A stretch of 64,000 bases of DNA. It comes from an uncultured Clostridia bacterium. Lineage in GTDB: Bacteria > Bacillota > Clostridia > Christensenellales > Aristaeellaceae. The stretch covers positions 1 to 64,000 of the forward strand of contig CAMNEH010000002.1 in the NCBI GenBank assembly GCA_946536315.1, read 5' to 3'. Of the stretch, positions 1 through 64,000 are shown piece by piece. Position 1 is the stretch's first letter; every line of letters begins with the position of its first letter. Under the pieces are notes generated by a model. It saw only the letters and a list, made by a program, of their open reading frames with translations. It was not told where the DNA came from and did no database searches. The position numbers were made by a program, and so were the translations under genes.

Positions 1-2
1 CC

Positions 3-3000
3 ACTGCTTTTGCCGGAAAAACATCAGTTGAGAAGGTCACTGTCACAGGAGGTACAGTGGCAGAATCTGCGTTTGTAGGCTGCACAGGATTGATTACAGT
101 CAATCTTAACGAGGGCGTGACTGGTATAGGTCGTGACGCTTTTAAAAACTGTACGGAATTGACCAGCCTAAAGATTCCGGACAGTGTCACACAGCTTGAC
201 GGGGGCATGATTCAGGGCTGTACAAAGCTTGAGACTCTGGAAATTGGCTGTGGCATTCCGGAAATGACTTTAGAATATAATGCCAGTTTTACCGGCAGTG
301 GTGGCATGAATGGAAGAAATCCATTCTATATCGGCAGCGGCTCAACTTTGAAAAGAATCATCTTGCACGAAGGAATTACACAAATTGGTTCCAAAGTATT
401 TGGTAACTGTCCATATAAACAAAATACACCTATTGGTCATCCTGAATTGACGTACGTTAATCTTCCCAATTCTCTGCAGTCAATTGGTGAAGACGCGTTT
501 TACGGTGCGCCACTGACGGATGTGAAAGATATCACACTTTCTTACCCGACCACTGCTTTTGCCGGAAAAACATCAGTTGAGAAGGTCACTGTCACAGGAG
601 GTACTGTGGCTCAATCCGCATTTGTCGGCTGTACGGCATTGAAAACTGTTGATCTTAAGGAAGGCGTAACCAGCATAGGTCCTGAAGCGTTCAAAGACTG
701 CACGGAACTGGCCAGCCTCAAGATACCAAACAGTGTCACGCAACTTGGTGCAAATATGATTAAAGGGTGTACGAGCCTGGAAACTTTGAATATTGGTTGT
801 GGTATACCGGAATTGGCTTTAAAATCCAACAGCCATTTTACCTCAATTAATGCAAGCAACACAAACCCATTTTATATCGGCAGTGGCTCAAGTCTGCATT
901 ACATTATCCTGCAAGAGGGGATCACCAGGCTCGGACCGGAAATCATCGCCAACGGTCAATACTATCATTCTTCACATTCGGGGTATTCAGAATTGACGCA
1001 TGTCGATTTCCCTAAGTCCCTGAAGTCGATAGAAACAGACGCATTTTATGGAGCGCCCATCGCGACAGTTAAACTGCCCGATGGAATTACCAGTATCTCA
1101 GACAGTGCTTTCAGTAACTTCCTACAGGTGATTTACTCACTTGCTTACAGTTCGGTCATCGATGCATACGCATCCGGAAGAAATATTCCATATGTATTCG
1201 GAGATAAATCAAACTATCCCCGGTATCAGCTTACCCGTGTCGTACCCAGCCGGGGAAGTGGTGAGCGCGCCATCCAATACGAAGAAGGCAGCTTACATAT
1301 TACGCGCGGTACGGAAGGCGAAACCGCGGAACTTTCGGAAGATTTTATAATTCTCTCATCTGAAGAAGTCATTTACACCGATGCTGTCATCACGGAGGAT
1401 CCACCGGTAGCGGCCGGATATGCCTTCTACGGCTGGTTCACCGATCCTGAATTCAAGCATCCTTGGACTATGCTACTCATGCCCGCCGCAGATATCACGC
1501 TGTACGCACGCGTTGAACCTCTGTTGCATATCCGATATGCCGTTAATCTGGATACTGTCGGGACAGCAGATGAAACGCTTCCCGCGGGTTTTGCGCTTTA
1601 CAGGGAAGAGCGAATACGGGAATATGAGGCGATTCCTATCGTGCCTGATCCATTCATTGATGGCTATGCGTTTGTCGGTTGGTATATGGACACAGCGTTT
1701 ACTCTTGATTTTATCACTTCTACTGCTGATACAGGCGACATCACTATCTTTGGCAGGATGCACAAGGTCTCTGCCGGTGCGACGTATCGTCTGGTTGACG
1801 GAACATATGCGCTATCAGGGTATCACCGTGAAGAGGACGAAGGTGATACAGTCTATATTCCGGCCTGGTACAATGGCTTGCCGGTAACAGCTGTCAATGC
1901 GGATGCTTTTTCAGGCGGGGGAATCCGCGAGGTTTACCTTCCAGACTCCATTGAGCAAGTAGACGTTCATGCCTTTGATTATTCGGATGTCAGAATGATT
2001 TCCGTCAGCAAGGCAAACACAGTCTATTCGACACAAAATGGCGTCCTTTACAGCAAAGACAAAACAAAGCTGCTGCGCTATCCGCCTAAAAAGACCAGTA
2101 TTACTTTTACAGTTCCGGCATCTGTGACCGGAATTGGAGCTTATGCTTTTAATGGAAATACCAGGCTCGCCTCAATCGTTTTCCCAGAAGATCTCGCTGA
2201 AATTGGTACGTATGCATTTAACGGCTGCACCGGCCTGACATCCATTACACTTCCTGATTCTGTCTCTGTTTTAAGAGACGGCGCGTTTTCAGGGTGCAGC
2301 AATCTGGTTTCCTTCACGGCTTATGGCTTGACCGTTATAGAAGGATATAAGAATTCGGTTTCGTATGAAGAAGAGGGCCATACTGCAATTGAAGGAGGGG
2401 ATAATGATACTATCCCGAGAAACCAGAATATGATGGTATATGGCCCAATCGGAACCGGTGTCCTGAGAAACTGGTTCTCCTTCAAAATCAATGGAGTCAG
2501 CTATACGGCAAATTACAACCATTATTCTGTAAATCTGTACGTGGACGGAAAACTGCAAAGAACGGTTGCGGGTGAGGCTGGAATGCCGCTAAGCACCATT
2601 TTGCTTGATTCAGATGAGAATGATAACATGATTGCTGACTGGTATAGAGACGATGGTTTTCAGGAAATCTGGAATATCGAAACAGATCTGATGCCTGCGA
2701 CAACATTGAATCTATATACTTCCCTGATACCGGTGTATACCTGTGAAGAAATCACAGTCACGATTAACGGGCAGGAAATCAGCGGTATTGCGTTGACTGG
2801 CTATAACGGCAAAGCCTCAGGACTAACCATACCGAAGATGTTTCAGAATCATCCGGTCATTGCCATTGCCGACAGTTTCCTGTCAGGAAGCTGTACCGTG
2901 ACATCTTTAACGATTGGCGATCATGTTCTCAGTATTAATGAAAACGCGATGAGTGCCTTTACGGGTGTGATTATCTGTGATGCCGGAAGCCCTGCGGAAA

Positions 3001-5192
3001 GCTGGGCGGCAGAACGCGGATTGCAGGTTCGTGAGAGGGAGTATACCGTTACCTACAGTATTGAGTATGTGAATATTGCTGCCACCAAAGGCGCGCGAGG
3101 GACAGCGTTCTTCCTGCCGACGCCGCAGCTTGGTTCCTATACATTCGGCGGCTGGTTTACTGATTCTGAATGCACTGTTCCGGCCGTAGTGGATGACAAC
3201 GGTATGTATGTTATTGACGGAAATGATATCATCCTATACGGCTTATGGAATAACATAGAGACCGTTGACTTTGTGTATGAAATCGTCGGTGGCAGTATTA
3301 TCATTACAGGTTATACCGGCAATGCGCGGGATATAGTGATCCCGCAAACTATAGCAAGTCTTCCTGTGACTGCCATTGGCGACGATGCGTTTATGGGCGG
3401 CGAGATGCGCAGCATCGATCTGGGCAGTATAACTGAGCTGGGCGATAATGCGTTTGCAAATTGCGATTATCTTGTGTCGGTCGCTATACCCGATTCGGTC
3501 ACAAGTATTGGAACAGCCACGTTTGCAGACTGTGATTTGCTAAAATCGTGCATTCTGGGTGCCGGTGTTAGTAGCATGGATCCAACCTGGTTTGACGGGT
3601 GTGGGTTGTTTAAAAACGTAACAGTCTCAGATGCAAGTAATACCTTCAGCAGTATCGACGGTGTTGTATACAGCAAAGACGGTAATGTACTGGTGTTTTA
3701 TCCGTGCGGCAGAACCGCCGAAACCTTCGTGACTCCAAATGGTGTGACAGCCATTGGACAAAATGCTTTCCAAAGCCAGGATTACATGAAACAGATTGTG
3801 CTCCCTGATACCGTTACTGCTGTTCGGGATTATGCTTTCTGCGGTTGTAGTAACCTGATGTCCGTTTCTGCTCCTGGCCTCACCGATATCGGAAGCCACG
3901 CATTCTTTGGCTGCAGCAGTTTGATTACTGCAGATTTCGGAGCAGCCTTGAACCATATCGGAAGATTTGCGTTCGTCGGCTGTTCGTCCCTGAGCAGTAT
4001 TTATATACCAGAAAGCATGGTATTGAATCAGGACGAGGTTTACTTTGATTCGTCCAGCCTTACAATCACTGGCACATATGGCAGCAGTGCTTATGAGTAC
4101 GCTTCTAAGCATGGCATCGCGTTTTATGACCCTGATGCTACTAATGTTACATCTGTTTCTCTTGATCAGGACAGTTTAACATTGCTGCGCGGAGAAATCA
4201 CGCAGCTGAGGGCAATCGTTGATCCTGCTGATGCGCTTATTGGGCAGGAACTGACCTGGTATTCGGAGGATGAGAAGATCGCATATGTGGATCAGAATGG
4301 CACTGTTTGCGCCTTGGGCGGCGGTAGCACGAGAATTAGTGTATTCACTTCGAACGGTTTGTCAGCTTCCTGTGATGTCAATGTAGAGGTTCATGTCACT
4401 TGTATCATGATAACTCCTGACGAATTGCATGTAACCATTGGCAGTGTATACCAACTGGAGCCCGTTATTCTGCCTGCGTCTGCCACAGATAAGTCAATCA
4501 TCTGGACTTCCAGCGACGAAAGCGTAGCCACTGTGGAAAGCGGTCTTATCGTAGCTATTTCTGAAGGGACTGCAGTAATCTCAGCGCAAACTCATAATGG
4601 TTTAACGGCAACAGTAACGGTCCTGGTATTTATACCTGTAGAATCGATTGTTATTACCGGAACAAGCGGAAAACTGTGGCCAATAGAACCTATGAACTCG
4701 TTGCAACTCACTGCCTCCATACTACCTGATAACGCTACTGACAAAACGCTGACGTGGACTAGCAGTGATCCAGCTGTTGCCTCGGTCGATCAAAGTGGTA
4801 AGGTGACAGCACTGGCAGAAGGAAACGTAGAAATCACCGTAACAGCTAATGACCCGATGCAGGTATTCGCCACCTATATGATTCTGGTAGGCAGCGATAC
4901 TTTGTCAAAGATGACCTTACCTGCATCTTTGTTGACCATCGAAGAGGAAGCATTTTTCGGTATCGACAGTGTACAGTTTGTAAAGCTAGGCGAACATACA
5001 ACTACAATAGGCTCAAAAGCCTTTGCTGAAATGAATGGTTTATTGGTCATTAGTATACCTGAATCCGTTTCAGAATTGGCGAATAATGCTTTTGATGGCA
5101 GTACGCCAGTTCTGTTGTGCAAACCGGATTCTTATGCCGTTCAATATGCAATAATAAACGGAATGCCTTACATTCTTGTAGAAGACAGGTAA
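3..5192 (+). CDS. BspA-type leucine-rich repeat surface protein with InlB-B-like (YGWFTD) and three C-terminal Ig-like (Big_2) domains; 5' partial
   Basis: Frame is open upstream of the called start (57) to base 3. Repeated 'I..GAF..C..L..V.LP.SV..IG..AF' LRR_5 units, 'AGYAFYGWFTDPEF' and 'YTFGGWFTDSECT' motifs, and Big_2 motifs such as 'LTWTSSDPAVASVDQSGKVTALAEG'. No LPXTG at the C-terminus. Confidence 0.9.
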   Translation, partial: TAFAGKTSVEKVTVTGGTVAESAFVGCTGLITVNLNEGVTGIGRDAFKNCTELTSLKIPDSVTQLDGGMIQGCTKLETLEIGCGIPEMTLEYNASFTGSGGMNGRNPFYIGSGSTLKRIILHEGITQIGSKVFGNCPYKQNTPIGHPELTYVNLPNSLQSIGEDAFYGAPLTDVKDITLSYPTTAFAGKTSVEKVTVTGGTVAQSAFVGCTALKTVDLKEGVTSIGPEAFKDCTELASLKIPNSVTQLGANMIKGCTSLETLNIGCGIPELALKSNSHFTSINASNTNPFYIGSGSSLHYIILQEGITRLGPEIIANGQYYHSSHSGYSELTHVDFPKSLKSIETDAFYGAPIATVKLPDGITSISDSAFSNFLQVIYSLAYSSVIDAYASGRNIPYVFGDKSNYPRYQLTRVVPSRGSGERAIQYEEGSLHITRGTEGETAELSEDFIILSSEEVIYTDAVITEDPPVAAGYAFYGWFTDPEFKHPWTMLLMPAADITLYARVEPLLHIRYAVNLDTVGTADETLPAGFALYREERIREYEAIPIVPDPFIDGYAFVGWYMDTAFTLDFITSTADTGDITIFGRMHKVSAGATYRLVDGTYALSGYHREEDEGDTVYIPAWYNGLPVTAVNADAFSGGGIREVYLPDSIEQVDVHAFDYSDVRMISVSKANTVYSTQNGVLYSKDKTKLLRYPPKKTSITFTVPASVTGIGAYAFNGNTRLASIVFPEDLAEIGTYAFNGCTGLTSITLPDSVSVLRDGAFSGCSNLVSFTAYGLTVIEGYKNSVSYEEEGHTAIEGGDNDTIPRNQNMMVYGPIGTGVLRNWFSFKINGVSYTANYNHYSVNLYVDGKLQRTVAGEAGMPLSTILLDSDENDNMIADWYRDDGFQEIWNIETDLMPATTLNLYTSLIPVYTCEEITVTINGQEISGIALTGYNGKASGLTIPKMFQNHPVIAIADSFLSGSCTVTSLTIGDHVLSINENAMSAFTGVIICDAGSPAESWAAERGLQVREREYTVTYSIEYVNIAATKGARGTAFFLPTPQLGSYTFGGWFTDSECTVPAVVDDNGMYVIDGNDIILYGLWNNIETVDFVYEIVGGSIIITGYTGNARDIVIPQTIASLPVTAIGDDAFMGGEMRSIDLGSITELGDNAFANCDYLVSVAIPDSVTSIGTATFADCDLLKSCILGAGVSSMDPTWFDGCGLFKNVTVSDASNTFSSIDGVVYSKDGNVLVFYPCGRTAETFVTPNGVTAIGQNAFQSQDYMKQIVLPDTVTAVRDYAFCGCSNLMSVSAPGLTDIGSHAFFGCSSLITADFGAALNHIGRFAFVGCSSLSSIYIPESMVLNQDEVYFDSSSLTITGTYGSSAYEYASKHGIAFYDPDATNVTSVSLDQDSLTLLRGEITQLRAIVDPADALIGQELTWYSEDEKIAYVDQNGTVCALGGGSTRISVFTSNGLSASCDVNVEVHVTCIMITPDELHVTIGSVYQLEPVILPASATDKSIIWTSSDESVATVESGLIVAISEGTAVISAQTHNGLTATVTVLVFIPVESIVITGTSGKLWPIEPMNSLQLTASILPDNATDKTLTWTSSDPAVASVDQSGKVTALAEGNVEITVTANDPMQVFATYMILVGSDTLSKMTLPASLLTIEEEAFFGIDSVQFVKLGEHTTTIGSKAFAEMNGLLVISIPESVSELANNAFDGSTPVLLCKPDSYAVQYAIINGMPYILVEDR

Positions 5193-5301
5193 CGATTGGT
5201 GTTTAAGGGAACACTGATTTAATCAACATTTCCGGTAGTAAATCAACCCCGTTTTGGCATATAAAGCGTCGTGAAAACAACAGAATAAAGGGGTTGAGAA
5301 C

Positions 5302-5562
5302 ATGAATCAGATGACCTTCAGCGACATGGAATACAGTGAACGGAAGTGTGTCACTCATAAGGAGTAGCTCCTTCGGGAAAGGAACGAGATCATTCCGTGG
5401 GCTGACTGGGTCAACAAGATTGTGCCATACTATCCCACCGGGAAGTGCGTCCGTCCGCTGCGCGGGATCGAAGTTATGCTCCGGATGTGCTTGTTTCAGA
5501 TCTGGTTCAACCTGTCTGACGAGGGTCTTGAGGACGCGATCTACGTAACCGCTCAATAATCC
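5302..5562 (+). pseudogene. Truncated IS5-like (DUF772) transposase remnant
   Basis: Reads MNQMTFSDMEYSERKCVTHKE*LLRERNEIIPWADWVNKIVPYYPTGKCVRPLRGIEVMLRMCLFQIWFNLSDEGLEDAIYVTAQ*, which resembles an IS5-family transposase N-terminus. It has an in-frame stop and no catalytic C-terminal half. Confidence 0.75.
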
Positions 5563-5651
5563 GTACCTCCCCAAAGACCCAAGAAGAAATCAATGATAGT
5601 CGTTCATGAACACAGCAATCAGCGTGAAGCAGTCGATCAGCCCGGCGGCTG

Positions 5652-5903
<252 letters not shown>

Positions 5904-6027
5904 TCATTCTCGCTGATCTGTGCTATGCTTGTCATGGCAAAAGCCTCCTTGGTAGAATGCTGTGGTCGGCAGTCATCGCCCGATGCACAAAAAATACAAT
6001 TCATTGGCCCTACGCAGCAAAAGAAGC

Positions 6028-6083
6028 TTGACAGTTGTGCATGAATGATGTATATTATGCATCAAGCTTGCATATTATGCGAG
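6028..6083 (+). promoter_or_regulatory. argC promoter with two ARG-box-like operators
   Basis: TTGACA (6028-6033), 17 bp, TATATT (6051-6056). Imperfect palindromes GATGTATATTATGCATC (6047-6063) and CTTGCATATTATGCGAG (6067-6083) have centres 20 bp apart and overlap the -10. Confidence 0.75.
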
Positions 6084-6108
6084 TGAACAGAGAAGGGCGG
6101 TCATCGGG

Positions 6109-7050
6109 ATGAAACAGGTATTTGTGGACGGCAGCGCCGGTACGACCGGTCTGCAGATCATGGAGCGGCTTCGGCGGCGATCGGATATCCGCCTGCTGAC
6201 ACTGCCGGAAGAGCGACGCAAGGACGAAGCGAGCCGCAGGGAGATCATGAACGATGCGGACCTGGTGATCCTGTGCCTGCCGGACGCAGCCGCCAGGGAA
6301 GCCGCCGCGATGATCCGCGATCCTGACACGCGCGTGATCGACGCGTCCACGGCGCACCGCGTGCATCCGGACTGGGCCTACGGTTTTCCGGAGCTCACCG
6401 GCCAGAGGGACCAAATCCGCGCCGCCCGTCGCGTCGCGAATCCCGGCTGTCACGCCAGCGGCCTGATCGCGCTGGTCCGGCCGCTGGTCGAGCAGGGACT
6501 GCTGTCACCCGATACGCAGATCAGCTGCTTTTCGCTGACGGGATATACCGGCGGGGGCAAGCAGATGATCGCCGGGTACGAATCGGCCGACCGCCCGTCC
6601 CTGCTGGACGCGCCGCGGATGTACGGGCTCAGCCAGCAGCACAAGCACCTGCCGGAGATGACGCAGGTCAGCGGGCTGCGCGTTTCCCCCATTTTCTGTC
6701 CGGTCGTCGCGCCGTTTGACCGCGGCATGGAGGTGGTCGTACCGCTGTTCGCGGACGGGCGGCTGACCCGGACCGCCGTGACAGACTGCCTGCGCGGCTA
6801 CTATACCGGGGGCACTGTCCGATTTGTGGACGGGGACAGCGAGGACGGCTTTCTTTCCGCCAACGCGCTGCGGGGCACGGACATCATGCAGCTGACCGTC
6901 GCTGGCAACGAAGAACGTCTGCTGCTCGTGGCGAGGTTTGATAATCTGGGCAAGGGTGCCTGCGGCGCGGCGATTCAGAACATGAATCTCATGCTCGGGG
7001 TTGACGAATATACAGGACTGGTACTGAGTAAGGAGGTATCCTCATGCTGA
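6109..7050 (+). CDS. argC: N-acetyl-gamma-glutamyl-phosphate reductase
   Basis: 'VDGSAGTTGLQIMERL', 'NPGCHASGLIAL' active-site Cys region; first gene of an argCJBD order. Confidence 0.95.
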   Translation: MKQVFVDGSAGTTGLQIMERLRRRSDIRLLTLPEERRKDEASRREIMNDADLVILCLPDAAAREAAAMIRDPDTRVIDASTAHRVHPDWAYGFPELTGQRDQIRAARRVANPGCHASGLIALVRPLVEQGLLSPDTQISCFSLTGYTGGGKQMIAGYESADRPSLLDAPRMYGLSQQHKHLPEMTQVSGLRVSPIFCPVVAPFDRGMEVVVPLFADGRLTRTAVTDCLRGYYTGGTVRFVDGDSEDGFLSANALRGTDIMQLTVAGNEERLLLVARFDNLGKGACGAAIQNMNLMLGVDEYTGLVLSKEVSSC

Positions 7051-8261
7051 AAACGATCGGCGGCGGCGTCTGCGCCGCAAAGGGCTTCAGCGCCAACGGC
7101 ATCCACTGCGGCATCCGCAAAAACAGGCTGAAACGGGACCTGACGATGGTTTTCAGCAGCGAGCGCGCAGCCTGCGCCGCGGTATACACCACCAATCTGG
7201 TGCAGGGCGCGCCGCTGAAGGTGACCAGGGCGCACCTGGCGGACGGTTATGCGCAGGCGGTGATCTGCAACAGCGGCAACGCCAACACCTGCAACGCGGA
7301 CGGCATTCAGATCGCCGAGAAAATGTCCGCCCTCGCCGCGGAAGCGCTGGGCATCAGGACGGAGGATGTGGTCGTCGCCTCCACCGGCGTCATCGGCGAG
7401 CCGTTGGACCTGACACCGATCGCCGCAGGCATTCCTGACCTGGCCGCCGGACTGACGGCGGACGGCAACGTGCGCGCCGCCGAAGGCATCATGACCACGG
7501 ACACCATCGTCAAGGAAGCCGCCGTGACCTTCGACATCGACGGGCATACCTGCCGCCTGGGCGGCATCGCCAAGGGCAGCGGCATGATCCACCCGAACAT
7601 GGCGACGATGCTCGTGTTCATCACCACCGACGTGAATATTTCGCCGGAAATGCTGCAAAAGGCGCTGTCCAGCGACGTGCGCGGCACCTTCAACATGGTC
7701 AGCGTGGACGGAGACACGTCCACCAACGACATGGTCACGGTGCTCGCCAACGGCCTGGCCGGCAACGCCCGGATCGAGGCGGAGGGCGAGGCGTTTGCCG
7801 CGTTCATGCGCGCGCTGAATACCGTCACCGTCGCGCTCTGCCGCATGATCGCCGGCGACGGCGAGGGCGCGACCCGACTGCTGGAGTGCCGCGTATCCGG
7901 CGCGCCCGATCTCGCCACGGCGCGGACGGTGGCCAAGAGCGTCATCTGCTCCAGCCTGCTGAAGGCGGCCATGTTCGGCGCCGACGCCAACTGGGGACGC
8001 GTGCTCTGCGCCATCGGCTACAGCGGGGCGCAGGTGGACGTGGACCGCGTCGACGTGAGCTTTGAGAGCGCGGCGGGCACGATCAGCGTATGCCGCGCGG
8101 GCAGCGGCGTCCCGTTCTCCGAGGAGCTGGCCAAGGCCATCCTCAGCGAGAAGGAAATCGGCATCCTGGTCGGCCTGAACGCCGGCGACGCTGTCGCGAC
8201 GGCCTGGGGCTGCGACCTGACCTACGACTATGTCAAAATCAACGGCGATTACAGGACCTGA
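7044..8261 (+). CDS. argJ: Bifunctional glutamate N-acetyltransferase/amino-acid acetyltransferase ArgJ
   Basis: 'AKGSGMIHPNMATMLVFITTD' autocleavage motif; overlaps argC. Confidence 0.96.
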   Translation: MLKTIGGGVCAAKGFSANGIHCGIRKNRLKRDLTMVFSSERAACAAVYTTNLVQGAPLKVTRAHLADGYAQAVICNSGNANTCNADGIQIAEKMSALAAEALGIRTEDVVVASTGVIGEPLDLTPIAAGIPDLAAGLTADGNVRAAEGIMTTDTIVKEAAVTFDIDGHTCRLGGIAKGSGMIHPNMATMLVFITTDVNISPEMLQKALSSDVRGTFNMVSVDGDTSTNDMVTVLANGLAGNARIEAEGEAFAAFMRALNTVTVALCRMIAGDGEGATRLLECRVSGAPDLATARTVAKSVICSSLLKAAMFGADANWGRVLCAIGYSGAQVDVDRVDVSFESAAGTISVCRAGSGVPFSEELAKAILSEKEIGILVGLNAGDAVATAWGCDLTYDYVKINGDYRT

Positions 8262-8272
8262 GGTGAAACACC

Positions 8273-9142
8273 ATGTCTGAACTGTTGTTTTCCAACGCGC
8301 AGCGGGCGGAGGTGCTCACGCAGGCGCTGCCCTATATCAAGCGGTATGTCGGGCGGATCGTTGTCATCAAGTACGGCGGCAACGCCATGGTCAACGAACA
8401 GCTGAAACAGCAGGTGATGGAGGACATCGTCCTGCTGTGGCTGATCGGCGTGCGCGTGGTGCTGGTGCACGGCGGCGGGCCCGAAATCTCCTCCCGGATG
8501 CAGCGGCTGGGCAAGCAGCCTGAATTCGTAGACGGTCTGCGCGTCACGGACCGCGAGACTGTGGACATCGTCCAGATGGCGCTGGCCGGCAAGGTCAATC
8601 AGTCGCTGGTCAACCTGCTCGGCATGAAGGGCGGGCGCGCGGTCGGCCTGTCCGGCATCGACGGACGGATGATCGCCGCGAAAATGAAGGACGAGCGGCT
8701 GGGCTTCGTCGGCCAGGTCACGCATGTGGACATTCAGCCCATTATGGACCTGCTCGGCAACGGCTACATTCCCGTCGTGTCCACCATCGGCGCGGATGCC
8801 GACGGCAATGTATACAACATCAACGGCGATACCGCGGCCGCTTATATCGCCGGCGCGCTGCAGGCGGAGCGGATGATCCTGATGACGGACGTATGCGGCA
8901 TCCTCCGCGACGTGAACGATCCCAAGTCCCTGATTTCCGAGCTCACGGTCGACGAGACCCGGGCGTTGTACGACAACGGCGTCATCTCCGGCGGCATGAT
9001 CCCCAAGGCGGACTGCTGCCTGACCGCCATCGCGCAGGGCGTGCGCAACGCCGTCATCATGGACGGGCGCGTCCCGCACGCCATATTGATGGAGCTGCTC
9101 ACTGACGAAGGCGCGGGAACGTGGATACGGGGCGGGAACTGA
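8273..9142 (+). CDS. argB: Acetylglutamate kinase
   Basis: 'VVIKYGGNAMVNEQLK', 'VLVHGGGPEIS', 'GGMIPKADCC'. Confidence 0.96.
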   Translation: MSELLFSNAQRAEVLTQALPYIKRYVGRIVVIKYGGNAMVNEQLKQQVMEDIVLLWLIGVRVVLVHGGGPEISSRMQRLGKQPEFVDGLRVTDRETVDIVQMALAGKVNQSLVNLLGMKGGRAVGLSGIDGRMIAAKMKDERLGFVGQVTHVDIQPIMDLLGNGYIPVVSTIGADADGNVYNINGDTAAAYIAGALQAERMILMTDVCGILRDVNDPKSLISELTVDETRALYDNGVISGGMIPKADCCLTAIAQGVRNAVIMDGRVPHAILMELLTDEGAGTWIRGGN

Positions 9143-9176
9143 ATAGTGACCGCCCACGAAAACCAAGGAGGCCAGG

Positions 9177-10349
9177 ATGATGAATGAAATGATGCGGCTG
9201 GATCAGGAGTATATCGCCGGCACTTACAAACGCTTCCCGCTGGAGATCGTCCGCGGGAAGGGCTCGCTGGTCGAGGACGCGGACGGCAACAATTATATCG
9301 ACATGGGCAGCGGCATCGCGGTGACCTCCTTCGGCATCGCGGACGACGCGTGGCAGGCGGCGGTCACCGCCCAGCTGGGCACGCTGCAGCACATGTCCAA
9401 CCTGTACTATACCGACCCGTGCATCCGCCTGGCCAGGCTGCTGTGCGAAAAGACGGGCATGCGCAAGGTGTTTTTCAGCAATTCCGGCGCGGAGGCCAAC
9501 GAGTGCGCCATCAAGGCGGCACGCAAATACGCCGCGCAGAAGCACGGCGCGGATTGCTATACCATCGTCACGCTGAACAACAGCTTCCACGGGCGGACGC
9601 TGACCACCCTCGCGGCGACGGGGCAGGCGCATTACCACGAGCTGTTCTGCCCGCTGACGCCCGGCTTTGCGCACGTGAACGCCGAACAGCCCGGCGAGCT
9701 GGAGGCCCTCGCGGAAACCACAAAAATCGCCGCGGTCATGATCGAATGCGTGCAGGGCGAGGGCGGCGTGGTGCCGCTGTCCGCGGAATACGCGCAGGCG
9801 GTGCAGCGCTTCACCCAGGCGCATGACATTCCCCTGATCGTGGACGAGGTGCAGACGGGCAACGGCCGCTCCGGCGCGCTGTACGCCTACATGCGCTATG
9901 GCCTCTCCCCCGACATCGTCTCGACTGCCAAGGGCCTTGCCGGCGGTCTGCCGCTGGGCGCCACCCTGCTGGGCGAAAAGCTTCAGAACGTGTTCAGTTA
10001 CGGCGACCACGGGTCCACCTTCGGGGGCAACCCGGTCTGCTGCGCCGGCGCGTACAGCATCCTCAGCCGGCTGACCGATGATTTTCTCGCGGAGGTCCGC
10101 GCCAAGGGCGACTTCCTTCAGTCCGCCTTCCGCGGCGCGCCCGGCATCGAGGATGTCAGCGGCCTCGGCCTGATGCTCGGCCTGAAGACCGCGCGTCCCG
10201 CCGCCGACGTCGTGGCGGACTGCATGGCCGAAGGCGTGCTCTGCCTGACCGCGAAGGACAAGGTCCGCCTGCTCCCCGCCCTCAATATCCCCCAGGACCT
10301 GCTCGCCGCCGCCGCGGACGTCATCCGCCGCGTGGCAGCGAAGGCGTGA
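9177..10349 (+). CDS. argD: Acetylornithine aminotransferase
   Basis: Class III aminotransferase motifs 'FFSNSGAEANECAIKAARKYA', 'LIVDEVQTGNGRSG', 'DHGSTFGGNPVCCAGA'; last gene of the arg cluster. Confidence 0.95.
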   Translation: MMNEMMRLDQEYIAGTYKRFPLEIVRGKGSLVEDADGNNYIDMGSGIAVTSFGIADDAWQAAVTAQLGTLQHMSNLYYTDPCIRLARLLCEKTGMRKVFFSNSGAEANECAIKAARKYAAQKHGADCYTIVTLNNSFHGRTLTTLAATGQAHYHELFCPLTPGFAHVNAEQPGELEALAETTKIAAVMIECVQGEGGVVPLSAEYAQAVQRFTQAHDIPLIVDEVQTGNGRSGALYAYMRYGLSPDIVSTAKGLAGGLPLGATLLGEKLQNVFSYGDHGSTFGGNPVCCAGAYSILSRLTDDFLAEVRAKGDFLQSAFRGAPGIEDVSGLGLMLGLKTARPAADVVADCMAEGVLCLTAKDKVRLLPALNIPQDLLAAAADVIRRVAAKA

Positions 10350-10352
10350 GGA

Positions 10353-11423
10353 TCACTTTTTCCTTTCCGGCAGCACGGCGTGACGGGCGGCCTGGCGCTT
10401 GTGCTCTTCGCTCATCGCCGCGTAATGCCGGCGCGTGGTATTGACATCGCTGTGGCCAAGCACGTCGGCGACCAGATAAATATCGCCCGTCTCCTGATAC
10501 AGGTTGGTGCCAAAGGTGCTGCGCAGCTTGTGCGGGCTTAACCGTTTCTTGAGCGGCGCGGCGACCATCGCGTACTTCTTGACCAGGTTTTCCACCGCGC
10601 GCTGGGTGATGCGGCGGCGCTGCAGGGACAGGAACAGCGCGTCCTCATGCCCCGGCAGCGGATCGATCTGACAGCGTTCCGCCAGATAGCGCTTCAGCGC
10701 GTCCCCCACCTGATCCGGATAATACAGAATCGCCTGGTTGCCGCCCTTGCGCGTCACCTGGAAGGCGTTCTCCTCAAAATCCACGTCGCTCAGATTGATG
10801 CCGACCAGCTCGCTGACGCGGATGCCCGTGCCCAGAAACATCAGCAGGATCGCCACGTCGCGCGCGGCGGTCTTGCGGTTCAGCGCCTGCTGGCGGCTGG
10901 TCAGTCCCTCGCCGCTTTCGGCGCTGTCCAGCATGCGCGTCATTTCATCATAATCCAGTCGCAGGATCGGCTTTTCGTGCAGCTTGGGCAGGCTGACCAG
11001 GGTCGCGATGTTCGCGGGGATGCGGCCCGTTTTGAACAGGTAATCGAACAGCGACCTGAGCGAGCACAGCTTGCGCATGATGCCCAGCTCCTGATTGCGC
11101 ATCAGCGCGTCGTCCCGCGTAAAATACTGCCCCAGGTAGTCCTGAAAGCCTTCGATGTCGCGCGCGGTCACCATGGCCAGCTCCTGATCGCCGATCAGGG
11201 AAATGTTCAGGTCGGCGAAATCGGGATTCTCCTTCTGCAGATAGTCAAAAAACAGCCGGTAATCGTAGGCGTAGGCGAGGCGCGTCAGCGTGCTGGTGGT
11301 GTGCGCGACCGCGCGGAAAAAATCCGTGCAGGCCGGCGGCAGCTCGCGCTGCAGCTGACGCAGGCGCTCGGTGCGCCGGATATCCTGCTGCGTTTTATAG
11401 TCAATGGCTGGCTGATAGGGCAT
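10353..11423 (-). CDS. Tyrosine recombinase/integrase (XerC/D-like)
   Basis: N-terminal SAM-like domain; catalytic 'GTGIRVSEL', 'HKLRSTFGT', 'LGHSDVNTTRRHY'. Confidence 0.9.
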   Translation of the reverse strand: MPYQPAIDYKTQQDIRRTERLRQLQRELPPACTDFFRAVAHTTSTLTRLAYAYDYRLFFDYLQKENPDFADLNISLIGDQELAMVTARDIEGFQDYLGQYFTRDDALMRNQELGIMRKLCSLRSLFDYLFKTGRIPANIATLVSLPKLHEKPILRLDYDEMTRMLDSAESGEGLTSRQQALNRKTAARDVAILLMFLGTGIRVSELVGINLSDVDFEENAFQVTRKGGNQAILYYPDQVGDALKRYLAERCQIDPLPGHEDALFLSLQRRRITQRAVENLVKKYAMVAAPLKKRLSPHKLRSTFGTNLYQETGDIYLVADVLGHSDVNTTRRHYAAMSEEHKRQAARHAVLPERKK

Positions 11424-11445
11424 AACGGCCTCCTTAGAACGGATT

Positions 11446-12300
11446 TTACGGGTGCTCCGCTGCCTGCCGGCGGTACTGCAGCGGCGTCATGCCGTACTGT
11501 TGCCGGAACCGGCGCACAAAGTTGCTGGGGTCCGGATACCCGCACTGCTGCGCCACGCCGGACACCGGGATCTCCGAATGTCTGAGCAGACGTTTGCCCA
11601 GCTGCAGCCGGCTGCTGACCACGTACTGCATGGGGCTGACCCCCACCGCCCGCCGGAAATGCGCCGACAGGCAGCCCGGTGAGACGTGGAAGCGCCTGGC
11701 CAGCGCGGTCAGTGAAAAGGGCTCCGTATACGTCGCGTCCAGCACGTTCAGGATTTCCTGCACCGGCAGGAAGGACAGGCGGTCCGCCGGCGTGAACAGA
11801 TCCGGGCGCAGCGCCTCCGCATCCGTCAGGATCAGCGTCATCATGGCGTCCAGCCGCGCTTCCAGGTGCCGGCCGCCCTCGGCCTGAATGGCCAGCAATC
11901 GCTGGAAATACGCGTCGAACACCGGCTTTTTCGCCATCGTATTCATCACGTACGGGAACTGCTCCCCGTGAAAGCGGAATACTGACAGCAGCAGCACATC
12001 GTTATGAAACGCCCTGAGCTCCGTGGGCGGGATCAGCACATAATAGCGCTCATACGGCAGCGCCACAGGACGCGAAGCATGACTGTCGAACGGGTTCAGG
12101 AAGATCAGCGAGCCCGGTCCGCAGTCATATTTTTGTCCGCGCACGATGATTTCCGCCGCGCCGCTGCGCACATAGAGCATTTCATCGTACGTGTGCGTGT
12201 GCATGCCATGCGCGACAGGCTGATCGTTATATCTGACCTCAAGGGGCATAAGGCAGGCTCCAAAATCGAATTTACATATTTTCGGTCCCTCAATCACCAT
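11446..12300 (-). CDS. AraC-family transcriptional regulator (cupin + HTH)
   Basis: Cupin N-terminus 'HTHTYDEMLYVRSGAAEIIVRGQKY'; C-terminal AraC HTH 'LARRFHVSPGCLSAHFRRAVGVSPMQYV...VAQQCGYPDPSNFVRRFRQQYGMTPLQYR'. Divergent from the catabolic locus. Confidence 0.92.
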   Translation of the reverse strand: MVIEGPKICKFDFGACLMPLEVRYNDQPVAHGMHTHTYDEMLYVRSGAAEIIVRGQKYDCGPGSLIFLNPFDSHASRPVALPYERYYVLIPPTELRAFHNDVLLLSVFRFHGEQFPYVMNTMAKKPVFDAYFQRLLAIQAEGGRHLEARLDAMMTLILTDAEALRPDLFTPADRLSFLPVQEILNVLDATYTEPFSLTALARRFHVSPGCLSAHFRRAVGVSPMQYVVSSRLQLGKRLLRHSEIPVSGVAQQCGYPDPSNFVRRFRQQYGMTPLQYRRQAAEHP

Positions 12301-12358
12301 TTTTCAGGGACGATTTATTATATCATACTGTTCAGAAAAGAACAAGGGGAGCGATACC

Positions 12359-13657
12359 ATGCAGCACGAGCCGTTTCATTACCCGACGACCGAAGCGCTG
12401 AGCGAAACCGCCCGCAAAGCAGGGGCGTTTCTGCCCCTGAGTGAAAATACGTCCGCTCTTTTCCAGCCGCTTTCTCTGGCGGGGCATGAGGTCAGCAACC
12501 GGATCGCCTTCGAGCCGATGGAGGGTACAGACGGCACCGCAGACGGCGCGCCGGACACGCTCACGTTCCGACGCTATCTGCGCTTCGCCGAAGCCGGACC
12601 CGGACTGATCTGGTTCGAGGCGGTCGCGACGCTGCCCGAGGTCCGGGCCTCCGCGCACCAGCTGTGGCTGACGCAGGAGAACGTCGGCGCGTTCCGCCGG
12701 CTGCTGGACGAGATGCGGGAAGCCTCCCTGCGCGTGAACGGATACGCGCCGCTGATCGTGTGCCAGGCGACCAATTCCGGCCGCTATGCCAAGCCCACCG
12801 GTTCGCCCGCGCCGCGGATCGCGTATCACTGCCCGTCGCTGGAAGACCAGCCCCTGCCGGACAGCGCCGTCGTCACTGACGACGACCTGCGCCGCTTTGA
12901 GGACGCGTATGCCGTTACCGCGCGGCTGTGTGTGGCAGCCGGGTTTGACGGGATCGACATCAAATGCTGCCACCGCTATCTGGCCAGCGAGCTGCTCAGC
13001 GCCTACACGCGGCCGGGGCCTTACGGCGGGAGTTACGAAAACCGCACCCGCTTCCTCAAAAACTGTTACGCCGCCGCGCAGAGCGCCGTGCCGGCGGAGG
13101 TGTTCCTGACCTCGCGCCTCAACGTGTACGACGGTTTTCCCTGGCCGGACGGCTTCGGTGTCACGGCGGAAACAGGGCTCGCGCCCGACCTCACGGAAGG
13201 CGTCCGCCTGATCGGGGAGCTGCGCCGGGACTACCATATCCCGCTGATCAACGTGACGATGGGCAATCCCTACCGCAACCCGCACGTCAACCGGCCCTAC
13301 GACCACGGCAACTATGTACCCGACGAGCATCCGCTGGAGGGGCTCGGACGGATGATGCGGGGCGTCAGCGACATCCAGCGCGCCATGCCGGACCTGCCGG
13401 TGCTCGGCAGCGCGTTTACCTATCCGCGGCAGTTTGCGCCAAATCTGGCGGCCGGCATGGTTTCCGGCGGTCACTGCGCCATGGCCGGCTTCGGACGCAT
13501 GGCCTTCGCCTATCCCGAATTCATTCATGATCTGCGCGCCACCGGCCGGATCGACCCGTCGAGGGTCTGTGTGACCTGCGGCGGCTGCGCCTCGCTGCTG
13601 CGCGCGGGACGCCCCGCGGGCTGCGTGGTCCGTGACAGGGAGGTGTACCGGCTGTGA
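12359..13657 (+). CDS. NADH:flavin oxidoreductase / Old Yellow Enzyme family, ending after a Cys cluster
   Basis: OYE TIM-barrel motifs ('NRIAFEPMEGTDG', 'GFDGIDIKCCHRYLASELLSAYTRPGPYGGSYENRTRF'); C-terminal 'CVTCGGCASLLRAGRPAGC'; lacks the FAD/NAD extension of longer family members. Confidence 0.88.
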   Translation: MQHEPFHYPTTEALSETARKAGAFLPLSENTSALFQPLSLAGHEVSNRIAFEPMEGTDGTADGAPDTLTFRRYLRFAEAGPGLIWFEAVATLPEVRASAHQLWLTQENVGAFRRLLDEMREASLRVNGYAPLIVCQATNSGRYAKPTGSPAPRIAYHCPSLEDQPLPDSAVVTDDDLRRFEDAYAVTARLCVAAGFDGIDIKCCHRYLASELLSAYTRPGPYGGSYENRTRFLKNCYAAAQSAVPAEVFLTSRLNVYDGFPWPDGFGVTAETGLAPDLTEGVRLIGELRRDYHIPLINVTMGNPYRNPHVNRPYDHGNYVPDEHPLEGLGRMMRGVSDIQRAMPDLPVLGSAFTYPRQFAPNLAAGMVSGGHCAMAGFGRMAFAYPEFIHDLRATGRIDPSRVCVTCGGCASLLRAGRPAGCVVRDREVYRL

Positions 13658-14400
13658 AAATCTCGTTCGTCACCGGATCCAGCCGGGGCATCGGGCGCGG
13701 CATCGCCGACCGTCTGCGCGCCGCCGGCTGGCAGGCGATCTATTCCGGCACGCGGGATGCGCGCCCGGACGGGCTGCCGGAGGAGGCCTGCTACATTTCC
13801 TGCGACATTTCCGACGCCGCGTCGCGGGCCTCCGCGCTGCAGGCCGTGCTCGACCGTTTCGGCCGCGTTGACCTGCTGGTCAACAATGCCGGCGTTGCGC
13901 CGCTGGTGCGCGCCGATCTGATGGACATGACCGAGGAGAGCTTCGACCGCGTGCTGGGGATCAACCTGAAGGGCACCATGTTCATGACCCAGCTGTTCGC
14001 GCGGGAAATGCTGCGCGAGCGGGACGCTGGGCTGCCCAGCTGGGGCCCGCGCATCGTGAACATCGGCAGCATCAGCGCGAACACCTCCAGCGTCAATCGC
14101 GGTGAATACTGCATCAGCAAGGCGGGCGTCGCCATGGTCACGCAGCTGTTCGCCGACCGCCTCGCGGCAGAGGGCATTCCCGTGTTCGAGGTCCGTCCCG
14201 GCATCATCGCCACCGATATGACCAGCACGGTGCACGACAAGTACGAAAGGCTCATTCAGGGCGGACTGCTGCCGCTGCCGCGCTTCGGCCAGCCGGACGA
14301 CGTGGCCCGCGTGGTGCTCGCCTGCGCCGAAGGGTATCTGGATTACGCGGTCGGCCAGGTGCTGAACGCGGACGGCGGTTTTTCCCTGAGGAGGCTGTGA
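13654..14400 (+). CDS. Short-chain dehydrogenase/reductase (FabG-like)
   Basis: 'VTGSSRGIGRGIADRL', 'LVNNAGVAPL', Ser/'YCISKAG' catalytic motif; 4-bp overlap with the upstream gene. Confidence 0.92.
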   Translation: MKISFVTGSSRGIGRGIADRLRAAGWQAIYSGTRDARPDGLPEEACYISCDISDAASRASALQAVLDRFGRVDLLVNNAGVAPLVRADLMDMTEESFDRVLGINLKGTMFMTQLFAREMLRERDAGLPSWGPRIVNIGSISANTSSVNRGEYCISKAGVAMVTQLFADRLAAEGIPVFEVRPGIIATDMTSTVHDKYERLIQGGLLPLPRFGQPDDVARVVLACAEGYLDYAVGQVLNADGGFSLRRL

Positions 14401-16124
14401 GCCCTATGAACACTGAACGCAGCGTCCACACGGTGGTCATCGGGTCCGGCTGCGCGGGGCTGAACGCGGCGGACACGCTCACCGCGCTGGGCATCGACTG
14501 CCTGCTGGTGACAGAGGAGATGAACGCCGGCACCTCGCGCAATACCGGCAGCGACAAGCAGACCTATTACAAGCTGTCCCTGGCCGGGGACGAACCGGAC
14601 AGCGTCGGCGACCTCGCGCGGACGCTGTGCGGCGAGGATATGCACGGCGACCTCGCGCTGGCCGAGGCGGCGCTGAGCGCGCCGTGCTTCCTGAAGCTCT
14701 GCGCGCTGGGCGTGCCCTTCCCCACCAACGCGTACGGGGAATACGCCGGATACCAGACCGACCACGATACCCGCCGCCGCGCCACCTCCGCCGGCCCGCT
14801 GACCAGCAATATGATGACCGAGGCGCTCGAGCGCGCCATCCGTGAAAAGCATGTGAAGGTCCTGGACCGCGCCATGGCCGCGCGGATCGTGACCGGGCCC
14901 GAAGGCGTCGCGGCCGTCGACGTCCTGCTCAGGGACGAGCGGCGGCTGGTCCGCATCCGGTGCGCCTGCGTCATCCTCTGTACCGGAGGCCCCGCGCACA
15001 TTTACCGGGACAGCGTCTATCCGGAAAGCCAGCACGGCATGAGCGGCCTGGCCTTTTCCGCCGGCGCGGAGGGCGCCAACCTGCACTGCTGGCAGTACGG
15101 GCTCGCCTCCGTCGCCTTCCGCTGGAACGTTTCCGGCAGCTATCAGCAGGTGATCCCGCGCTACGTATCCGTGGATGCCGAAGGCGTCGAGCGCGAATTC
15201 ATCGCGGATGCCCTCGGCGAAAGCGATGCGCTCAGCCGGATCTTTCTCAAGGGCTATCAATGGCCGTTCGACCCGGAAAAGGCAGAAGGCTCCTCCCGCG
15301 TCGACCTGCTGGTGAAGCGGGAAACCGACCTGGGGCGGCGGGTGTACCTGGACTATCTCCACAACCCGCGCGGCTACCATCCCGAGCGCCTGAGCGCCGA
15401 GGCCGCCGGCTATCTGGGAAAATCCCATGCGCTCGACGGCCGCCCGATCGACCGCCTGCTGCGTCTGAACGCGCCGGCCGTCCGGCTCTATCAGGACCAC
15501 GGCATTGACCTCACGCGCGACCGGCTGGAAATCCGGGTCTGCGCGCAGCATCACAACGGCGGCGTCGCCGTCGACGCCGACTGGCAGACCGCCGTTCCCG
15601 GCCTGTACGCCTGCGGAGAAGCGGCCGGCACCTTCGGACGGAAACGCCCCGGCGGCTCCGCGCTGAACGCCACCCAGGCCGGCGCCGTCCGCGCCGCACA
15701 GGCCATCGCGCGCTCGCGGCGTCCCTTGTATGAAGGACCGCTGCCGGAAACCGGCTGGCGCCTGCCCACCGGAGTGCTGGCGGCGTTCCAGGCCGAGATG
15801 TCCAGGGTCGCCGCCTTTCAGCCCGACCGCGAGGGCATGCGCGCGCTGATGTCCCGGATTTGCCGGACGCTGGACAGCGCTTCTCCGGCCGACCCGGGGG
15901 CGGACGACTTCGAGCCGCGCCTGCTGCTGTGGGACGCGCTGGTCACCCAGCGCGAGGTGCTGGCCGCCATGCTGTACGCGCTGGACGAGGACAGCGCCAC
16001 GCCCGGTGTGCTCGTGACCCGGAACGGGGACAACTGCCGGGTCCCCGCCCGTCCGATCCCTGACCGCGACCTGTGGTTTGAAAGCGTCTGGCGGACCTAC
16101 CGTGAATCCCATCAGCTCACCTGA
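14397..16124 (+). CDS. FAD-dependent oxidoreductase (fumarate reductase/succinate dehydrogenase flavoprotein-like)
   Basis: N-terminal 'VVIGSGCAGLNAADTL' Rossmann; 'PGLYACGEAAGTFGRKRPGGSALNATQAGAVRAA' FrdA-like C-terminal FAD motif. The actual start may be the ATG at 14406. Confidence 0.88.
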   Translation: MSPMNTERSVHTVVIGSGCAGLNAADTLTALGIDCLLVTEEMNAGTSRNTGSDKQTYYKLSLAGDEPDSVGDLARTLCGEDMHGDLALAEAALSAPCFLKLCALGVPFPTNAYGEYAGYQTDHDTRRRATSAGPLTSNMMTEALERAIREKHVKVLDRAMAARIVTGPEGVAAVDVLLRDERRLVRIRCACVILCTGGPAHIYRDSVYPESQHGMSGLAFSAGAEGANLHCWQYGLASVAFRWNVSGSYQQVIPRYVSVDAEGVEREFIADALGESDALSRIFLKGYQWPFDPEKAEGSSRVDLLVKRETDLGRRVYLDYLHNPRGYHPERLSAEAAGYLGKSHALDGRPIDRLLRLNAPAVRLYQDHGIDLTRDRLEIRVCAQHHNGGVAVDADWQTAVPGLYACGEAAGTFGRKRPGGSALNATQAGAVRAAQAIARSRRPLYEGPLPETGWRLPTGVLAAFQAEMSRVAAFQPDREGMRALMSRICRTLDSASPADPGADDFEPRLLLWDALVTQREVLAAMLYALDEDSATPGVLVTRNGDNCRVPARPIPDRDLWFESVWRTYRESHQLT

Positions 16125-16140
16125 CAGGAGGAAATCAACG

Positions 16141-17301
16141 ATGCGCTCATCTGAATCCGCACGTCCCCGCATTGTGCTGGTTGGCGCCGGCATGTACGGC
16201 ACGCTGTACCTGAATACGCTGACCCAGCGCGACATGGGCGGCGACCTGACGGCCGTGGTGGACGTCGCCCCGGACCTTGAAACGCGGTTCCCCGTGCTGG
16301 CCGAACGGCATATTCCGGTTTGGCCCGGCCTCGAGGAATATTTCCGGAAGGGAGAAGCGGCGGACCTGGCCATCATCGCCTCCCCCATTCACCTGCACGA
16401 GCGCATGATCCGCGAATGCCTGGACCATGGACTGAACGTGCTGTGTGAAAAGCCCCTTTGCCTGACCGAGGATGAGACGCGCGGCCTTGACCGCGCGGCG
16501 CGCGAGAGCGGCCGTTTCCTGGCCGTGGGCTGGCAGCTGGACTATGAGCAGCCGGTGCTGGACCTGAAGCGCGATATTCTGGCCGGCCGCTTCGGCGCCG
16601 TGCGCCGCGCGCGCTGCATGCACGCCATGCGGCGCGGCATGAACTACTACGCGCGCGCGAACTGGGCCGGCCGCATCGCGGTCAACGGACAGCCCGTGCT
16701 GGACAGCCCGTTCATGAACGCCTGCGCGCACAACTTCCAGCTGATGACCTTCCTGCTGGGCTCCGCCATGCCGGACGCCGCTGCCGTGACCGCCGTTGAC
16801 GGCGCGCTGTACCGCGGCAATCCCACGGTGGAAAACTATGATATCGCGTTCCTGCGCTGCCAGACCGACGCCGGCGCGCCGCTGTATTACTATACCGCCC
16901 ATCCCCTCCGCGCCAAAAACCTGGGCCAGAACGGCGTGATGGAATTCGAGCACGCCACGCTGACCTGGGGACGGGGCGCGCCGTACCTGGTGGTTACGGA
17001 CACGGGAGAGCTCCTCAACTACGGTCCGGAGAGCGGCTCCACCATGCTGCGGAAGCTGAGCGCCGTCATCGGCTGCGTCCGTACCGGCGACGCCCCGCCT
17101 TGCGGCCCCATCGCCGGCCTGGGGCATTTGCAGGCGGTGCGATACGCGCAGGCGCTGGACATCCAGCCAGTCGCGGACAGTCATGTCGAGTGGCTGGACG
17201 ACGGTCCCGACCGGATCCCCTGCGTCAGCGGACTGGAGGAAGCGCTGATCCGCTGCGCCGCGCACTGGGCGCTGCCCGCGGAAACAGGAATCTCGCTGTA
17301 A
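16141..17301 (+). CDS. Gfo/Idh/MocA family oxidoreductase
   Basis: 'IVLVGAGMYGTLYLNTL', 'NVLCEKPLCLTEDE' EKP motif. The ATG at 16141 follows an AGGAGG-type RBS. Confidence 0.9.
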   Translation: MRSSESARPRIVLVGAGMYGTLYLNTLTQRDMGGDLTAVVDVAPDLETRFPVLAERHIPVWPGLEEYFRKGEAADLAIIASPIHLHERMIRECLDHGLNVLCEKPLCLTEDETRGLDRAARESGRFLAVGWQLDYEQPVLDLKRDILAGRFGAVRRARCMHAMRRGMNYYARANWAGRIAVNGQPVLDSPFMNACAHNFQLMTFLLGSAMPDAAAVTAVDGALYRGNPTVENYDIAFLRCQTDAGAPLYYYTAHPLRAKNLGQNGVMEFEHATLTWGRGAPYLVVTDTGELLNYGPESGSTMLRKLSAVIGCVRTGDAPPCGPIAGLGHLQAVRYAQALDIQPVADSHVEWLDDGPDRIPCVSGLEEALIRCAAHWALPAETGISL

Positions 17302-17396
17302 ACGTCGAAATGGAAGGATAACGCCTGTTTCTTTCCACATCCCACCGAATTATCGGCGGTACGCCGCTGATAAAATAAACCAAAGGAGAGACCCAC

Positions 17397-19019
17397 ATGA
17401 AGAAACTGCTCGCACTGTCCCTGGCTGTCGTGATGCTCGCGGCGGTCCTCGTCATTCCCGCCTCCGCGGCCGATGACAAGCCCTATGCCGGCGTCAAGCT
17501 GACCTGGTGGCTCAAGCTGCACGAGAACCTGAAGGGCGTCAACGTGGACGGCAAGCCCGTGGAAAACCTGGCCCAGACCAAATGGTATCAGGCTGTGCAC
17601 GATGCCACCGGCATCGAGATCGAATTCATTCATCCGGCCGCCGGCCAGGATACCAATGAGTTCAATCTGCTCACCGCCGTGCCCGACGAGATGCCCGACA
17701 TCGTCGAATACAGCTGGACCTCCTACCCCGGCGGCGCCTCCGCGGCCATCGCGGATGAGGTCATCATGCCGCTGAATGACGCCATCGCCTCCGGCAAGAC
17801 CCCCAACCTGAAGGCCATCCTGGACAACGAGATCGCCATCGACAAGTCCGTCAAGACGGCGGAAGGCGACTATTACGTCTTCCCCTTCCTGCGCGGCACC
17901 ACGTTCGTGGATAACAACTGCCTGTTCACCTCCGGCTTCTATATGCGCGGCGATATCCTGAAGGAGCTCAACCTGGAAGTGCCCGAGACCGTGGAAGAGT
18001 GGGAAACCGTCCTCCGCGCCGTCAAGGAAGCGCATCCGGACATGATCCCCTTCATCACCCGCAGCGAATGGATGAACCAGATCTTCGCCCCGGGCTTCGA
18101 CAACTTCTGGGATTACTATGTGGACAACGGCGTGGTCAAGTATGGCCTCACCGAGGATTCCCGCTATGAGTACCTGAAAACCATGGTCCGCTGGTACAAG
18201 GACGGCCTGTTCGATCAGGACTACCTGACCCACACCAGCGCCGGCGACGGCCGCGGCATCATGGCGACCGGCGGCGCCTTCGCGACCTATGACGCCTGCG
18301 GCGGCGGCGCGTCCAACATCTTCCCCAAGCTGCTCGAAGCGGGCCTGATCCAGGACGAGAGCGACATGGTCACGACCGTGCCCGTCACCAGCGTCAAGGG
18401 CCAGAACGCCAAATTCTCCAAGATGAACGGCCTGTATGACGCCTCCGGCTCCTCCGCGGCGATCTCCAAGCGCCTGGCGGACGAGGGCGGCGAGAAGCTC
18501 GAAGCCGCGCTCTGGCTGCTGGACTGGATGTATTCCGAGGAAGGCCACATGATCAACTGCTTCGGCATCGAGGGCGAGAGCTATAACATGGTGGACGGCT
18601 ATCCGACCTTCACCGATGTCGTGCTGCACAATCCGGACGGCCTGAGCGTTGCCGCCGCGCTGAGTATCTATGCCCGCGGACACCAGAACGGCCCCGTGGT
18701 GCAGGATACCCGTGTGAATGACCAGTATTACGCCTATACCGCGCAGATCGCCGGCATGAAGCTGTGGACCAAGACCGATTTCGGCGATTACATGTATCCC
18801 GCCGGCGCGGCCGTGGCCACCGAAAACGCCGATGACTTCGCGACCATCACCGCCAACATGAAGACCTACAAGGACGAGATGGAAGCCAAGTGGATCACCG
18901 GTCAGGCCGAGCTGAACGACGAAAGCTGGAAGGCCTATGTCGACCAGATGGAAGCCTTCGGACTGAGCCGCGCGATTCAGTACAAGCAGGCCGCCTACGA
19001 CACCTTCATGGCGAACTGA
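17397..19019 (+). CDS. Extracellular solute-binding protein of an LplA-like sugar ABC importer
   Basis: Signal peptide 'MKKLLALSLAVVMLAAVLVIPASAAD'; family 1-like SBP body; same locus as LplB/YtcP-type permeases. Confidence 0.88.
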   Translation: MKKLLALSLAVVMLAAVLVIPASAADDKPYAGVKLTWWLKLHENLKGVNVDGKPVENLAQTKWYQAVHDATGIEIEFIHPAAGQDTNEFNLLTAVPDEMPDIVEYSWTSYPGGASAAIADEVIMPLNDAIASGKTPNLKAILDNEIAIDKSVKTAEGDYYVFPFLRGTTFVDNNCLFTSGFYMRGDILKELNLEVPETVEEWETVLRAVKEAHPDMIPFITRSEWMNQIFAPGFDNFWDYYVDNGVVKYGLTEDSRYEYLKTMVRWYKDGLFDQDYLTHTSAGDGRGIMATGGAFATYDACGGGASNIFPKLLEAGLIQDESDMVTTVPVTSVKGQNAKFSKMNGLYDASGSSAAISKRLADEGGEKLEAALWLLDWMYSEEGHMINCFGIEGESYNMVDGYPTFTDVVLHNPDGLSVAAALSIYARGHQNGPVVQDTRVNDQYYAYTAQIAGMKLWTKTDFGDYMYPAGAAVATENADDFATITANMKTYKDEMEAKWITGQAELNDESWKAYVDQMEAFGLSRAIQYKQAAYDTFMAN

Positions 19020-19033
19020 TTCCCCCCCTGTGC

Positions 19034-19063
19034 GTCGCAGGATGGCTCCGGCCATCCTGCGAC
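19034..19063 (+). promoter_or_regulatory. Intercistronic 13-bp-stem hairpin just after the SBP gene
   Basis: GTCGCAGGATGGC-TCCG-GCCATCCTGCGAC; perfect stem, no following T-tract. Confidence 0.7.
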
Positions 19064-19094
19064 GTACTGTCAATGAACAACCGGAGAAAAAAAC

Positions 19095-21128
19095 ATGAGC
19101 TGGGAAAAAGAAATCATCCGCCTCGTCAACCTGGACGCGCCGGCCCTGAGCGAGGCCAGAGCGCTCCTGCAGCGCGGCGACGAAGCCGGCTGCGCCGAAG
19201 CGCTGCTGCGCCATTTCCGTACGCGCACGTCACCGCGCTACCTGTTTGACATGGACGACCTCCGCCGCAACAGCGATCCCGGCCTGCTGGCGGACGCTGA
19301 GGAGGTCATGCGCGACACCCTGTACGGTTATACGTTTCCCCACGGGGTCGACTGGCATTTCAACCCGACCACCGACGCCGCGCACGACAACGAATGGAGC
19401 TGGAGCCTGTACCGCTTTATCTACTGGCAGCCGCTCGCGCGCGCGTACGCGCTGACCGGGGACGAGAAGTACCCGCTCAAGGCGCTGAGCCTGCTGAAAA
19501 GCTTTCTGCAGGCCTGGCCGCTTGAGGATTTTTTGGCGGATGAGGACGCCTACATCCGGGCGCACCAGTATCCCAGCTATCCCTGGCGGCATATTGAGAC
19601 CGCCATGCGCCTGTACACGGCCTTTCTCCCCTGCCTGGCCGCCTTCAGGCACAGCGAGGCCTTCGACGACGAGGGCTGGGCGCTGTATTTGGGCGCGATC
19701 CGCCAGCATGCGGATTTCCTGGTGACGCATTACACCAACCATGAGCGCAGCTCCAACTGGCTGACGATGGAGTCCGGCGCGCTGCTGCAGACCGCCATCC
19801 TTTTCCCCGAGCTCGATCAGGCGGACGTCTGGCTGAAGCACGGTTATCAGCGCGTGATGCACGAGCTGCGGTATTCGTTTGACAATGACGGCGTCCACAT
19901 GGAGCGCACGAGCATCTATCACATGGTGGCGTCGATCAGCTATTATCAGTGCGTCCGCCTGTGCGAGCTGAACGGCATTCCCGTGCCGCCCTACGCCCGC
20001 CCCGCCCTGACCCGGGCCTGCGAATTCCTGCTCAGGCAGCTGAAGCCCGATTTTTCCACCCCGATGATCGGCGACGCGGACCGCAACGACCTGCTCGCGC
20101 GCCGGAGCGACCGCTCGCTGTACGAGGGCATGAACCTGTCCATGGATCCCTTTGACCTGAACGAGATGCGCGCTTGGTTCCGCCAGATGGCCGAATGGAC
20201 CGGCCGCGGCGACTTTTTATGGGCGGCCACCGCCCGCGCGCAGGGGCATCCGCCCATCGAGCGCAATTTCAGCATGAAGGAAGCCGGCATCCACATCATG
20301 CGCACCGGGTGGGGACCCGACGACAGCTACATGCACGTTCACGGCGTGCAGCTGGAGCGCGGGGAAAAGAGCACGCACAGCCACAACGACACCGGACACC
20401 TCGAGCTGCAGATCGCGGGCGAGGACATCCTCATCGACGGCGGGCGGTACATTTACAACCAGTCCATCTGGCGCGACTGGCGGCATTACTTTACCGGCGC
20501 GCTGGCGCACAACACCCTCTATATGGACGACCTGACCATGGGCGCGGTGCCGAATGTCAGCCGGGTGCGCGGGGTGCGGCTCTTCCTGCACCGTTTTGAG
20601 GAAAACGCGCAGTTTGCCGTCATCGACGTCAGCCACAACGGCTATGTGTTCACGGACGACCCGGTCTGCCACCGCCGCACCGTCGTGCGGCTGGAGCAGG
20701 ACGTCTACGTCATTTTTGACCGCGTGACCGGTCTCGGCCTTCAGCCCCACGATTTCAGGCTGACCTGGCAATTCGCGCCGGGGCAATTGGCCGGGCAGGA
20801 CGGCGCGTGGCGCTATACCACGCCGCGGGATCGTCACTACGCCGTCACCGTCCGCGCGGACGCGGCCATGGACGCCGTCTGCCTCTGCGGCAGCACTGAC
20901 CCCATCGGCGGCTGGGTCAGCTACGGCTACAGCCTGCGCGAGCCGGCGCCGCAGCTCAGCCTGCGCTTTTCCGGTCCGGCGCCGTTCAGCTGCGTGACGG
21001 TCATCGCGCCGCCGGACTGCGCTGCCAGCATTGAAACCGCCGGCGAAAACGCCAGCGTGACCCTGGGCGGGCGCTGTCACAGCGTCCTGACCATCCGAAA
21101 CGACCGCATTGAAAGGACAGACGCATGA
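19095..21128 (+). CDS. Heparinase II/III family polysaccharide lyase, no signal peptide
   Basis: Alpha/alpha toroid-type N-terminus; 'STHSHNDTGHLELQIAGEDILIDGGRYIYNQ...HYFTGALAHNTLYMDD' heparinase II/III motif. Confidence 0.88.
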   Translation: MSWEKEIIRLVNLDAPALSEARALLQRGDEAGCAEALLRHFRTRTSPRYLFDMDDLRRNSDPGLLADAEEVMRDTLYGYTFPHGVDWHFNPTTDAAHDNEWSWSLYRFIYWQPLARAYALTGDEKYPLKALSLLKSFLQAWPLEDFLADEDAYIRAHQYPSYPWRHIETAMRLYTAFLPCLAAFRHSEAFDDEGWALYLGAIRQHADFLVTHYTNHERSSNWLTMESGALLQTAILFPELDQADVWLKHGYQRVMHELRYSFDNDGVHMERTSIYHMVASISYYQCVRLCELNGIPVPPYARPALTRACEFLLRQLKPDFSTPMIGDADRNDLLARRSDRSLYEGMNLSMDPFDLNEMRAWFRQMAEWTGRGDFLWAATARAQGHPPIERNFSMKEAGIHIMRTGWGPDDSYMHVHGVQLERGEKSTHSHNDTGHLELQIAGEDILIDGGRYIYNQSIWRDWRHYFTGALAHNTLYMDDLTMGAVPNVSRVRGVRLFLHRFEENAQFAVIDVSHNGYVFTDDPVCHRRTVVRLEQDVYVIFDRVTGLGLQPHDFRLTWQFAPGQLAGQDGAWRYTTPRDRHYAVTVRADAAMDAVCLCGSTDPIGGWVSYGYSLREPAPQLSLRFSGPAPFSCVTVIAPPDCAASIETAGENASVTLGGRCHSVLTIRNDRIERTDA

Positions 21129-21892
21129 ACATCGGATACTGTGGAAAACCGGCTGCCGCGGCGCAGGCCGCGCAGGCGGGCTTTGATTACCTGGAGCTGC
21201 CGCTCAACATGATTGCGGGACTGTCTGACGAAGACTTCGAAGCCGCACGTCAGACGCTCGCGGACGCCGGACTGCCCACGCCGGCGTTCAACCTGCTGTT
21301 TCCGAAGGATCTGGCGCTGCTGTCCCCTCTCTGCGCCGACGAAGCCATCACGGAGTACCTCGGCCGCGCGTTTGAGCGCATGGAAGCGCTCGGCGGACGG
21401 ACCGTCGTTTTCGGCAGCGGACGCAGCCGCCAGCGCCCTGACGGCATTCCATATCCTTCCGCCTACAGGCGGCTCATCCGCGTGACCGCGCTGACGGGCC
21501 AGGCAGCCGCCGCGCACGGGATCACCGTGGTCATCGAGCCGCTGAACCGCGGCGAAAGCAACATGATCAATTCCGTGGGCGAAGGCGCGGGCCTGGTCGC
21601 CGCTGTCGACCTTCCCAACGTGCGCCTGCTCGCGGATTACTACCACATGGCCGTGGAGCACGAGCCGCCCGAGGACATCGCGCGGCTTTCCGGCATCAGC
21701 CACGCGCACATCGCCGCAGAGGCCGGCCGCCGCTTCCCCCTGACGGAGGACGATGGCTACCGCCGGATGTTCGCCGCGATGAAGCAGACCGGCTACAGCG
21801 GCCTGCTCAGCATCGAAGGAAAAACCGACAGCCTGCTCACGGACGGCCCTCAGGCGATCCGGCTGCTGAAGCGGCTGTGGGAGGAGGCGTGA
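21125..21892 (+). CDS. Sugar phosphate isomerase/epimerase (xylose isomerase-like TIM barrel)
   Basis: 'GFDYLELPLNMI', 'VVIEPLNRGESNMINSVGEG', 'LLADYYHM', 'LSIEGK'; ATGA overlap with the heparinase gene. Confidence 0.85.
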   Translation: MNIGYCGKPAAAAQAAQAGFDYLELPLNMIAGLSDEDFEAARQTLADAGLPTPAFNLLFPKDLALLSPLCADEAITEYLGRAFERMEALGGRTVVFGSGRSRQRPDGIPYPSAYRRLIRVTALTGQAAAAHGITVVIEPLNRGESNMINSVGEGAGLVAAVDLPNVRLLADYYHMAVEHEPPEDIARLSGISHAHIAAEAGRRFPLTEDDGYRRMFAAMKQTGYSGLLSIEGKTDSLLTDGPQAIRLLKRLWEEA

Positions 21893-21893
21893 C

Positions 21894-23015
21894 ATGGACC
21901 AGGTACGTTATGGCATCATCGGCTATGGCAAGATCGGCAGCCAGCATGTCAAAAAAATCCTCGACGGCCAGGTGCCCGAGCTGCGGCTGACCGCCGTCGC
22001 CGACGAAGACCCGGCCCGGCTGGCCGCGGCCAGGCAGGCGCTGGGCGATTCGGTCGCCTATTTTGACAGCGGGGCCGCGCTGATCGCCTCCGGCGCCGTG
22101 GACGCGGTGCACATCTGCACGCCGCACTACCAGCACCCGCCGCTGGCCATCGCCGCGCTGAACGCGGGGCTGCACACCCTGGTGGAAAAGCCCGCCGGCG
22201 TCTATACCCGCCAGGTGCGCGAAATGAACGCCGTCGCCGCCCGTCACCCGGAACTGAAATTCGCCATGGATTTCAACCAGCGCACGGACCCCGCCTATAT
22301 CAAGGCGCGGGAGCTGGTCCGCGGCGGCGCGCTGGGCGATATCGTGCACACGCACTGGCTGATCACCAACTGGTACCGTTCCCAGAGCTATTATGACCAG
22401 GGCGGCTGGCGCGCCACCTGGCGCGGCGAAGGCGGCGGCGTGCTGCTGAACCAGAATCCGCACAACCTGGATATGTGGCAGTGGATCGTCGGCATGCCCA
22501 CGCGGATGCGCGCGCAGGTCTATTATGGCCGTCACCGCGCGATCGAGGTCGAGGACGACGTCGTCGCCCTCGCGGAGTTCGCCAACGGCGCGACCGGCAC
22601 CTATATCACCACCGTGATCGACGCGCCCGGCACCAACCGTCTGGAAATCGACGGGACGCGCGGACGCCTGGTCGTTGAGGGCGGACGTCTGCACCTGGAT
22701 CGCCTGTCCGTGGACGAGCCCGAATTCAACCGCACCTGGACCAAGGGGCTGGGAAAGCCGCCCATGACGGCCGAGGAGGTCCCCGTGGAGGGCGAATACA
22801 CCGCGCACGCGGGGATCATGCGCAATTTCTGCGCGGCCATCCTGCGCGATGAGCCCCTGCTGGCCGACGGACAGGAAGGCATCAACGGGCTGGAAATCTC
22901 CAACGCCATCCACCTGTCGGACTGGCTGGGCGGGCAGTGGGTCGACCTGCCCGTGGACGAGGACCTGTTCTGCCGCCTGCTCGCGGAAAAGTGCGGCGGA
23001 ACACTGCCGGCATAA
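21894..23015 (+). CDS. Gfo/Idh/MocA family oxidoreductase
   Basis: 'YGIIGYGKIGSQHVKKIL', 'HTLVEKPAGVY'. Confidence 0.9.
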   Translation: MDQVRYGIIGYGKIGSQHVKKILDGQVPELRLTAVADEDPARLAAARQALGDSVAYFDSGAALIASGAVDAVHICTPHYQHPPLAIAALNAGLHTLVEKPAGVYTRQVREMNAVAARHPELKFAMDFNQRTDPAYIKARELVRGGALGDIVHTHWLITNWYRSQSYYDQGGWRATWRGEGGGVLLNQNPHNLDMWQWIVGMPTRMRAQVYYGRHRAIEVEDDVVALAEFANGATGTYITTVIDAPGTNRLEIDGTRGRLVVEGGRLHLDRLSVDEPEFNRTWTKGLGKPPMTAEEVPVEGEYTAHAGIMRNFCAAILRDEPLLADGQEGINGLEISNAIHLSDWLGGQWVDLPVDEDLFCRLLAEKCGGTLPA

Positions 23016-23031
23016 CAAGGAGGAATAAAGC

Positions 23032-24072
23032 ATGAATCCTTTTAACGTCGCCGTGATCGGCTGCGGCGCGATTTCCGGCAACCATTTTCACGCGCTCGAA
23101 AAGCTGGATACCGCCCGGCTGACGGCGGTGTGCGATATCAACGCCGAGAAAGCGAACGCCGCCGCGGACGCGCAGCACGTTCGGGCCTGCACCGACTGGC
23201 AGGCGCTGATTCAGGACCCCGGCATCGACGCGGTTCACCTCTGCGTGCCGCACTGGCTGCACCGGCCCATGGCGGTCGCCGCGCTGCGCGCGGGCAAGCA
23301 CGTGCTGTGCGAAAAGCCGATGGGGATGAACGCGGACGAGGCCGCCCAAATGGCCGCCGCCGCGCGCGAGACCGGGAAGGCGCTGACCGTGTGCTTCCAG
23401 AACCGCTACAATCCCGCCTCGCGCAGGATGAAGGCCCTGATCGACAGCGGCGCGCTCGGCGCGTTTCTGGGCGGCAGCGCTTTCGTCGTGTGGAACCGCG
23501 GCGAACAGTATTACCAGAACTGCGACTGGCGCGGACGCTGGCGCACCGAGGGCGGCTCCGTGCTGATCAACCAGGCGATCCACACGCTCGACCTGATCAA
23601 CTGGCTGTCCGGCGGCCTGCGCGTCACGCACGGCCGCATGAGCGCGCACCGCCTGGCGCAGACCATCGAGACCGAGGACACCTGCGAGCTGCTGCTGAGC
23701 GACGCCGCAGGGCACCGCTGCCTGTTTTACGCCAGCAATTGCGGCGTGAACAACCTGCCCGTGCAGCTGCACCTGACTTTCGAGCAGGGCGAGCTGCACA
23801 TGGACGGCAGCCGCCTGACCGTCAAAACGCCGGACATGACCGCGCTGGAGGATTACAGCGCCCAGGTCAAAGTCGGCAAAGACTACTGGGGCAGCGGCCA
23901 CGGCCCCTTCATCGAGGATTTTTACCGCCGGCTTCAGGCCGGCGAAGCGCCGGCCATTCCCCCGGAGGACGCGCTTCGCACCATGCGCCTGATGGACGAG
24001 GCATACCGCGCGGACACATCAGAAAGGAGGCGGCCCGACAATGAGTGCGATCCCCCATCCCGGACGGAATAA
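23032..24072 (+). CDS. Gfo/Idh/MocA family oxidoreductase
   Basis: 'VAVIGCGAISGNHFHAL', 'HVLCEKPMGMNADEAAQM'; 3' end overlaps the next gene by about 32 bp. Confidence 0.9.
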   Translation: MNPFNVAVIGCGAISGNHFHALEKLDTARLTAVCDINAEKANAAADAQHVRACTDWQALIQDPGIDAVHLCVPHWLHRPMAVAALRAGKHVLCEKPMGMNADEAAQMAAAARETGKALTVCFQNRYNPASRRMKALIDSGALGAFLGGSAFVVWNRGEQYYQNCDWRGRWRTEGGSVLINQAIHTLDLINWLSGGLRVTHGRMSAHRLAQTIETEDTCELLLSDAAGHRCLFYASNCGVNNLPVQLHLTFEQGELHMDGSRLTVKTPDMTALEDYSAQVKVGKDYWGSGHGPFIEDFYRRLQAGEAPAIPPEDALRTMRLMDEAYRADTSERRRPDNECDPPSRTE

Positions 24073-25021
24073 GGCGGCCGTTCCGCACAAAATGTCCCTG
24101 GGAAAACGCATCCGGCGCGATTTTCAGAAGCACTGGACGCTGTACCTGCTGTTTTTACCTGTGCTGGCCTACTTTCTCATTTTCAAGTACGCGCCGATGG
24201 CCGGCCTGGCCATTTCGTTCCAGAATTACAAGGCGGCCAAGGGCATTCAGGGCAGTCAATGGGTCGGCTTCATGCATTTCCGGAATTTCTTTAACGACCC
24301 ATATCTGCCGCGGCTTTTGCGCAACACCGTCACCATCGCGCTGAGCACGCTGATTTTCTCCTTCCCCATGCCCATTCTGCTGGCGCTCCTGATCAACGAG
24401 CTGCGCTCCAAGGCGCTCTCCCGCACCGTGCAGACCATCAGCTATATCCCCCACTTCATTTCCACCGTGGTCGTCTGCGGCATCATCCGCGGCCTGGTCG
24501 ACCGCACCGGCGGCGTGACCATGCTGCTGCACGCGCTGTTCGGCATGCCGGTCACCAATATGCTGTATGAGCCGTCGTACTTTGTGCCCATCTACATCGT
24601 ATCGGACATCTGGTCCAATATCGGCTGGAATTCCATCGTCTACCTCTCCGCGCTGACCGCCATCGACCAGGAGCTGTACGAGGCCGCGCGCGTCGACGGC
24701 GCCAACAAATGGCATCAGATCATTCACGTCACCATTCCCTGCCTGGTGCCGACCATCATCATCATGTTCATCCTGAAGGTCGGAAAGGTGTTCGACGTAG
24801 GCTATGAGAAGGTCATGCTGCTGTACACGCCGCTGACCTACGAAACCGCCGACGTCATCAACACCTATGTGTACCGCCGCGGCTTCGGCGGCGGCGCCGG
24901 GGAAACCGTGAACCTCAGCTATTCCACCGCCGTCGGCTTTTTCAACTCCGTTGTCTGTTTCATGCTGGTCTATTTCACCAACAAGCTGACCCAGAAAATG
25001 GGCGGCAACAGTCTGTGGTAA
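24041..25021 (+). CDS. LplB-type sugar ABC transporter permease
   Basis: Six hydrophobic segments; 'ALTAIDQELYEAARVDGANKWHQIIHVTIPCL' EAA loop. Confidence 0.92.
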   Translation: MSAIPHPGRNKAAVPHKMSLGKRIRRDFQKHWTLYLLFLPVLAYFLIFKYAPMAGLAISFQNYKAAKGIQGSQWVGFMHFRNFFNDPYLPRLLRNTVTIALSTLIFSFPMPILLALLINELRSKALSRTVQTISYIPHFISTVVVCGIIRGLVDRTGGVTMLLHALFGMPVTNMLYEPSYFVPIYIVSDIWSNIGWNSIVYLSALTAIDQELYEAARVDGANKWHQIIHVTIPCLVPTIIIMFILKVGKVFDVGYEKVMLLYTPLTYETADVINTYVYRRGFGGGAGETVNLSYSTAVGFFNSVVCFMLVYFTNKLTQKMGGNSLW

Positions 25022-25034
25022 AGGAGGGAACGCC

Positions 25035-25916
25035 ATGAGCCAATCCGCTGAAAAGCGTCCCCGTGCGATCCGCATCCCGCTGGGCGAGCGCATCTTCTAC
25101 CATGTGGACGCTGTGCTGTTGATTTTTCTGTGCGTGCTGATCCTGATCCCGCTGATCCACGTTCTCGCCGGCTCCTTCAGCGACGGCATGTCCTATATGG
25201 GACACTCCGGCCTGCTGTTCTGGCCGCTGAATCCGACGCTGGACGCGTACCGCGCCGTCATCCGCAACCAGAATATCTGGACCGGGTACGTCAACACCCT
25301 GTTCATCGTCGTGGTCGGGACGCTGCTGAACATGCTGTTCACGCTGGTCGCCGCCTATGTCCTCAGCCGGAAGAACTATATGCTGAAACGCATTTTCACG
25401 ATTCTGGTCGTATTCAGCATGTACTTTTCCGGCGGCATGATTCCCTTCTTTCTCGTGGTCAAGGGCGTCGGGCTCTACAAATCCACCTGGGCGCTCATCA
25501 TCCCCTCGCTGGTCAACGTGTTTAACCTGATCATCATGCGCACGGCCATGACCGGCGTGCCGGACAGCCTGGAGGAGAGCGCGCAGCTGGACGGCGCCGG
25601 GCACCTGACCATCCTGTTCACGATCATCACCCCGCTGATCCTGCCCTCCGTCGCCGTCGTCGGCCTGTATTACGCGGTCTCGCACTGGAACAGCTGGTTC
25701 AACGCCATGCTGTTCATCAAGGAACGGCGGAAGTATCCGCTGCAGCTGGTCCTGCGAGAGATCCTGATCCTGTCCGACACGGACGAGGATTACACGATGA
25801 GCGAAACCATCAAGTTCGCCACGATCGTCGTGGCCACCGTCCCGATTTTGACGGTGTACCCCTTTATTCAAAAATACTTTGTCAAAGGCGTCATGGTCGG
25901 CGCCGTGAAAGGATAA
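25035..25916 (+). CDS. YtcP/LplC-type carbohydrate ABC transporter permease
   Basis: 'GVPDSLEESAQLDGAGHLTILFTIITPLILP' EAA-like loop; C-terminal 'YPFIQKYFVKGVMVGAVKG' typical of YtcP/LplC permeases. Confidence 0.92.
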   Translation: MSQSAEKRPRAIRIPLGERIFYHVDAVLLIFLCVLILIPLIHVLAGSFSDGMSYMGHSGLLFWPLNPTLDAYRAVIRNQNIWTGYVNTLFIVVVGTLLNMLFTLVAAYVLSRKNYMLKRIFTILVVFSMYFSGGMIPFFLVVKGVGLYKSTWALIIPSLVNVFNLIIMRTAMTGVPDSLEESAQLDGAGHLTILFTIITPLILPSVAVVGLYYAVSHWNSWFNAMLFIKERRKYPLQLVLREILILSDTDEDYTMSETIKFATIVVATVPILTVYPFIQKYFVKGVMVGAVKG

Positions 25917-25920
25917 GGGT

Positions 25921-26922
25921 ATGCGCGTTCCCTACGACACCATGCGCGCGGAGTTCGTCCGCGTGCTGAACAAATATGGCATCACCGGCGACCGGGCGGC
26001 GCTGTCCGCCACGCTGTACGCGGACGCCAGCCGTGACGGCATCTACACCCACGGCCTGAACCGTTTCCCCAAGTTCATCAAAAGCATCGAGGCCGGCCTG
26101 GTCGACGTGCAGGCCACGCCCGTGCTGGAGGCGGACTGCGGCGCGCTGGAGCGCTGGGACGGCCGCCGCGGACCGGGCAACCTGAACGCGCACGCCTGTA
26201 TGCGCCGCGCGATCGACCTGGCGCACGAACGCACCATGGGCGTCGTGGCGCTGCGCAACACCAATCACTGGATGCGGCCCGGCAACTACGGCCTGATGGC
26301 GGTTGAGGAAAACTGCATCGGCATCCTCTGGACCAACACCGTGCCCAACATGCCGCCCTGGGGCGGCAGGGAAGCGCGGCTGGGCAACAATCCCGTGGTG
26401 TTCGCCATCCCCAACGGGGATGACGCGCCGGTGCTGCTGGACGTGGCGATGTCCATGTTCTCCTACGGCAAGCTGGAGAGCTATGCCCGCGCGGACAGGC
26501 CCCTGCCCGTGGACGGCGGGTTTGACGAAAGCCAGCATCTGACCCGGAACGCCGCGGATATCCTGAAAACGCACCAGGCTTTGCCGATCGGCTACTGGAA
26601 GGGCAGCGGCCTGTCCCTGATGCTGGACCTGATCGCCGCGGCCCTGAGCGGCGGCCTGACCTCGCGCGAGGTCGGCGAGCAGCCCGGGGAGACCGCGCTG
26701 AGCCAGGTATTCATCGCCATCGACCTGAAGCGCCTGCCGGACGCGGACGCGTTCGCGGAGCGCCTGCGCCTGAGCCTGGCCGACCTGCTGACCTCCAAAC
26801 CCGTCGATCCGGCGAAGCCCGTGTACTATCCCGGCCAGAACATGATGCGGACGCGCGCTGACAATATGGCCAACGGCATTCCTGTGGACGAAAGCATCTG
26901 GGAGGCCGTATGCGCGATGTAA
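25921..26922 (+). CDS. Ldh-family NAD(P)-dependent dehydrogenase, YiaK/DlgD-like (3-dehydro-L-gulonate 2-dehydrogenase)
   Basis: 'DGIYTHGLNRFPKFI', 'ALRNTNHWMRPGNYGLMA', 'DVAMSMFSYGKLESYAR'. Confidence 0.82.
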   Translation: MRVPYDTMRAEFVRVLNKYGITGDRAALSATLYADASRDGIYTHGLNRFPKFIKSIEAGLVDVQATPVLEADCGALERWDGRRGPGNLNAHACMRRAIDLAHERTMGVVALRNTNHWMRPGNYGLMAVEENCIGILWTNTVPNMPPWGGREARLGNNPVVFAIPNGDDAPVLLDVAMSMFSYGKLESYARADRPLPVDGGFDESQHLTRNAADILKTHQALPIGYWKGSGLSLMLDLIAAALSGGLTSREVGEQPGETALSQVFIAIDLKRLPDADAFAERLRLSLADLLTSKPVDPAKPVYYPGQNMMRTRADNMANGIPVDESIWEAVCAM

Positions 26923-27701
26923 CGCCCCGCTGGATTCCCGGCGCGGTCTCGGCGACGTTCAAAAAGCTGCCCCTGAGCGCGGATGAGATCCTCGCCCTGC
27001 TGCGCGAGTGCGGCCTGAAGACCGTCGAATGGTCCGAAAACGCCCACGTTTTTCCCGACGATCCGGACGGCGCGGCGGTCCTGCGGCAAAAGACGCTGGA
27101 CGCCGGGCTGACCATCGCGGCGTATGGCAGCTATTACCGCCTGGGCGAGCATGAGCGCCCGGAGGAGGACTTCCGGAAAAGCCTGCGCAGCGCGCAGGCG
27201 CTCGGCGCGCCGGTGATCCGGCTCTGGGCCGGTACCGCCGCCTCCTGGGACACCGACGAGGACACGCGCGCGCGCCTGACCCGCGAAGCGGCGCTGGTCG
27301 CGCGCATGTGCGGGGACGCGCAGATCAAGGCCGCGCTGGAATGGCATAAAAATACCCTGACGGACACGAATGAGTCCGCCCTCCGCCTGATCCGGGAGGC
27401 CGACGCGCCCAACCTGTACTGCCTATGGCAGCCGACCGTGGCGCTCAGCCCGCGCGAGCGCGTGGAGGGCATCCGGCAGCTGCGCGGCCGGCTGCTCAAC
27501 TTTCATGTGTATTCCTGGCCGGACGGCGCGCGCGGCCCGCTCAACGCCGCCGAATGGCAGTATTATTTCGACGCCGCGCGGGAGCCGAAGCAGACGCGCG
27601 CCGCGCTGCTCGAATTTGTGCGCGACGACAGCCCGGACCAGTTCCGGCGTGACGCCGCCGTCCTGGTTCAACTGACAGAAAGTGAGAATCGACATGGCTG
27701 A
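26910..27701 (+). CDS. Sugar phosphate isomerase/epimerase (TIM barrel)
   Basis: 'TVEWSENAHVFP', 'GAPVIRLWAGTA', 'AALEWHKNTLTDT', 'LYCLWQPTV'; overlaps the previous gene. Confidence 0.82.
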   Translation: MRDVTPRWIPGAVSATFKKLPLSADEILALLRECGLKTVEWSENAHVFPDDPDGAAVLRQKTLDAGLTIAAYGSYYRLGEHERPEEDFRKSLRSAQALGAPVIRLWAGTAASWDTDEDTRARLTREAALVARMCGDAQIKAALEWHKNTLTDTNESALRLIREADAPNLYCLWQPTVALSPRERVEGIRQLRGRLLNFHVYSWPDGARGPLNAAEWQYYFDAAREPKQTRAALLEFVRDDSPDQFRRDAAVLVQLTESENRHG

Positions 27702-28935
27702 TCTGTTTGTCAAATCCCTGCAGATGATCAATCCCTTTGTGGTCGCCTCCTCCCCCGCCACCCAGGGCGCGCGCAACGTGCTGAAGAGCGCGGCCATGCG
27801 CCCCGGCGCGATCACCATGCGCAACTTCGGCCACGGCAGCGGCGGCGGCAGCTTTTTCGGCCCCGACGCGGCGACCGCGCTCAGCGGCGGCCAGGCCTTC
27901 CACAGCCACGCCGTCGGCCGGCAGGTGCCGGACCGTATTTCGACCCTGGAGCAGTACTGCGAGGAGGTCCGCACGGCGCGCCAGGCGCTGGACAGCGATA
28001 TCCAGCTCTGGGTGTCCGTGGGCCACTACAGCGATATCGTCAAGGGCGGCGACTGGGAGAAGGACTGGGTGCGCCAGGCGAAGGAGCTCAGCCTGGCCGG
28101 CGCGAACGCGCTGGAGCTGCACTTCAACACGCCCGGCGTCGCCGTCGCCAAGGACCGCATTTTCGACTACTATCAGCTGGTGCGCCACTGCACCACGCTC
28201 ATCCGCCAGGCCGCGCCGCCGCAGGTGAAGGTCATGGTCAAGCTCGCGATCGAGGGCTGCGACGCGCTGACCTCCATGCGCATCGCGCAGGCCTGCGGCG
28301 CGGACGCCGTCGGTCCGACCGCGCGCTGGAAGGCGTTCTGCATGGACCTGGACTGGCGGCGCACGCAGCCCCGGCCCGGCGCCGGCTATGGCGGCACGCA
28401 GGCCAACCCGCTGGTCTGCTATGCCGTGGCCGAGGCGCGCAGCCAGGGCGTCACGCTGCCCATGTACGCCGGCGGCGGCGTATTTTCCTTCGAGCAGGCG
28501 GCCAAGCTGATCATGGCCGGCAGCGACTGCGTTCAGTTCGGCGCGCTCGCCTGCTCCGGCGGCACGATGGCCTGCGCCAGGGTCATCCGCGACCTGAACG
28601 CCTGGATGGACCGGGCCGGCTATCCCGATATGGACAGCCTGCGCGGCGACGCGCTGCAGCTGTTCAATATGCCCGGGGATTTCGCCAAAGCGCGGCAGAA
28701 CCGCCTGGGCGACGCGTACCAGCAGGCCCAGCCCGACCCGGCCAAGTGCGTAGGCTGCGGGCGCTGCGTGGACGTTTGCTGGCAGGAAGGGATCGAGCTG
28801 GCCGACCGCAAGGCGCACAAAACGGACCGCTGCATCGGCTGCGGGTACTGCTTCCAGGTCTGCCCCACCGGGGCGCTCCATGTAGAGGCGGGAGACATCC
28901 TGGCGCAGGCCTTCACCGCCGCGCAGGATATCTGA
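27694..28935 (+). CDS. PreA/dihydroorotate dehydrogenase-like flavoprotein with C-terminal 2x[4Fe-4S] ferredoxin domain
   Basis: 'NPFVVASSPATQGARN', 'LELHFNTPG', 'MYAGGGVFSFEQAAKLIMAGSDCVQFGA'; 'CVGCGRCVDVCWQEG...CIGCGYCFQVCPTGA'. Confidence 0.88.
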   Translation: MADLFVKSLQMINPFVVASSPATQGARNVLKSAAMRPGAITMRNFGHGSGGGSFFGPDAATALSGGQAFHSHAVGRQVPDRISTLEQYCEEVRTARQALDSDIQLWVSVGHYSDIVKGGDWEKDWVRQAKELSLAGANALELHFNTPGVAVAKDRIFDYYQLVRHCTTLIRQAAPPQVKVMVKLAIEGCDALTSMRIAQACGADAVGPTARWKAFCMDLDWRRTQPRPGAGYGGTQANPLVCYAVAEARSQGVTLPMYAGGGVFSFEQAAKLIMAGSDCVQFGALACSGGTMACARVIRDLNAWMDRAGYPDMDSLRGDALQLFNMPGDFAKARQNRLGDAYQQAQPDPAKCVGCGRCVDVCWQEGIELADRKAHKTDRCIGCGYCFQVCPTGALHVEAGDILAQAFTAAQDI

Positions 28936-28952
28936 CGCGCCGACATTATTCA

Positions 28953-28997
28953 GAGCCCGGATCGCCTGTCCCCTTCAGAGGGAACGCGTCCGGGCTC
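28953..28997 (+). terminator. Hairpin at the end of the catabolic locus, possible terminator
   Basis: GAGCCCGGA...TCCGGGCTC 9-bp stem with inner pairing, followed by AAATTGTTTCCTT (weak T-tract). Confidence 0.5.
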
Positions 28998-29273
28998 AAA
29001 TTGTTTCCTTGATTTCACGAACTATATACTTTTTGAAATAGCCATAGATTTCATCATTGACTACTTGACGTCGTTTTTCTTCTTTACAAGTTGGTTCACT
29101 ACGATCGTTTGGTGTTATTTGTTGATTGCAATCGTCTGCATAAGCTCATCATTGATGTAGATCTCAGCAGTAAGCTCTGGTGGAGTGATCTTGGTCTTAT
29201 AACCGACCGACGAATACACGAATGCTTTCTTTCGGTGGGTTCGGTGACAGACATGGAGACACCTGGTCGAACG

Positions 29274-30275
29274 TCATCCTTTGATATAAGCCTGATTCCG
29301 GCTGTTAGGCTTGTCCGGATAAAGCATGCGGATCAATCCCTGTTCTATGGCGGGCAGCAGGGTCGTCTTGCGGAAGCTGACTCTGGATTTCAGGCCAAGC
29401 CTTTCCAAGAGCTGCGTCAGCGTGTATGGGATTCCCGTTTCCATCGCATTCATGAGCGCCTGCACCTGCGGTGAGAGCGCGGCGTCCCGGCCGGAGGCCT
29501 GTTCCAGCGCCCCATCCAGGGTCTGGCTGATGGCCTCCAGCATGAAGGAGATAAAGGCATCGGAATTCCCTGTGCCGTGACAGGCGGCGATGGCGGCATA
29601 GTATCCATCCTGAAAGGCATGGATGCGGCTTTCCAGCGGAAGGTACTGAAAAACCGGGTTCCACTCCGTCAGCAGCGCGGTCTGCCAGAGGCGCGCCATG
29701 CGGCCGTTGCCGTCCTCAAAGGGATGAATAAAGACAAATTCATAGTGAAAGACAGACGAGAGGATCAGCGGATGCACCCGCCCTCTGGCTGCGCGCATCC
29801 AGGCAAACAGAGAGGCCATATGATCCGGCACCAACTGTGGCGGCGGCGCCACGAAGATACAGCGGTCGCCGGAAAAGACACCCTCGTTGTGGGTGCGGAA
29901 CATCCCGGACTCCTGCACCAGCGCAGCGGTCATCACGCCATGCACGCGTTTGAGGTCCTCTAAGGAGTATGGGTCAAACTGTCCCAGCAGCTCATAGGCA
30001 TGCCAGGCGTTTTTCACTTCCTGAATCTCTCTGGCCGGGCCCAGCACCAGCTTTCCATCGATGACGCTCCGGACCTGGTCGAGGGAGAGAGAATTGGCCT
30101 CAATAGCCAGAGAGGAATGGATGGAGCGGATGCGGTTGTTGCGCCGCAGCTGGGGACGGGCCTCAAGCCCTTGGGACAGGTGTATGCGTTCAGCTTTGGC
30201 CGCAATCTCCGCCACCGCGTTGAGCATGGCATCGGTGAGGGTGTAGGGCGGGATATAGCTTTCCATGGGGCGCAC
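29274..30275 (-). CDS. Fic/DOC family protein (probable AMP transferase)
   Basis: Catalytic 'HPFEDGNGRMAR'; N-terminal 'SSLAIEANSL' resembling the inhibitory SxxxE(G/A)N helix; C-terminal winged-helix-like segment. Confidence 0.92.
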   Translation of the reverse strand: MRPMESYIPPYTLTDAMLNAVAEIAAKAERIHLSQGLEARPQLRRNNRIRSIHSSLAIEANSLSLDQVRSVIDGKLVLGPAREIQEVKNAWHAYELLGQFDPYSLEDLKRVHGVMTAALVQESGMFRTHNEGVFSGDRCIFVAPPPQLVPDHMASLFAWMRAARGRVHPLILSSVFHYEFVFIHPFEDGNGRMARLWQTALLTEWNPVFQYLPLESRIHAFQDGYYAAIAACHGTGNSDAFISFMLEAISQTLDGALEQASGRDAALSPQVQALMNAMETGIPYTLTQLLERLGLKSRVSFRKTTLLPAIEQGLIRMLYPDKPNSRNQAYIKG

Positions 30276-30319
30276 CTTCCTTTCCCGCTCATGATATCAC
30301 CAAACTCATCAAGCTGCAA

Positions 30320-30391
30320 TATCTTGTATGTTAACTTGTATGCTATCTTGTACGTTAACTTGTATGCTTTCCTGAATGCTGTCCGATATGC
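30320..30391. repeat. Six tandem degenerate 12-bp units
   Basis: TATCTTGTATGT/TAACTTGTATGC/TATCTTGTACGT/TAACTTGTATGC/TTTCCTGAATGC/TGTCCGATATGC, just upstream of the Fic gene. Confidence 0.8.
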
Positions 30392-30626
30392 GCGCCAGTT
30401 TTCCCCCGGCTGCTCCTGGTTTCCAGTGGCGATCTTATCCAGCACAGAATGGCTGCGTCGCGTTCCCAGCCGAATAGTTCAGACGGTGTCTGAATCATTG
30501 GATATACCGTTCTAAAACATGATCCTGTAAATGAAGGCAGTATGCAGCGTTTGAATATGCTGTCAGATCGCGAGTGAGCGGATGGATACTCTCAGACTAC
30601 GCTGGTAGACAACGCATGCAGCCATC

Positions 30627-32641
30627 ATTTGATTCCCCTATAAGATTACACTACTCTCAAACCAGTCATGAAATCAATGGAAACTCCATCGAGCTTGATT
30701 CCCCTATAAGATTACACTACTCTCAAACGATCTGTTCACGGAGCTGGTGAACAACCTGGCTTGATTCCCCTATAAGATTACACTACTCTCAAACGACTAT
30801 AGCTATCCAGAATTATTCGGTGATGCTTGATTCCCCTATAAGATTACACTACTCTCAAACTGATTTGGGGTCTTTGAGCGCCCAGGAGTGGCTTGATTCC
30901 CCTATAAGATTACACTACTCTCAAACAAAGAAGGCTGCATCCACCGCCTGTACGGCGCTTGATTCCCCTATAAGATTACACTACTCTCAAACAATATCTT
31001 ATGTCATACGCAAATCTTATGTGCTTGATTCCCCTATAAGATTACACTACTCTCAAACGGGGCCAGACGCCAGAAGCGCACGCCCGCGGCTTGATTCCCC
31101 TATAAGATTACACTACTCTCAAACGCTTGTCCGGCTCGCAGCCGAAGGACACGAGCTTGATTCCCCTATAAGATTACACTACTCTCAAACCTCATGAGCG
31201 CCGGTACAGAAGACATCGAAGCTTGATTCCCCTATAAGATTACACTACTCTCAAACAGAAAGACAAGATACGACCTCACTACACAAGCTTGATTCCCCTA
31301 TAAGATTACACTACTCTCAAACTCAATCAGCCCTGTGCACCGAGCTGATTAAGCTTGATTCCCCTATAAGATTACACTACTCTCAAACAGAAACTAATGC
31401 AATCTTGTATGCTGACAAGCTTGATTCCCCTATAAGATTACACTACTCTCAAACGACACCCGCATGGTCAGCGTCTGCGTGATCGCTTGATTCCCCTATA
31501 AGATTACACTACTCTCAAACAGTTCCCCGTCTTTTTCCTGCTGTCCTTCGGCTTGATTCCCCTATAAGATTACACTACTCTCAAACCTTTCGTCAGCGGT
31601 TTCGTGTGTTGCCAGAGCTTGATTCCCCTATAAGATTACACTACTCTCAAACGCGCGGCCTGGTTTTCTCATGCTGCTCGTCGCTTGATTCCCCTATAAG
31701 ATTACACTACTCTCAAACAGGCAGCCGGAAGCACTCGTCCCGACTCACGCTTGATTCCCCTATAAGATTACACTACTCTCAAACCAAAACCCAATGCAGC
31801 TGCTGATGCAGAAGGCTTGATTCCCCTATAAGATTACACTACTCTCAAACTAATAAAACTATTGGCAATGATCTGCTAAGCTTGATTCCCCTATAAGATT
31901 ACACTACTCTCAAACTACTGACGGGCAGACTGATGAAATTGACGAGCTTGATTCCCCTATAAGATTACACTACTCTCAAACGGCGTGGAAAGAAAGGCTG
32001 AAAAGATGGCTGCTTGATTCCCCTATAAGATTACACTACTCTCAAACGTTCACACCAATTTCGGTGAAGTTGATTCGGCTTGATTCCCCTATAAGATTAC
32101 ACTACTCTCAAACGGCATCCAAATCGCGCCAAACTTCGAGGATGCTTGATTCCCCTATAAGATTACACTACTCTCAAACAAGATTCTGGCGCGGAAGGAT
32201 GCCGAAGTTGCTTGATTCCCCTATAAGATTACACTACTCTCAAACCCGAGTCTCCCGGTTCCATTTTTGTGCCATGCTTGATTCCCCTATAAGATTACAC
32301 TACTCTCAAACGGACAGCTGGGACGAGGTGCTGCGGGATTTGCTTGATTCCCCTATAAGATTACACTACTCTCAAACACGCCATCCAAAGCAAACTCACG
32401 ACGGACAGCTTGATTCCCCTATAAGATTACACTACTCTCAAACTTGGTGCTGACACTAAAGCAAGAGACATAAGCTTGATTCCCCTATAAGATTACACTA
32501 CTCTCAAACGTGTTGTCCCGATTTACACCAGAACTACTCGCTTGATTCCCCTATAAGATTACACTACTCTCAAACCAGAAACTGGAACAGATGTGACTGA
32601 AGGAGGCTTGATTCCCCTATAAGATTACACTACTCTCAAAC
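30627..32641 (-). CRISPR. Type II-A CRISPR array: 31 repeats of 36 bp, 30 spacers
   Basis: crRNA-sense repeat GTTTGAGAGTAGTGTAATCTTATAGGGGAATCAAGC. Spacers are 30 bp except one of 29 bp (31851-31879). The distal repeat at 30627 is degenerate at its last two bases. Repeat starts counted by hand. Confidence 0.99.
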
Positions 32642-32773
32642 CTCAAAATCATGTTCTCCGCGCAGAATTTGTCCATTTGAGGCACGGCATATGGTCAAAA
32701 CCACATGAAACGGCACTACCACCGCAGTGTGCAATCTCAGAATCATTATAGCATTTTGTTGGCAAAATTCAAT
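32642..32773 (-). promoter_or_regulatory. CRISPR leader with putative pre-crRNA promoter
   Basis: On the minus strand: TTGAAT (32772-32767), 16 bp, TATAAT (32750-32745); leader ends ...ATTTTGAG directly against the first repeat. Confidence 0.75.
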
Positions 32774-33437
32774 CAATTTCGCATAAATCACTGTCGATCA
32801 GGATGCGCGCTTCGCGCTGCAGACACGGTCGTTCGCAGGCTTCAATGCCGATCACATGATATCCATGGGACTGGATGGAGGCGGTCAGCGCTTCCATATC
32901 CTCATCACTGATATAGCTGCGGATATTGACCAGGAAGAACAGGCGTTCGGCATCATATTCAGTGATCAGTTCCATGTAATCGAGGAGCCGTTCCGGCAAC
33001 GATTCTCCGTCCGTCATCAGCTTCAGTCCTGTGGCCTTCAGCAGCGAAGCTATGGTAATATCGCTGTAATCAAGCTCACAGGGGATATCCAGCCCCAAAT
33101 CATCCAGATAGTTTTCCACCGCGGCCAGGATCGACGCGGTCGCTTCGTAATGCTCCGCTTCGTTGGCCTTTCTTTCCAGCGCAGCCAGGATTTTATTGAG
33201 CAGCGGTTTTCGGTTCAGCTCGAAAGGCACGAACGTATCCAATATGACAGCCCGTTTTGCAAAAGCCACCGGCCTGTCATTTTCTGAGAGCACTGAAACG
33301 CCGTCCTGCCCATTGATTTGTTTGCTGATATCTGTCAACAGTCGTACAAACAGGTCCTGGTTTTCAATCACCAGGGTATTATAACGCCCATTGTCCGTGT
33401 CGATCAGCGTTTCGATCTCAGGGTGCGCAAACTTCAC
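32769..33437 (-). CDS. csn2: CRISPR-associated protein Csn2 (type II-A)
   Basis: 222 aa; '[37 protein letters not shown]' N-terminus; sits between cas2 and the array. Confidence 0.93.
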
Positions 33438-33754
33438 AGCAGCACCAGCCTTTCATCCGTATTGAGCACCTCGCTGCTCGCTTCACCGACGATGTATTCC
33501 ATCTGTCCGAACTGCTTTTCCGTTACAGTCAATGCCTGAACCAGCCCCTTCGGAGGCTTATGCCGTCGGATCGTGTCGAGCACCGCCTTTTCCGCCGTCG
33601 GCGTAATCAGCAGGCGACAGTACACTGATTCCTGCATCATCAGGAAGCCGTTTTTGATCAACAGCTTCCTGAAATGCCGATAATTGGCCTTATCCTCCGA
33701 CGTATCAGTCGGCAGATCAAAGAATACGATCAGTCTCATAAAGCGGTAGCTCAT
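33434..33754 (-). CDS. cas2: CRISPR-associated endoribonuclease Cas2
   Basis: '[44 protein letters not shown]'. Confidence 0.97.
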
Positions 33755-34626
33755 GGCTTCAAGCGGTAGGACGGCACCGCTTCCCCATCGTCACGGTTCA
33801 ACGCGTTCAGGACGTTCCTTACATAGATTTTCACTGCGTTCAGCACCGTCTGCCTGCTTTTATCCACAATGACCTCCTGATGCAGTATTTCGAGTATGAC
33901 GTGTTTTTCCGCACTCGTGAACTGTTCCGGGGCCATACGGACCACAGCGCGGTCCACCAGGACCCGGAAGGGCTCCATCAAATCACAGCCGAGGTTGAAA
34001 TGATTGAACTGATTGTTGTGAAATACACCCAATTGCGTCAGGCAGCCGCAGGCAGATATTTCCCGGTTCACGATGGACAGCAGGATACTATATCCGTAGT
34101 TCAGCGCGGCATTGATCGGGCTGGCCGCGCCGCGCGTGAACTTCATGCCGAACAGCGCGTTGAAGTAGACCTTCGCGGCGTGACCCTCCCGGTTCGTGGC
34201 GTCCCCGGGTTCGACCTGCGCCTGATACTGCCAGAGCATTTCGCTTTCCGCACGATAGCCGCATTCCGCCAGGAAGTCCGCCTGTTTGCCGATCTTGTCG
34301 CGCATGATCCCCTGCCACATTTTTTGCTTTGTCTCTTCGCGCCACGCGATCTGCTGCCGCATGCGCTCAGCGCTGTCATGGCAGCCGTGATGCGGGACCA
34401 GTTCGGAAATCGGTTCACGCCTGGCGTCGCAAAAAATCACTTTGACCTTCTTATTGGTCAGCGCTTCGATCAGGCTGCCGGTCAGGGAGACCGCCGGGCT
34501 TTCGATCAGCAGAACCGCGACTTCGTCCAGGAATACGCGCCGGATTTCGCGCCCACGCACCGACATATAGCCGAGGCGGTAATCCAGCTTGCAGCGCCCT
34601 GTGATGACGACCGTACGCCAGCTCAT
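33751..34626 (-). CDS. cas1: CRISPR-associated integrase Cas1
   Basis: '[23 protein letters not shown]', '[24 protein letters not shown]', '[22 protein letters not shown]'. Confidence 0.97.
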
Positions 34627-37600
34627 AACAGATCAAGGAGATTGCCGCTTCGCTGTTCCCATAAACCGCTGACGGAGCGGTCGATGATTCGGACAACGGA
34701 GTATGCCTTTGTCCAGTTGGAAATACATGTACTAAGTGTTGTTACAGCCGCTTTTTTTACCCCGCCAATCATTGACAAATCACAGCCGCCACCACCGTTC
34801 CTGGTGAAGAGCAGATGTATGTTAAGCAGCGTTTCCGCCTGATCTGTCAGAGATAGATCTTCAAAAAGCTTTCTGCCATTCTTCAAGACATCTACGGGCA
34901 TATTCATACGTTTGCGGAAGATGGTTTTTTCAGCTTTCTCAATATACAAGTCATATAAACGAAGGTTTTCTTCACGATTGACGCCATCATACTGTGAATC
35001 CGGTATATAGCGGATATTGTTCTGATGCTTTTCAGTCATTGATTCGAGGCGTTTGATGTATCGTTCAGTCGAGGAGGTGTGTACAAATTGCATGAGCGGC
35101 GCCATGACGATTCGTGATCCTCCATTCGAAGTACCTGAAATACACGCTTCGAAGCCATCGAAGGACAGGATCGTATTGACTTTCAAGATTCTGCCATCCA
35201 GAAGCCACTCCACACGCTCCACTGTTTTGCCCAGGATACTGCTGATACGTCCGGTCAGATACTCGATCGCGTATGTATTGTCTTTAAGGAAGCGCTCCGA
35301 TGCCATCAGCTCCACCGGCACCACCATCACATCCCGTTTTTTCCCGGCCTGATACTGCGCAAACACATAGAAACTGACCGAAGGTTTATTGTATCCGCCA
35401 TACTTTGCGATATCAAGGTCTGTTTTCCGCTGTACCTGGCCAAGTCCCGCCTTCAGCGGCATCTGATCGAACAGGCCGCCTTTTTTGCAGAAGGGATACT
35501 TGCTGAAATGGATATTATTCTTTGCCATATACGCGACCGCCTTGTCCTTCATGGTCGCGCCATCCCAGACGGTTTCGCCGTTACAGACGAGCGGGCGCGT
35601 GAAAAGCACCTTCGTGTTCAGTGAATACTCATCATCAATGTGGAACCACTGGCGCGTGAAGCGCATGTTGTACACATTCCCGACGACGATGTTCAGATAG
35701 GCATCCTTGGCATGGTGCAGCTCGTTGTAGCTGCGGCACTTGACGCAATCGAATTCCTGCCTGAATTCGGAGGCCAGCCGCGCTTTGACATATACAACCT
35801 CCGTATCCGGATACGTTTCCCGAATGATCGTAGCGACCGCCTTGGTGGACTGTGACGTTTCCGTCAGCTGTCGGTTGATGAAGCCCCACTTCTCGTCATC
35901 CGTGAAAGCCGTGGCCCGGGTCAGGCGCTTATACTTTTCTTCGCTGATCAGGCCAAGCGCCTTCAGCTTGGTCCAGTAGGGCCGCATTTCCGTCCGGATC
36001 GAAGCGGCGATGGGATAGCTGTCGCTCTTTGCGCCATTCACTTCCGACAGCACCAGCACCTTGTTGTTGATCACGCTGTCGTCCTTGACCTTGGACCGGG
36101 GATAAATATGCTCAATGTCGTACAGCTTGCCGTTCATCAGTTGGTCCAGGTCGATCGTCTTTCCCGTATACATGCACTTCCCCAGCTGCATATAGTAGAG
36201 GAACAGGCGATCCGACTGCAGGCGGTTGTCCACCTGTTCACCCATATCTGCCAGCTGCTGCCGCAGCAAACGCACGTCCTCTTCCTCGCATTGTTCATAC
36301 AGCGCCATGATCTGTTCGCGGCGCGCCTGGGTGCGCTTGCCCTTTTGCTCCGGCTTTCCTCCGCGCGCCATTTCCACAAAAATCTTGTCCGGCGCTTTGC
36401 CAAAAGCTTTCGTGACCTCCTTGACGATCTCCAGTGTCCGGATGATCGGGCGCTTGACGGCATTGGAAATATACATCGCGTCCAGCCGGTCTGTGAGGTT
36501 CATCGGATGGTCGGCATAATAATCCTTCTGTTCCGCCTGGATCTTTTCCATGAATGTATAGCGGTCCGACAGGATCTGCATCATATTGTCATTGGTATCC
36601 CAGAGCGCGCGCATTACCGTAAAGATCTCGCCGCTCTGGCGGTCAGCCCCCTCCAGTTCCGTCAAGAACCGCGCTGAGATGCGGCCAAAATCATGGTAAT
36701 TGAGATGCGAAATATATCGCAGGTCCTGCTCGGGTAAAAAGGCGTAGTGACCTTTCAGCCATCTGACAAAGCGTCCGCTGTCTTCAGCGTATGTCCGCCG
36801 TTCAATGATGTCCTCCACCTGCGCTTCCGTCAGCGCGCCGGTTTCCATCAGACGCGCGAAGTCATGCCAGGGCTTCAGGTCCGACTTGATATTCGTTTCC
36901 GTATCTACTCCGCTCACCTTGTCCGATTTATCCATATAGTGATTGGCGACCAGATAATCGCATAAACGCTTGAACGTCACCTTCCGGTACTTCATAAACA
37001 GGTCCGTATAAATGGTTTGCTTGAGCGCGACGGAAATAGGCTCGCCGTTGATTTTCAGATTGTTGATTTCATTGAGCACCGTAAATTTGTGATAGAGCAG
37101 GGAATCCTTCGGGAGCACCTTCTCGCCGGGCAGGTAGGTGCAGGTATTCGTGAGCTTGGCAATAAAAGCCTGCTCGCTGGCGTCCAGATCGACCTTTTTG
37201 TCAAAGTTCCAGGGATCAATCCTGCCCTCTGCCTTGCGTACCACCCAGGCATATTGGGACTGCGGGTTCAACGGGCCTACAAAATACGGCACCCTGAAGG
37301 TCATGATGCTGCGGATCTTATCTGAAACGCTCAGCCCATCCTGGTCTTTGAGCGAGAGGAAGGGCAGGTAGGTCTGCGCGTTTTTCAGGATTACGTCCAA
37401 TTCATGCCAATAGAGCTGATAGGGGATGACGCGGTTATCCGAATTGACCTGTTTGGGCATGAACGAACGGTCCTCCAGACGGCGCTTCATATCACTCAGC
37501 ATTGGCTCGTCTTCCGGCTCAGGCTGGATGGTGCTGACTAATTTGCTGATGAATTTACAGAAGTCCTCCTGGCTGGCCTTTCCTTCGATCGCAGCCGTAT

Positions 37601-38708
37601 CGCCATGATAGGCATAAGCGGTATACGCATGGGGATCATTGCTCCTGAAGACCGCAGGATACGCTTTGGGCAGGTATTTTCGTACGATATACTTCAGGTG
37701 CTTCAGGTCTTCCTTGTGTTGCCGATATACAGCGACTTTCGCTTTAGAGATGCAGTTGCTTTCCCCCGGCGCGGTCGCGCTGGCGCCGAGGATATCCTCC
37801 AACAGCGCCCAGTCATAGAGCGCTTTCATGCAAACGATCAGTTCGGCGTCCTCGCCCAGGGCGCTCATGACCTCTGCGAGTTCCTCCTCCTTGGAGCCCA
37901 GCGTGAAAGACTTGATTTCGCTGTAATCCGCGTTATTAAAGAGCTGTTCGGCCTTCATGGTCCCGCCGCACAGGCCCTTCAGCATCATCTCAGCGTCATA
38001 GGGAAAATCTTCAGTGTATTTTGATGGCTTGCCGCTGCCGAAACATATGGTTTTCAGTTGCCTGTAACGTTGGTTGATCCCCGCATGCAAATGCAGGACC
38101 TTGCTGAATTCCGCTATATCACAGCCTGTCCACGGCACCTGCTCGCCATTTGCCGCAAAATACGAAAGGAACTTTTCATAGACTGTCTGGAAATCGGTCA
38201 CCTTTTCCACATTTTCCCGATCAATCTCGTTCAGAAAATGTCCGCGATGGATCAGCAACCATTCACAGGCCAGATAGACCAGCCGAACGTCATGGGGATC
38301 AGTTGATGCCATCAGCTCCACGATCAGGTGATGGATCGTCGGATATTGACGGTTGTATTCGCGATCAGTAAAGCCCGGATCATTGAAAAAGAGATAGCGT
38401 TGTTCGCGTTCCTCCGGCTGCAGTCCGCTCATCTGCAGGCGCGCAAAAAAATGGGGATCCACTTTGGAGATCGCCGGCGAAAAAAGCTCCCGCAGCAATT
38501 GTACCCGATGCTGCCGGCGGTCCAACCGGCGGCGGGCAGTACGGAACCCACGGCGTTCCGCATTCAGCTTTGCCTCATCGAATACCGTGACACCCCAGGC
38601 AGGTTCGCCATGAAATTTCAGCACATTGTACGCTTCATCCGTGACGGCGTAACCGACCGAATCAGTGCCAATGTCCAGCCCAAGATAGATTTTTTCCTTT
38701 TCTGACAT
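34623..38708 (-). CDS. cas9: CRISPR-associated endonuclease Cas9 (1361 aa)
   Basis: RuvC-I 'YLGLDIGTDSVGYAVTD'; Arg-rich bridge helix 'RRGFRTARRRLDRRQHRVQLLREL'; RuvC-II 'IFVEMARG'; HNH 'YDIEHIYPRSKVKDDSVINNKVLV'; RuvC-III 'HHAKDAYLNIVVGNVY'. Confidence 0.98.
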   Translation of the reverse strand: MSEKEKIYLGLDIGTDSVGYAVTDEAYNVLKFHGEPAWGVTVFDEAKLNAERRGFRTARRRLDRRQHRVQLLRELFSPAISKVDPHFFARLQMSGLQPEEREQRYLFFNDPGFTDREYNRQYPTIHHLIVELMASTDPHDVRLVYLACEWLLIHRGHFLNEIDRENVEKVTDFQTVYEKFLSYFAANGEQVPWTGCDIAEFSKVLHLHAGINQRYRQLKTICFGSGKPSKYTEDFPYDAEMMLKGLCGGTMKAEQLFNNADYSEIKSFTLGSKEEELAEVMSALGEDAELIVCMKALYDWALLEDILGASATAPGESNCISKAKVAVYRQHKEDLKHLKYIVRKYLPKAYPAVFRSNDPHAYTAYAYHGDTAAIEGKASQEDFCKFISKLVSTIQPEPEDEPMLSDMKRRLEDRSFMPKQVNSDNRVIPYQLYWHELDVILKNAQTYLPFLSLKDQDGLSVSDKIRSIMTFRVPYFVGPLNPQSQYAWVVRKAEGRIDPWNFDKKVDLDASEQAFIAKLTNTCTYLPGEKVLPKDSLLYHKFTVLNEINNLKINGEPISVALKQTIYTDLFMKYRKVTFKRLCDYLVANHYMDKSDKVSGVDTETNIKSDLKPWHDFARLMETGALTEAQVEDIIERRTYAEDSGRFVRWLKGHYAFLPEQDLRYISHLNYHDFGRISARFLTELEGADRQSGEIFTVMRALWDTNDNMMQILSDRYTFMEKIQAEQKDYYADHPMNLTDRLDAMYISNAVKRPIIRTLEIVKEVTKAFGKAPDKIFVEMARGGKPEQKGKRTQARREQIMALYEQCEEEDVRLLRQQLADMGEQVDNRLQSDRLFLYYMQLGKCMYTGKTIDLDQLMNGKLYDIEHIYPRSKVKDDSVINNKVLVLSEVNGAKSDSYPIAASIRTEMRPYWTKLKALGLISEEKYKRLTRATAFTDDEKWGFINRQLTETSQSTKAVATIIRETYPDTEVVYVKARLASEFRQEFDCVKCRSYNELHHAKDAYLNIVVGNVYNMRFTRQWFHIDDEYSLNTKVLFTRPLVCNGETVWDGATMKDKAVAYMAKNNIHFSKYPFCKKGGLFDQMPLKAGLGQVQRKTDLDIAKYGGYNKPSVSFYVFAQYQAGKKRDVMVVPVELMASERFLKDNTYAIEYLTGRISSILGKTVERVEWLLDGRILKVNTILSFDGFEACISGTSNGGSRIVMAPLMQFVHTSSTERYIKRLESMTEKHQNNIRYIPDSQYDGVNREENLRLYDLYIEKAEKTIFRKRMNMPVDVLKNGRKLFEDLSLTDQAETLLNIHLLFTRNGGGGCDLSMIGGVKKAAVTTLSTCISNWTKAYSVVRIIDRSVSGLWEQRSGNLLDLL

Positions 38709-38709
38709 A

Positions 38710-38739
38710 TTGACAAACCTCCCCGAAGTGTTATATACT
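38710..38739 (+). promoter_or_regulatory. tracrRNA promoter
   Basis: TTGACA (38710-38715), 18 bp, TATACT (38734-38739). Confidence 0.75.
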
Positions 38740-38745
38740 TTGTTC

Positions 38746-38851
38746 GTGATTTCCCAAAGAAATTACACTACGCGTTCAAATAAGCTTATAGCGAAATCGT
38801 CGCTCTGCGACCTCACAGTGTGTGAGTAAGCCCCCTACCGGGGGTTTTTTC
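38746..38851 (+). ncRNA. tracrRNA
   Basis: Anti-repeat TGATTTCCCAAAGAAATTACACTACGCGTTCAAAT (38747-38781) pairs with the CRISPR repeat (10-bp perfect GTAGTGTAAT stem plus flanking stems); then AGCGA-AATCG-TCGCT, CTCAC-AGTGT-GTGAG, and terminator CCCCC-TACC-GGGGG-TTTTTT. Confidence 0.92.
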
Positions 38852-38969
38852 ATTGGTATATCCTCCGATTGCTTTACCGCGCAATGGTATCAATGCTCGC
38901 ATCGTCTCAGCATCCCATGCTCCGCCATGGCGTTTTCCCCTCCCGGCCCATCGCCGGGAGGGGAAAGCA

Positions 38970-41168
38970 TTATTCTCGCGTCTTGGCCCCCTTGCTCTTG
39001 AGGAACTGCTTTTCCTGGTACATGAGGTGGTCGGCGCGCTCGAAGACGGCGTGCACGCGCGGGTCGGCGGCGGGGTCGAACACGGCCAGGCCGCCGGAGA
39101 CGACGACGTCGCCGGTGGGGATATGGCTCAGGGACCGGTCGTGCAGCTCGGCCATCAGCGCGTCGCGCGCGGCGTAGTCGCGGCCGGTGAGGAACACCAC
39201 AAACTCGTCGCCGCCGGTGCGGTAGACGGGGCTGTGCTGGAAGAGCTCGCAGATCATGGCGCTGGCGGCGCGGATGTAGTCGTCGCCCGCCTTGTGGCCC
39301 AGGGTATCGTTGACGTGCTTGAGGCCGTTGACGTCGCACACGACCACGGCGAAGGGCTCGGCGCGGCCGGCGTCGATGAGGGCGTCGGTCTCCGTTTCCT
39401 TCTCGATGTAGGAATGCTTGCTCTTGACCCCGGTCAGGGCGTCGGTGTGCACGATGGAGCGGACGTGGCCGAGCTCCTGCTCGCTCTCCTCCGCGCGGCG
39501 GCTCATCAGGGCGTAGTTGTTCAGCAGTACGCCCAGCGAGGTGCCGAACAGCAGCAGCACCGTCAGGATGCTGGTGGCGTTGGTCTGGCGGATGTGGTCC
39601 AGCTGCTCGGACACGATGCCCGTTTCCACCGTCACGCCCTCGCTGGCGTAATAGGCCTGCACGCTGCGCATGGCCGCGTCCGTGGCCTGGATGGTGGACT
39701 GGCTCATCCACACCAGCGAGACGAACAGGATCAGCGAGAGCAGCACGATCCACACGACGATGGACTTGCCGAAGCGCCGGAAGCGGTCGCGCTTCAGGAT
39801 GCCCCTGAAATAGATGAACCCGAGCACCGACCAGATGACGAACAGGAAGTAGGACTCGCGCTCCATGGTCCCGGCGGAGAACAGGTTGGGGATGAGCAGG
39901 TACAGCCCATAGCCCACCATGATCAGCGCGCCCGCGGCGCCGGTCGCCATGACCGCGCGGCGGCGGTCCAGCCGCGCCTGCTTGAGCGCGGCGGCGGACA
40001 CGATGCCGTAGATCAGCGTCGCGCCGAAGCTGGTCACATCCACGATCCAGCCGATCGCGGTGCGGCCCAAGAAGGGGATGACCGCGGACACGCCGACGAT
40101 CAGCATCATCGCCTTCGCGGGCGTGCCGAAGCGCGAGACATCCGCGAAGCGCTCCGGCAGGATGCGGTCCTGCGCGAGCGCGTAGAACAGGCGGCTGAGC
40201 ACGGTCAGGTTGCCGATCAGGCTGGTTAGCACCAGCGCCAGCAGCGTGACCATCAGCACCGCGACACCAAAGCCGCCCATGTACGTCTGCGCGGCGTAGA
40301 AGGCGGGCAGCGCCTCGATGCCCTCTAAGTTGCCCAGGTCGCGGATGTAGGCGAGCCAGCTTTCGTACCGCGGCGGATACGCGGTGACCGACAGCAGCGT
40401 AACGCAGATGTACAGCGCCGTGACCACGAGCACCGACAGCGTGAGGATGCGGAACGCCCTGCTGCGCTTGAAGTTGAACTCCTCCGCGCCGTGGGAGATG
40501 CACTCAAACCCGATGAACGCCCAGGGCGAGATGACCGCGATATTGACCACCTGGCTGAGCGCGCTGCCGCCGGGCACAAACGCCGGCTGCCAGCCCCCGC
40601 CCGAGCGCAGCGCGCCGACGATGAAGCACCCGATGATGCCCACGCAAAGCAGCAGCGCCATGCCGATCATCGCGCGCAGGGCCGCGCCGCGGTAACGGAT
40701 GCACAGCGCCGCCGTCAGCAGGATGGCCGCCAGCGTGAGCAGCGCTTCGCCCAGGTATACGTCGTAGCCGAACAGCGCGTACATGCGCCCGAACCGGAAC
40801 ACATTGCCCAGGAAATACCGCGCGAACAGCGGCAGCGCCGTCGCGTTCGCCCAGAAGACGGCCAGGTAGGTCAGCGCCGCGAACCACGCGCTGATAAACC
40901 CGAAATCGTACCCGAACAAATCCCGCGCATAGGCGTAAGCGCCGCCCGCTTCCGGACAGCGCTCGATCATGTACGCGTAATTGCGGCTCATCAGCAGCAT
41001 CACCAGCGCGCCGGTCACCATGCCCAGCACGCTGCCCAGCGGGCCCGCCTGCGCCAGGTAGGTGTTGCTGGTCACCACCAGCGACCCCCAGCCGATGCTC
41101 ACGCCGATTGAAAACGCCCACGCCCCCAGGGGCGACAGGTTGGCCGTCAAATGCTTTTCTCGTGCCAT
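38970..41168 (-). CDS. APC-superfamily amino acid permease fused to a C-terminal GGDEF domain
   Basis: 'WAFSIGVSIGWGSLVVTSNTYLAQAGPLGSVLGM' and 'ISPWAFIGFECISHGAEEF' APC signatures; C-terminal 'VHTDALTGVKSKHSY...VVVCDVNGLKHVNDTLGHKAGDDYI...VYRTGGDEFVVFL'. Start taken at MAREKHL (41168). Confidence 0.9.
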   Translation of the reverse strand: MAREKHLTANLSPLGAWAFSIGVSIGWGSLVVTSNTYLAQAGPLGSVLGMVTGALVMLLMSRNYAYMIERCPEAGGAYAYARDLFGYDFGFISAWFAALTYLAVFWANATALPLFARYFLGNVFRFGRMYALFGYDVYLGEALLTLAAILLTAALCIRYRGAALRAMIGMALLLCVGIIGCFIVGALRSGGGWQPAFVPGGSALSQVVNIAVISPWAFIGFECISHGAEEFNFKRSRAFRILTLSVLVVTALYICVTLLSVTAYPPRYESWLAYIRDLGNLEGIEALPAFYAAQTYMGGFGVAVLMVTLLALVLTSLIGNLTVLSRLFYALAQDRILPERFADVSRFGTPAKAMMLIVGVSAVIPFLGRTAIGWIVDVTSFGATLIYGIVSAAALKQARLDRRRAVMATGAAGALIMVGYGLYLLIPNLFSAGTMERESYFLFVIWSVLGFIYFRGILKRDRFRRFGKSIVVWIVLLSLILFVSLVWMSQSTIQATDAAMRSVQAYYASEGVTVETGIVSEQLDHIRQTNATSILTVLLLFGTSLGVLLNNYALMSRRAEESEQELGHVRSIVHTDALTGVKSKHSYIEKETETDALIDAGRAEPFAVVVCDVNGLKHVNDTLGHKAGDDYIRAASAMICELFQHSPVYRTGGDEFVVFLTGRDYAARDALMAELHDRSLSHIPTGDVVVSGGLAVFDPAADPRVHAVFERADHLMYQEKQFLKSKGAKTRE

Positions 41169-41274
41169 GATACACCTCCAACGCATCGCAGGGGGGGACG
41201 TCCCCCTACGGTTCGGCCTGCGGCCTCATCCGCCGAATGAATCGGCGGACGCTGGGATTCCGTGCTGAAAAGAA

Positions 41275-41462
41275 CTGGTACAGGTCCCGCTTTACCACTG
41301 AAGCTGTGAAGCCTGTTGAAACGATCCGACGGTCACTGCATGACTGTCAGTACACCGCGCAGCCGCTGCTGGTACAGGTCACGGCTTCACGACTGAAGCG
41401 TGAAGCCTGTTGATACGATCCGACGGTCACTGCACGACTGTCAATACACCGCGCACCCGCAC
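41275..41462. repeat. Tandem duplication, 94-bp period, two copies
   Basis: CTGGTACAGGTC...GTGAAGCCTGTTGA(A/T)ACGATCCGACGGTCACTGCA(T/C)GACTGTCA(G/A)TACACCGCGCA at 41275 and 41369; the second copy includes the 3' end of the adjacent gene. Confidence 0.85.
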
Positions 41463-43666
41463 CGCCGGACCTCTTTCATGCGGTAGAGCGCGGTGTCCGC
41501 GTCGTGCAGGATATCGCCCTGGGGATTTTCACGGTCGGCGAAGGCCACGCCGACGCTCAGCGACACGGGCGGCAGGCCGTCCTCCGGCTGGGCGAGCAGC
41601 GCGTTGACCTGCTCCACCTTGTCAAACACCAGCTTGCGCATGGAGCTGTTCACGCGCGACATGATGATGGCGAACTCCTCCGGGCTCAGGCGGCACACGA
41701 AATCCACCGAGCGGAAGCTGCCGCGCAGCACCGACGCCACGCGCCGCAGCAGGGGCTCCGTAATGTCCGTGCCGTGCGCCGTCGCGACCGTCCTGAAATC
41801 GTTCACCGCGGCGACCAGCACCGCGATATGCTCCTGGTCCGCGTCATGCAGCAGCATATCAAACGCGCTGGCGTTGTACAGCCCGGTCACGGGGTCGTGC
41901 AGCGCGTCGTAGGTCAGCTTGCTCGGCGCCTGCGCGCGCTGGGGCGAGGCCGGCGACTCCGCGGTCTCCGCCTGCCGCCGGGCGAGCAGAAAGCGCTCGA
42001 ACTCCTCCGCCGGCACCGGGCGCGAGAAATAGTAGCCCTGCACCAGGTCGCAGCCCATCGTTTTCAGGGTGAACAGCTGCTCCGCCGTCTCCACGCCCTC
42101 GGCAATGGTCGGCACGTCCAGCGACGCGGCCAGGTCGAGCACGACCTCCAGCATGCGCGTGTTCTTGCGCTCGCGGAAGGCGTTGCGCACGAACTGCATG
42201 TCCAGCTTCAGCGCGTCCACCGGCAGCGTGGAGATCATGTTCAGCGAGGAATAGCCCGAGCCGAAGTCGTCCATCTCAATAAAGTATCCCAGCTCGCGCA
42301 GGCGGTCGACCATGGCGATCATCTGGTCCGAGTCCTGCGTGTAGGCGGACTCGGTGATCTCCAGCAGCAGGTCGCCGCGGTTCAGGGAAAACTCCTTCAC
42401 CAGGCCCTCGAAGATGTCGATCACCCCCGGGTCGAGCATGTCCACGCGGGACACGTTCACCGACACCGGCACCGACACGCCCAGCCGGTCCTTCCAGTCC
42501 CGTATCTGGCGCGCGGCCTCGCGCCAGACGTAGCGGTCCAGCTGCTGGACGAGGCCGTTGCTTTCAAACAGCGGCACGAACACGCCCGGGCTGACCATGC
42601 CCAGCTGCGGGTGCTTCCAGCGCACCAGCGCCTCCGCGCTGTTCAGCACCGGCTCCGCCGGGCGGATGTCGTACTTCGGCTGGTACCAGACCATGAACTG
42701 CTTCTGCTCGATCGCCTGACTGAAGCCGTCCAGCAGCTGCTCGGAGAACATTTCCGACTCGTGCAGGGCGTTATCGTAGATCGCGATGGCGCGGGTATAG
42801 CTGGTGCGCACGGTATCCGCCGCGAGCTTCGCGCGGTCAAACCGGCGCTCGATATCGATGCCCTTGTCCACGTCCGCGTATACGCCCATGCGCAGGCGCA
42901 GCCGCGCCTCGTCGTCGGCCGACGCGCTGTCCAGGATGGCCGCGTAGTCCGTGCCGTGCGGGACGTAGATCAGAAAGGTGTCCGCCTCCAGCCGGCAGAC
43001 GATGCCGCCCGCGACCTGCGCCTGCGCCTGCAGCCGCGCCGCCACGCGCTGCAGGATCCGGTCGGCGTACGCCTTGCCGTAGCGCTCGTTGATCATGTGA
43101 AAATGGTTGATGTCCACCACGATCGCGTCCATCGCCTGCGTCCGGTGGTGCAGGTCGAACTGCTCGGCGTAGCGGTAGAAGTATTCCCGGTTGTACAGAT
43201 TGGTCAGCGTGTCGCGCTCCGTCCAGCGGATGATGTCACGGTCCTCCGACAACTCGATGGTGCGCAGCACGCGCGCCAGCACCACCTTGGGGCTGGGGTA
43301 CGGCTTGGGGATGAAGTCGATCGCGCCGATGGTCAGGCTCTCGACCTCCGCCTCCTTGTCCGAGGTGACCACGATGACCGGGATGCGCGACAGCCGCGCG
43401 TCCGATTTCAGCTCCCGCAGGATGTCCAGCCCGTGCCGGTCCGGCAGCAGCAGGTCCAGCAGGACCAGGCTGAGCGTGTCCGCGTGCCCGCGCACCTGCT
43501 CGATCGCCTCCGCGCCGTTTTCCGCGTACAGCAGGGTATACTGCTCCTCCAGGATGCCGCCGAGCAGCGCCCGGTTGATCGCCTCATCATCCACCACCAG
43601 AATGGTGCGCTGCGTATGATTGGCCTGAAATGATTGCTGATTGTCCTGCACTTTTCTTTCCTCCAA
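41441..43666 (-). CDS. Response regulator with REC, degenerate GGDEF, EAL and second degenerate GGDEF domains
   Basis: REC 'ILVVDDEAINRALL...LVLLDLLLPDRHG...VIVVTSDKEA...FIPKPY'; GGDEF1 site 'RLEADTF'; EAL 'SAEALVRWKHP', 'EITESAYTQ', 'EMDDFGSGYSSLNM'; GGDEF2 site 'RLSPEEF'. Confidence 0.92.
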   Translation of the reverse strand: MEERKVQDNQQSFQANHTQRTILVVDDEAINRALLGGILEEQYTLLYAENGAEAIEQVRGHADTLSLVLLDLLLPDRHGLDILRELKSDARLSRIPVIVVTSDKEAEVESLTIGAIDFIPKPYPSPKVVLARVLRTIELSEDRDIIRWTERDTLTNLYNREYFYRYAEQFDLHHRTQAMDAIVVDINHFHMINERYGKAYADRILQRVAARLQAQAQVAGGIVCRLEADTFLIYVPHGTDYAAILDSASADDEARLRLRMGVYADVDKGIDIERRFDRAKLAADTVRTSYTRAIAIYDNALHESEMFSEQLLDGFSQAIEQKQFMVWYQPKYDIRPAEPVLNSAEALVRWKHPQLGMVSPGVFVPLFESNGLVQQLDRYVWREAARQIRDWKDRLGVSVPVSVNVSRVDMLDPGVIDIFEGLVKEFSLNRGDLLLEITESAYTQDSDQMIAMVDRLRELGYFIEMDDFGSGYSSLNMISTLPVDALKLDMQFVRNAFRERKNTRMLEVVLDLAASLDVPTIAEGVETAEQLFTLKTMGCDLVQGYYFSRPVPAEEFERFLLARRQAETAESPASPQRAQAPSKLTYDALHDPVTGLYNASAFDMLLHDADQEHIAVLVAAVNDFRTVATAHGTDITEPLLRRVASVLRGSFRSVDFVCRLSPEEFAIIMSRVNSSMRKLVFDKVEQVNALLAQPEDGLPPVSLSVGVAFADRENPQGDILHDADTALYRMKEVRRCGCAVY

Positions 43667-43676
43667 AGGGTCACGA

Positions 43677-44630
43677 TTATTGGATCAGTTCACTGCTCGG
43701 CACCCACAGGCGCATGGGCTGCCGGATCTTTTTGTCGGTATATTCAATCATGGTGTAGTCGCCCTCCGCCTCATAGGCGGTGACGCTCTCGCCCGCCGCC
43801 AGCGTGACCGGGGAGGCGATATACCCCTCCCCCGGCCCGTACAGCGCCTTCGTGGCCCGGGCGACCCTGGCCTTCCTGGGCGACGCGCCGACCTCCGGCT
43901 CCGTCCGGTCCTCGTCGCGCTTCACGCGGATGGACGGCACCCAGGCCCGCAGCTTCCCGTTGGAGGCGGTGATCTCAATCATGCAGTAGCCGTTTTCGCG
44001 CCCGCAGACGCCCACCGCCAGCCCCGCGCCGACCGGCATCAGCGCCTGTTCGCGGTAGCTGTCCCCCGGCCCGAAGTACGTGGTGACCCTCCGGGTGATA
44101 TGGGCGGGCACGGGGCTCGGCGCCAGGACGACCTCAACGACCGGGGCCTGCGTGGGCAGCGCCTTCCCGCTGAGCGTGTTCAGGTAGCGGTCGCCGCTGT
44201 CGCGCACGTCCAGCAGCCCCGCATACAGGTCCAGCGCGCTCTGCGTCAGCCCCTTCAGCTCATACCGCCGGGCGTTGCAGTATATTTTCAGGCGCTCGCT
44301 GTCCCTGAAGCCCGCGTTGGCCAGGATCTCAAAATACCTGAGGGCCTGATCGACGCAGGCCTCGGCGTCGGAGAGATAGCCGTAGGCTTCAAAGTCGTCC
44401 GCCTGGCTGAGCGCGATCATGGCCTCGCAATAGAAGCGCCAGCTGCCCGCGTCGGCATAGCCCGGGATGCGCTCGAACTGCTCCAGCGCGTTCTGGTACA
44501 TGCCCAGCGCGGCATAATCCTGCCCGGTCTGATAAACGCTCTGCTTATCAACGGCCGGGCTGGCGCCCGCGCAGGCCATTCCGCCCGCCAGCGCCAGCAG
44601 CAGTACCGCGATGAAAAGCCATTTTCTCAT
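43677..44630 (-). CDS. Secreted TPR-like/SH3-like domain protein, function unknown
   Basis: N-terminal hydrophobic signal 'MRKWLFIAVLLLALAGGMACAG'; TPR-like 'GMYQNALEQFERIPGYADA'; two SH3-like repeats 'YFGPGDSYREQALMPVGAG' and 'LYGPGEGYIASPVTLAAGES'. Confidence 0.7.
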   Translation of the reverse strand: MRKWLFIAVLLLALAGGMACAGASPAVDKQSVYQTGQDYAALGMYQNALEQFERIPGYADAGSWRFYCEAMIALSQADDFEAYGYLSDAEACVDQALRYFEILANAGFRDSERLKIYCNARRYELKGLTQSALDLYAGLLDVRDSGDRYLNTLSGKALPTQAPVVEVVLAPSPVPAHITRRVTTYFGPGDSYREQALMPVGAGLAVGVCGRENGYCMIEITASNGKLRAWVPSIRVKRDEDRTEPEVGASPRKARVARATKALYGPGEGYIASPVTLAAGESVTAYEAEGDYTMIEYTDKKIRQPMRLWVPSSELIQ

Positions 44631-44821
44631 ATTCAGTCACCCTGATATCATCATTCATTCTGCCCGGCCCGCGGGCGCGTATCCTGAAGGGACGGTCATT
44701 CCGCCCATCGTCCCCTGACACCGCCTATTATACAAAAAATCCACCTGATTTGCAACAGTCCTCAGGCGGATATGCAGGGCTTACGCACTATTCATTTCGA
44801 TATGATTGTTTCATACAAGTC

Positions 44822-46087
44822 CTACCAGTCCAGGCTTTCGGGATTCAACAAAAAGTCGTAGACGCTCATGACCAGAACACCTTTCTCGTTATACAGTGGC
44901 GCCAACGCGTCCTTCGTGATCATGATCTTCTTGAAAGCGTCTCCCGTATTCATCAGGGATCGCTGCTCCTGCTGCATTTTCTTTTCATCCGGCATCGCGA
45001 AGGCCGACTGAATATAATAGCGTTTAGAGCCCTTGTTGCAGACAAAATCAATCTCCAGCTGCTTTCTGATCTTTTTGCCTGCCTGATCGGTTTCATTCAT
45101 TACGATTACGCCGACGTCCACGTTATAGCCCCTGACCTTCAGCTCGTTAAAAATGATGTTTTCCATGGCGTGCGTTTCTTCGACCTGTCTGAAATTGAGT
45201 CTGGCATTCCTCAGCCCCAGATCTGTGAAATAATATTTAGACGGCGTATCGATATATTTCTTTCCCTTGATGTCATACCGTATCGCGCTGTCGATCAGGA
45301 AAGAGTCCTCAAGGTACCCGATATACCGTTTGATCGTTGTCTTGCTGATTTTCTTGTTCTTAACACTCTGAAAGGTTGCCGAAAGCTTGCTCGGATTGGT
45401 CAGGGAGCCAATCGCAGATGAGAGGATATTCAGCAGTTCTTCCAGCTCCGCCCTGTTTCTGACATTGTTCCGGCCGACGATATCGGAGATATAGGTCTCC
45501 TCGAACAAGGACTTCAGGAAATCAGCCTTCTGGTCCGGCGCCTGGAAATTCAGCACCAGCGGCAGTCCGCCGTAAAGCACATAATCACGCCATCCGCCGG
45601 CCCTGTCTCCATCATACACAGACATAAACTCCGCAAATGTCAATGGATACATGTGCACTTCATCGCCCCGCCCGCGGAACTCCGTAATGATATCCTTTGA
45701 AAGAAACTTCGCATTGCTGCCTGTCACATAGACATCGACATTCTTCCTTCTTGCCAGACTGTTCAGGACAGATTCAAAGTCGCCAAGAAGCTGTACTTCA
45801 TCCAGAAGCACATAGTACTGTTCCTGATCGTTGATTCTTTCGGTGAGATACGGGAAGAACAATTCCGGATCCTGATACTTTTTGTTTTCATAAGCATCAA
45901 AAGCCATCTCAATGATGTGATCATCCGGAACCTGATCATTTTTCAGGTACTCTCTGAACAATTCAAAAAGCAAATAGGATTTGCCGCATCTGCGCACACC
46001 GGTCACGACCTTGATCAGGCCATTATGACGCTTGGAAATCAGCTTGTTCAGGTAAATATCCCTGCGTATGACCATGCGATCACCCAA
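44822..46087 (-). CDS. AAA family ATPase with DUF4143 C-terminal domain
   Basis: Walker A 'VVTGVRRCGKSYLLFELF', Walker B 'YYVLLDEVQLL', 'VYVTGSNAKFLSKDI', C-terminal 'LEIDFVCNKG'. Confidence 0.92.
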   Translation of the reverse strand: MGDRMVIRRDIYLNKLISKRHNGLIKVVTGVRRCGKSYLLFELFREYLKNDQVPDDHIIEMAFDAYENKKYQDPELFFPYLTERINDQEQYYVLLDEVQLLGDFESVLNSLARRKNVDVYVTGSNAKFLSKDIITEFRGRGDEVHMYPLTFAEFMSVYDGDRAGGWRDYVLYGGLPLVLNFQAPDQKADFLKSLFEETYISDIVGRNNVRNRAELEELLNILSSAIGSLTNPSKLSATFQSVKNKKISKTTIKRYIGYLEDSFLIDSAIRYDIKGKKYIDTPSKYYFTDLGLRNARLNFRQVEETHAMENIIFNELKVRGYNVDVGVIVMNETDQAGKKIRKQLEIDFVCNKGSKRYYIQSAFAMPDEKKMQQEQRSLMNTGDAFKKIMITKDALAPLYNEKGVLVMSVYDFLLNPESLDW

Positions 46088-46101
46088 TCAGCTCATGATA
46101 C

Positions 46102-46207
46102 AAAAATGCGGAATCCGCATTTTTGTCCATTTGCATTATATCCTATCCAGGCCGGATATTCAATGCCCTATGTGACATTTTTGCGGAATCCGCATTTTTG
46201 TCCATTT
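46102..46207. repeat. Two copies of a palindromic repeat upstream of the DUF4143 ATPase
   Basis: TGCGGAATCCGCATTTTTGTCCATTT occurs twice, offset about 75 bp. The first forms the palindrome AAAAATGCGGA-A-TCCGCATTTTT (46102-46124). Confidence 0.85.
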
Positions 46208-46259
46208 CAGCTCATGCTTGCTATTCAGTTCTCCGGCTGCGGCCGATGCGCTCAGGGGC

Positions 46260-48035
46260 TCAGGGCAGCTTTTCCACCGTCAGCGCCAGCGGGCCGCCTT
46301 CAGGATCAGCCGTATACTCCAGGGACGTATCGATGGAATAGCCTTCCGGCGCGTAGATCACCTGCAGATGATAGGGATACGGCGCGCCGACGAACGTGGC
46401 GACGCCCTGGTCATCGGCGGCGACGGGCGTGCAGGTGCTGTCCGTGCAGAAATTGACGAGGCAGCCCGGCACCGGATCGCCAAACTGATCGGTGAACACC
46501 ACGGTATAGGTGACCTCCGCCGCGGCGGACGCGTCCTGCGCCGTTCCCGCGTCCTGCGCGTCCCCGCCTCGCGCCGTGCCGTCCGCGTAGCGGTACACGC
46601 AGGAGATGCCCGAGGCGTTCAGCATCGTCTCGAACGCGTCGGCGGCCTGCTCCGTCGGGAAGAGGAACGCCGCTGCCTCATACGCCATGGTCGCGCTGTT
46701 GAACAGCACGAGGTTGCCGTAGGAATAGCCGTCCGCCGCGGCCGTGTCGGTGAGCTCGCCGTTCAGCAGGTCATAGGCGGTCCAGACGCCGCTGTTGCCC
46801 AGCAGCAGCGCGTCGTCACAGTTCAGGGTACCGGAAATGCCCGCGGCAAACCGCACGGTATCGCTGTTGACCACCCAGAACCCAACGCGCCCTGTGCCCA
46901 TATACGCGGCCATGTCGATCGCCTGGCCGTCTTCATCCGTGAAGACGATTTCCCGCGCGCCCTCATTGCGCACGTCGATGCCGGTTTCCGCCGCATAAGG
47001 ATAGCTGACCAGCGGATTACCGCTGAGCGCCGCCGTGGCCTCATCGCCGCTCAGCAGCGCGAAGTCCCTGAGCCACACCGCGTCGCCCTCGCGCTCGCCC
47101 GTATAGCCCTTGCTGTACCTGAGGCTGACGCGGTTTTCGCCTTCCCGCAGCGCCACGGCGTATTCCGCCCAGTCAAAGCGGCCGGTGAGCGCCCGCTGCT
47201 GTTCGCCATTCAGGCGGATCACGAAGCGGTCCGCGCCCGGCTCGCTCATGAGCCTGAAGGAGAAGCGCAGCGCGTCGCCCGCCTTCGCGTCGGCGCAGAC
47301 GATCATTTCGGCATCGCTGTCGCTGACGCCCGCGTTGCCGGAACGGACGCAGGCCACGCCGTCAAGCGTCTCCACGGTGAACGGCCAGGCGTACTCGTCC
47401 TCCGGCGCGGCGACCGTGAACGGCGCGCCGAGAACCGCCGCCAGCGCGTCCTCCGCGCCTTCGGCCGTCCGGGGCGGTCTGCGCTTTGGAAATTCGTCGA
47501 ACACGCGCGTTTCGGTATAGTCGTCGGCGGTCAGCAGCTCAAACGCGTTGAGGAAGGGATCGGCCGAGGGCTGCGAGCCCACGCTGATCAGCACCACGTT
47601 GCCAAAACGGTCCACCAGCACGCTGGTCGGGATGCCGGTGGTCACGAACCGCGCGTACATGCCGGCGTCCCCGTCGCGCGCGACCTTGAAGGTCATGCCG
47701 TGCGACGCCGCATAGGCGCTCAGCTTTTCGTTGGTGTCATTCGGCTCGCCGGATATGGCGATGATTTCCACCTGGTCCTGGTAGCGCTCGTACGCCTGCT
47801 GCATGAACGGGAATTCCCGCTCGCAGGGGCCGCACCACGTCGCCCAGAAATTTACCAGCACCGCCTGGCGGCGCGTCAGCGTTTCGGACAGGGAGAAGGT
47901 CTCCCCCGTGATCGTCGTCACGGTAAAGTCCGGCATCGGCTGGCCCAGGTACCTTTCCGGCCCGCTCTCCCCCGCCGCCGCGCAGGCGGCGCCCAGCACA
48001 GCAATCAGCAGCAGCGTGACGATCATCTTCTTCAT
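46260..48035 (-). CDS. Thioredoxin-like/TlpA lipoprotein with large beta-rich extension and C-terminal Cys-containing domain
   Basis: Lipobox-like 'VLGAACAAAG'; 'VNFWATWCGPCEREFPFMQ'; C-terminal 'GDPVPGCLVNFCTDSTCTPVAADDQGVATF'. Start taken at MKKM (48035). Confidence 0.85.
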   Translation of the reverse strand: MKKMIVTLLLIAVLGAACAAAGESGPERYLGQPMPDFTVTTITGETFSLSETLTRRQAVLVNFWATWCGPCEREFPFMQQAYERYQDQVEIIAISGEPNDTNEKLSAYAASHGMTFKVARDGDAGMYARFVTTGIPTSVLVDRFGNVVLISVGSQPSADPFLNAFELLTADDYTETRVFDEFPKRRPPRTAEGAEDALAAVLGAPFTVAAPEDEYAWPFTVETLDGVACVRSGNAGVSDSDAEMIVCADAKAGDALRFSFRLMSEPGADRFVIRLNGEQQRALTGRFDWAEYAVALREGENRVSLRYSKGYTGEREGDAVWLRDFALLSGDEATAALSGNPLVSYPYAAETGIDVRNEGAREIVFTDEDGQAIDMAAYMGTGRVGFWVVNSDTVRFAAGISGTLNCDDALLLGNSGVWTAYDLLNGELTDTAAADGYSYGNLVLFNSATMAYEAAAFLFPTEQAADAFETMLNASGISCVYRYADGTARGGDAQDAGTAQDASAAAEVTYTVVFTDQFGDPVPGCLVNFCTDSTCTPVAADDQGVATFVGAPYPYHLQVIYAPEGYSIDTSLEYTADPEGGPLALTVEKLP

Positions 48036-48128
48036 CGATTCACTATCCTCCAGGTGCATTGATCTGGTTTCCACTTATGATAGCACGCAGCATCCGGAAA
48101 CACAAGCGTTCAATAATGGCAAAATTGG

Positions 48129-48157
48129 TTGACAAACGAACAAATATGCGATATAAT
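48129..48157 (+). promoter_or_regulatory. Consensus sigma-A promoter for the FMN-motif/rhodanese gene
   Basis: TTGACA (48129-48134), 17 bp, TATAAT (48152-48157); followed by AAAGGAGG RBS and ATG at 48191. Confidence 0.85.
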
Positions 48158-48190
48158 CGAAATTGCCAAATGAGAAAGGAGGTAGCCCCT

Positions 48191-49510
48191 ATGCTCAAAC
48201 GGATGCTGGTCTGTCTCATGTGCGCGCTGCTGCTGATGCCGGCAGCGCACGCCGCGGAGCTGTCGCTGGGAGACGTCAACGACTTCCTTAACGGCACCGC
48301 GAAGCTCGGCGAGGGCAGCAAAGCCAACCAGGTGGCCGTCATTCCCTTCAATCATATCGACGGCCCGAAGGAAGAGGACCTGTTCTACGCCTTTGTTCCC
48401 TTCAAGTATGTGGCGCGCAGCTACATCAAGTACCAGGTCACCTTCATCTCCTGTACCTGCCGTTCGGCGGACGTCAACGTCTGGTCCACCGCGTACCTGG
48501 AGCTCACCACACCCTCCAGCGGCAAGCTGGACGACGCCGCGATCCGCACGATCAGCTTTGACGCCGATTCCACCGGCCATTACCTGGGGGGCTTCTGGGG
48601 CGACAGCAATCCCCCACCCACTGCGGCGACCGCGACTTACGAGCGCTTTAAGGCCGAGTGGCTGCCCTTCTATACCGGCAAGACCTACGCGGAGCTCAAG
48701 GCCCTGAACACCATCGACGACATCACTGCCGAAGGCGCGCCGGACGTTGACACCTGGACGGGCGCGACCGTGTCCTCCAACAACGTGCTGCGCATTATCC
48801 AGGCCATGTTCGCCTATCATGCGACGGATTCCTTCTTTGACGCGGATCCGGACGCCGTGGCCCTGCGCGAAGTATTCGCTGCCAGGCAGACTGTCGCCGC
48901 GTCCGCAGCCGCTGCCGCCGGCACCACGGCCCAGGCCGAGCTCCCGCCCCCTGTGGACACCACCAAAACCTACCTGGCCAATAAGGATGACACTCAGGAA
49001 ACCTTCTGCGAGCCAGGCAACTTCGGCCCGACCTGCTCCGCCATCAACAACACCAACCTGCGTGAATACCTCGGCCGCACAGACGTCATGTACATCGACC
49101 TGCGCGACTACGCCGATTACGCGAAGAAGCACCTGCGCAACTTTGAGTGCGTGCCGTACTTCGCCCTGATCTTCAACGCGGAGGCCTGCAACGACGCGAG
49201 TCTGCCCCAGCTCTACGGCGGCACCGTGGATGCGCCCATTCCCGTCTATGTCGAATCCGACGAGCTGCTGGAAGCCCTCTTCCCCAAGAACAAGGTCATC
49301 TTCCTCATGTGCCAGAGCGGCGGCCGCGTGAACCAGCTGATGAAGCTGCTGAACGCCCGTGGCTGGGATATGAGTAAGGTGTATAACATCGGCGGCATGG
49401 CGCAGTACGCCGGCGCGGAATACCGTGACATCGTCACCGACACGCCCGAAATCGCGATCAACGCCACCTATTCCTTCGACGGCCTGACCCGGATCGCCCC
49501 GGCTCAATAA
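48191..49510 (+). CDS. Secreted protein with FMN-binding-like motif and C-terminal rhodanese domain
   Basis: Signal peptide 'MLKRMLVCLMCALLLMPAAHAAE'; 'DTWTGATVSSNNVL' resembles the ApbE flavinylation motif; 'MYIDLRDYADYAKKHL...VIFLMCQSGGRVNQLMKLLNARGWDMSKVYNIGGMAQYAGAEY' rhodanese with candidate catalytic Cys. Confidence 0.8.
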   Translation: MLKRMLVCLMCALLLMPAAHAAELSLGDVNDFLNGTAKLGEGSKANQVAVIPFNHIDGPKEEDLFYAFVPFKYVARSYIKYQVTFISCTCRSADVNVWSTAYLELTTPSSGKLDDAAIRTISFDADSTGHYLGGFWGDSNPPPTAATATYERFKAEWLPFYTGKTYAELKALNTIDDITAEGAPDVDTWTGATVSSNNVLRIIQAMFAYHATDSFFDADPDAVALREVFAARQTVAASAAAAAGTTAQAELPPPVDTTKTYLANKDDTQETFCEPGNFGPTCSAINNTNLREYLGRTDVMYIDLRDYADYAKKHLRNFECVPYFALIFNAEACNDASLPQLYGGTVDAPIPVYVESDELLEALFPKNKVIFLMCQSGGRVNQLMKLLNARGWDMSKVYNIGGMAQYAGAEYRDIVTDTPEIAINATYSFDGLTRIAPAQ

Positions 49511-49530
49511 TCCCGTTCTTTCCATGGTCT

Positions 49531-49556
49531 GCGGCGGTTATCGCCGCGGGCTTTTT
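49531..49556 (+). terminator. Rho-independent terminator
   Basis: GCGGCG-GTTAT-CGCCGC followed by GGGCTTTTTG. Confidence 0.7.
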
Positions 49557-49687
49557 GTATTCCGCTCCAGGTCCGGTCGGGGGCTGATCATTCACGGTTT
49601 ACAAAGCCCTTGATTTTCACACGAAAATCGGCGATAATCACACAGAGGGTTTTCACGATCCTATGACAGTGAAGGAGTGTGCGTTCC

Positions 49688-50524
49688 ATGATGAAAAAAC
49701 GGATGATCTCATCGCTGCTGGTCGTCTGGCTGATCTTCGCCGGAGCCGCCGCCCTCGCGGAGACGCGCGAAACGGTCATCGAGCGCGAGGGCGAAGCGGA
49801 AACCGTGACAGAGACGCTGTTCGAAAGCCCGCAGGGCTTCTCCTTCTGGTACGCCGACGAGTGGCTGGAAGCGTACGAGGGCACGATGTACGATATCGAC
49901 GGCGCAATCGTCGAATCGCGGTACTCGGACGACGGCATGGTCCTGTCGGCGATGCCCGCGGAGGACGCCGAGGAATATATCGAGGGCATCACCTCCGCCG
50001 ACGCGCGCGTCCAGGAGGATGTGTACCGCGAGCCTGAGGACGGGATGATCCTCTTCTGCACCGTGATCGCCGATCAGGGGCAGTACGTGCTCGCGGTCGG
50101 GGAATACGCCGAAGAAGCGGCCGAGGGCAACGGCGTCCTGCTGCAGCGCGTGCTGGACAGCGTCGCCACGTCGGCTTCGTCCCAGGACGCCGCCGCGATC
50201 CGCGCGGAATGGCGAAACGAGGCCGCCGGACAGATTCTCCTGACCGCGCTGTCGCCGGTCAGCGACGTCGTCCTGCTCCACCTGAACTGGGGCTACATGA
50301 ACGCCGACGGCGTTCCCGACATCACCTGGACCCCCTACGCGCCGCTGGGCAGCCTCAGCGAGGGCCAGTCGGTCGCGGTCACGCTGGCCTTCATCGGCGA
50401 CATGCCCGACAACGGCCTCATGTACACGGACGCGGACGGCGCTTCGCACGCCTTCGCCCTGGATATCAGCGGCGAGGACGGTCACCTGTACCTGTGGCCG
50501 CTGGACGCCGCTCAGCCGGAGTAA
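49688..50524 (+). CDS. Secreted protein of unknown function
   Basis: Signal peptide 'MMKKRMISSLLVVWLIFAGAAALAE'; intact 279-codon ORF; no recognised domain. Confidence 0.65.
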   Translation: MMKKRMISSLLVVWLIFAGAAALAETRETVIEREGEAETVTETLFESPQGFSFWYADEWLEAYEGTMYDIDGAIVESRYSDDGMVLSAMPAEDAEEYIEGITSADARVQEDVYREPEDGMILFCTVIADQGQYVLAVGEYAEEAAEGNGVLLQRVLDSVATSASSQDAAAIRAEWRNEAAGQILLTALSPVSDVVLLHLNWGYMNADGVPDITWTPYAPLGSLSEGQSVAVTLAFIGDMPDNGLMYTDADGASHAFALDISGEDGHLYLWPLDAAQPE

Positions 50525-50531
50525 GCGCCGT

Positions 50532-50714
50532 TCAGAACCGCGTCAGCAGGAACGCCATATAGAACGGCAGGGTGAGGATCCGCCCGGCGCGGCCGACGTT
50601 GTCATCCCCCAGCTTGATGGCGCTGTCGACATGGGTTTTTTCCGGATGATTGAGCAATGTTTTGGCGCTCTTGGCGTTTCCCGTCGAGGCCTTGACCTCG
50701 AGCAGCGTGCATTA
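50532..50714 (-). pseudogene. C-terminal fragment of a DUF4143 AAA ATPase
   Basis: Minus-strand reading 'CTLLEVKASTGNAKSAKTLLNHPEKTHVDSAIKLGDDNVGRAGRILTLPFYMAFLLTRF*'; N-terminal ATPase part absent. Confidence 0.7.
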
Positions 50715-50840
50715 ATCATATTTTTTCAGGGACTTTTGGACGAAACGAAATATTTTTCTAAGGTCTTTCGACCATTACTGAAATATTTTTCAAACGAGTT
50801 TTGTCCTTGGCTCCGAAATCAGAAATCCGGAGCATCAGAA

Positions 50841-50879
50841 ACAGCCGCGGCGGAGGGGGCTTCCCTCCGCCGCGGCTGT
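50841..50879. terminator. Strong GC hairpin at the 3' side of the flavoprotein gene
   Basis: ACAGCCGCGGCGGAGGG-GG-CTTCCCTCCGCCGCGGCTGT; weak T-tract on the minus strand. Confidence 0.6.
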
Positions 50880-50904
50880 GGTTGTATGGGTGGATTGGAT
50901 CGTT

Positions 50905-52716
50905 TTATTTGCCCTTGATCGCGTTGTTGACGGCGGTCATCACGCCCACGGACGTCATGGTCGCGCCGCTGACCACATCGACATAGGCCTTGTCGTTTTC
51001 GACGATGCGTTCAATGGTCTGCTCAAACGCGCGCTGCGAGAAGCCGGGGGTCTCCCACTCGTCCAGCACTTCGACCGCGGTGATGTCGTCGCCCATCTTG
51101 GTCACGCGCACCGTGATCGGCACCGGGCTCTTGCCCTCGCCCTGGCCGATATACTGGTTTTCGCCGGCCTCGAACTGCTTTTCGGCCACCGTCGGCGCGA
51201 AGGGCGTCTTGCCCTCCATCACGCTGCCGGCCCACGTATCGCCGATGCCCGCCACCGCGTTGCGCGCGCTGATGCGGCCATAGGCCATGCCGCCGCCGAT
51301 GTTGCAGGACGCCTGATAGCAGTGGCTCCAGATGTCGCCCAGCTCGCCCGCCTCATACAGGTGCGGGATGGCCGTGCCGTCCAGCGCGATGATCTCGCCG
51401 CCCAGACCGCGCTCCGGACCGCCCTGGGTGTTGCCCACGCAGTGGCTGATCGGGATGGAATAGAACGGTGCGGTCACGATCGGGTATTCCGCGGTCTCGT
51501 TGAACTTCGCCACGGACGCGGCGAGGGTCTCCGCCGGCACGTCGATCTTGGCGGCCAGCTCCTCAATGGTATCGGCGGACTCGAAGAATCCGTGCTCGAG
51601 CTCCCACTGATTGCCCTCGCTGAACGAGTTGTGGATCGGCGACACGCTGACCGAGTTCTGATCGAAGATCGCGAAGGAGCGCTGCGGATACAGCGACAGC
51701 TTGTATGTGCCATAGAAATAGGACTTGCCGTGGCCGCCCTTGCGGCTGTAGGGCACGTAGATCGCGCCGTCACCGCCGACCAGCATGCCCTTGCCCGCGG
51801 ACGCGCCGAAGGTCATCGCGTCGGTGTCCTTGAAGCGGTAGCCGGTGTTCGGGCCGACGATGTTCGCCATGTGCCACAGCCGCGCACCGACCTCCAGCGC
51901 CATGATGATACCGTCGCCGGTATTGTACAGGCAGTGGCCCAGGGACGGGGAGTCGTGCACGTCATTGAAATCCTCCAGCATGCGCGGGTTGTTCTCATAG
52001 CCGCCGCAGCAGAGGACGACGCCGCCCCGCGCGCGGATGAAGACGGGCTTGCCTTCGATTTCCGCTTCCACGCCGTGGATCATGCGGGTCGCCGGATCCT
52101 GCACCAGGTGCTTGGCGGGCGCTTCATACCAGACGGTGACATTTTCCTGCTCCTCGGCCTTCCGCTTGAGGAATTTGTACATCTGGCCGCTGGGCTTGAT
52201 GCCGCCCGCGCCCATGCCGTTGTTGCCGTCGATGGTCAGCGGGAAGATGCCGCCCGCGCCGTCCATATCCGGGAATTCGACGCGCTCGAACCGGGAGACG
52301 TTCGGGCCGCCCAGGTCCTTCAGCCACTGCTCGTTATGCATGAGCTCGCTGACATATACGTCGATCATTTCGTCCGTCGGCGTCGCGAAGCCCTCGCGCA
52401 TGGACTTCATGTAGGTCATGGCCATTTCCTTGTCGTCCACCATGGCCGCCCACTGCGCGCAGATCGCGGAGTTGCCGCCGACATAGCCTTCCGGCGCTTT
52501 TTCGAGCACCAGCACCTTCGCGCCCAGCTGCGCCGCTTCGATCGCGGTCGACGCGCCGGCCGCGCCGAGGCCCACGACCACGACGTCGTATTCGGCGTCC
52601 CAGTCGATGGTCTGCTCAAACACAGGCTGGCTTTCTTCCGCCGCCGCCAGCTGGAACGCGCCCAGCAGCATGCTCAGCGCCAGCAGCACCGAAAACAGTT
52701 TCCTCATATCAGGCAT
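50905..52716 (-). CDS. Secreted fumarate reductase-like flavoprotein with C-terminal FMN-binding domain
   Basis: Signal peptide 'MRKLFSVLLALSMLLGAFQLAAAEE'; 'YDVVVVGLGAAGASTAIEAAQLGAKVLVLEK'; 'LYEAGELGDIWSHCYQASCNIGGGMAYGRIS'; C-terminal 'AYVDVVSGATMTSVGVMTAV'. Confidence 0.92.
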   Translation of the reverse strand: MPDMRKLFSVLLALSMLLGAFQLAAAEESQPVFEQTIDWDAEYDVVVVGLGAAGASTAIEAAQLGAKVLVLEKAPEGYVGGNSAICAQWAAMVDDKEMAMTYMKSMREGFATPTDEMIDVYVSELMHNEQWLKDLGGPNVSRFERVEFPDMDGAGGIFPLTIDGNNGMGAGGIKPSGQMYKFLKRKAEEQENVTVWYEAPAKHLVQDPATRMIHGVEAEIEGKPVFIRARGGVVLCCGGYENNPRMLEDFNDVHDSPSLGHCLYNTGDGIIMALEVGARLWHMANIVGPNTGYRFKDTDAMTFGASAGKGMLVGGDGAIYVPYSRKGGHGKSYFYGTYKLSLYPQRSFAIFDQNSVSVSPIHNSFSEGNQWELEHGFFESADTIEELAAKIDVPAETLAASVAKFNETAEYPIVTAPFYSIPISHCVGNTQGGPERGLGGEIIALDGTAIPHLYEAGELGDIWSHCYQASCNIGGGMAYGRISARNAVAGIGDTWAGSVMEGKTPFAPTVAEKQFEAGENQYIGQGEGKSPVPITVRVTKMGDDITAVEVLDEWETPGFSQRAFEQTIERIVENDKAYVDVVSGATMTSVGVMTAVNNAIKGK

Positions 52717-52820
52717 CTCCTTTTTTTGATGAAATTAGTGGAAATCTTCCACTTCTCGACAAGATTTTAACATGTATTCATCAAAAAGAGAAATGCCGAA
52801 GCCTTATCAATGGTGATGAT

Positions 52821-53732
52821 TTATACCTTTTTTGATATAAAATCCGCCGCTTCCCGCAGCGCGGCGATGGTGGGCCGGGCGGTTTCCTTCCGGTTCCAGG
52901 CCAGCGCGATGCCGAACCCCGCCCTGCATTCCCGGATCGGGCGCGAATCGATCAGATGGTTGTTGATGACGCTGGACGAATCGGGCATCACACCGACCAG
53001 ACGCTCGGACAGGATGCGCGAGCAGAACTCCTCCGGTCCATGTCCCGTATGGAAGGCCTCCTGCGGAATGCCCGCGGCCAGCAGCGCGCCGCGGATCATC
53101 TCGTGCAGCGTCGTGAGCGGCATCCCCTCGCCCGAGACGGCCGGCTCGGGGATCACGAACGCGCGCCCCCGCAGCGCCTCCAGCGAGATCTCACGCGTCT
53201 CAGGACCGTACTCGTCCTTGGGAAAGAAGGCGGAAAGCCCGCTGTCATCCAGCCGGACATAGTCCAGCTCCTTCCAGCCCTTCACGGTGCCCTCCATCAG
53301 CAGAGCGGCGTCCAGCTTGCCCAGGTACAGCCGCTCGAGCATCGCGCCGTGGGAGATGTTGATATGGTAGTCCGGATGCAGTTCGTGGACGCGCCCGATC
53401 ACGCGCAGCAGGAAATCAAACTGCGCGCGGCTGCCGTAGCCGATGCTGATCGTCCCCGGATCGCGGTCGGAGAGCCGGGAGACCTTCCGTTCCGCCTCCT
53501 CGCAGACGCTCAGCACGGTCGCGGCATAGCGGCTCATCAGCTCGCCGGCCTTCGTCAGGCGCACGTGGCGCGTGGTCCGCTCCAGCAGGGAAACGCCCAG
53601 CCGCTCCTCCAGGTCGCGGATTTTGCGGCTGAGCGCCGGCTGCGTGATGTGCAGCGACTCCGACGCGCGGGTAAAGCTCCCCTGCTCCGCAACGGCCAGC
53701 AAGCAGGCCAGATCCTGTAAATCAAATTTCAT
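52821..53732 (-). CDS. LysR-family transcriptional regulator
   Basis: 'MKFDLQDLACLLAVAEQGSFTRASESLHITQPALSRKIRDLEERLGVSLLERTTRHVRLTKAG'. Confidence 0.95.
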   Translation of the reverse strand: MKFDLQDLACLLAVAEQGSFTRASESLHITQPALSRKIRDLEERLGVSLLERTTRHVRLTKAGELMSRYAATVLSVCEEAERKVSRLSDRDPGTISIGYGSRAQFDFLLRVIGRVHELHPDYHINISHGAMLERLYLGKLDAALLMEGTVKGWKELDYVRLDDSGLSAFFPKDEYGPETREISLEALRGRAFVIPEPAVSGEGMPLTTLHEMIRGALLAAGIPQEAFHTGHGPEEFCSRILSERLVGVMPDSSSVINNHLIDSRPIRECRAGFGIALAWNRKETARPTIAALREAADFISKKV

Positions 53733-53739
53733 GCGCTTT

Positions 53740-55677
53740 TCAGTTCTCTTTCGTCATGCCTTCGTCGGACAGCGGACCGTCGTAGGCCAGGCACAGCATG
53801 GTCAGGTCGTCAAATTGCGGCGCATCGCCCACGAACGCGGATACCGCCCCGTCCAGCGACCGTACGATTTCCTCCGGCGCATCCGCCGCCGCGCTGTTCA
53901 GGGCATTCAGCATCCTGTCCGTACCAAACATTTCCTCATGGGCATTGGTCGCCTCCGCGACGCCGTCCGTATAGACCAGGAAGCGCGCGCCGGGTTCCAG
54001 CGCCACCGTATACTCCCGGTACCGCACCCCGGACATGCCGCCCAGCACAAAGCCGTGCTTATCATTGAGCAGCTCGAACGCCCCATGGGGGTGTCTGATG
54101 ACAGGATACTCGTGTCCCGCGTTGGCGGCAGTCAGGATGCCCGTCGAGATTTCCAGCACCCCCAGCCACACGGTGACGAACATTTCCTCCGGGTTTCGGG
54201 CGCAAATATCCTCGTTGACCATCTTCAGGATCGCCGCGGGGCTCTTTTCCTGCTTGGCCACATGGCGGATCAGAGAGCTGGACAGCATCATGAACAGCGC
54301 CGCCGGGACGCCCTTGCCGGATACGTCGCCGATCACCAGGCACAGATGATCGTCATCCATCAGGAAAAAATCATACAGGTCGCCGCCGACCTCCTTCGCG
54401 GGCGTCATGGCGGCGAAGATGTCAAACTCCTTCCTGTCCGGGAAGGGGGGAAATTCTTTGGGAAGCATACTGGTCTGAATGCGGACCGCCAGCGCGAGCT
54501 CCGTGCCGATGCGCGCGTTCTCCAGCGCCAGCGCGCGGCGTTCCCGCGCCGCAATCGCATAGTGGTCTGCCACCGCGAAAGCCATCAGCAGCAGCGCGGC
54601 GGTCGGCAGCCACAGGATATGCGTGATATAGCCCAGCTGATACAGGCCATAGCTGCCGGCCACGCCGAGGACGATCATCCCCGCGCAGACGCCCGCGCTG
54701 ACGATCATTCTGAGCCGCAGGAACAGGAAGGCCGCGACAGCGCTGAGCGCGAACAGCACGGCCAGCTGGACGGCGTTGTTCACTTCCGTTTTATAATGGC
54801 CCTCCAGCAGGCACTGGATGACGTTCGCCTGGTATTCCACCCCATACATCGGCACGCCTTTATTGATGGAGGTGAAATAAGCGTCCTGCAGCGACGCGGC
54901 GTAGGGGCCGATCAGGACGATCTTGTTCGCCCAGAACCCGGCGGGGAGTTCCCCGCTGATCAGGCCCGCGATCGACGCGCCTTCGTAATAATCCCCCGGC
55001 TGCGCCGTCATGGGCACATAAAAGTGACCGGTAGCGTTCACCGGCGGCGGAACGATGGTTTTTCCCTGCCGCTCCATGAAGGCCCGCGCGGTTTCATACG
55101 CCATGGAATACACGCGCCGTCCGTTTTCGGGCTGCACATACAAAAGCGCGTGCCGCAGGATGCCGTCCGTATCGAGCATGGCGTTGATATGGCCCTGCGT
55201 CGTATACGCGGCCAGCTCAAAATAGGGCTGCACATAATTGACGACGGCGGAAGCGTTCAGGGACACGGCGCGGCCATCCGCATACTTCACCTGATCGCCG
55301 TATTCCGCCATGGACGCGGTGACGACGTTGCCCAGCGCCGCGGCCGCCCCCGCCAGGCGAAGGTCCGCCTCGTCCGTCGTTTCCCCGGCGTACAGGATGT
55401 CCACAGCGACCACCGCCGGGAGATTGTCCGGGTCAGCCGCCAGCGCCTCCAGCGCCGACGCGACGACCGTCCTGTCCCAGGTGTTGTAGGGGCCGAACTG
55501 CTCCAGCGCGTTCTCATCGATCCCGATGATGACAATATCCGTCGACGTCACGCCCGGGTGCTGGAAGTAGGCGTCCTGCATCCAGCGGTCCGCCGGTTTG
55601 AGCGCCCCGGATGCGGCCAGCGCTGTCACCAGCAGCGCGGCAACCAGGGGAATCAGGAATTGTCCCGATTTCTTCAT
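53740..55677 (-). CDS. CHASE2 domain, transmembrane segments and SpoIIE/PP2C-type phosphatase
   Basis: CHASE2 'DIVIIGIDENALEQFGPYNTWDRTVVASALEAL'; three TM helices; 'GGDLYDFFLMDDDHLCLVIGDVSGKGVPAALFM'; 'LVYTDGVAEATNA'; 'FDDLTMLCLAY'. Confidence 0.93.
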   Translation of the reverse strand: MKKSGQFLIPLVAALLVTALAASGALKPADRWMQDAYFQHPGVTSTDIVIIGIDENALEQFGPYNTWDRTVVASALEALAADPDNLPAVVAVDILYAGETTDEADLRLAGAAAALGNVVTASMAEYGDQVKYADGRAVSLNASAVVNYVQPYFELAAYTTQGHINAMLDTDGILRHALLYVQPENGRRVYSMAYETARAFMERQGKTIVPPPVNATGHFYVPMTAQPGDYYEGASIAGLISGELPAGFWANKIVLIGPYAASLQDAYFTSINKGVPMYGVEYQANVIQCLLEGHYKTEVNNAVQLAVLFALSAVAAFLFLRLRMIVSAGVCAGMIVLGVAGSYGLYQLGYITHILWLPTAALLLMAFAVADHYAIAARERRALALENARIGTELALAVRIQTSMLPKEFPPFPDRKEFDIFAAMTPAKEVGGDLYDFFLMDDDHLCLVIGDVSGKGVPAALFMMLSSSLIRHVAKQEKSPAAILKMVNEDICARNPEEMFVTVWLGVLEISTGILTAANAGHEYPVIRHPHGAFELLNDKHGFVLGGMSGVRYREYTVALEPGARFLVYTDGVAEATNAHEEMFGTDRMLNALNSAAADAPEEIVRSLDGAVSAFVGDAPQFDDLTMLCLAYDGPLSDEGMTKEN

Positions 55678-55706
55678 GTCGTTGACCTCGTTTCAGGAAC
55701 CATACA

Positions 55707-58700
55707 TCATTCCGTGCTCACCACTGTCAGCGTGCCCGTCGAGGTGGTGACGGTATAATTGCCCGCGCTTCCGCTGCTGAAGCTGTAGGTGAAGGTATTG
55801 TCGCTGGTGCCCACTTCGGTCTGGGCGCCGGTATAGGTGATCGATATCGCGTCGCTGCCGACCAGGCCCGTGACGGCCGCTTCATGGCAGGTCAGCGGCG
55901 TTCCGTCATATGGCTTTGAGTCCGAAGCCGACGTGATGGTGACCGCAGCAGGGCTGACCGTCAGCGTGCCCATATCCGCGTCAATCACATAGTTGCCCGG
56001 CTTCGCGCCGTTCCAGTGGATGGTGTAGCTGTTTTCGACAGCGCCGGCGTTGGTGATCGTGCCCGTCGCGGTGACGGTGATCGCCTCGTCCGGCGCCTGG
56101 CCGTAGACGCTCGCGCCCGCCGTCAGCGGCGTGCCGTCATAGGTTTTGCTGTCAGAATACGTGGTGACGGACAGCGTGGCCGGATTGACCGTGAGGGTGC
56201 CCAGGTTCTCCGTGACGCTGTAGTTGTCCCGGTTGACGCTCCCCCAGTCGATCGTGTATGTGTTGGTCGAGGAGCCGACGTCCGTCTGCGAGCCGTTGGG
56301 ATACACGCTCGGGTACTCGCCGTCAAGAAAGCCCGACATCGGCGCGGTGGTGTTCTCGATGGGCGCGCCGTTATACGTCTGGGTCCCGCCGCCGGTGGAA
56401 ATGGTCGCGCTCTTCCTGATCACCGTCAGGACGCCCGGCGATTTGGTCAGCGTATAGTTATTCGGGTCCGCGTCGCTCCAGACAATATCAAAGGTATTCG
56501 GCGCGTTTCCGGCGTTGGTCAGGCTGCCCGTGACCGTCACGGTGATCGATTCGCCCGCCACCAGGCCGGTCACGTGATAGGTGTCGCAGGTCAGAGGCGT
56601 TCCGTCGTACGTCTTGCTTCGGCCATCGGTGGCGACCGTCAGGGGCGCTTTGGTGACGGTCAGGGTTCCCTCGGTCACCGTGATATTGGTGAACCAGGAC
56701 GTGACATCCATCCCGCCCTTTGAAATTTCATAGTAGACGGTGTTCGGTGAGCTGCCCGCTTCGTACTGGACCGCGTCGGTCCCGACGGAATAATCCAGTC
56801 CGGCAGGCACGCCTGTCATGCTGGCTTCCGTATCGTAATGGGGATGGCCGTCATAGACCGCCGTCAGGGAGGCGGAGGTGACCTGGATGGGCGTGCTGTT
56901 CTTGTTCACCGTGAGGGTCCCCAGGCTTTCGACGATGGTATAGTTTCCGCTGTCAGCCGTGCCCCAGCTGATGGTATAGGTGTTGGGCGCGCTGCCCACG
57001 TTCTCAATGCTGCCGGTGGCGGTCACCGTGGCGGTTTCCCCGTCCGCAAGGCCGGTGACGGAGGCTTCCCCGCCGGTCAGCGCGGCGCCGTCATACGCTT
57101 TCTCTGCCGAAGCGGTGGTGACGGTCAGCGTCCGTTTGTCGACGGTCAGCGTGCCCTTGACCGTCTGAATGTTGGTAAACCACGAAGTGACGTCCGTGCC
57201 GCCCTTGCGGATGATCACGGCGGTCACGGTATTGTCGCCCGCGCCTACGTCCGTTTGGCTGCCGGTCACCGTCGCCTCGCAGGTCAGCCCGGCCGGGAGC
57301 CCGGTCACTGTAAAGCCATCGTCCGTCAGCGGCGCGCCGTCATAGGTTTTACCCGCGGAGGCGGCGGTGACCGTGACCGCGGCGCTGCTCGGCGTCACCG
57401 TCAGGGTGCCGAGCTCCTCTGTCACGGTATAGTTCGCGCTGTTCGCGGTGCCCCATTCGATCTCGCAGGTATTGGCCGTGGCGCCGACATCCGTGATGGT
57501 CCCCGTAGCGGTCGCCGTGGCCGTTTCGTCGCTCACCAGGCCCGTGATGGCCGCCTCCGCGCTCGTCAGCGGCGTGCCGTCGTAGGGCTTCGACGCGGAA
57601 CCGGTGGTCACCGTCGCCTCGCGCTTGGTCACGGTGAGGGTGCCGAGCGTTTCGGTGATGGTATAGTTGTCCGGATTGCCGCTCCAGCTGTTGATGGTAT
57701 AGGTATTCTCTGACGTGCCCACGTCCTTCTGGTAGCCGGTGGCCGTCACGTCCGGGTATTCGCCGTCCACGAAGCCGCTCATCGGCACGGAGGTGGCTAC
57801 GATCGGCTGGCCGTTATAGACCTGGGTTTCGGACTGGGTGGAGATGGTCGCCGGCCGCTTGCTGACGGTGAGGACGCCCAGGGTTGCCGCCACTTCATAG
57901 TTGTTTTCGTCAGCGTGGCTCCAGGTGATGCTGTAGGTATTCGGCGCGGTGCCGGCGTCGGTGATCGTGCCCGTCGTAGTCACTGCGATCTCATCGCCGT
58001 CCGCCAGGTCGGAGACCGTGCACAGGTCACTGGTCAGCGGGGTGCCGTCATACGTTTTGCTGGCTGAGCCGGTGGTGATGGTCAGGGGCGCTTTGCTGAC
58101 CGTCAGGGTGCCGAGGGTGCCGTCCGTTACCGTGTAGTTGCCCGCTTTGGCGGTGCCGTCCCAGGTGAGCGTATAGGTATTGGTCACGCTGCCCGCATTT
58201 GTGAGGGAAGCGCCGACGGCCGTCACGGTTTCGCCGTTCTGCAGGCCATCCACGTGCACCGCCGCGGTCAGCGGCGAGCCATCGTATTCCTTGCTCGCGG
58301 AATCGGTTGAGACGGTCAGCACGGCGGGCTCCACGGTGTTCGTGCCCGGCGTGATGCTTACGATTTCGTACTTGTCTTTCAGATCCGCCCTCAGGGAAGC
58401 GGTCACTTCGACAGAAACCGATCCGACATCCTTGATCGAGCCGGAGGTCATTGTTGCTTCAATGGCGGCCGTGGGCGTGTCGGCTGCAAGGATGCCTTCC
58501 CAGTGAAGCCCGTAAGTGTTCAGGGTCTTGCCGTCATAGGTCTTCGTTTTGCCCTTGACTGTCACGGTCACCGGCGCCTTGGTGACCGTCAGCGCGCCGG
58601 GGACCAGGCTCACGCCGGTGAAGCTCGACGTGCGGTCCTCATCATTCTGGTTATAGATGGTATAGCTGGTGATCGTGTTATCGCTCGTGCCGGGCAGCTT

Positions 58701-61700
58701 CTGTTCGCCGGACGTGACAGCTTCGGCGGTGAAGCCGGACGGGAGCCCGTCCACCGTATAATCAGAGCAGGTCTTCGTCATGCCGTTATAAACTCCTGTG
58801 ACGGATCCGGCGGTGATGGTGACCGGCGTGGTGTTGGCCGTCACGGTCAGTGTGCCGATCTCCTCCGAGACGATCTTGTAGTTGCCTTCTTTCGCGCTGC
58901 CCCAGCTGATGGTATACGTATTCTCCGCTGAACCGATATCAGTGATGGTGCCATTGGTGACTGCCGTGGCCGTCTCGCCGCTGATGAGCCCCATGACAGA
59001 GGCTTCCGGACTTGTGAGCGGGCTGCCATCGTATTCCTTGGATGCCGAACCGGTTTTGACCGTGATATTTTTCGGGTAGACCGTCAGCGTGCCCAGGATT
59101 TCTTGGATTTCATAATTATCTTTGTTGGTGCTGCCCCAATCAATGTCATAAGTGTTGGCGGAAGATCCGGCATCCTTCTGAGAGCCGGTAGTGGTGACGA
59201 TCGGATACTCGCCCTCCACGAAGCCGCTCAGCGACGCGCTGGTATTCGTTACCGTCGTGCCATTATAAGTTGTGACGACAGTTCCGGTGTTAATGGTCGC
59301 CTCACGTTTGCTGACCGTCAGGGTGCCGACGGTGGCGCTGATTTTGTAGTTATCCGGGTTTGCGCCATTCCAGTCGATGGTATAGCTGTTTTCCACCGAT
59401 CCGGCGTTTGTGATGGACGCCGCGGTCACCGTGATGGCGTCCGTCTCGGCGCTGCCGGTCACGGTGGCCGTGCCGGTCAGCGGCGTTCCATCATAGGTCT
59501 TGCTGTCCGTGTTGGTCGTGATGGTCAGCGTCCTGGGCTTGATGGTCACGGTGCTTGATGGCAGGGAGAGATTGTAATTGTCGCAAGCGGCGTTTGCCGA
59601 AATGATGGTGCATGTGCTGGGGTAGGTGCCCACGTCGGTGCCGCCGCCGCCCACTTCGATCAGGAACTCCGCGCCGCCCGGCAGTTTCAGCCTGTACGTT
59701 GTAACCGTCGGCCGGGTGATCGTATACCCCTCCAGGCCGTACGTCACGATTTGTCCGCCCGTTTGGGGGTAACCGTTATAAATCTCGGTCCCTTCTGCGC
59801 GGAAGCTGCCGTATTTGGGGTTGATCGTGAGGGAACCTTTGACCGTGGTGACATTCGTAAAGCTCGCGGTCACATCCCTGTTTTCACTGTCGAGGATCGT
59901 ATAGGCGGTCACCGTGTTGTCCGAGGTGCCTTTGTCTGTCTGGCTTCCTTCGACCGTGGCGGTGCAGGTGTAGCCGTCCGGCAGGCCGGTGACGGTAAAG
60001 TTGCTGTTGGTGAGCGGCGTGGCGTCGTAGGCTTTGCTGCTGCTGTGCGCTGTAATGACGATCCCGGCGGTGTTGCCCGTTACCTCCAGCGTGCCGAGGC
60101 TTTCCGTGATCGTGTAGTTGCCAGCTTTCGCGCCGTTCCAATCGATGGTATAGGTGTTGGCCGTCGTGCCTACGTCGGTGATTGTCCCGGTCGCGGTGAC
60201 CGTGGCGGTCTCGCCGGAGATGAGGCCGGTGATGCTCGCCTCGGCCTTGGTCAGCGGCGTGCCGTCGAACATCTTCGTGGCGGATCCCGTCGTGACGGTG
60301 GCCGGCGCCGGATGGACCGTCAGGGTACCGGGCTGCGTTTCGATGCCGGTGAAGAAGGCGGTCACATCCTGGCTGCCTTTCATGAGCTTGTAGGAGACGA
60401 TCTTGCTTTCGCTGCTGCCCGCGTCGGTCTGGCTGCCGGAGTACGTCGCCGTCAATACAACGCCTTCCGGGAAGACGCCGTCGATGTTGCATGCTTCGCA
60501 GCTCAGGGCTGTGCCGTCATAGGTTTTTTCCGGGGACGCGGCGGTAACTGTGATGGGCATGGTATTGGCGCTCACGGTCAGCGTGCCCAGACTTTCAGAA
60601 ATATCATAGTTTTCGGGATTCGTCGTACCCCAGTTGATGCTGTAGGTATTTTCAGCCGTGCCGACGTCCGTAATGGCGCCTGTCGCGGTAACGGTCACCA
60701 CCTCGTCAGGTGCCAGGCCAGTGATCCCCGCTTCATTCTCTGTCAGCGGCGTGCCGTCGTATTCCTTGGTATTGGAACCGGTGGTCACCGTCGCCTCACG
60801 CTTGGTCACGGTGAGGGTGCCGAGCGTTTCGGTGATGGCATAGTTGTCCGGATTGCCGCTCCAGCTGTTGATGGTATAGGTATTCTCTGACGTGCCCACG
60901 TCCTTCTGGTAGCCGGTGGCCGTCACGTCCGGGTATTCGCCGTCCACGAAACCGCTCATCGGTACGGAAGTCGCCACAATGGGCTGACCATTGTAGACCT
61001 GGGTTTCGGACTGGGTGGAAATGGTCGCCGAACGTTTGCTGACGGTGAGGACGCCTAGGGTTGCCGTCACTTCATAGTTGTCTTCGTCAGCGCCGCTCCA
61101 GGTGATACTGTAGGTATTCGGCGCGGTGCCGGCGTCGGTGATCGTGCCCGTCGTGGTCACTGCGATCTCATCGCCGTCCACCAGGCCGGAGACCGTGCAC
61201 AGGTCACTGGTCAGCGGGGTGCCGTCATAGGTCTTGCTGGCTGAGCCGGTTGTGATGGTCAAAGGCGCCTTTGTGATGGTCAGGGTGCCCAGGCTTTCCG
61301 TGATCTCATATTTATCTTTGTTGACCGTACCCCAGTCGACGGTACAGGTATTCTCGGCAGTCCCCACGTCGGTGATCGTACCGGTTGCGGTCACGTTGAT
61401 CTCGTCGCCATCCGCCAGGCCGGTCACGGTCACTTCCGCGTTGGTCAGGGCCGCTCCGTTATAGGGCCGGCTGGTCGATCCCGTGGAGATGGTCAGCGGT
61501 ATGGCGTTCACAGTCACTTCCGCGTTGGTGTATGAAATGCTGAAGTTCGACGCGCTGGTGGTGTTGAAGGCGCAGCTCCCGGCGAGCGTATGGGTCCCCA
61601 CGTCACCGGAGCCGAAACCTGTGACGGTCAGCACGATACTCTCATATTCGTAGGACAGTTTGAAGTTCGCTGTATAACCGTCGCTGGTGGGCGTCACGCT

Positions 61701-64000
61701 GAGTGGGTTCACGACCTGACCGGCCCTGTTGCCGTTCACATAGGTAATCGTGGGCTGCAGCGCGTCGCCCAGGAGAACGCTTCCGCCGCCGAGGCTGACT
61801 TCAAGCTGCAGCGGCACGATCTTCAGCGTGCCGGGATGCAGCTCCACCTCATACAGGGACGCCAGCTCCGGCTTCCTCCACCAATAGGTCAGGTCGTCAG
61901 TCATGGTTCCGACCTGCCAGAGCACCTCGTTGGAGGAAACGCCGATGCCTGTTTTCGCATCATCCGTGCCGTAGATACCTTCCCACCCGACAGTGGGGGA
62001 GACGGCATACCTGTTATCATACACCTTGGTCAGATCTTCCGACCAGACATTGACAATGGCTTTGTCGATGGTGAGCGTGCCGGGCACCAGCGTCACATTG
62101 GTGAAGAACGCGGTCGCGTCCTGGCTGTTCGGATCCAGGATCTGGTACGAATCGATCGTGTTGGGAATCGACCCGACTTCAAAGCTCAGCTGGGCGGTCA
62201 TGGTCGCTGTGGCGGTGAAACCGTCCGGCAGACCTTCGACAGTAAACTCACTGCTTTTCGCGATGCAGTCATAGGGCTTGTAACGCATATAGCTGGAGCC
62301 GGAAGTAATGGTGACCGGGGTGGTGTTGGCTGTTACTTCCAGAGTTCCCAGGACGTCCGTGACGGTATAGTTGTCTTTATTCACCGTTCCCCAGTCGATC
62401 GCGTAGGTGTTGTCCGCCGTGCCGACGCCGGTGATCGTCCCCGCCGCGGTGACATGAACCACTTCGTCCGGAACGAGGCCTGAGATAGCGGCTTCATCCT
62501 TTGTCAGCGGTGTGCCGTCATACACCTTGGTAGCGGAGCCTGTCGTCACTGTCACCGCCTTCGGAGTGACTGTCAGCGTACCCTTCTCCGTGATCACGTT
62601 GGTAAAGTGCTCCGTCACGTCCTGACTGCCCTTCAGGATCTGATAATCGGTGATCAGGTTATCGCCGCTGCCGGCGTCCGTCTGGCTGCCGGAGATCGTT
62701 ACATCCAGCGTAAAGCCATCCGGCAGCATCTCATATGTGAAAGTGTCGGAAGTGAGCGGTGTTCCGTCGTATTCCCTGGTCTCACTGTCCGCGTAGATAT
62801 AGATGGGATCAGTATTGTACGTTATCTCCAGTGTTCCCAGTTCTTCAATGATCGTGTAGTTAGCCGCCTTCGCAGTGCCCCATTCAATGGTATACGTGTT
62901 CTCCGCCGTGCCGACATCGGTGATCGTTCCGGTTGCCGTGGCGGTCGCCGTTTCATCCGGCACCAGACCGGTGATGGAGGCTTCGCTGCTGGTCAGCGCC
63001 GTGCCGTCGTACACCTTGCTGGCGGAGCCGGTCGTTACGGTCAGCGGGGCCTTGTCCACCGTGAGCGTGCCGGCCACTCCGGTGACGTTGGGGAAGAGCG
63101 CCGTAACGTCGTTGCCGTCCTTCATGAGCGTAAAGCTGATCTTGTTTTCGCTGCTGCCGGCTTCCGTTTGGCTGCCGGTCACGGTAACGACAGGCTCCAC
63201 GCCCGCCGGCAGGCTGCCGGTCACGGTGTATCCGGCGTCTGTCAGCGGCGTGCCGTCATACACTTTGGAACTGCTGGCTGCGGTGATGGTGACCACGACA
63301 TTGTTATTCGTGACTTCCAGCGTGCCGAGAATATCCGTGATCGCGTAATCATCCGCACGGACATCGCCCCAGTTGATGGTGTAGGTATTCTCCACAGAAC
63401 CCACGTCGGTGATGGTGCCGTTGGCGGCCGCGGTGACCGCTGTGTCGGTGGCCGCGAGGCCGGTGAGGGTCACTGTGCTGTCAGTGAGCGGTGTGCCGTC
63501 GTAGGGTTTGCTGGCTGAGGCTGTCTGGACGGTCAGCGGCCTCGGATGTACGGTCCAGTTGGCGGTGTTGCAGCTCCATGTGTAGCAATCCGCCCATTGC
63601 CCTCCGCCCATTATGTAAATGTAGTCGCCGCTCATCGTATGATTTCCGGTGTAGCTGCTGACTCCCTTGATATTCAGGAAGATTTTGTGACCTGTGAACA
63701 GATTGTAGAAAGCCTGGGTTGAAGTGATCCTGTTCTGGGAATTCACTGTGGTCGCATGGCTGCTTAAAGCGGCGGTTTCGCCCGCATGCGGGCCGTTGCC
63801 AAATACCAGCGTGACCTGAGGCTTCGGTGTATAGTCGAGGTAATTGGTACCCTGATATTCGTACTCGGTATCAGCGAGGGTGAAATTCAGCTGGAGGCGT
63901 TCAACGGTCAGGGTGCCGAGGGAGTCATGGATCTTGTAATTGCTTTCCTTGGCCGTGCCCCATTCGATGGAATAGGTGTTATATCCCGTTCCTGCAGTTG
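55707..64000 (-). CDS. Giant secreted-type protein of about 32 tandem MBG-like domains; 5' partial (continues past the right edge)
   Basis: Repeated 'xTVTTGSASKxYDGTPLTxxxxxVTGLxxGExxxVTxTGTITDVGTAxNTYxIxWGxxxxxNYxIxExLGTLTV' units; frame remains open from the called GTG (63746) to base 64000; no LPXTG seen at the C-terminus. Confidence 0.93.
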   Translation of the reverse strand, partial: TAGTGYNTYSIEWGTAKESNYKIHDSLGTLTVERLQLNFTLADTEYEYQGTNYLDYTPKPQVTLVFGNGPHAGETAALSSHATTVNSQNRITSTQAFYNLFTGHKIFLNIKGVSSYTGNHTMSGDYIYIMGGGQWADCYTWSCNTANWTVHPRPLTVQTASASKPYDGTPLTDSTVTLTGLAATDTAVTAAANGTITDVGSVENTYTINWGDVRADDYAITDILGTLEVTNNNVVVTITAASSSKVYDGTPLTDAGYTVTGSLPAGVEPVVTVTGSQTEAGSSENKISFTLMKDGNDVTALFPNVTGVAGTLTVDKAPLTVTTGSASKVYDGTALTSSEASITGLVPDETATATATGTITDVGTAENTYTIEWGTAKAANYTIIEELGTLEITYNTDPIYIYADSETREYDGTPLTSDTFTYEMLPDGFTLDVTISGSQTDAGSGDNLITDYQILKGSQDVTEHFTNVITEKGTLTVTPKAVTVTTGSATKVYDGTPLTKDEAAISGLVPDEVVHVTAAGTITGVGTADNTYAIDWGTVNKDNYTVTDVLGTLEVTANTTPVTITSGSSYMRYKPYDCIAKSSEFTVEGLPDGFTATATMTAQLSFEVGSIPNTIDSYQILDPNSQDATAFFTNVTLVPGTLTIDKAIVNVWSEDLTKVYDNRYAVSPTVGWEGIYGTDDAKTGIGVSSNEVLWQVGTMTDDLTYWWRKPELASLYEVELHPGTLKIVPLQLEVSLGGGSVLLGDALQPTITYVNGNRAGQVVNPLSVTPTSDGYTANFKLSYEYESIVLTVTGFGSGDVGTHTLAGSCAFNTTSASNFSISYTNAEVTVNAIPLTISTGSTSRPYNGAALTNAEVTVTGLADGDEINVTATGTITDVGTAENTCTVDWGTVNKDKYEITESLGTLTITKAPLTITTGSASKTYDGTPLTSDLCTVSGLVDGDEIAVTTTGTITDAGTAPNTYSITWSGADEDNYEVTATLGVLTVSKRSATISTQSETQVYNGQPIVATSVPMSGFVDGEYPDVTATGYQKDVGTSENTYTINSWSGNPDNYAITETLGTLTVTKREATVTTGSNTKEYDGTPLTENEAGITGLAPDEVVTVTATGAITDVGTAENTYSINWGTTNPENYDISESLGTLTVSANTMPITVTAASPEKTYDGTALSCEACNIDGVFPEGVVLTATYSGSQTDAGSSESKIVSYKLMKGSQDVTAFFTGIETQPGTLTVHPAPATVTTGSATKMFDGTPLTKAEASITGLISGETATVTATGTITDVGTTANTYTIDWNGAKAGNYTITESLGTLEVTGNTAGIVITAHSSSKAYDATPLTNSNFTVTGLPDGYTCTATVEGSQTDKGTSDNTVTAYTILDSENRDVTASFTNVTTVKGSLTINPKYGSFRAEGTEIYNGYPQTGGQIVTYGLEGYTITRPTVTTYRLKLPGGAEFLIEVGGGGTDVGTYPSTCTIISANAACDNYNLSLPSSTVTIKPRTLTITTNTDSKTYDGTPLTGTATVTGSAETDAITVTAASITNAGSVENSYTIDWNGANPDNYKISATVGTLTVSKREATINTGTVVTTYNGTTVTNTSASLSGFVEGEYPIVTTTGSQKDAGSSANTYDIDWGSTNKDNYEIQEILGTLTVYPKNITVKTGSASKEYDGSPLTSPEASVMGLISGETATAVTNGTITDIGSAENTYTISWGSAKEGNYKIVSEEIGTLTVTANTTPVTITAGSVTGVYNGMTKTCSDYTVDGLPSGFTAEAVTSGEQKLPGTSDNTITSYTIYNQNDEDRTSSFTGVSLVPGALTVTKAPVTVTVKGKTKTYDGKTLNTYGLHWEGILAADTPTAAIEATMTSGSIKDVGSVSVEVTASLRADLKDKYEIVSITPGTNTVEPAVLTVSTDSASKEYDGSPLTAAVHVDGLQNGETVTAVGASLTNAGSVTNTYTLTWDGTAKAGNYTVTDGTLGTLTVSKAPLTITTGSASKTYDGTPLTSDLCTVSDLADGDEIAVTTTGTITDAGTAPNTYSITWSHADENNYEVAATLGVLTVSKRPATISTQSETQVYNGQPIVATSVPMSGFVDGEYPDVTATGYQKDVGTSENTYTINSWSGNPDNYTITETLGTLTVTKREATVTTGSASKPYDGTPLTSAEAAITGLVSDETATATATGTITDVGATANTCEIEWGTANSANYTVTEELGTLTVTPSSAAVTVTAASAGKTYDGAPLTDDGFTVTGLPAGLTCEATVTGSQTDVGAGDNTVTAVIIRKGGTDVTSWFTNIQTVKGTLTVDKRTLTVTTASAEKAYDGAALTGGEASVTGLADGETATVTATGSIENVGSAPNTYTISWGTADSGNYTIVESLGTLTVNKNSTPIQVTSASLTAVYDGHPHYDTEASMTGVPAGLDYSVGTDAVQYEAGSSPNTVYYEISKGGMDVTSWFTNITVTEGTLTVTKAPLTVATDGRSKTYDGTPLTCDTYHVTGLVAGESITVTVTGSLTNAGNAPNTFDIVWSDADPNNYTLTKSPGVLTVIRKSATISTGGGTQTYNGAPIENTTAPMSGFLDGEYPSVYPNGSQTDVGSSTNTYTIDWGSVNRDNYSVTENLGTLTVNPATLSVTTYSDSKTYDGTPLTAGASVYGQAPDEAITVTATGTITNAGAVENSYTIHWNGAKPGNYVIDADMGTLTVSPAAVTITSASDSKPYDGTPLTCHEAAVTGLVGSDAISITYTGAQTEVGTSDNTFTYSFSSGSAGNYTVTTSTGTLTVVSTE
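57601..58090 (-). repeat. Near-identical ~490-bp internal duplication in the MBG gene (copy 1; copy 2 at 60778-61267)
   Basis: By eye, near-identical nucleotide sequence at a constant offset of 3177 bp, encoding 'STQSETQVYNGQPIVATSVPMSGFVDGEYPDVTATGYQKDVGTSENTYTINSWSGNPDNY'. Confidence 0.85.

Follow-up and report, generated by a model that had tools for sequence, protein, structure and literature searches.

Organization of the locus and its surroundings

In the window (the whole analyzed stretch of 64,000 nt, taken from a MAG that is 83% complete), the minus strand carries four open cas genes at 32769-38708, in the order cas9-cas1-cas2-csn2. These are cas9 (34623-38708, 1361 aa), cas1 (33751-34626, 291 aa, type II family), cas2 (33434-33754, 106 aa) and csn2 (32769-33437, 222 aa, GTG start), the last being a marker of subtype II-A. 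Neighboring genes share 4-bp overlaps, with each start inside the preceding stop, and none of the four contains a frameshift or a premature stop; the coordinates and protein families agree with a preliminary description of this DNA, which had reported four intact genes joined in this way. The matches of Cas9 to Cas9_REC, Cas9_PI, HNH_4 and RuvC, and those of the other products to Cas1, Cas2 and Csn2, all exceeded the curated cut-offs. Cas9 scored 884.6 bits against TIGR01865 (cut-off 100), and the csn2 product scored 156.5 bits against TIGR01866, the model of type II-A Csn2 (cut-off 35), and also matched solved Csn2 chains.

The CRISPR array (30627-32641, minus strand) comprises 31 repeats, each of 36 nt, separated by 30 spacers. 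The repeat, GTTTGAGAGTAGTGTAATCTTATAGGGGAATCAAGC in the cas orientation, is present in 31 copies, with none expected in shuffles, and the spacers are unique and 30 nt long, except for one of 29 nt. The repeats are identical save for the terminal copy (30627-30662), which is altered at its 3' end, as expected for the oldest end of an array. The leader (32642-32768, minus strand, 127 nt) terminates in ATTTTGAG; a TTTGAG-type motif at the leader end is typical of subtype II-A. A promoter-like site, TTGAAT-16-TGCTATAAT (32772-32745), overlaps the csn2 stop, and its -10 element is TATAAT with an extended -10. The orientation of repeat and leader gives the array the same direction of transcription as the cas operon.

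The locus thus combines a Cas9 with RuvC and HNH domains, a tracrRNA with an anti-repeat, and an array with unique, phage-matching spacers, all of which define type II, with a csn2 gene in the operon, a co-directional array and a TTTGAG-type leader end, which define subtype II-A. The earlier assignment to II-A, made from Csn2, is therefore upheld by every II-A feature tested.

The GC content of the locus is 47-53%, versus approximately 64% in the surroundings, and cas9 was found in none of the seven same-genus genomes searched; therefore, the locus was probably acquired horizontally. A same-genus genome, G007 (80% DNA identity), was considered as a representative of the empty site and rejected, because it aligns with the window no further than 28915; synteny is lost there, just before a Fic gene and the CRISPR locus. 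Due to this break, a clean insertion boundary could not be demonstrated. The Fic/DOC-family gene (29274-30275), with a Fic-like C-terminal domain, adjoins the old end of the array and matches SoFic-type models (PADLOC). Between the two, in the region upstream of the Fic gene, there are 12-bp imperfect tandem repeats (30320-30379, consensus CTTGTATGTTAA).

Several other features of the window were recorded. The 738-aa product of 38970-41186 joins an amino-acid permease to a GGDEF diguanylate cyclase domain, and has a 51% identical relative in a same-genus genome. Another low-GC stretch (1-6000, 47% versus approximately 64%) encodes a protein of 1711 aa in which BspA-type leucine-rich repeats are combined with Ig-like domains. 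An open reading frame of 2679 aa at 55707-63746, with 12 YDG and 9 MBG repeat-domain stretches and a strong AT skew, probably encodes a large surface protein.

Relatives of the Cas9 and spacer targets

A first protein scan of genome contigs yielded no relatives of this Cas9, whereas a search with a five-sequence alignment found them. One scan gave 542 confirmed candidates, so that hundreds of related loci exist, and we analyzed 80 loci, most of them in MAGs of Clostridia from gut and rumen, together with a few loci taken from whole genomes. The closest Cas9s found reach approximately 54-56% identity; they belong to Clostridia, chiefly MAGs from rumen and gut. Among solved structures, the best match is FrCas9 (PDB 9JWK), with 707 bits compared to approximately 457 bits for SpCas9; this match extends over residues 6-1358 and includes the PAM-interacting domain (residues 1076-1352). 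These comparisons support the view, already put forward in the preliminary description, that the protein is an uncharacterized ortholog; it is a new ortholog of Cas9, not a new kind.

The system of FrCas9, from Faecalibaculum rodentium, is of type II-A, with the gene order cas9-cas1-cas2-csn2, a 31-unit array, and a tracrRNA upstream of cas9 that runs in the opposite direction to the cas genes; FrCas9 reads the PAM NNTA (PMC8931148, PMC13052146). The window system shares the subtype, the gene order, the number of array units and the position and direction of the tracrRNA. However, FrCas9 is distant, given that its 707 bits fall below the 768-797 bits of relatives that are 37-39% identical to the window Cas9; it has Asp at the position of SpCas9 D839, where the window Cas9 has Glu, and its PAM does not fit the flanks described below. 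The SpCas9 system is alike in gene order, the divergent tracrRNA upstream of cas9, the HNH fold and the catalytic His and Asn, but differs in its lower score and in Asp839, which is Glu in the window Cas9. Much closer are the loci of gut and rumen Clostridia (L002, L007-L055 and others), which are mostly uncharacterized. Their Cas9s are approximately 47-56% identical to that of the window, and they share its repeat type (GTTTGAGAG...), tracrRNA core and nested promoter, whereas the HNH position that is Glu in the window is Asp in most of them.

Credible targets were found for two of the 30 spacers (9 and 5), with eight spacers scanned against viral contigs. Spacer 9 (32048-32077, minus strand) is identical at 30 of 30 positions to the viral contig L191, inside a baseplate wedge gene, with the flank CGTGAATG. 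Spacer 5 (32312-32341, minus strand) matches the viral contig L117 at 26 of 30 positions, including 21 identical PAM-proximal bases, in a phage tail region beside the tape-measure gene, with the flank TGGAGCCC. The two PAM-side flanks agree only in G at +2; with just two protospacers and this single common base, no PAM is claimed. The flanks CGTG and TGGA do not follow the strict NNTA of FrCas9 (T at +3, A at +4); as far as these two sequences go, they reject strict NNTA but define no PAM.

No credible match was obtained for any spacer in 50,697 phage records, for the single spacer seeds 1, 2, 14 and 23 in viral contigs, or, outside the array, in the genome itself; searching several hundred additional genomes from the family and order added no credible target. 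Three sets of partial matches were discarded. Those of spacer 4 (22-23 of 30) all fall in one homologous sequence shared by nine viral contigs, and those of spacer 23, seen in several genomes, trace to a common ABC-transporter-like codon string; both sets are likely to reflect chance or homology and were excluded from the PAM comparison, and the match of spacer 17 to the genome G405 (26 of 30) was set aside with its PAM-proximal base mismatched.

The tracrRNA and its promoter at the cas9 start

The tracrRNA (approximately 38746-38850, plus strand; the start was placed from the -10 box) is located between cas9 and the gene that follows. It contains the anti-repeat, TTCAAATAA, a short nexus hairpin and two covarying hairpins, and ends in an intrinsic terminator (38828-38847 or 38828-38850, plus strand). 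The folding z-score is -4.4 for the tracrRNA alone and -7.1 for the crRNA:tracrRNA duplex, which folds as expected; in Rfam, no tracrRNA family was matched at threshold. Nearly all relatives with enough upstream sequence have a repeat-like sequence in cas9 orientation approximately 75 nt before cas9, which is a tracrRNA anti-repeat on the opposite strand. The downstream core (the TTCAAATAA segment, two hairpins and the terminator) is conserved among relatives. In an alignment of 51 of them, both-side changes were found in 8 of the 9 stem pairs and 95.6% of the stem cells were paired, and none of 500 shuffles attained any of the five covariation measures; it should be noted that such counts can be inflated by kinship of the sequences. 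As a control, sliding the partner columns by 1-3 positions reduced the fraction of paired cells to 23-53%. The preliminary description had listed array, leader and tracrRNA as present, and each was located at the coordinates given here; its suggestion that the system has a tracrRNA of its own is supported by the stem covariation.

The tracrRNA promoter, TTGACA-18-TATACT (38710-38739, plus strand), has 11 of 12 consensus bases and is nested in the start region of cas9. The -35 box, which reads TGTCAA on the cas9 strand, ends 1 nt before the cas9 ATG on the opposite strand, and thereby sits between the start codon and the cas9 Shine-Dalgarno sequence GGGGAGG (38718-38724, minus strand), which itself lies within the spacer of the promoter. 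Comparing 77 relatives with a recognizable tracrRNA, we found a promoter with at least 9 of 12 consensus bases in 74, an in-frame start codon 0-2 nt past TGTCAA in 72, and a Shine-Dalgarno-like string within the promoter spacer in 52 of 58. Apparent shifts of the promoter in L013 and L060 were dismissed as mis-set start codons. In the outgroup loci L130, L131, L136, L137 and L139, the same promoter is found 5' of the Shine-Dalgarno sequence, with 15-26 nt between it and the start. Therefore, across the loci compared, the nesting is clade-specific and conserved.

The fixed position of TGTCAA relative to the start codon in these 72 relatives could alternatively mean that it is a signal for translation rather than a -35 box for tracrRNA transcription. 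We consider this very unlikely, because the motif occurs at only 14 of 926 starts of other genes in the same loci, and because the same promoter stands well apart from the start codon in the five outgroup loci. Moreover, a hexamer resembling the -10 element at 5 or more of its 6 bases is found at 17 bp from TGTCAA in 46 of the 77 relatives, and rarely at other spacings; the -35 position was picked partly by joint score, and therefore the 17-bp peak is somewhat favored by construction.

With TGTCAA taken as the -35 box, the shared start region suggests that tracrRNA and cas9 expression may interfere with each other. A cas9 promoter was sought upstream of the tracrRNA terminator or sharing the tracrRNA -10, and nothing convincing was found. 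The S. pyogenes locus has the same gene order and a divergent tracrRNA upstream of cas9. There, two tracrRNA forms and a separate Pcas allow autorepression through tracr-L (PMC11417352), whereas in the window the tracrRNA promoter is inside the cas9 start region, and neither a tracr-L nor a cas9 promoter was identified. A non-exhaustive literature search found no description of a nested tracrRNA promoter.

The HNH metal-ligand position and the proposed working of the locus

The RuvC residues of the Cas9 (D12, E779, H999 and D1002) are canonical. The HNH domain has H867, N891 and, at the position of SpCas9 D839, E866 (codon 36111-36113, minus strand), a metal-ligand position occupied by Asp in SpCas9. 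The HNH triad of SpCas9 is D839, H840 and N863, of which D839 binds Mg2+; the D839A substitution strongly reduces activity and cripples editing (PMC6706240). The window Cas9 therefore departs from the canonical triad at its first residue, and the earlier statement that the RuvC and HNH motifs are intact holds for RuvC and for the HNH His and Asn, but not for the Asp.

Of the 85 relatives in the alignment, 69 carry Asp at this position and 16 carry Glu, the latter being the window Cas9 and 15 others; L133, a Clostridia Cas9 outside this alignment, also has Glu. The distribution requires eight changes on the tree, at least six of which are forced by well-supported branches. The catalytic His and Asn are invariant in all 85 rows, including the 16 with Glu. 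Position 881 (SpCas9 D853) is Asn in all 16 Glu rows, whereas many Asp rows have Asp there. The HNH region as modeled by AlphaFold2 (pLDDT 90) contains a bba-Me motif, in which E866-H867 falls on strand 1, with E866 at the end of this beta strand, and N891 is part of the helix; compared by fold, the model matches the SpCas9 HNH best. The recurrence of Glu with His and Asn retained makes a tolerated swap probable; thus, Glu866 most likely serves as a metal ligand in place of Asp, in an HNH domain that is still active. A narrow literature search found no mention of a natural Glu at the D839 position.

Given the effect of D839A in SpCas9, Glu866 could lower target-strand cutting. Taken to its extreme, this would make the Cas9 a natural nickase or a slow target-strand cutter, in which Glu866 impairs HNH and immunity depends on RuvC nicking or on binding only. 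That the replaced residue binds Mg2+ in SpCas9 speaks for such an impairment, which we nevertheless regard as improbable: the exchange of Asp for Glu is conservative, H867 and N891 should have been lost from a domain that is dead, and the Asn at 881 common to all Glu rows hints at accommodation. The locus could also be decaying or silent, with old spacers kept and action lost; the horizontal gain suggested by the patchy distribution and low GC content, and the loss of adaptation genes in approximately 15 relatives, would be consistent with this. Conversely, every gene is free of frameshifts and stops, the repeats are identical save for the terminal one, the leader, promoters and tracrRNA are intact, and the adaptation genes are complete, which renders decay highly unlikely.

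We therefore prefer to read the locus as a complete type II-A CRISPR-Cas9 adaptive immune locus, and assign this reading, including the working proposed here, a probability of approximately 0.9. The description "apparently functional" would then draw on the intact genes, the 30-spacer array, the two phage-matching spacers and the conserved catalytic residues. From the observed genes, array, leader, tracrRNA structure, two phage-tail spacer targets and promoter position, we infer how adaptation, expression, crRNA processing and cleavage would proceed. Cas1-Cas2-Csn2, with Cas9, would add 30-nt pieces of phage DNA to the array at its leader end. The promoter at the csn2 stop would drive transcription of the pre-crRNA in the same direction as the cas genes, and the tracrRNA would be transcribed away from cas9, from the promoter packed into the cas9 ribosome-binding region, such that the common start region would make the expression of tracrRNA and cas9 mutually interfering. 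The pre-crRNA would pair with the tracrRNA, the duplex would presumably be cut by RNase III, and Cas9 with crRNA and tracrRNA would cut matching phage DNA beside the PAM.

The locus adds one Cas9 to a clade for which we found little experimental characterization. Two details, Glu866 and the nested promoter, matter more than the locus as such: the Asp-to-Glu change is natural and recurrent and affects a catalytic residue that mutational work on SpCas9 has addressed, and the tracrRNA promoter uses DNA in common with the cas9 start. Both were documented by comparing approximately 80 relatives. A tentative proposal, which we hold to be possible rather than probable, is that this clade hard-wires guide to nuclease, with polymerase at one start competing against expression from the other and so setting the Cas9:tracrRNA ratio without tracr-L, and repeatedly switches its HNH ligand between Asp and Glu.

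The adaptation genes, complete in the window, are missing in part or in full from approximately 15 of the related gut and rumen loci (L007, L009, L017-L022, L032, L034, L044, L054, L067, L074 and L078), which retain cas9, the tracrRNA and the array; many of them also keep the csn2 end and the leader. The deletion breakpoints differ, which suggests recurrent and independent loss of cas1-cas2-csn2 among the relatives. In L022, for example, the first 80 residues of cas1 abut the last 50 of csn2. The other loci of this group come mostly from MAGs, and L019 comes from an isolate.
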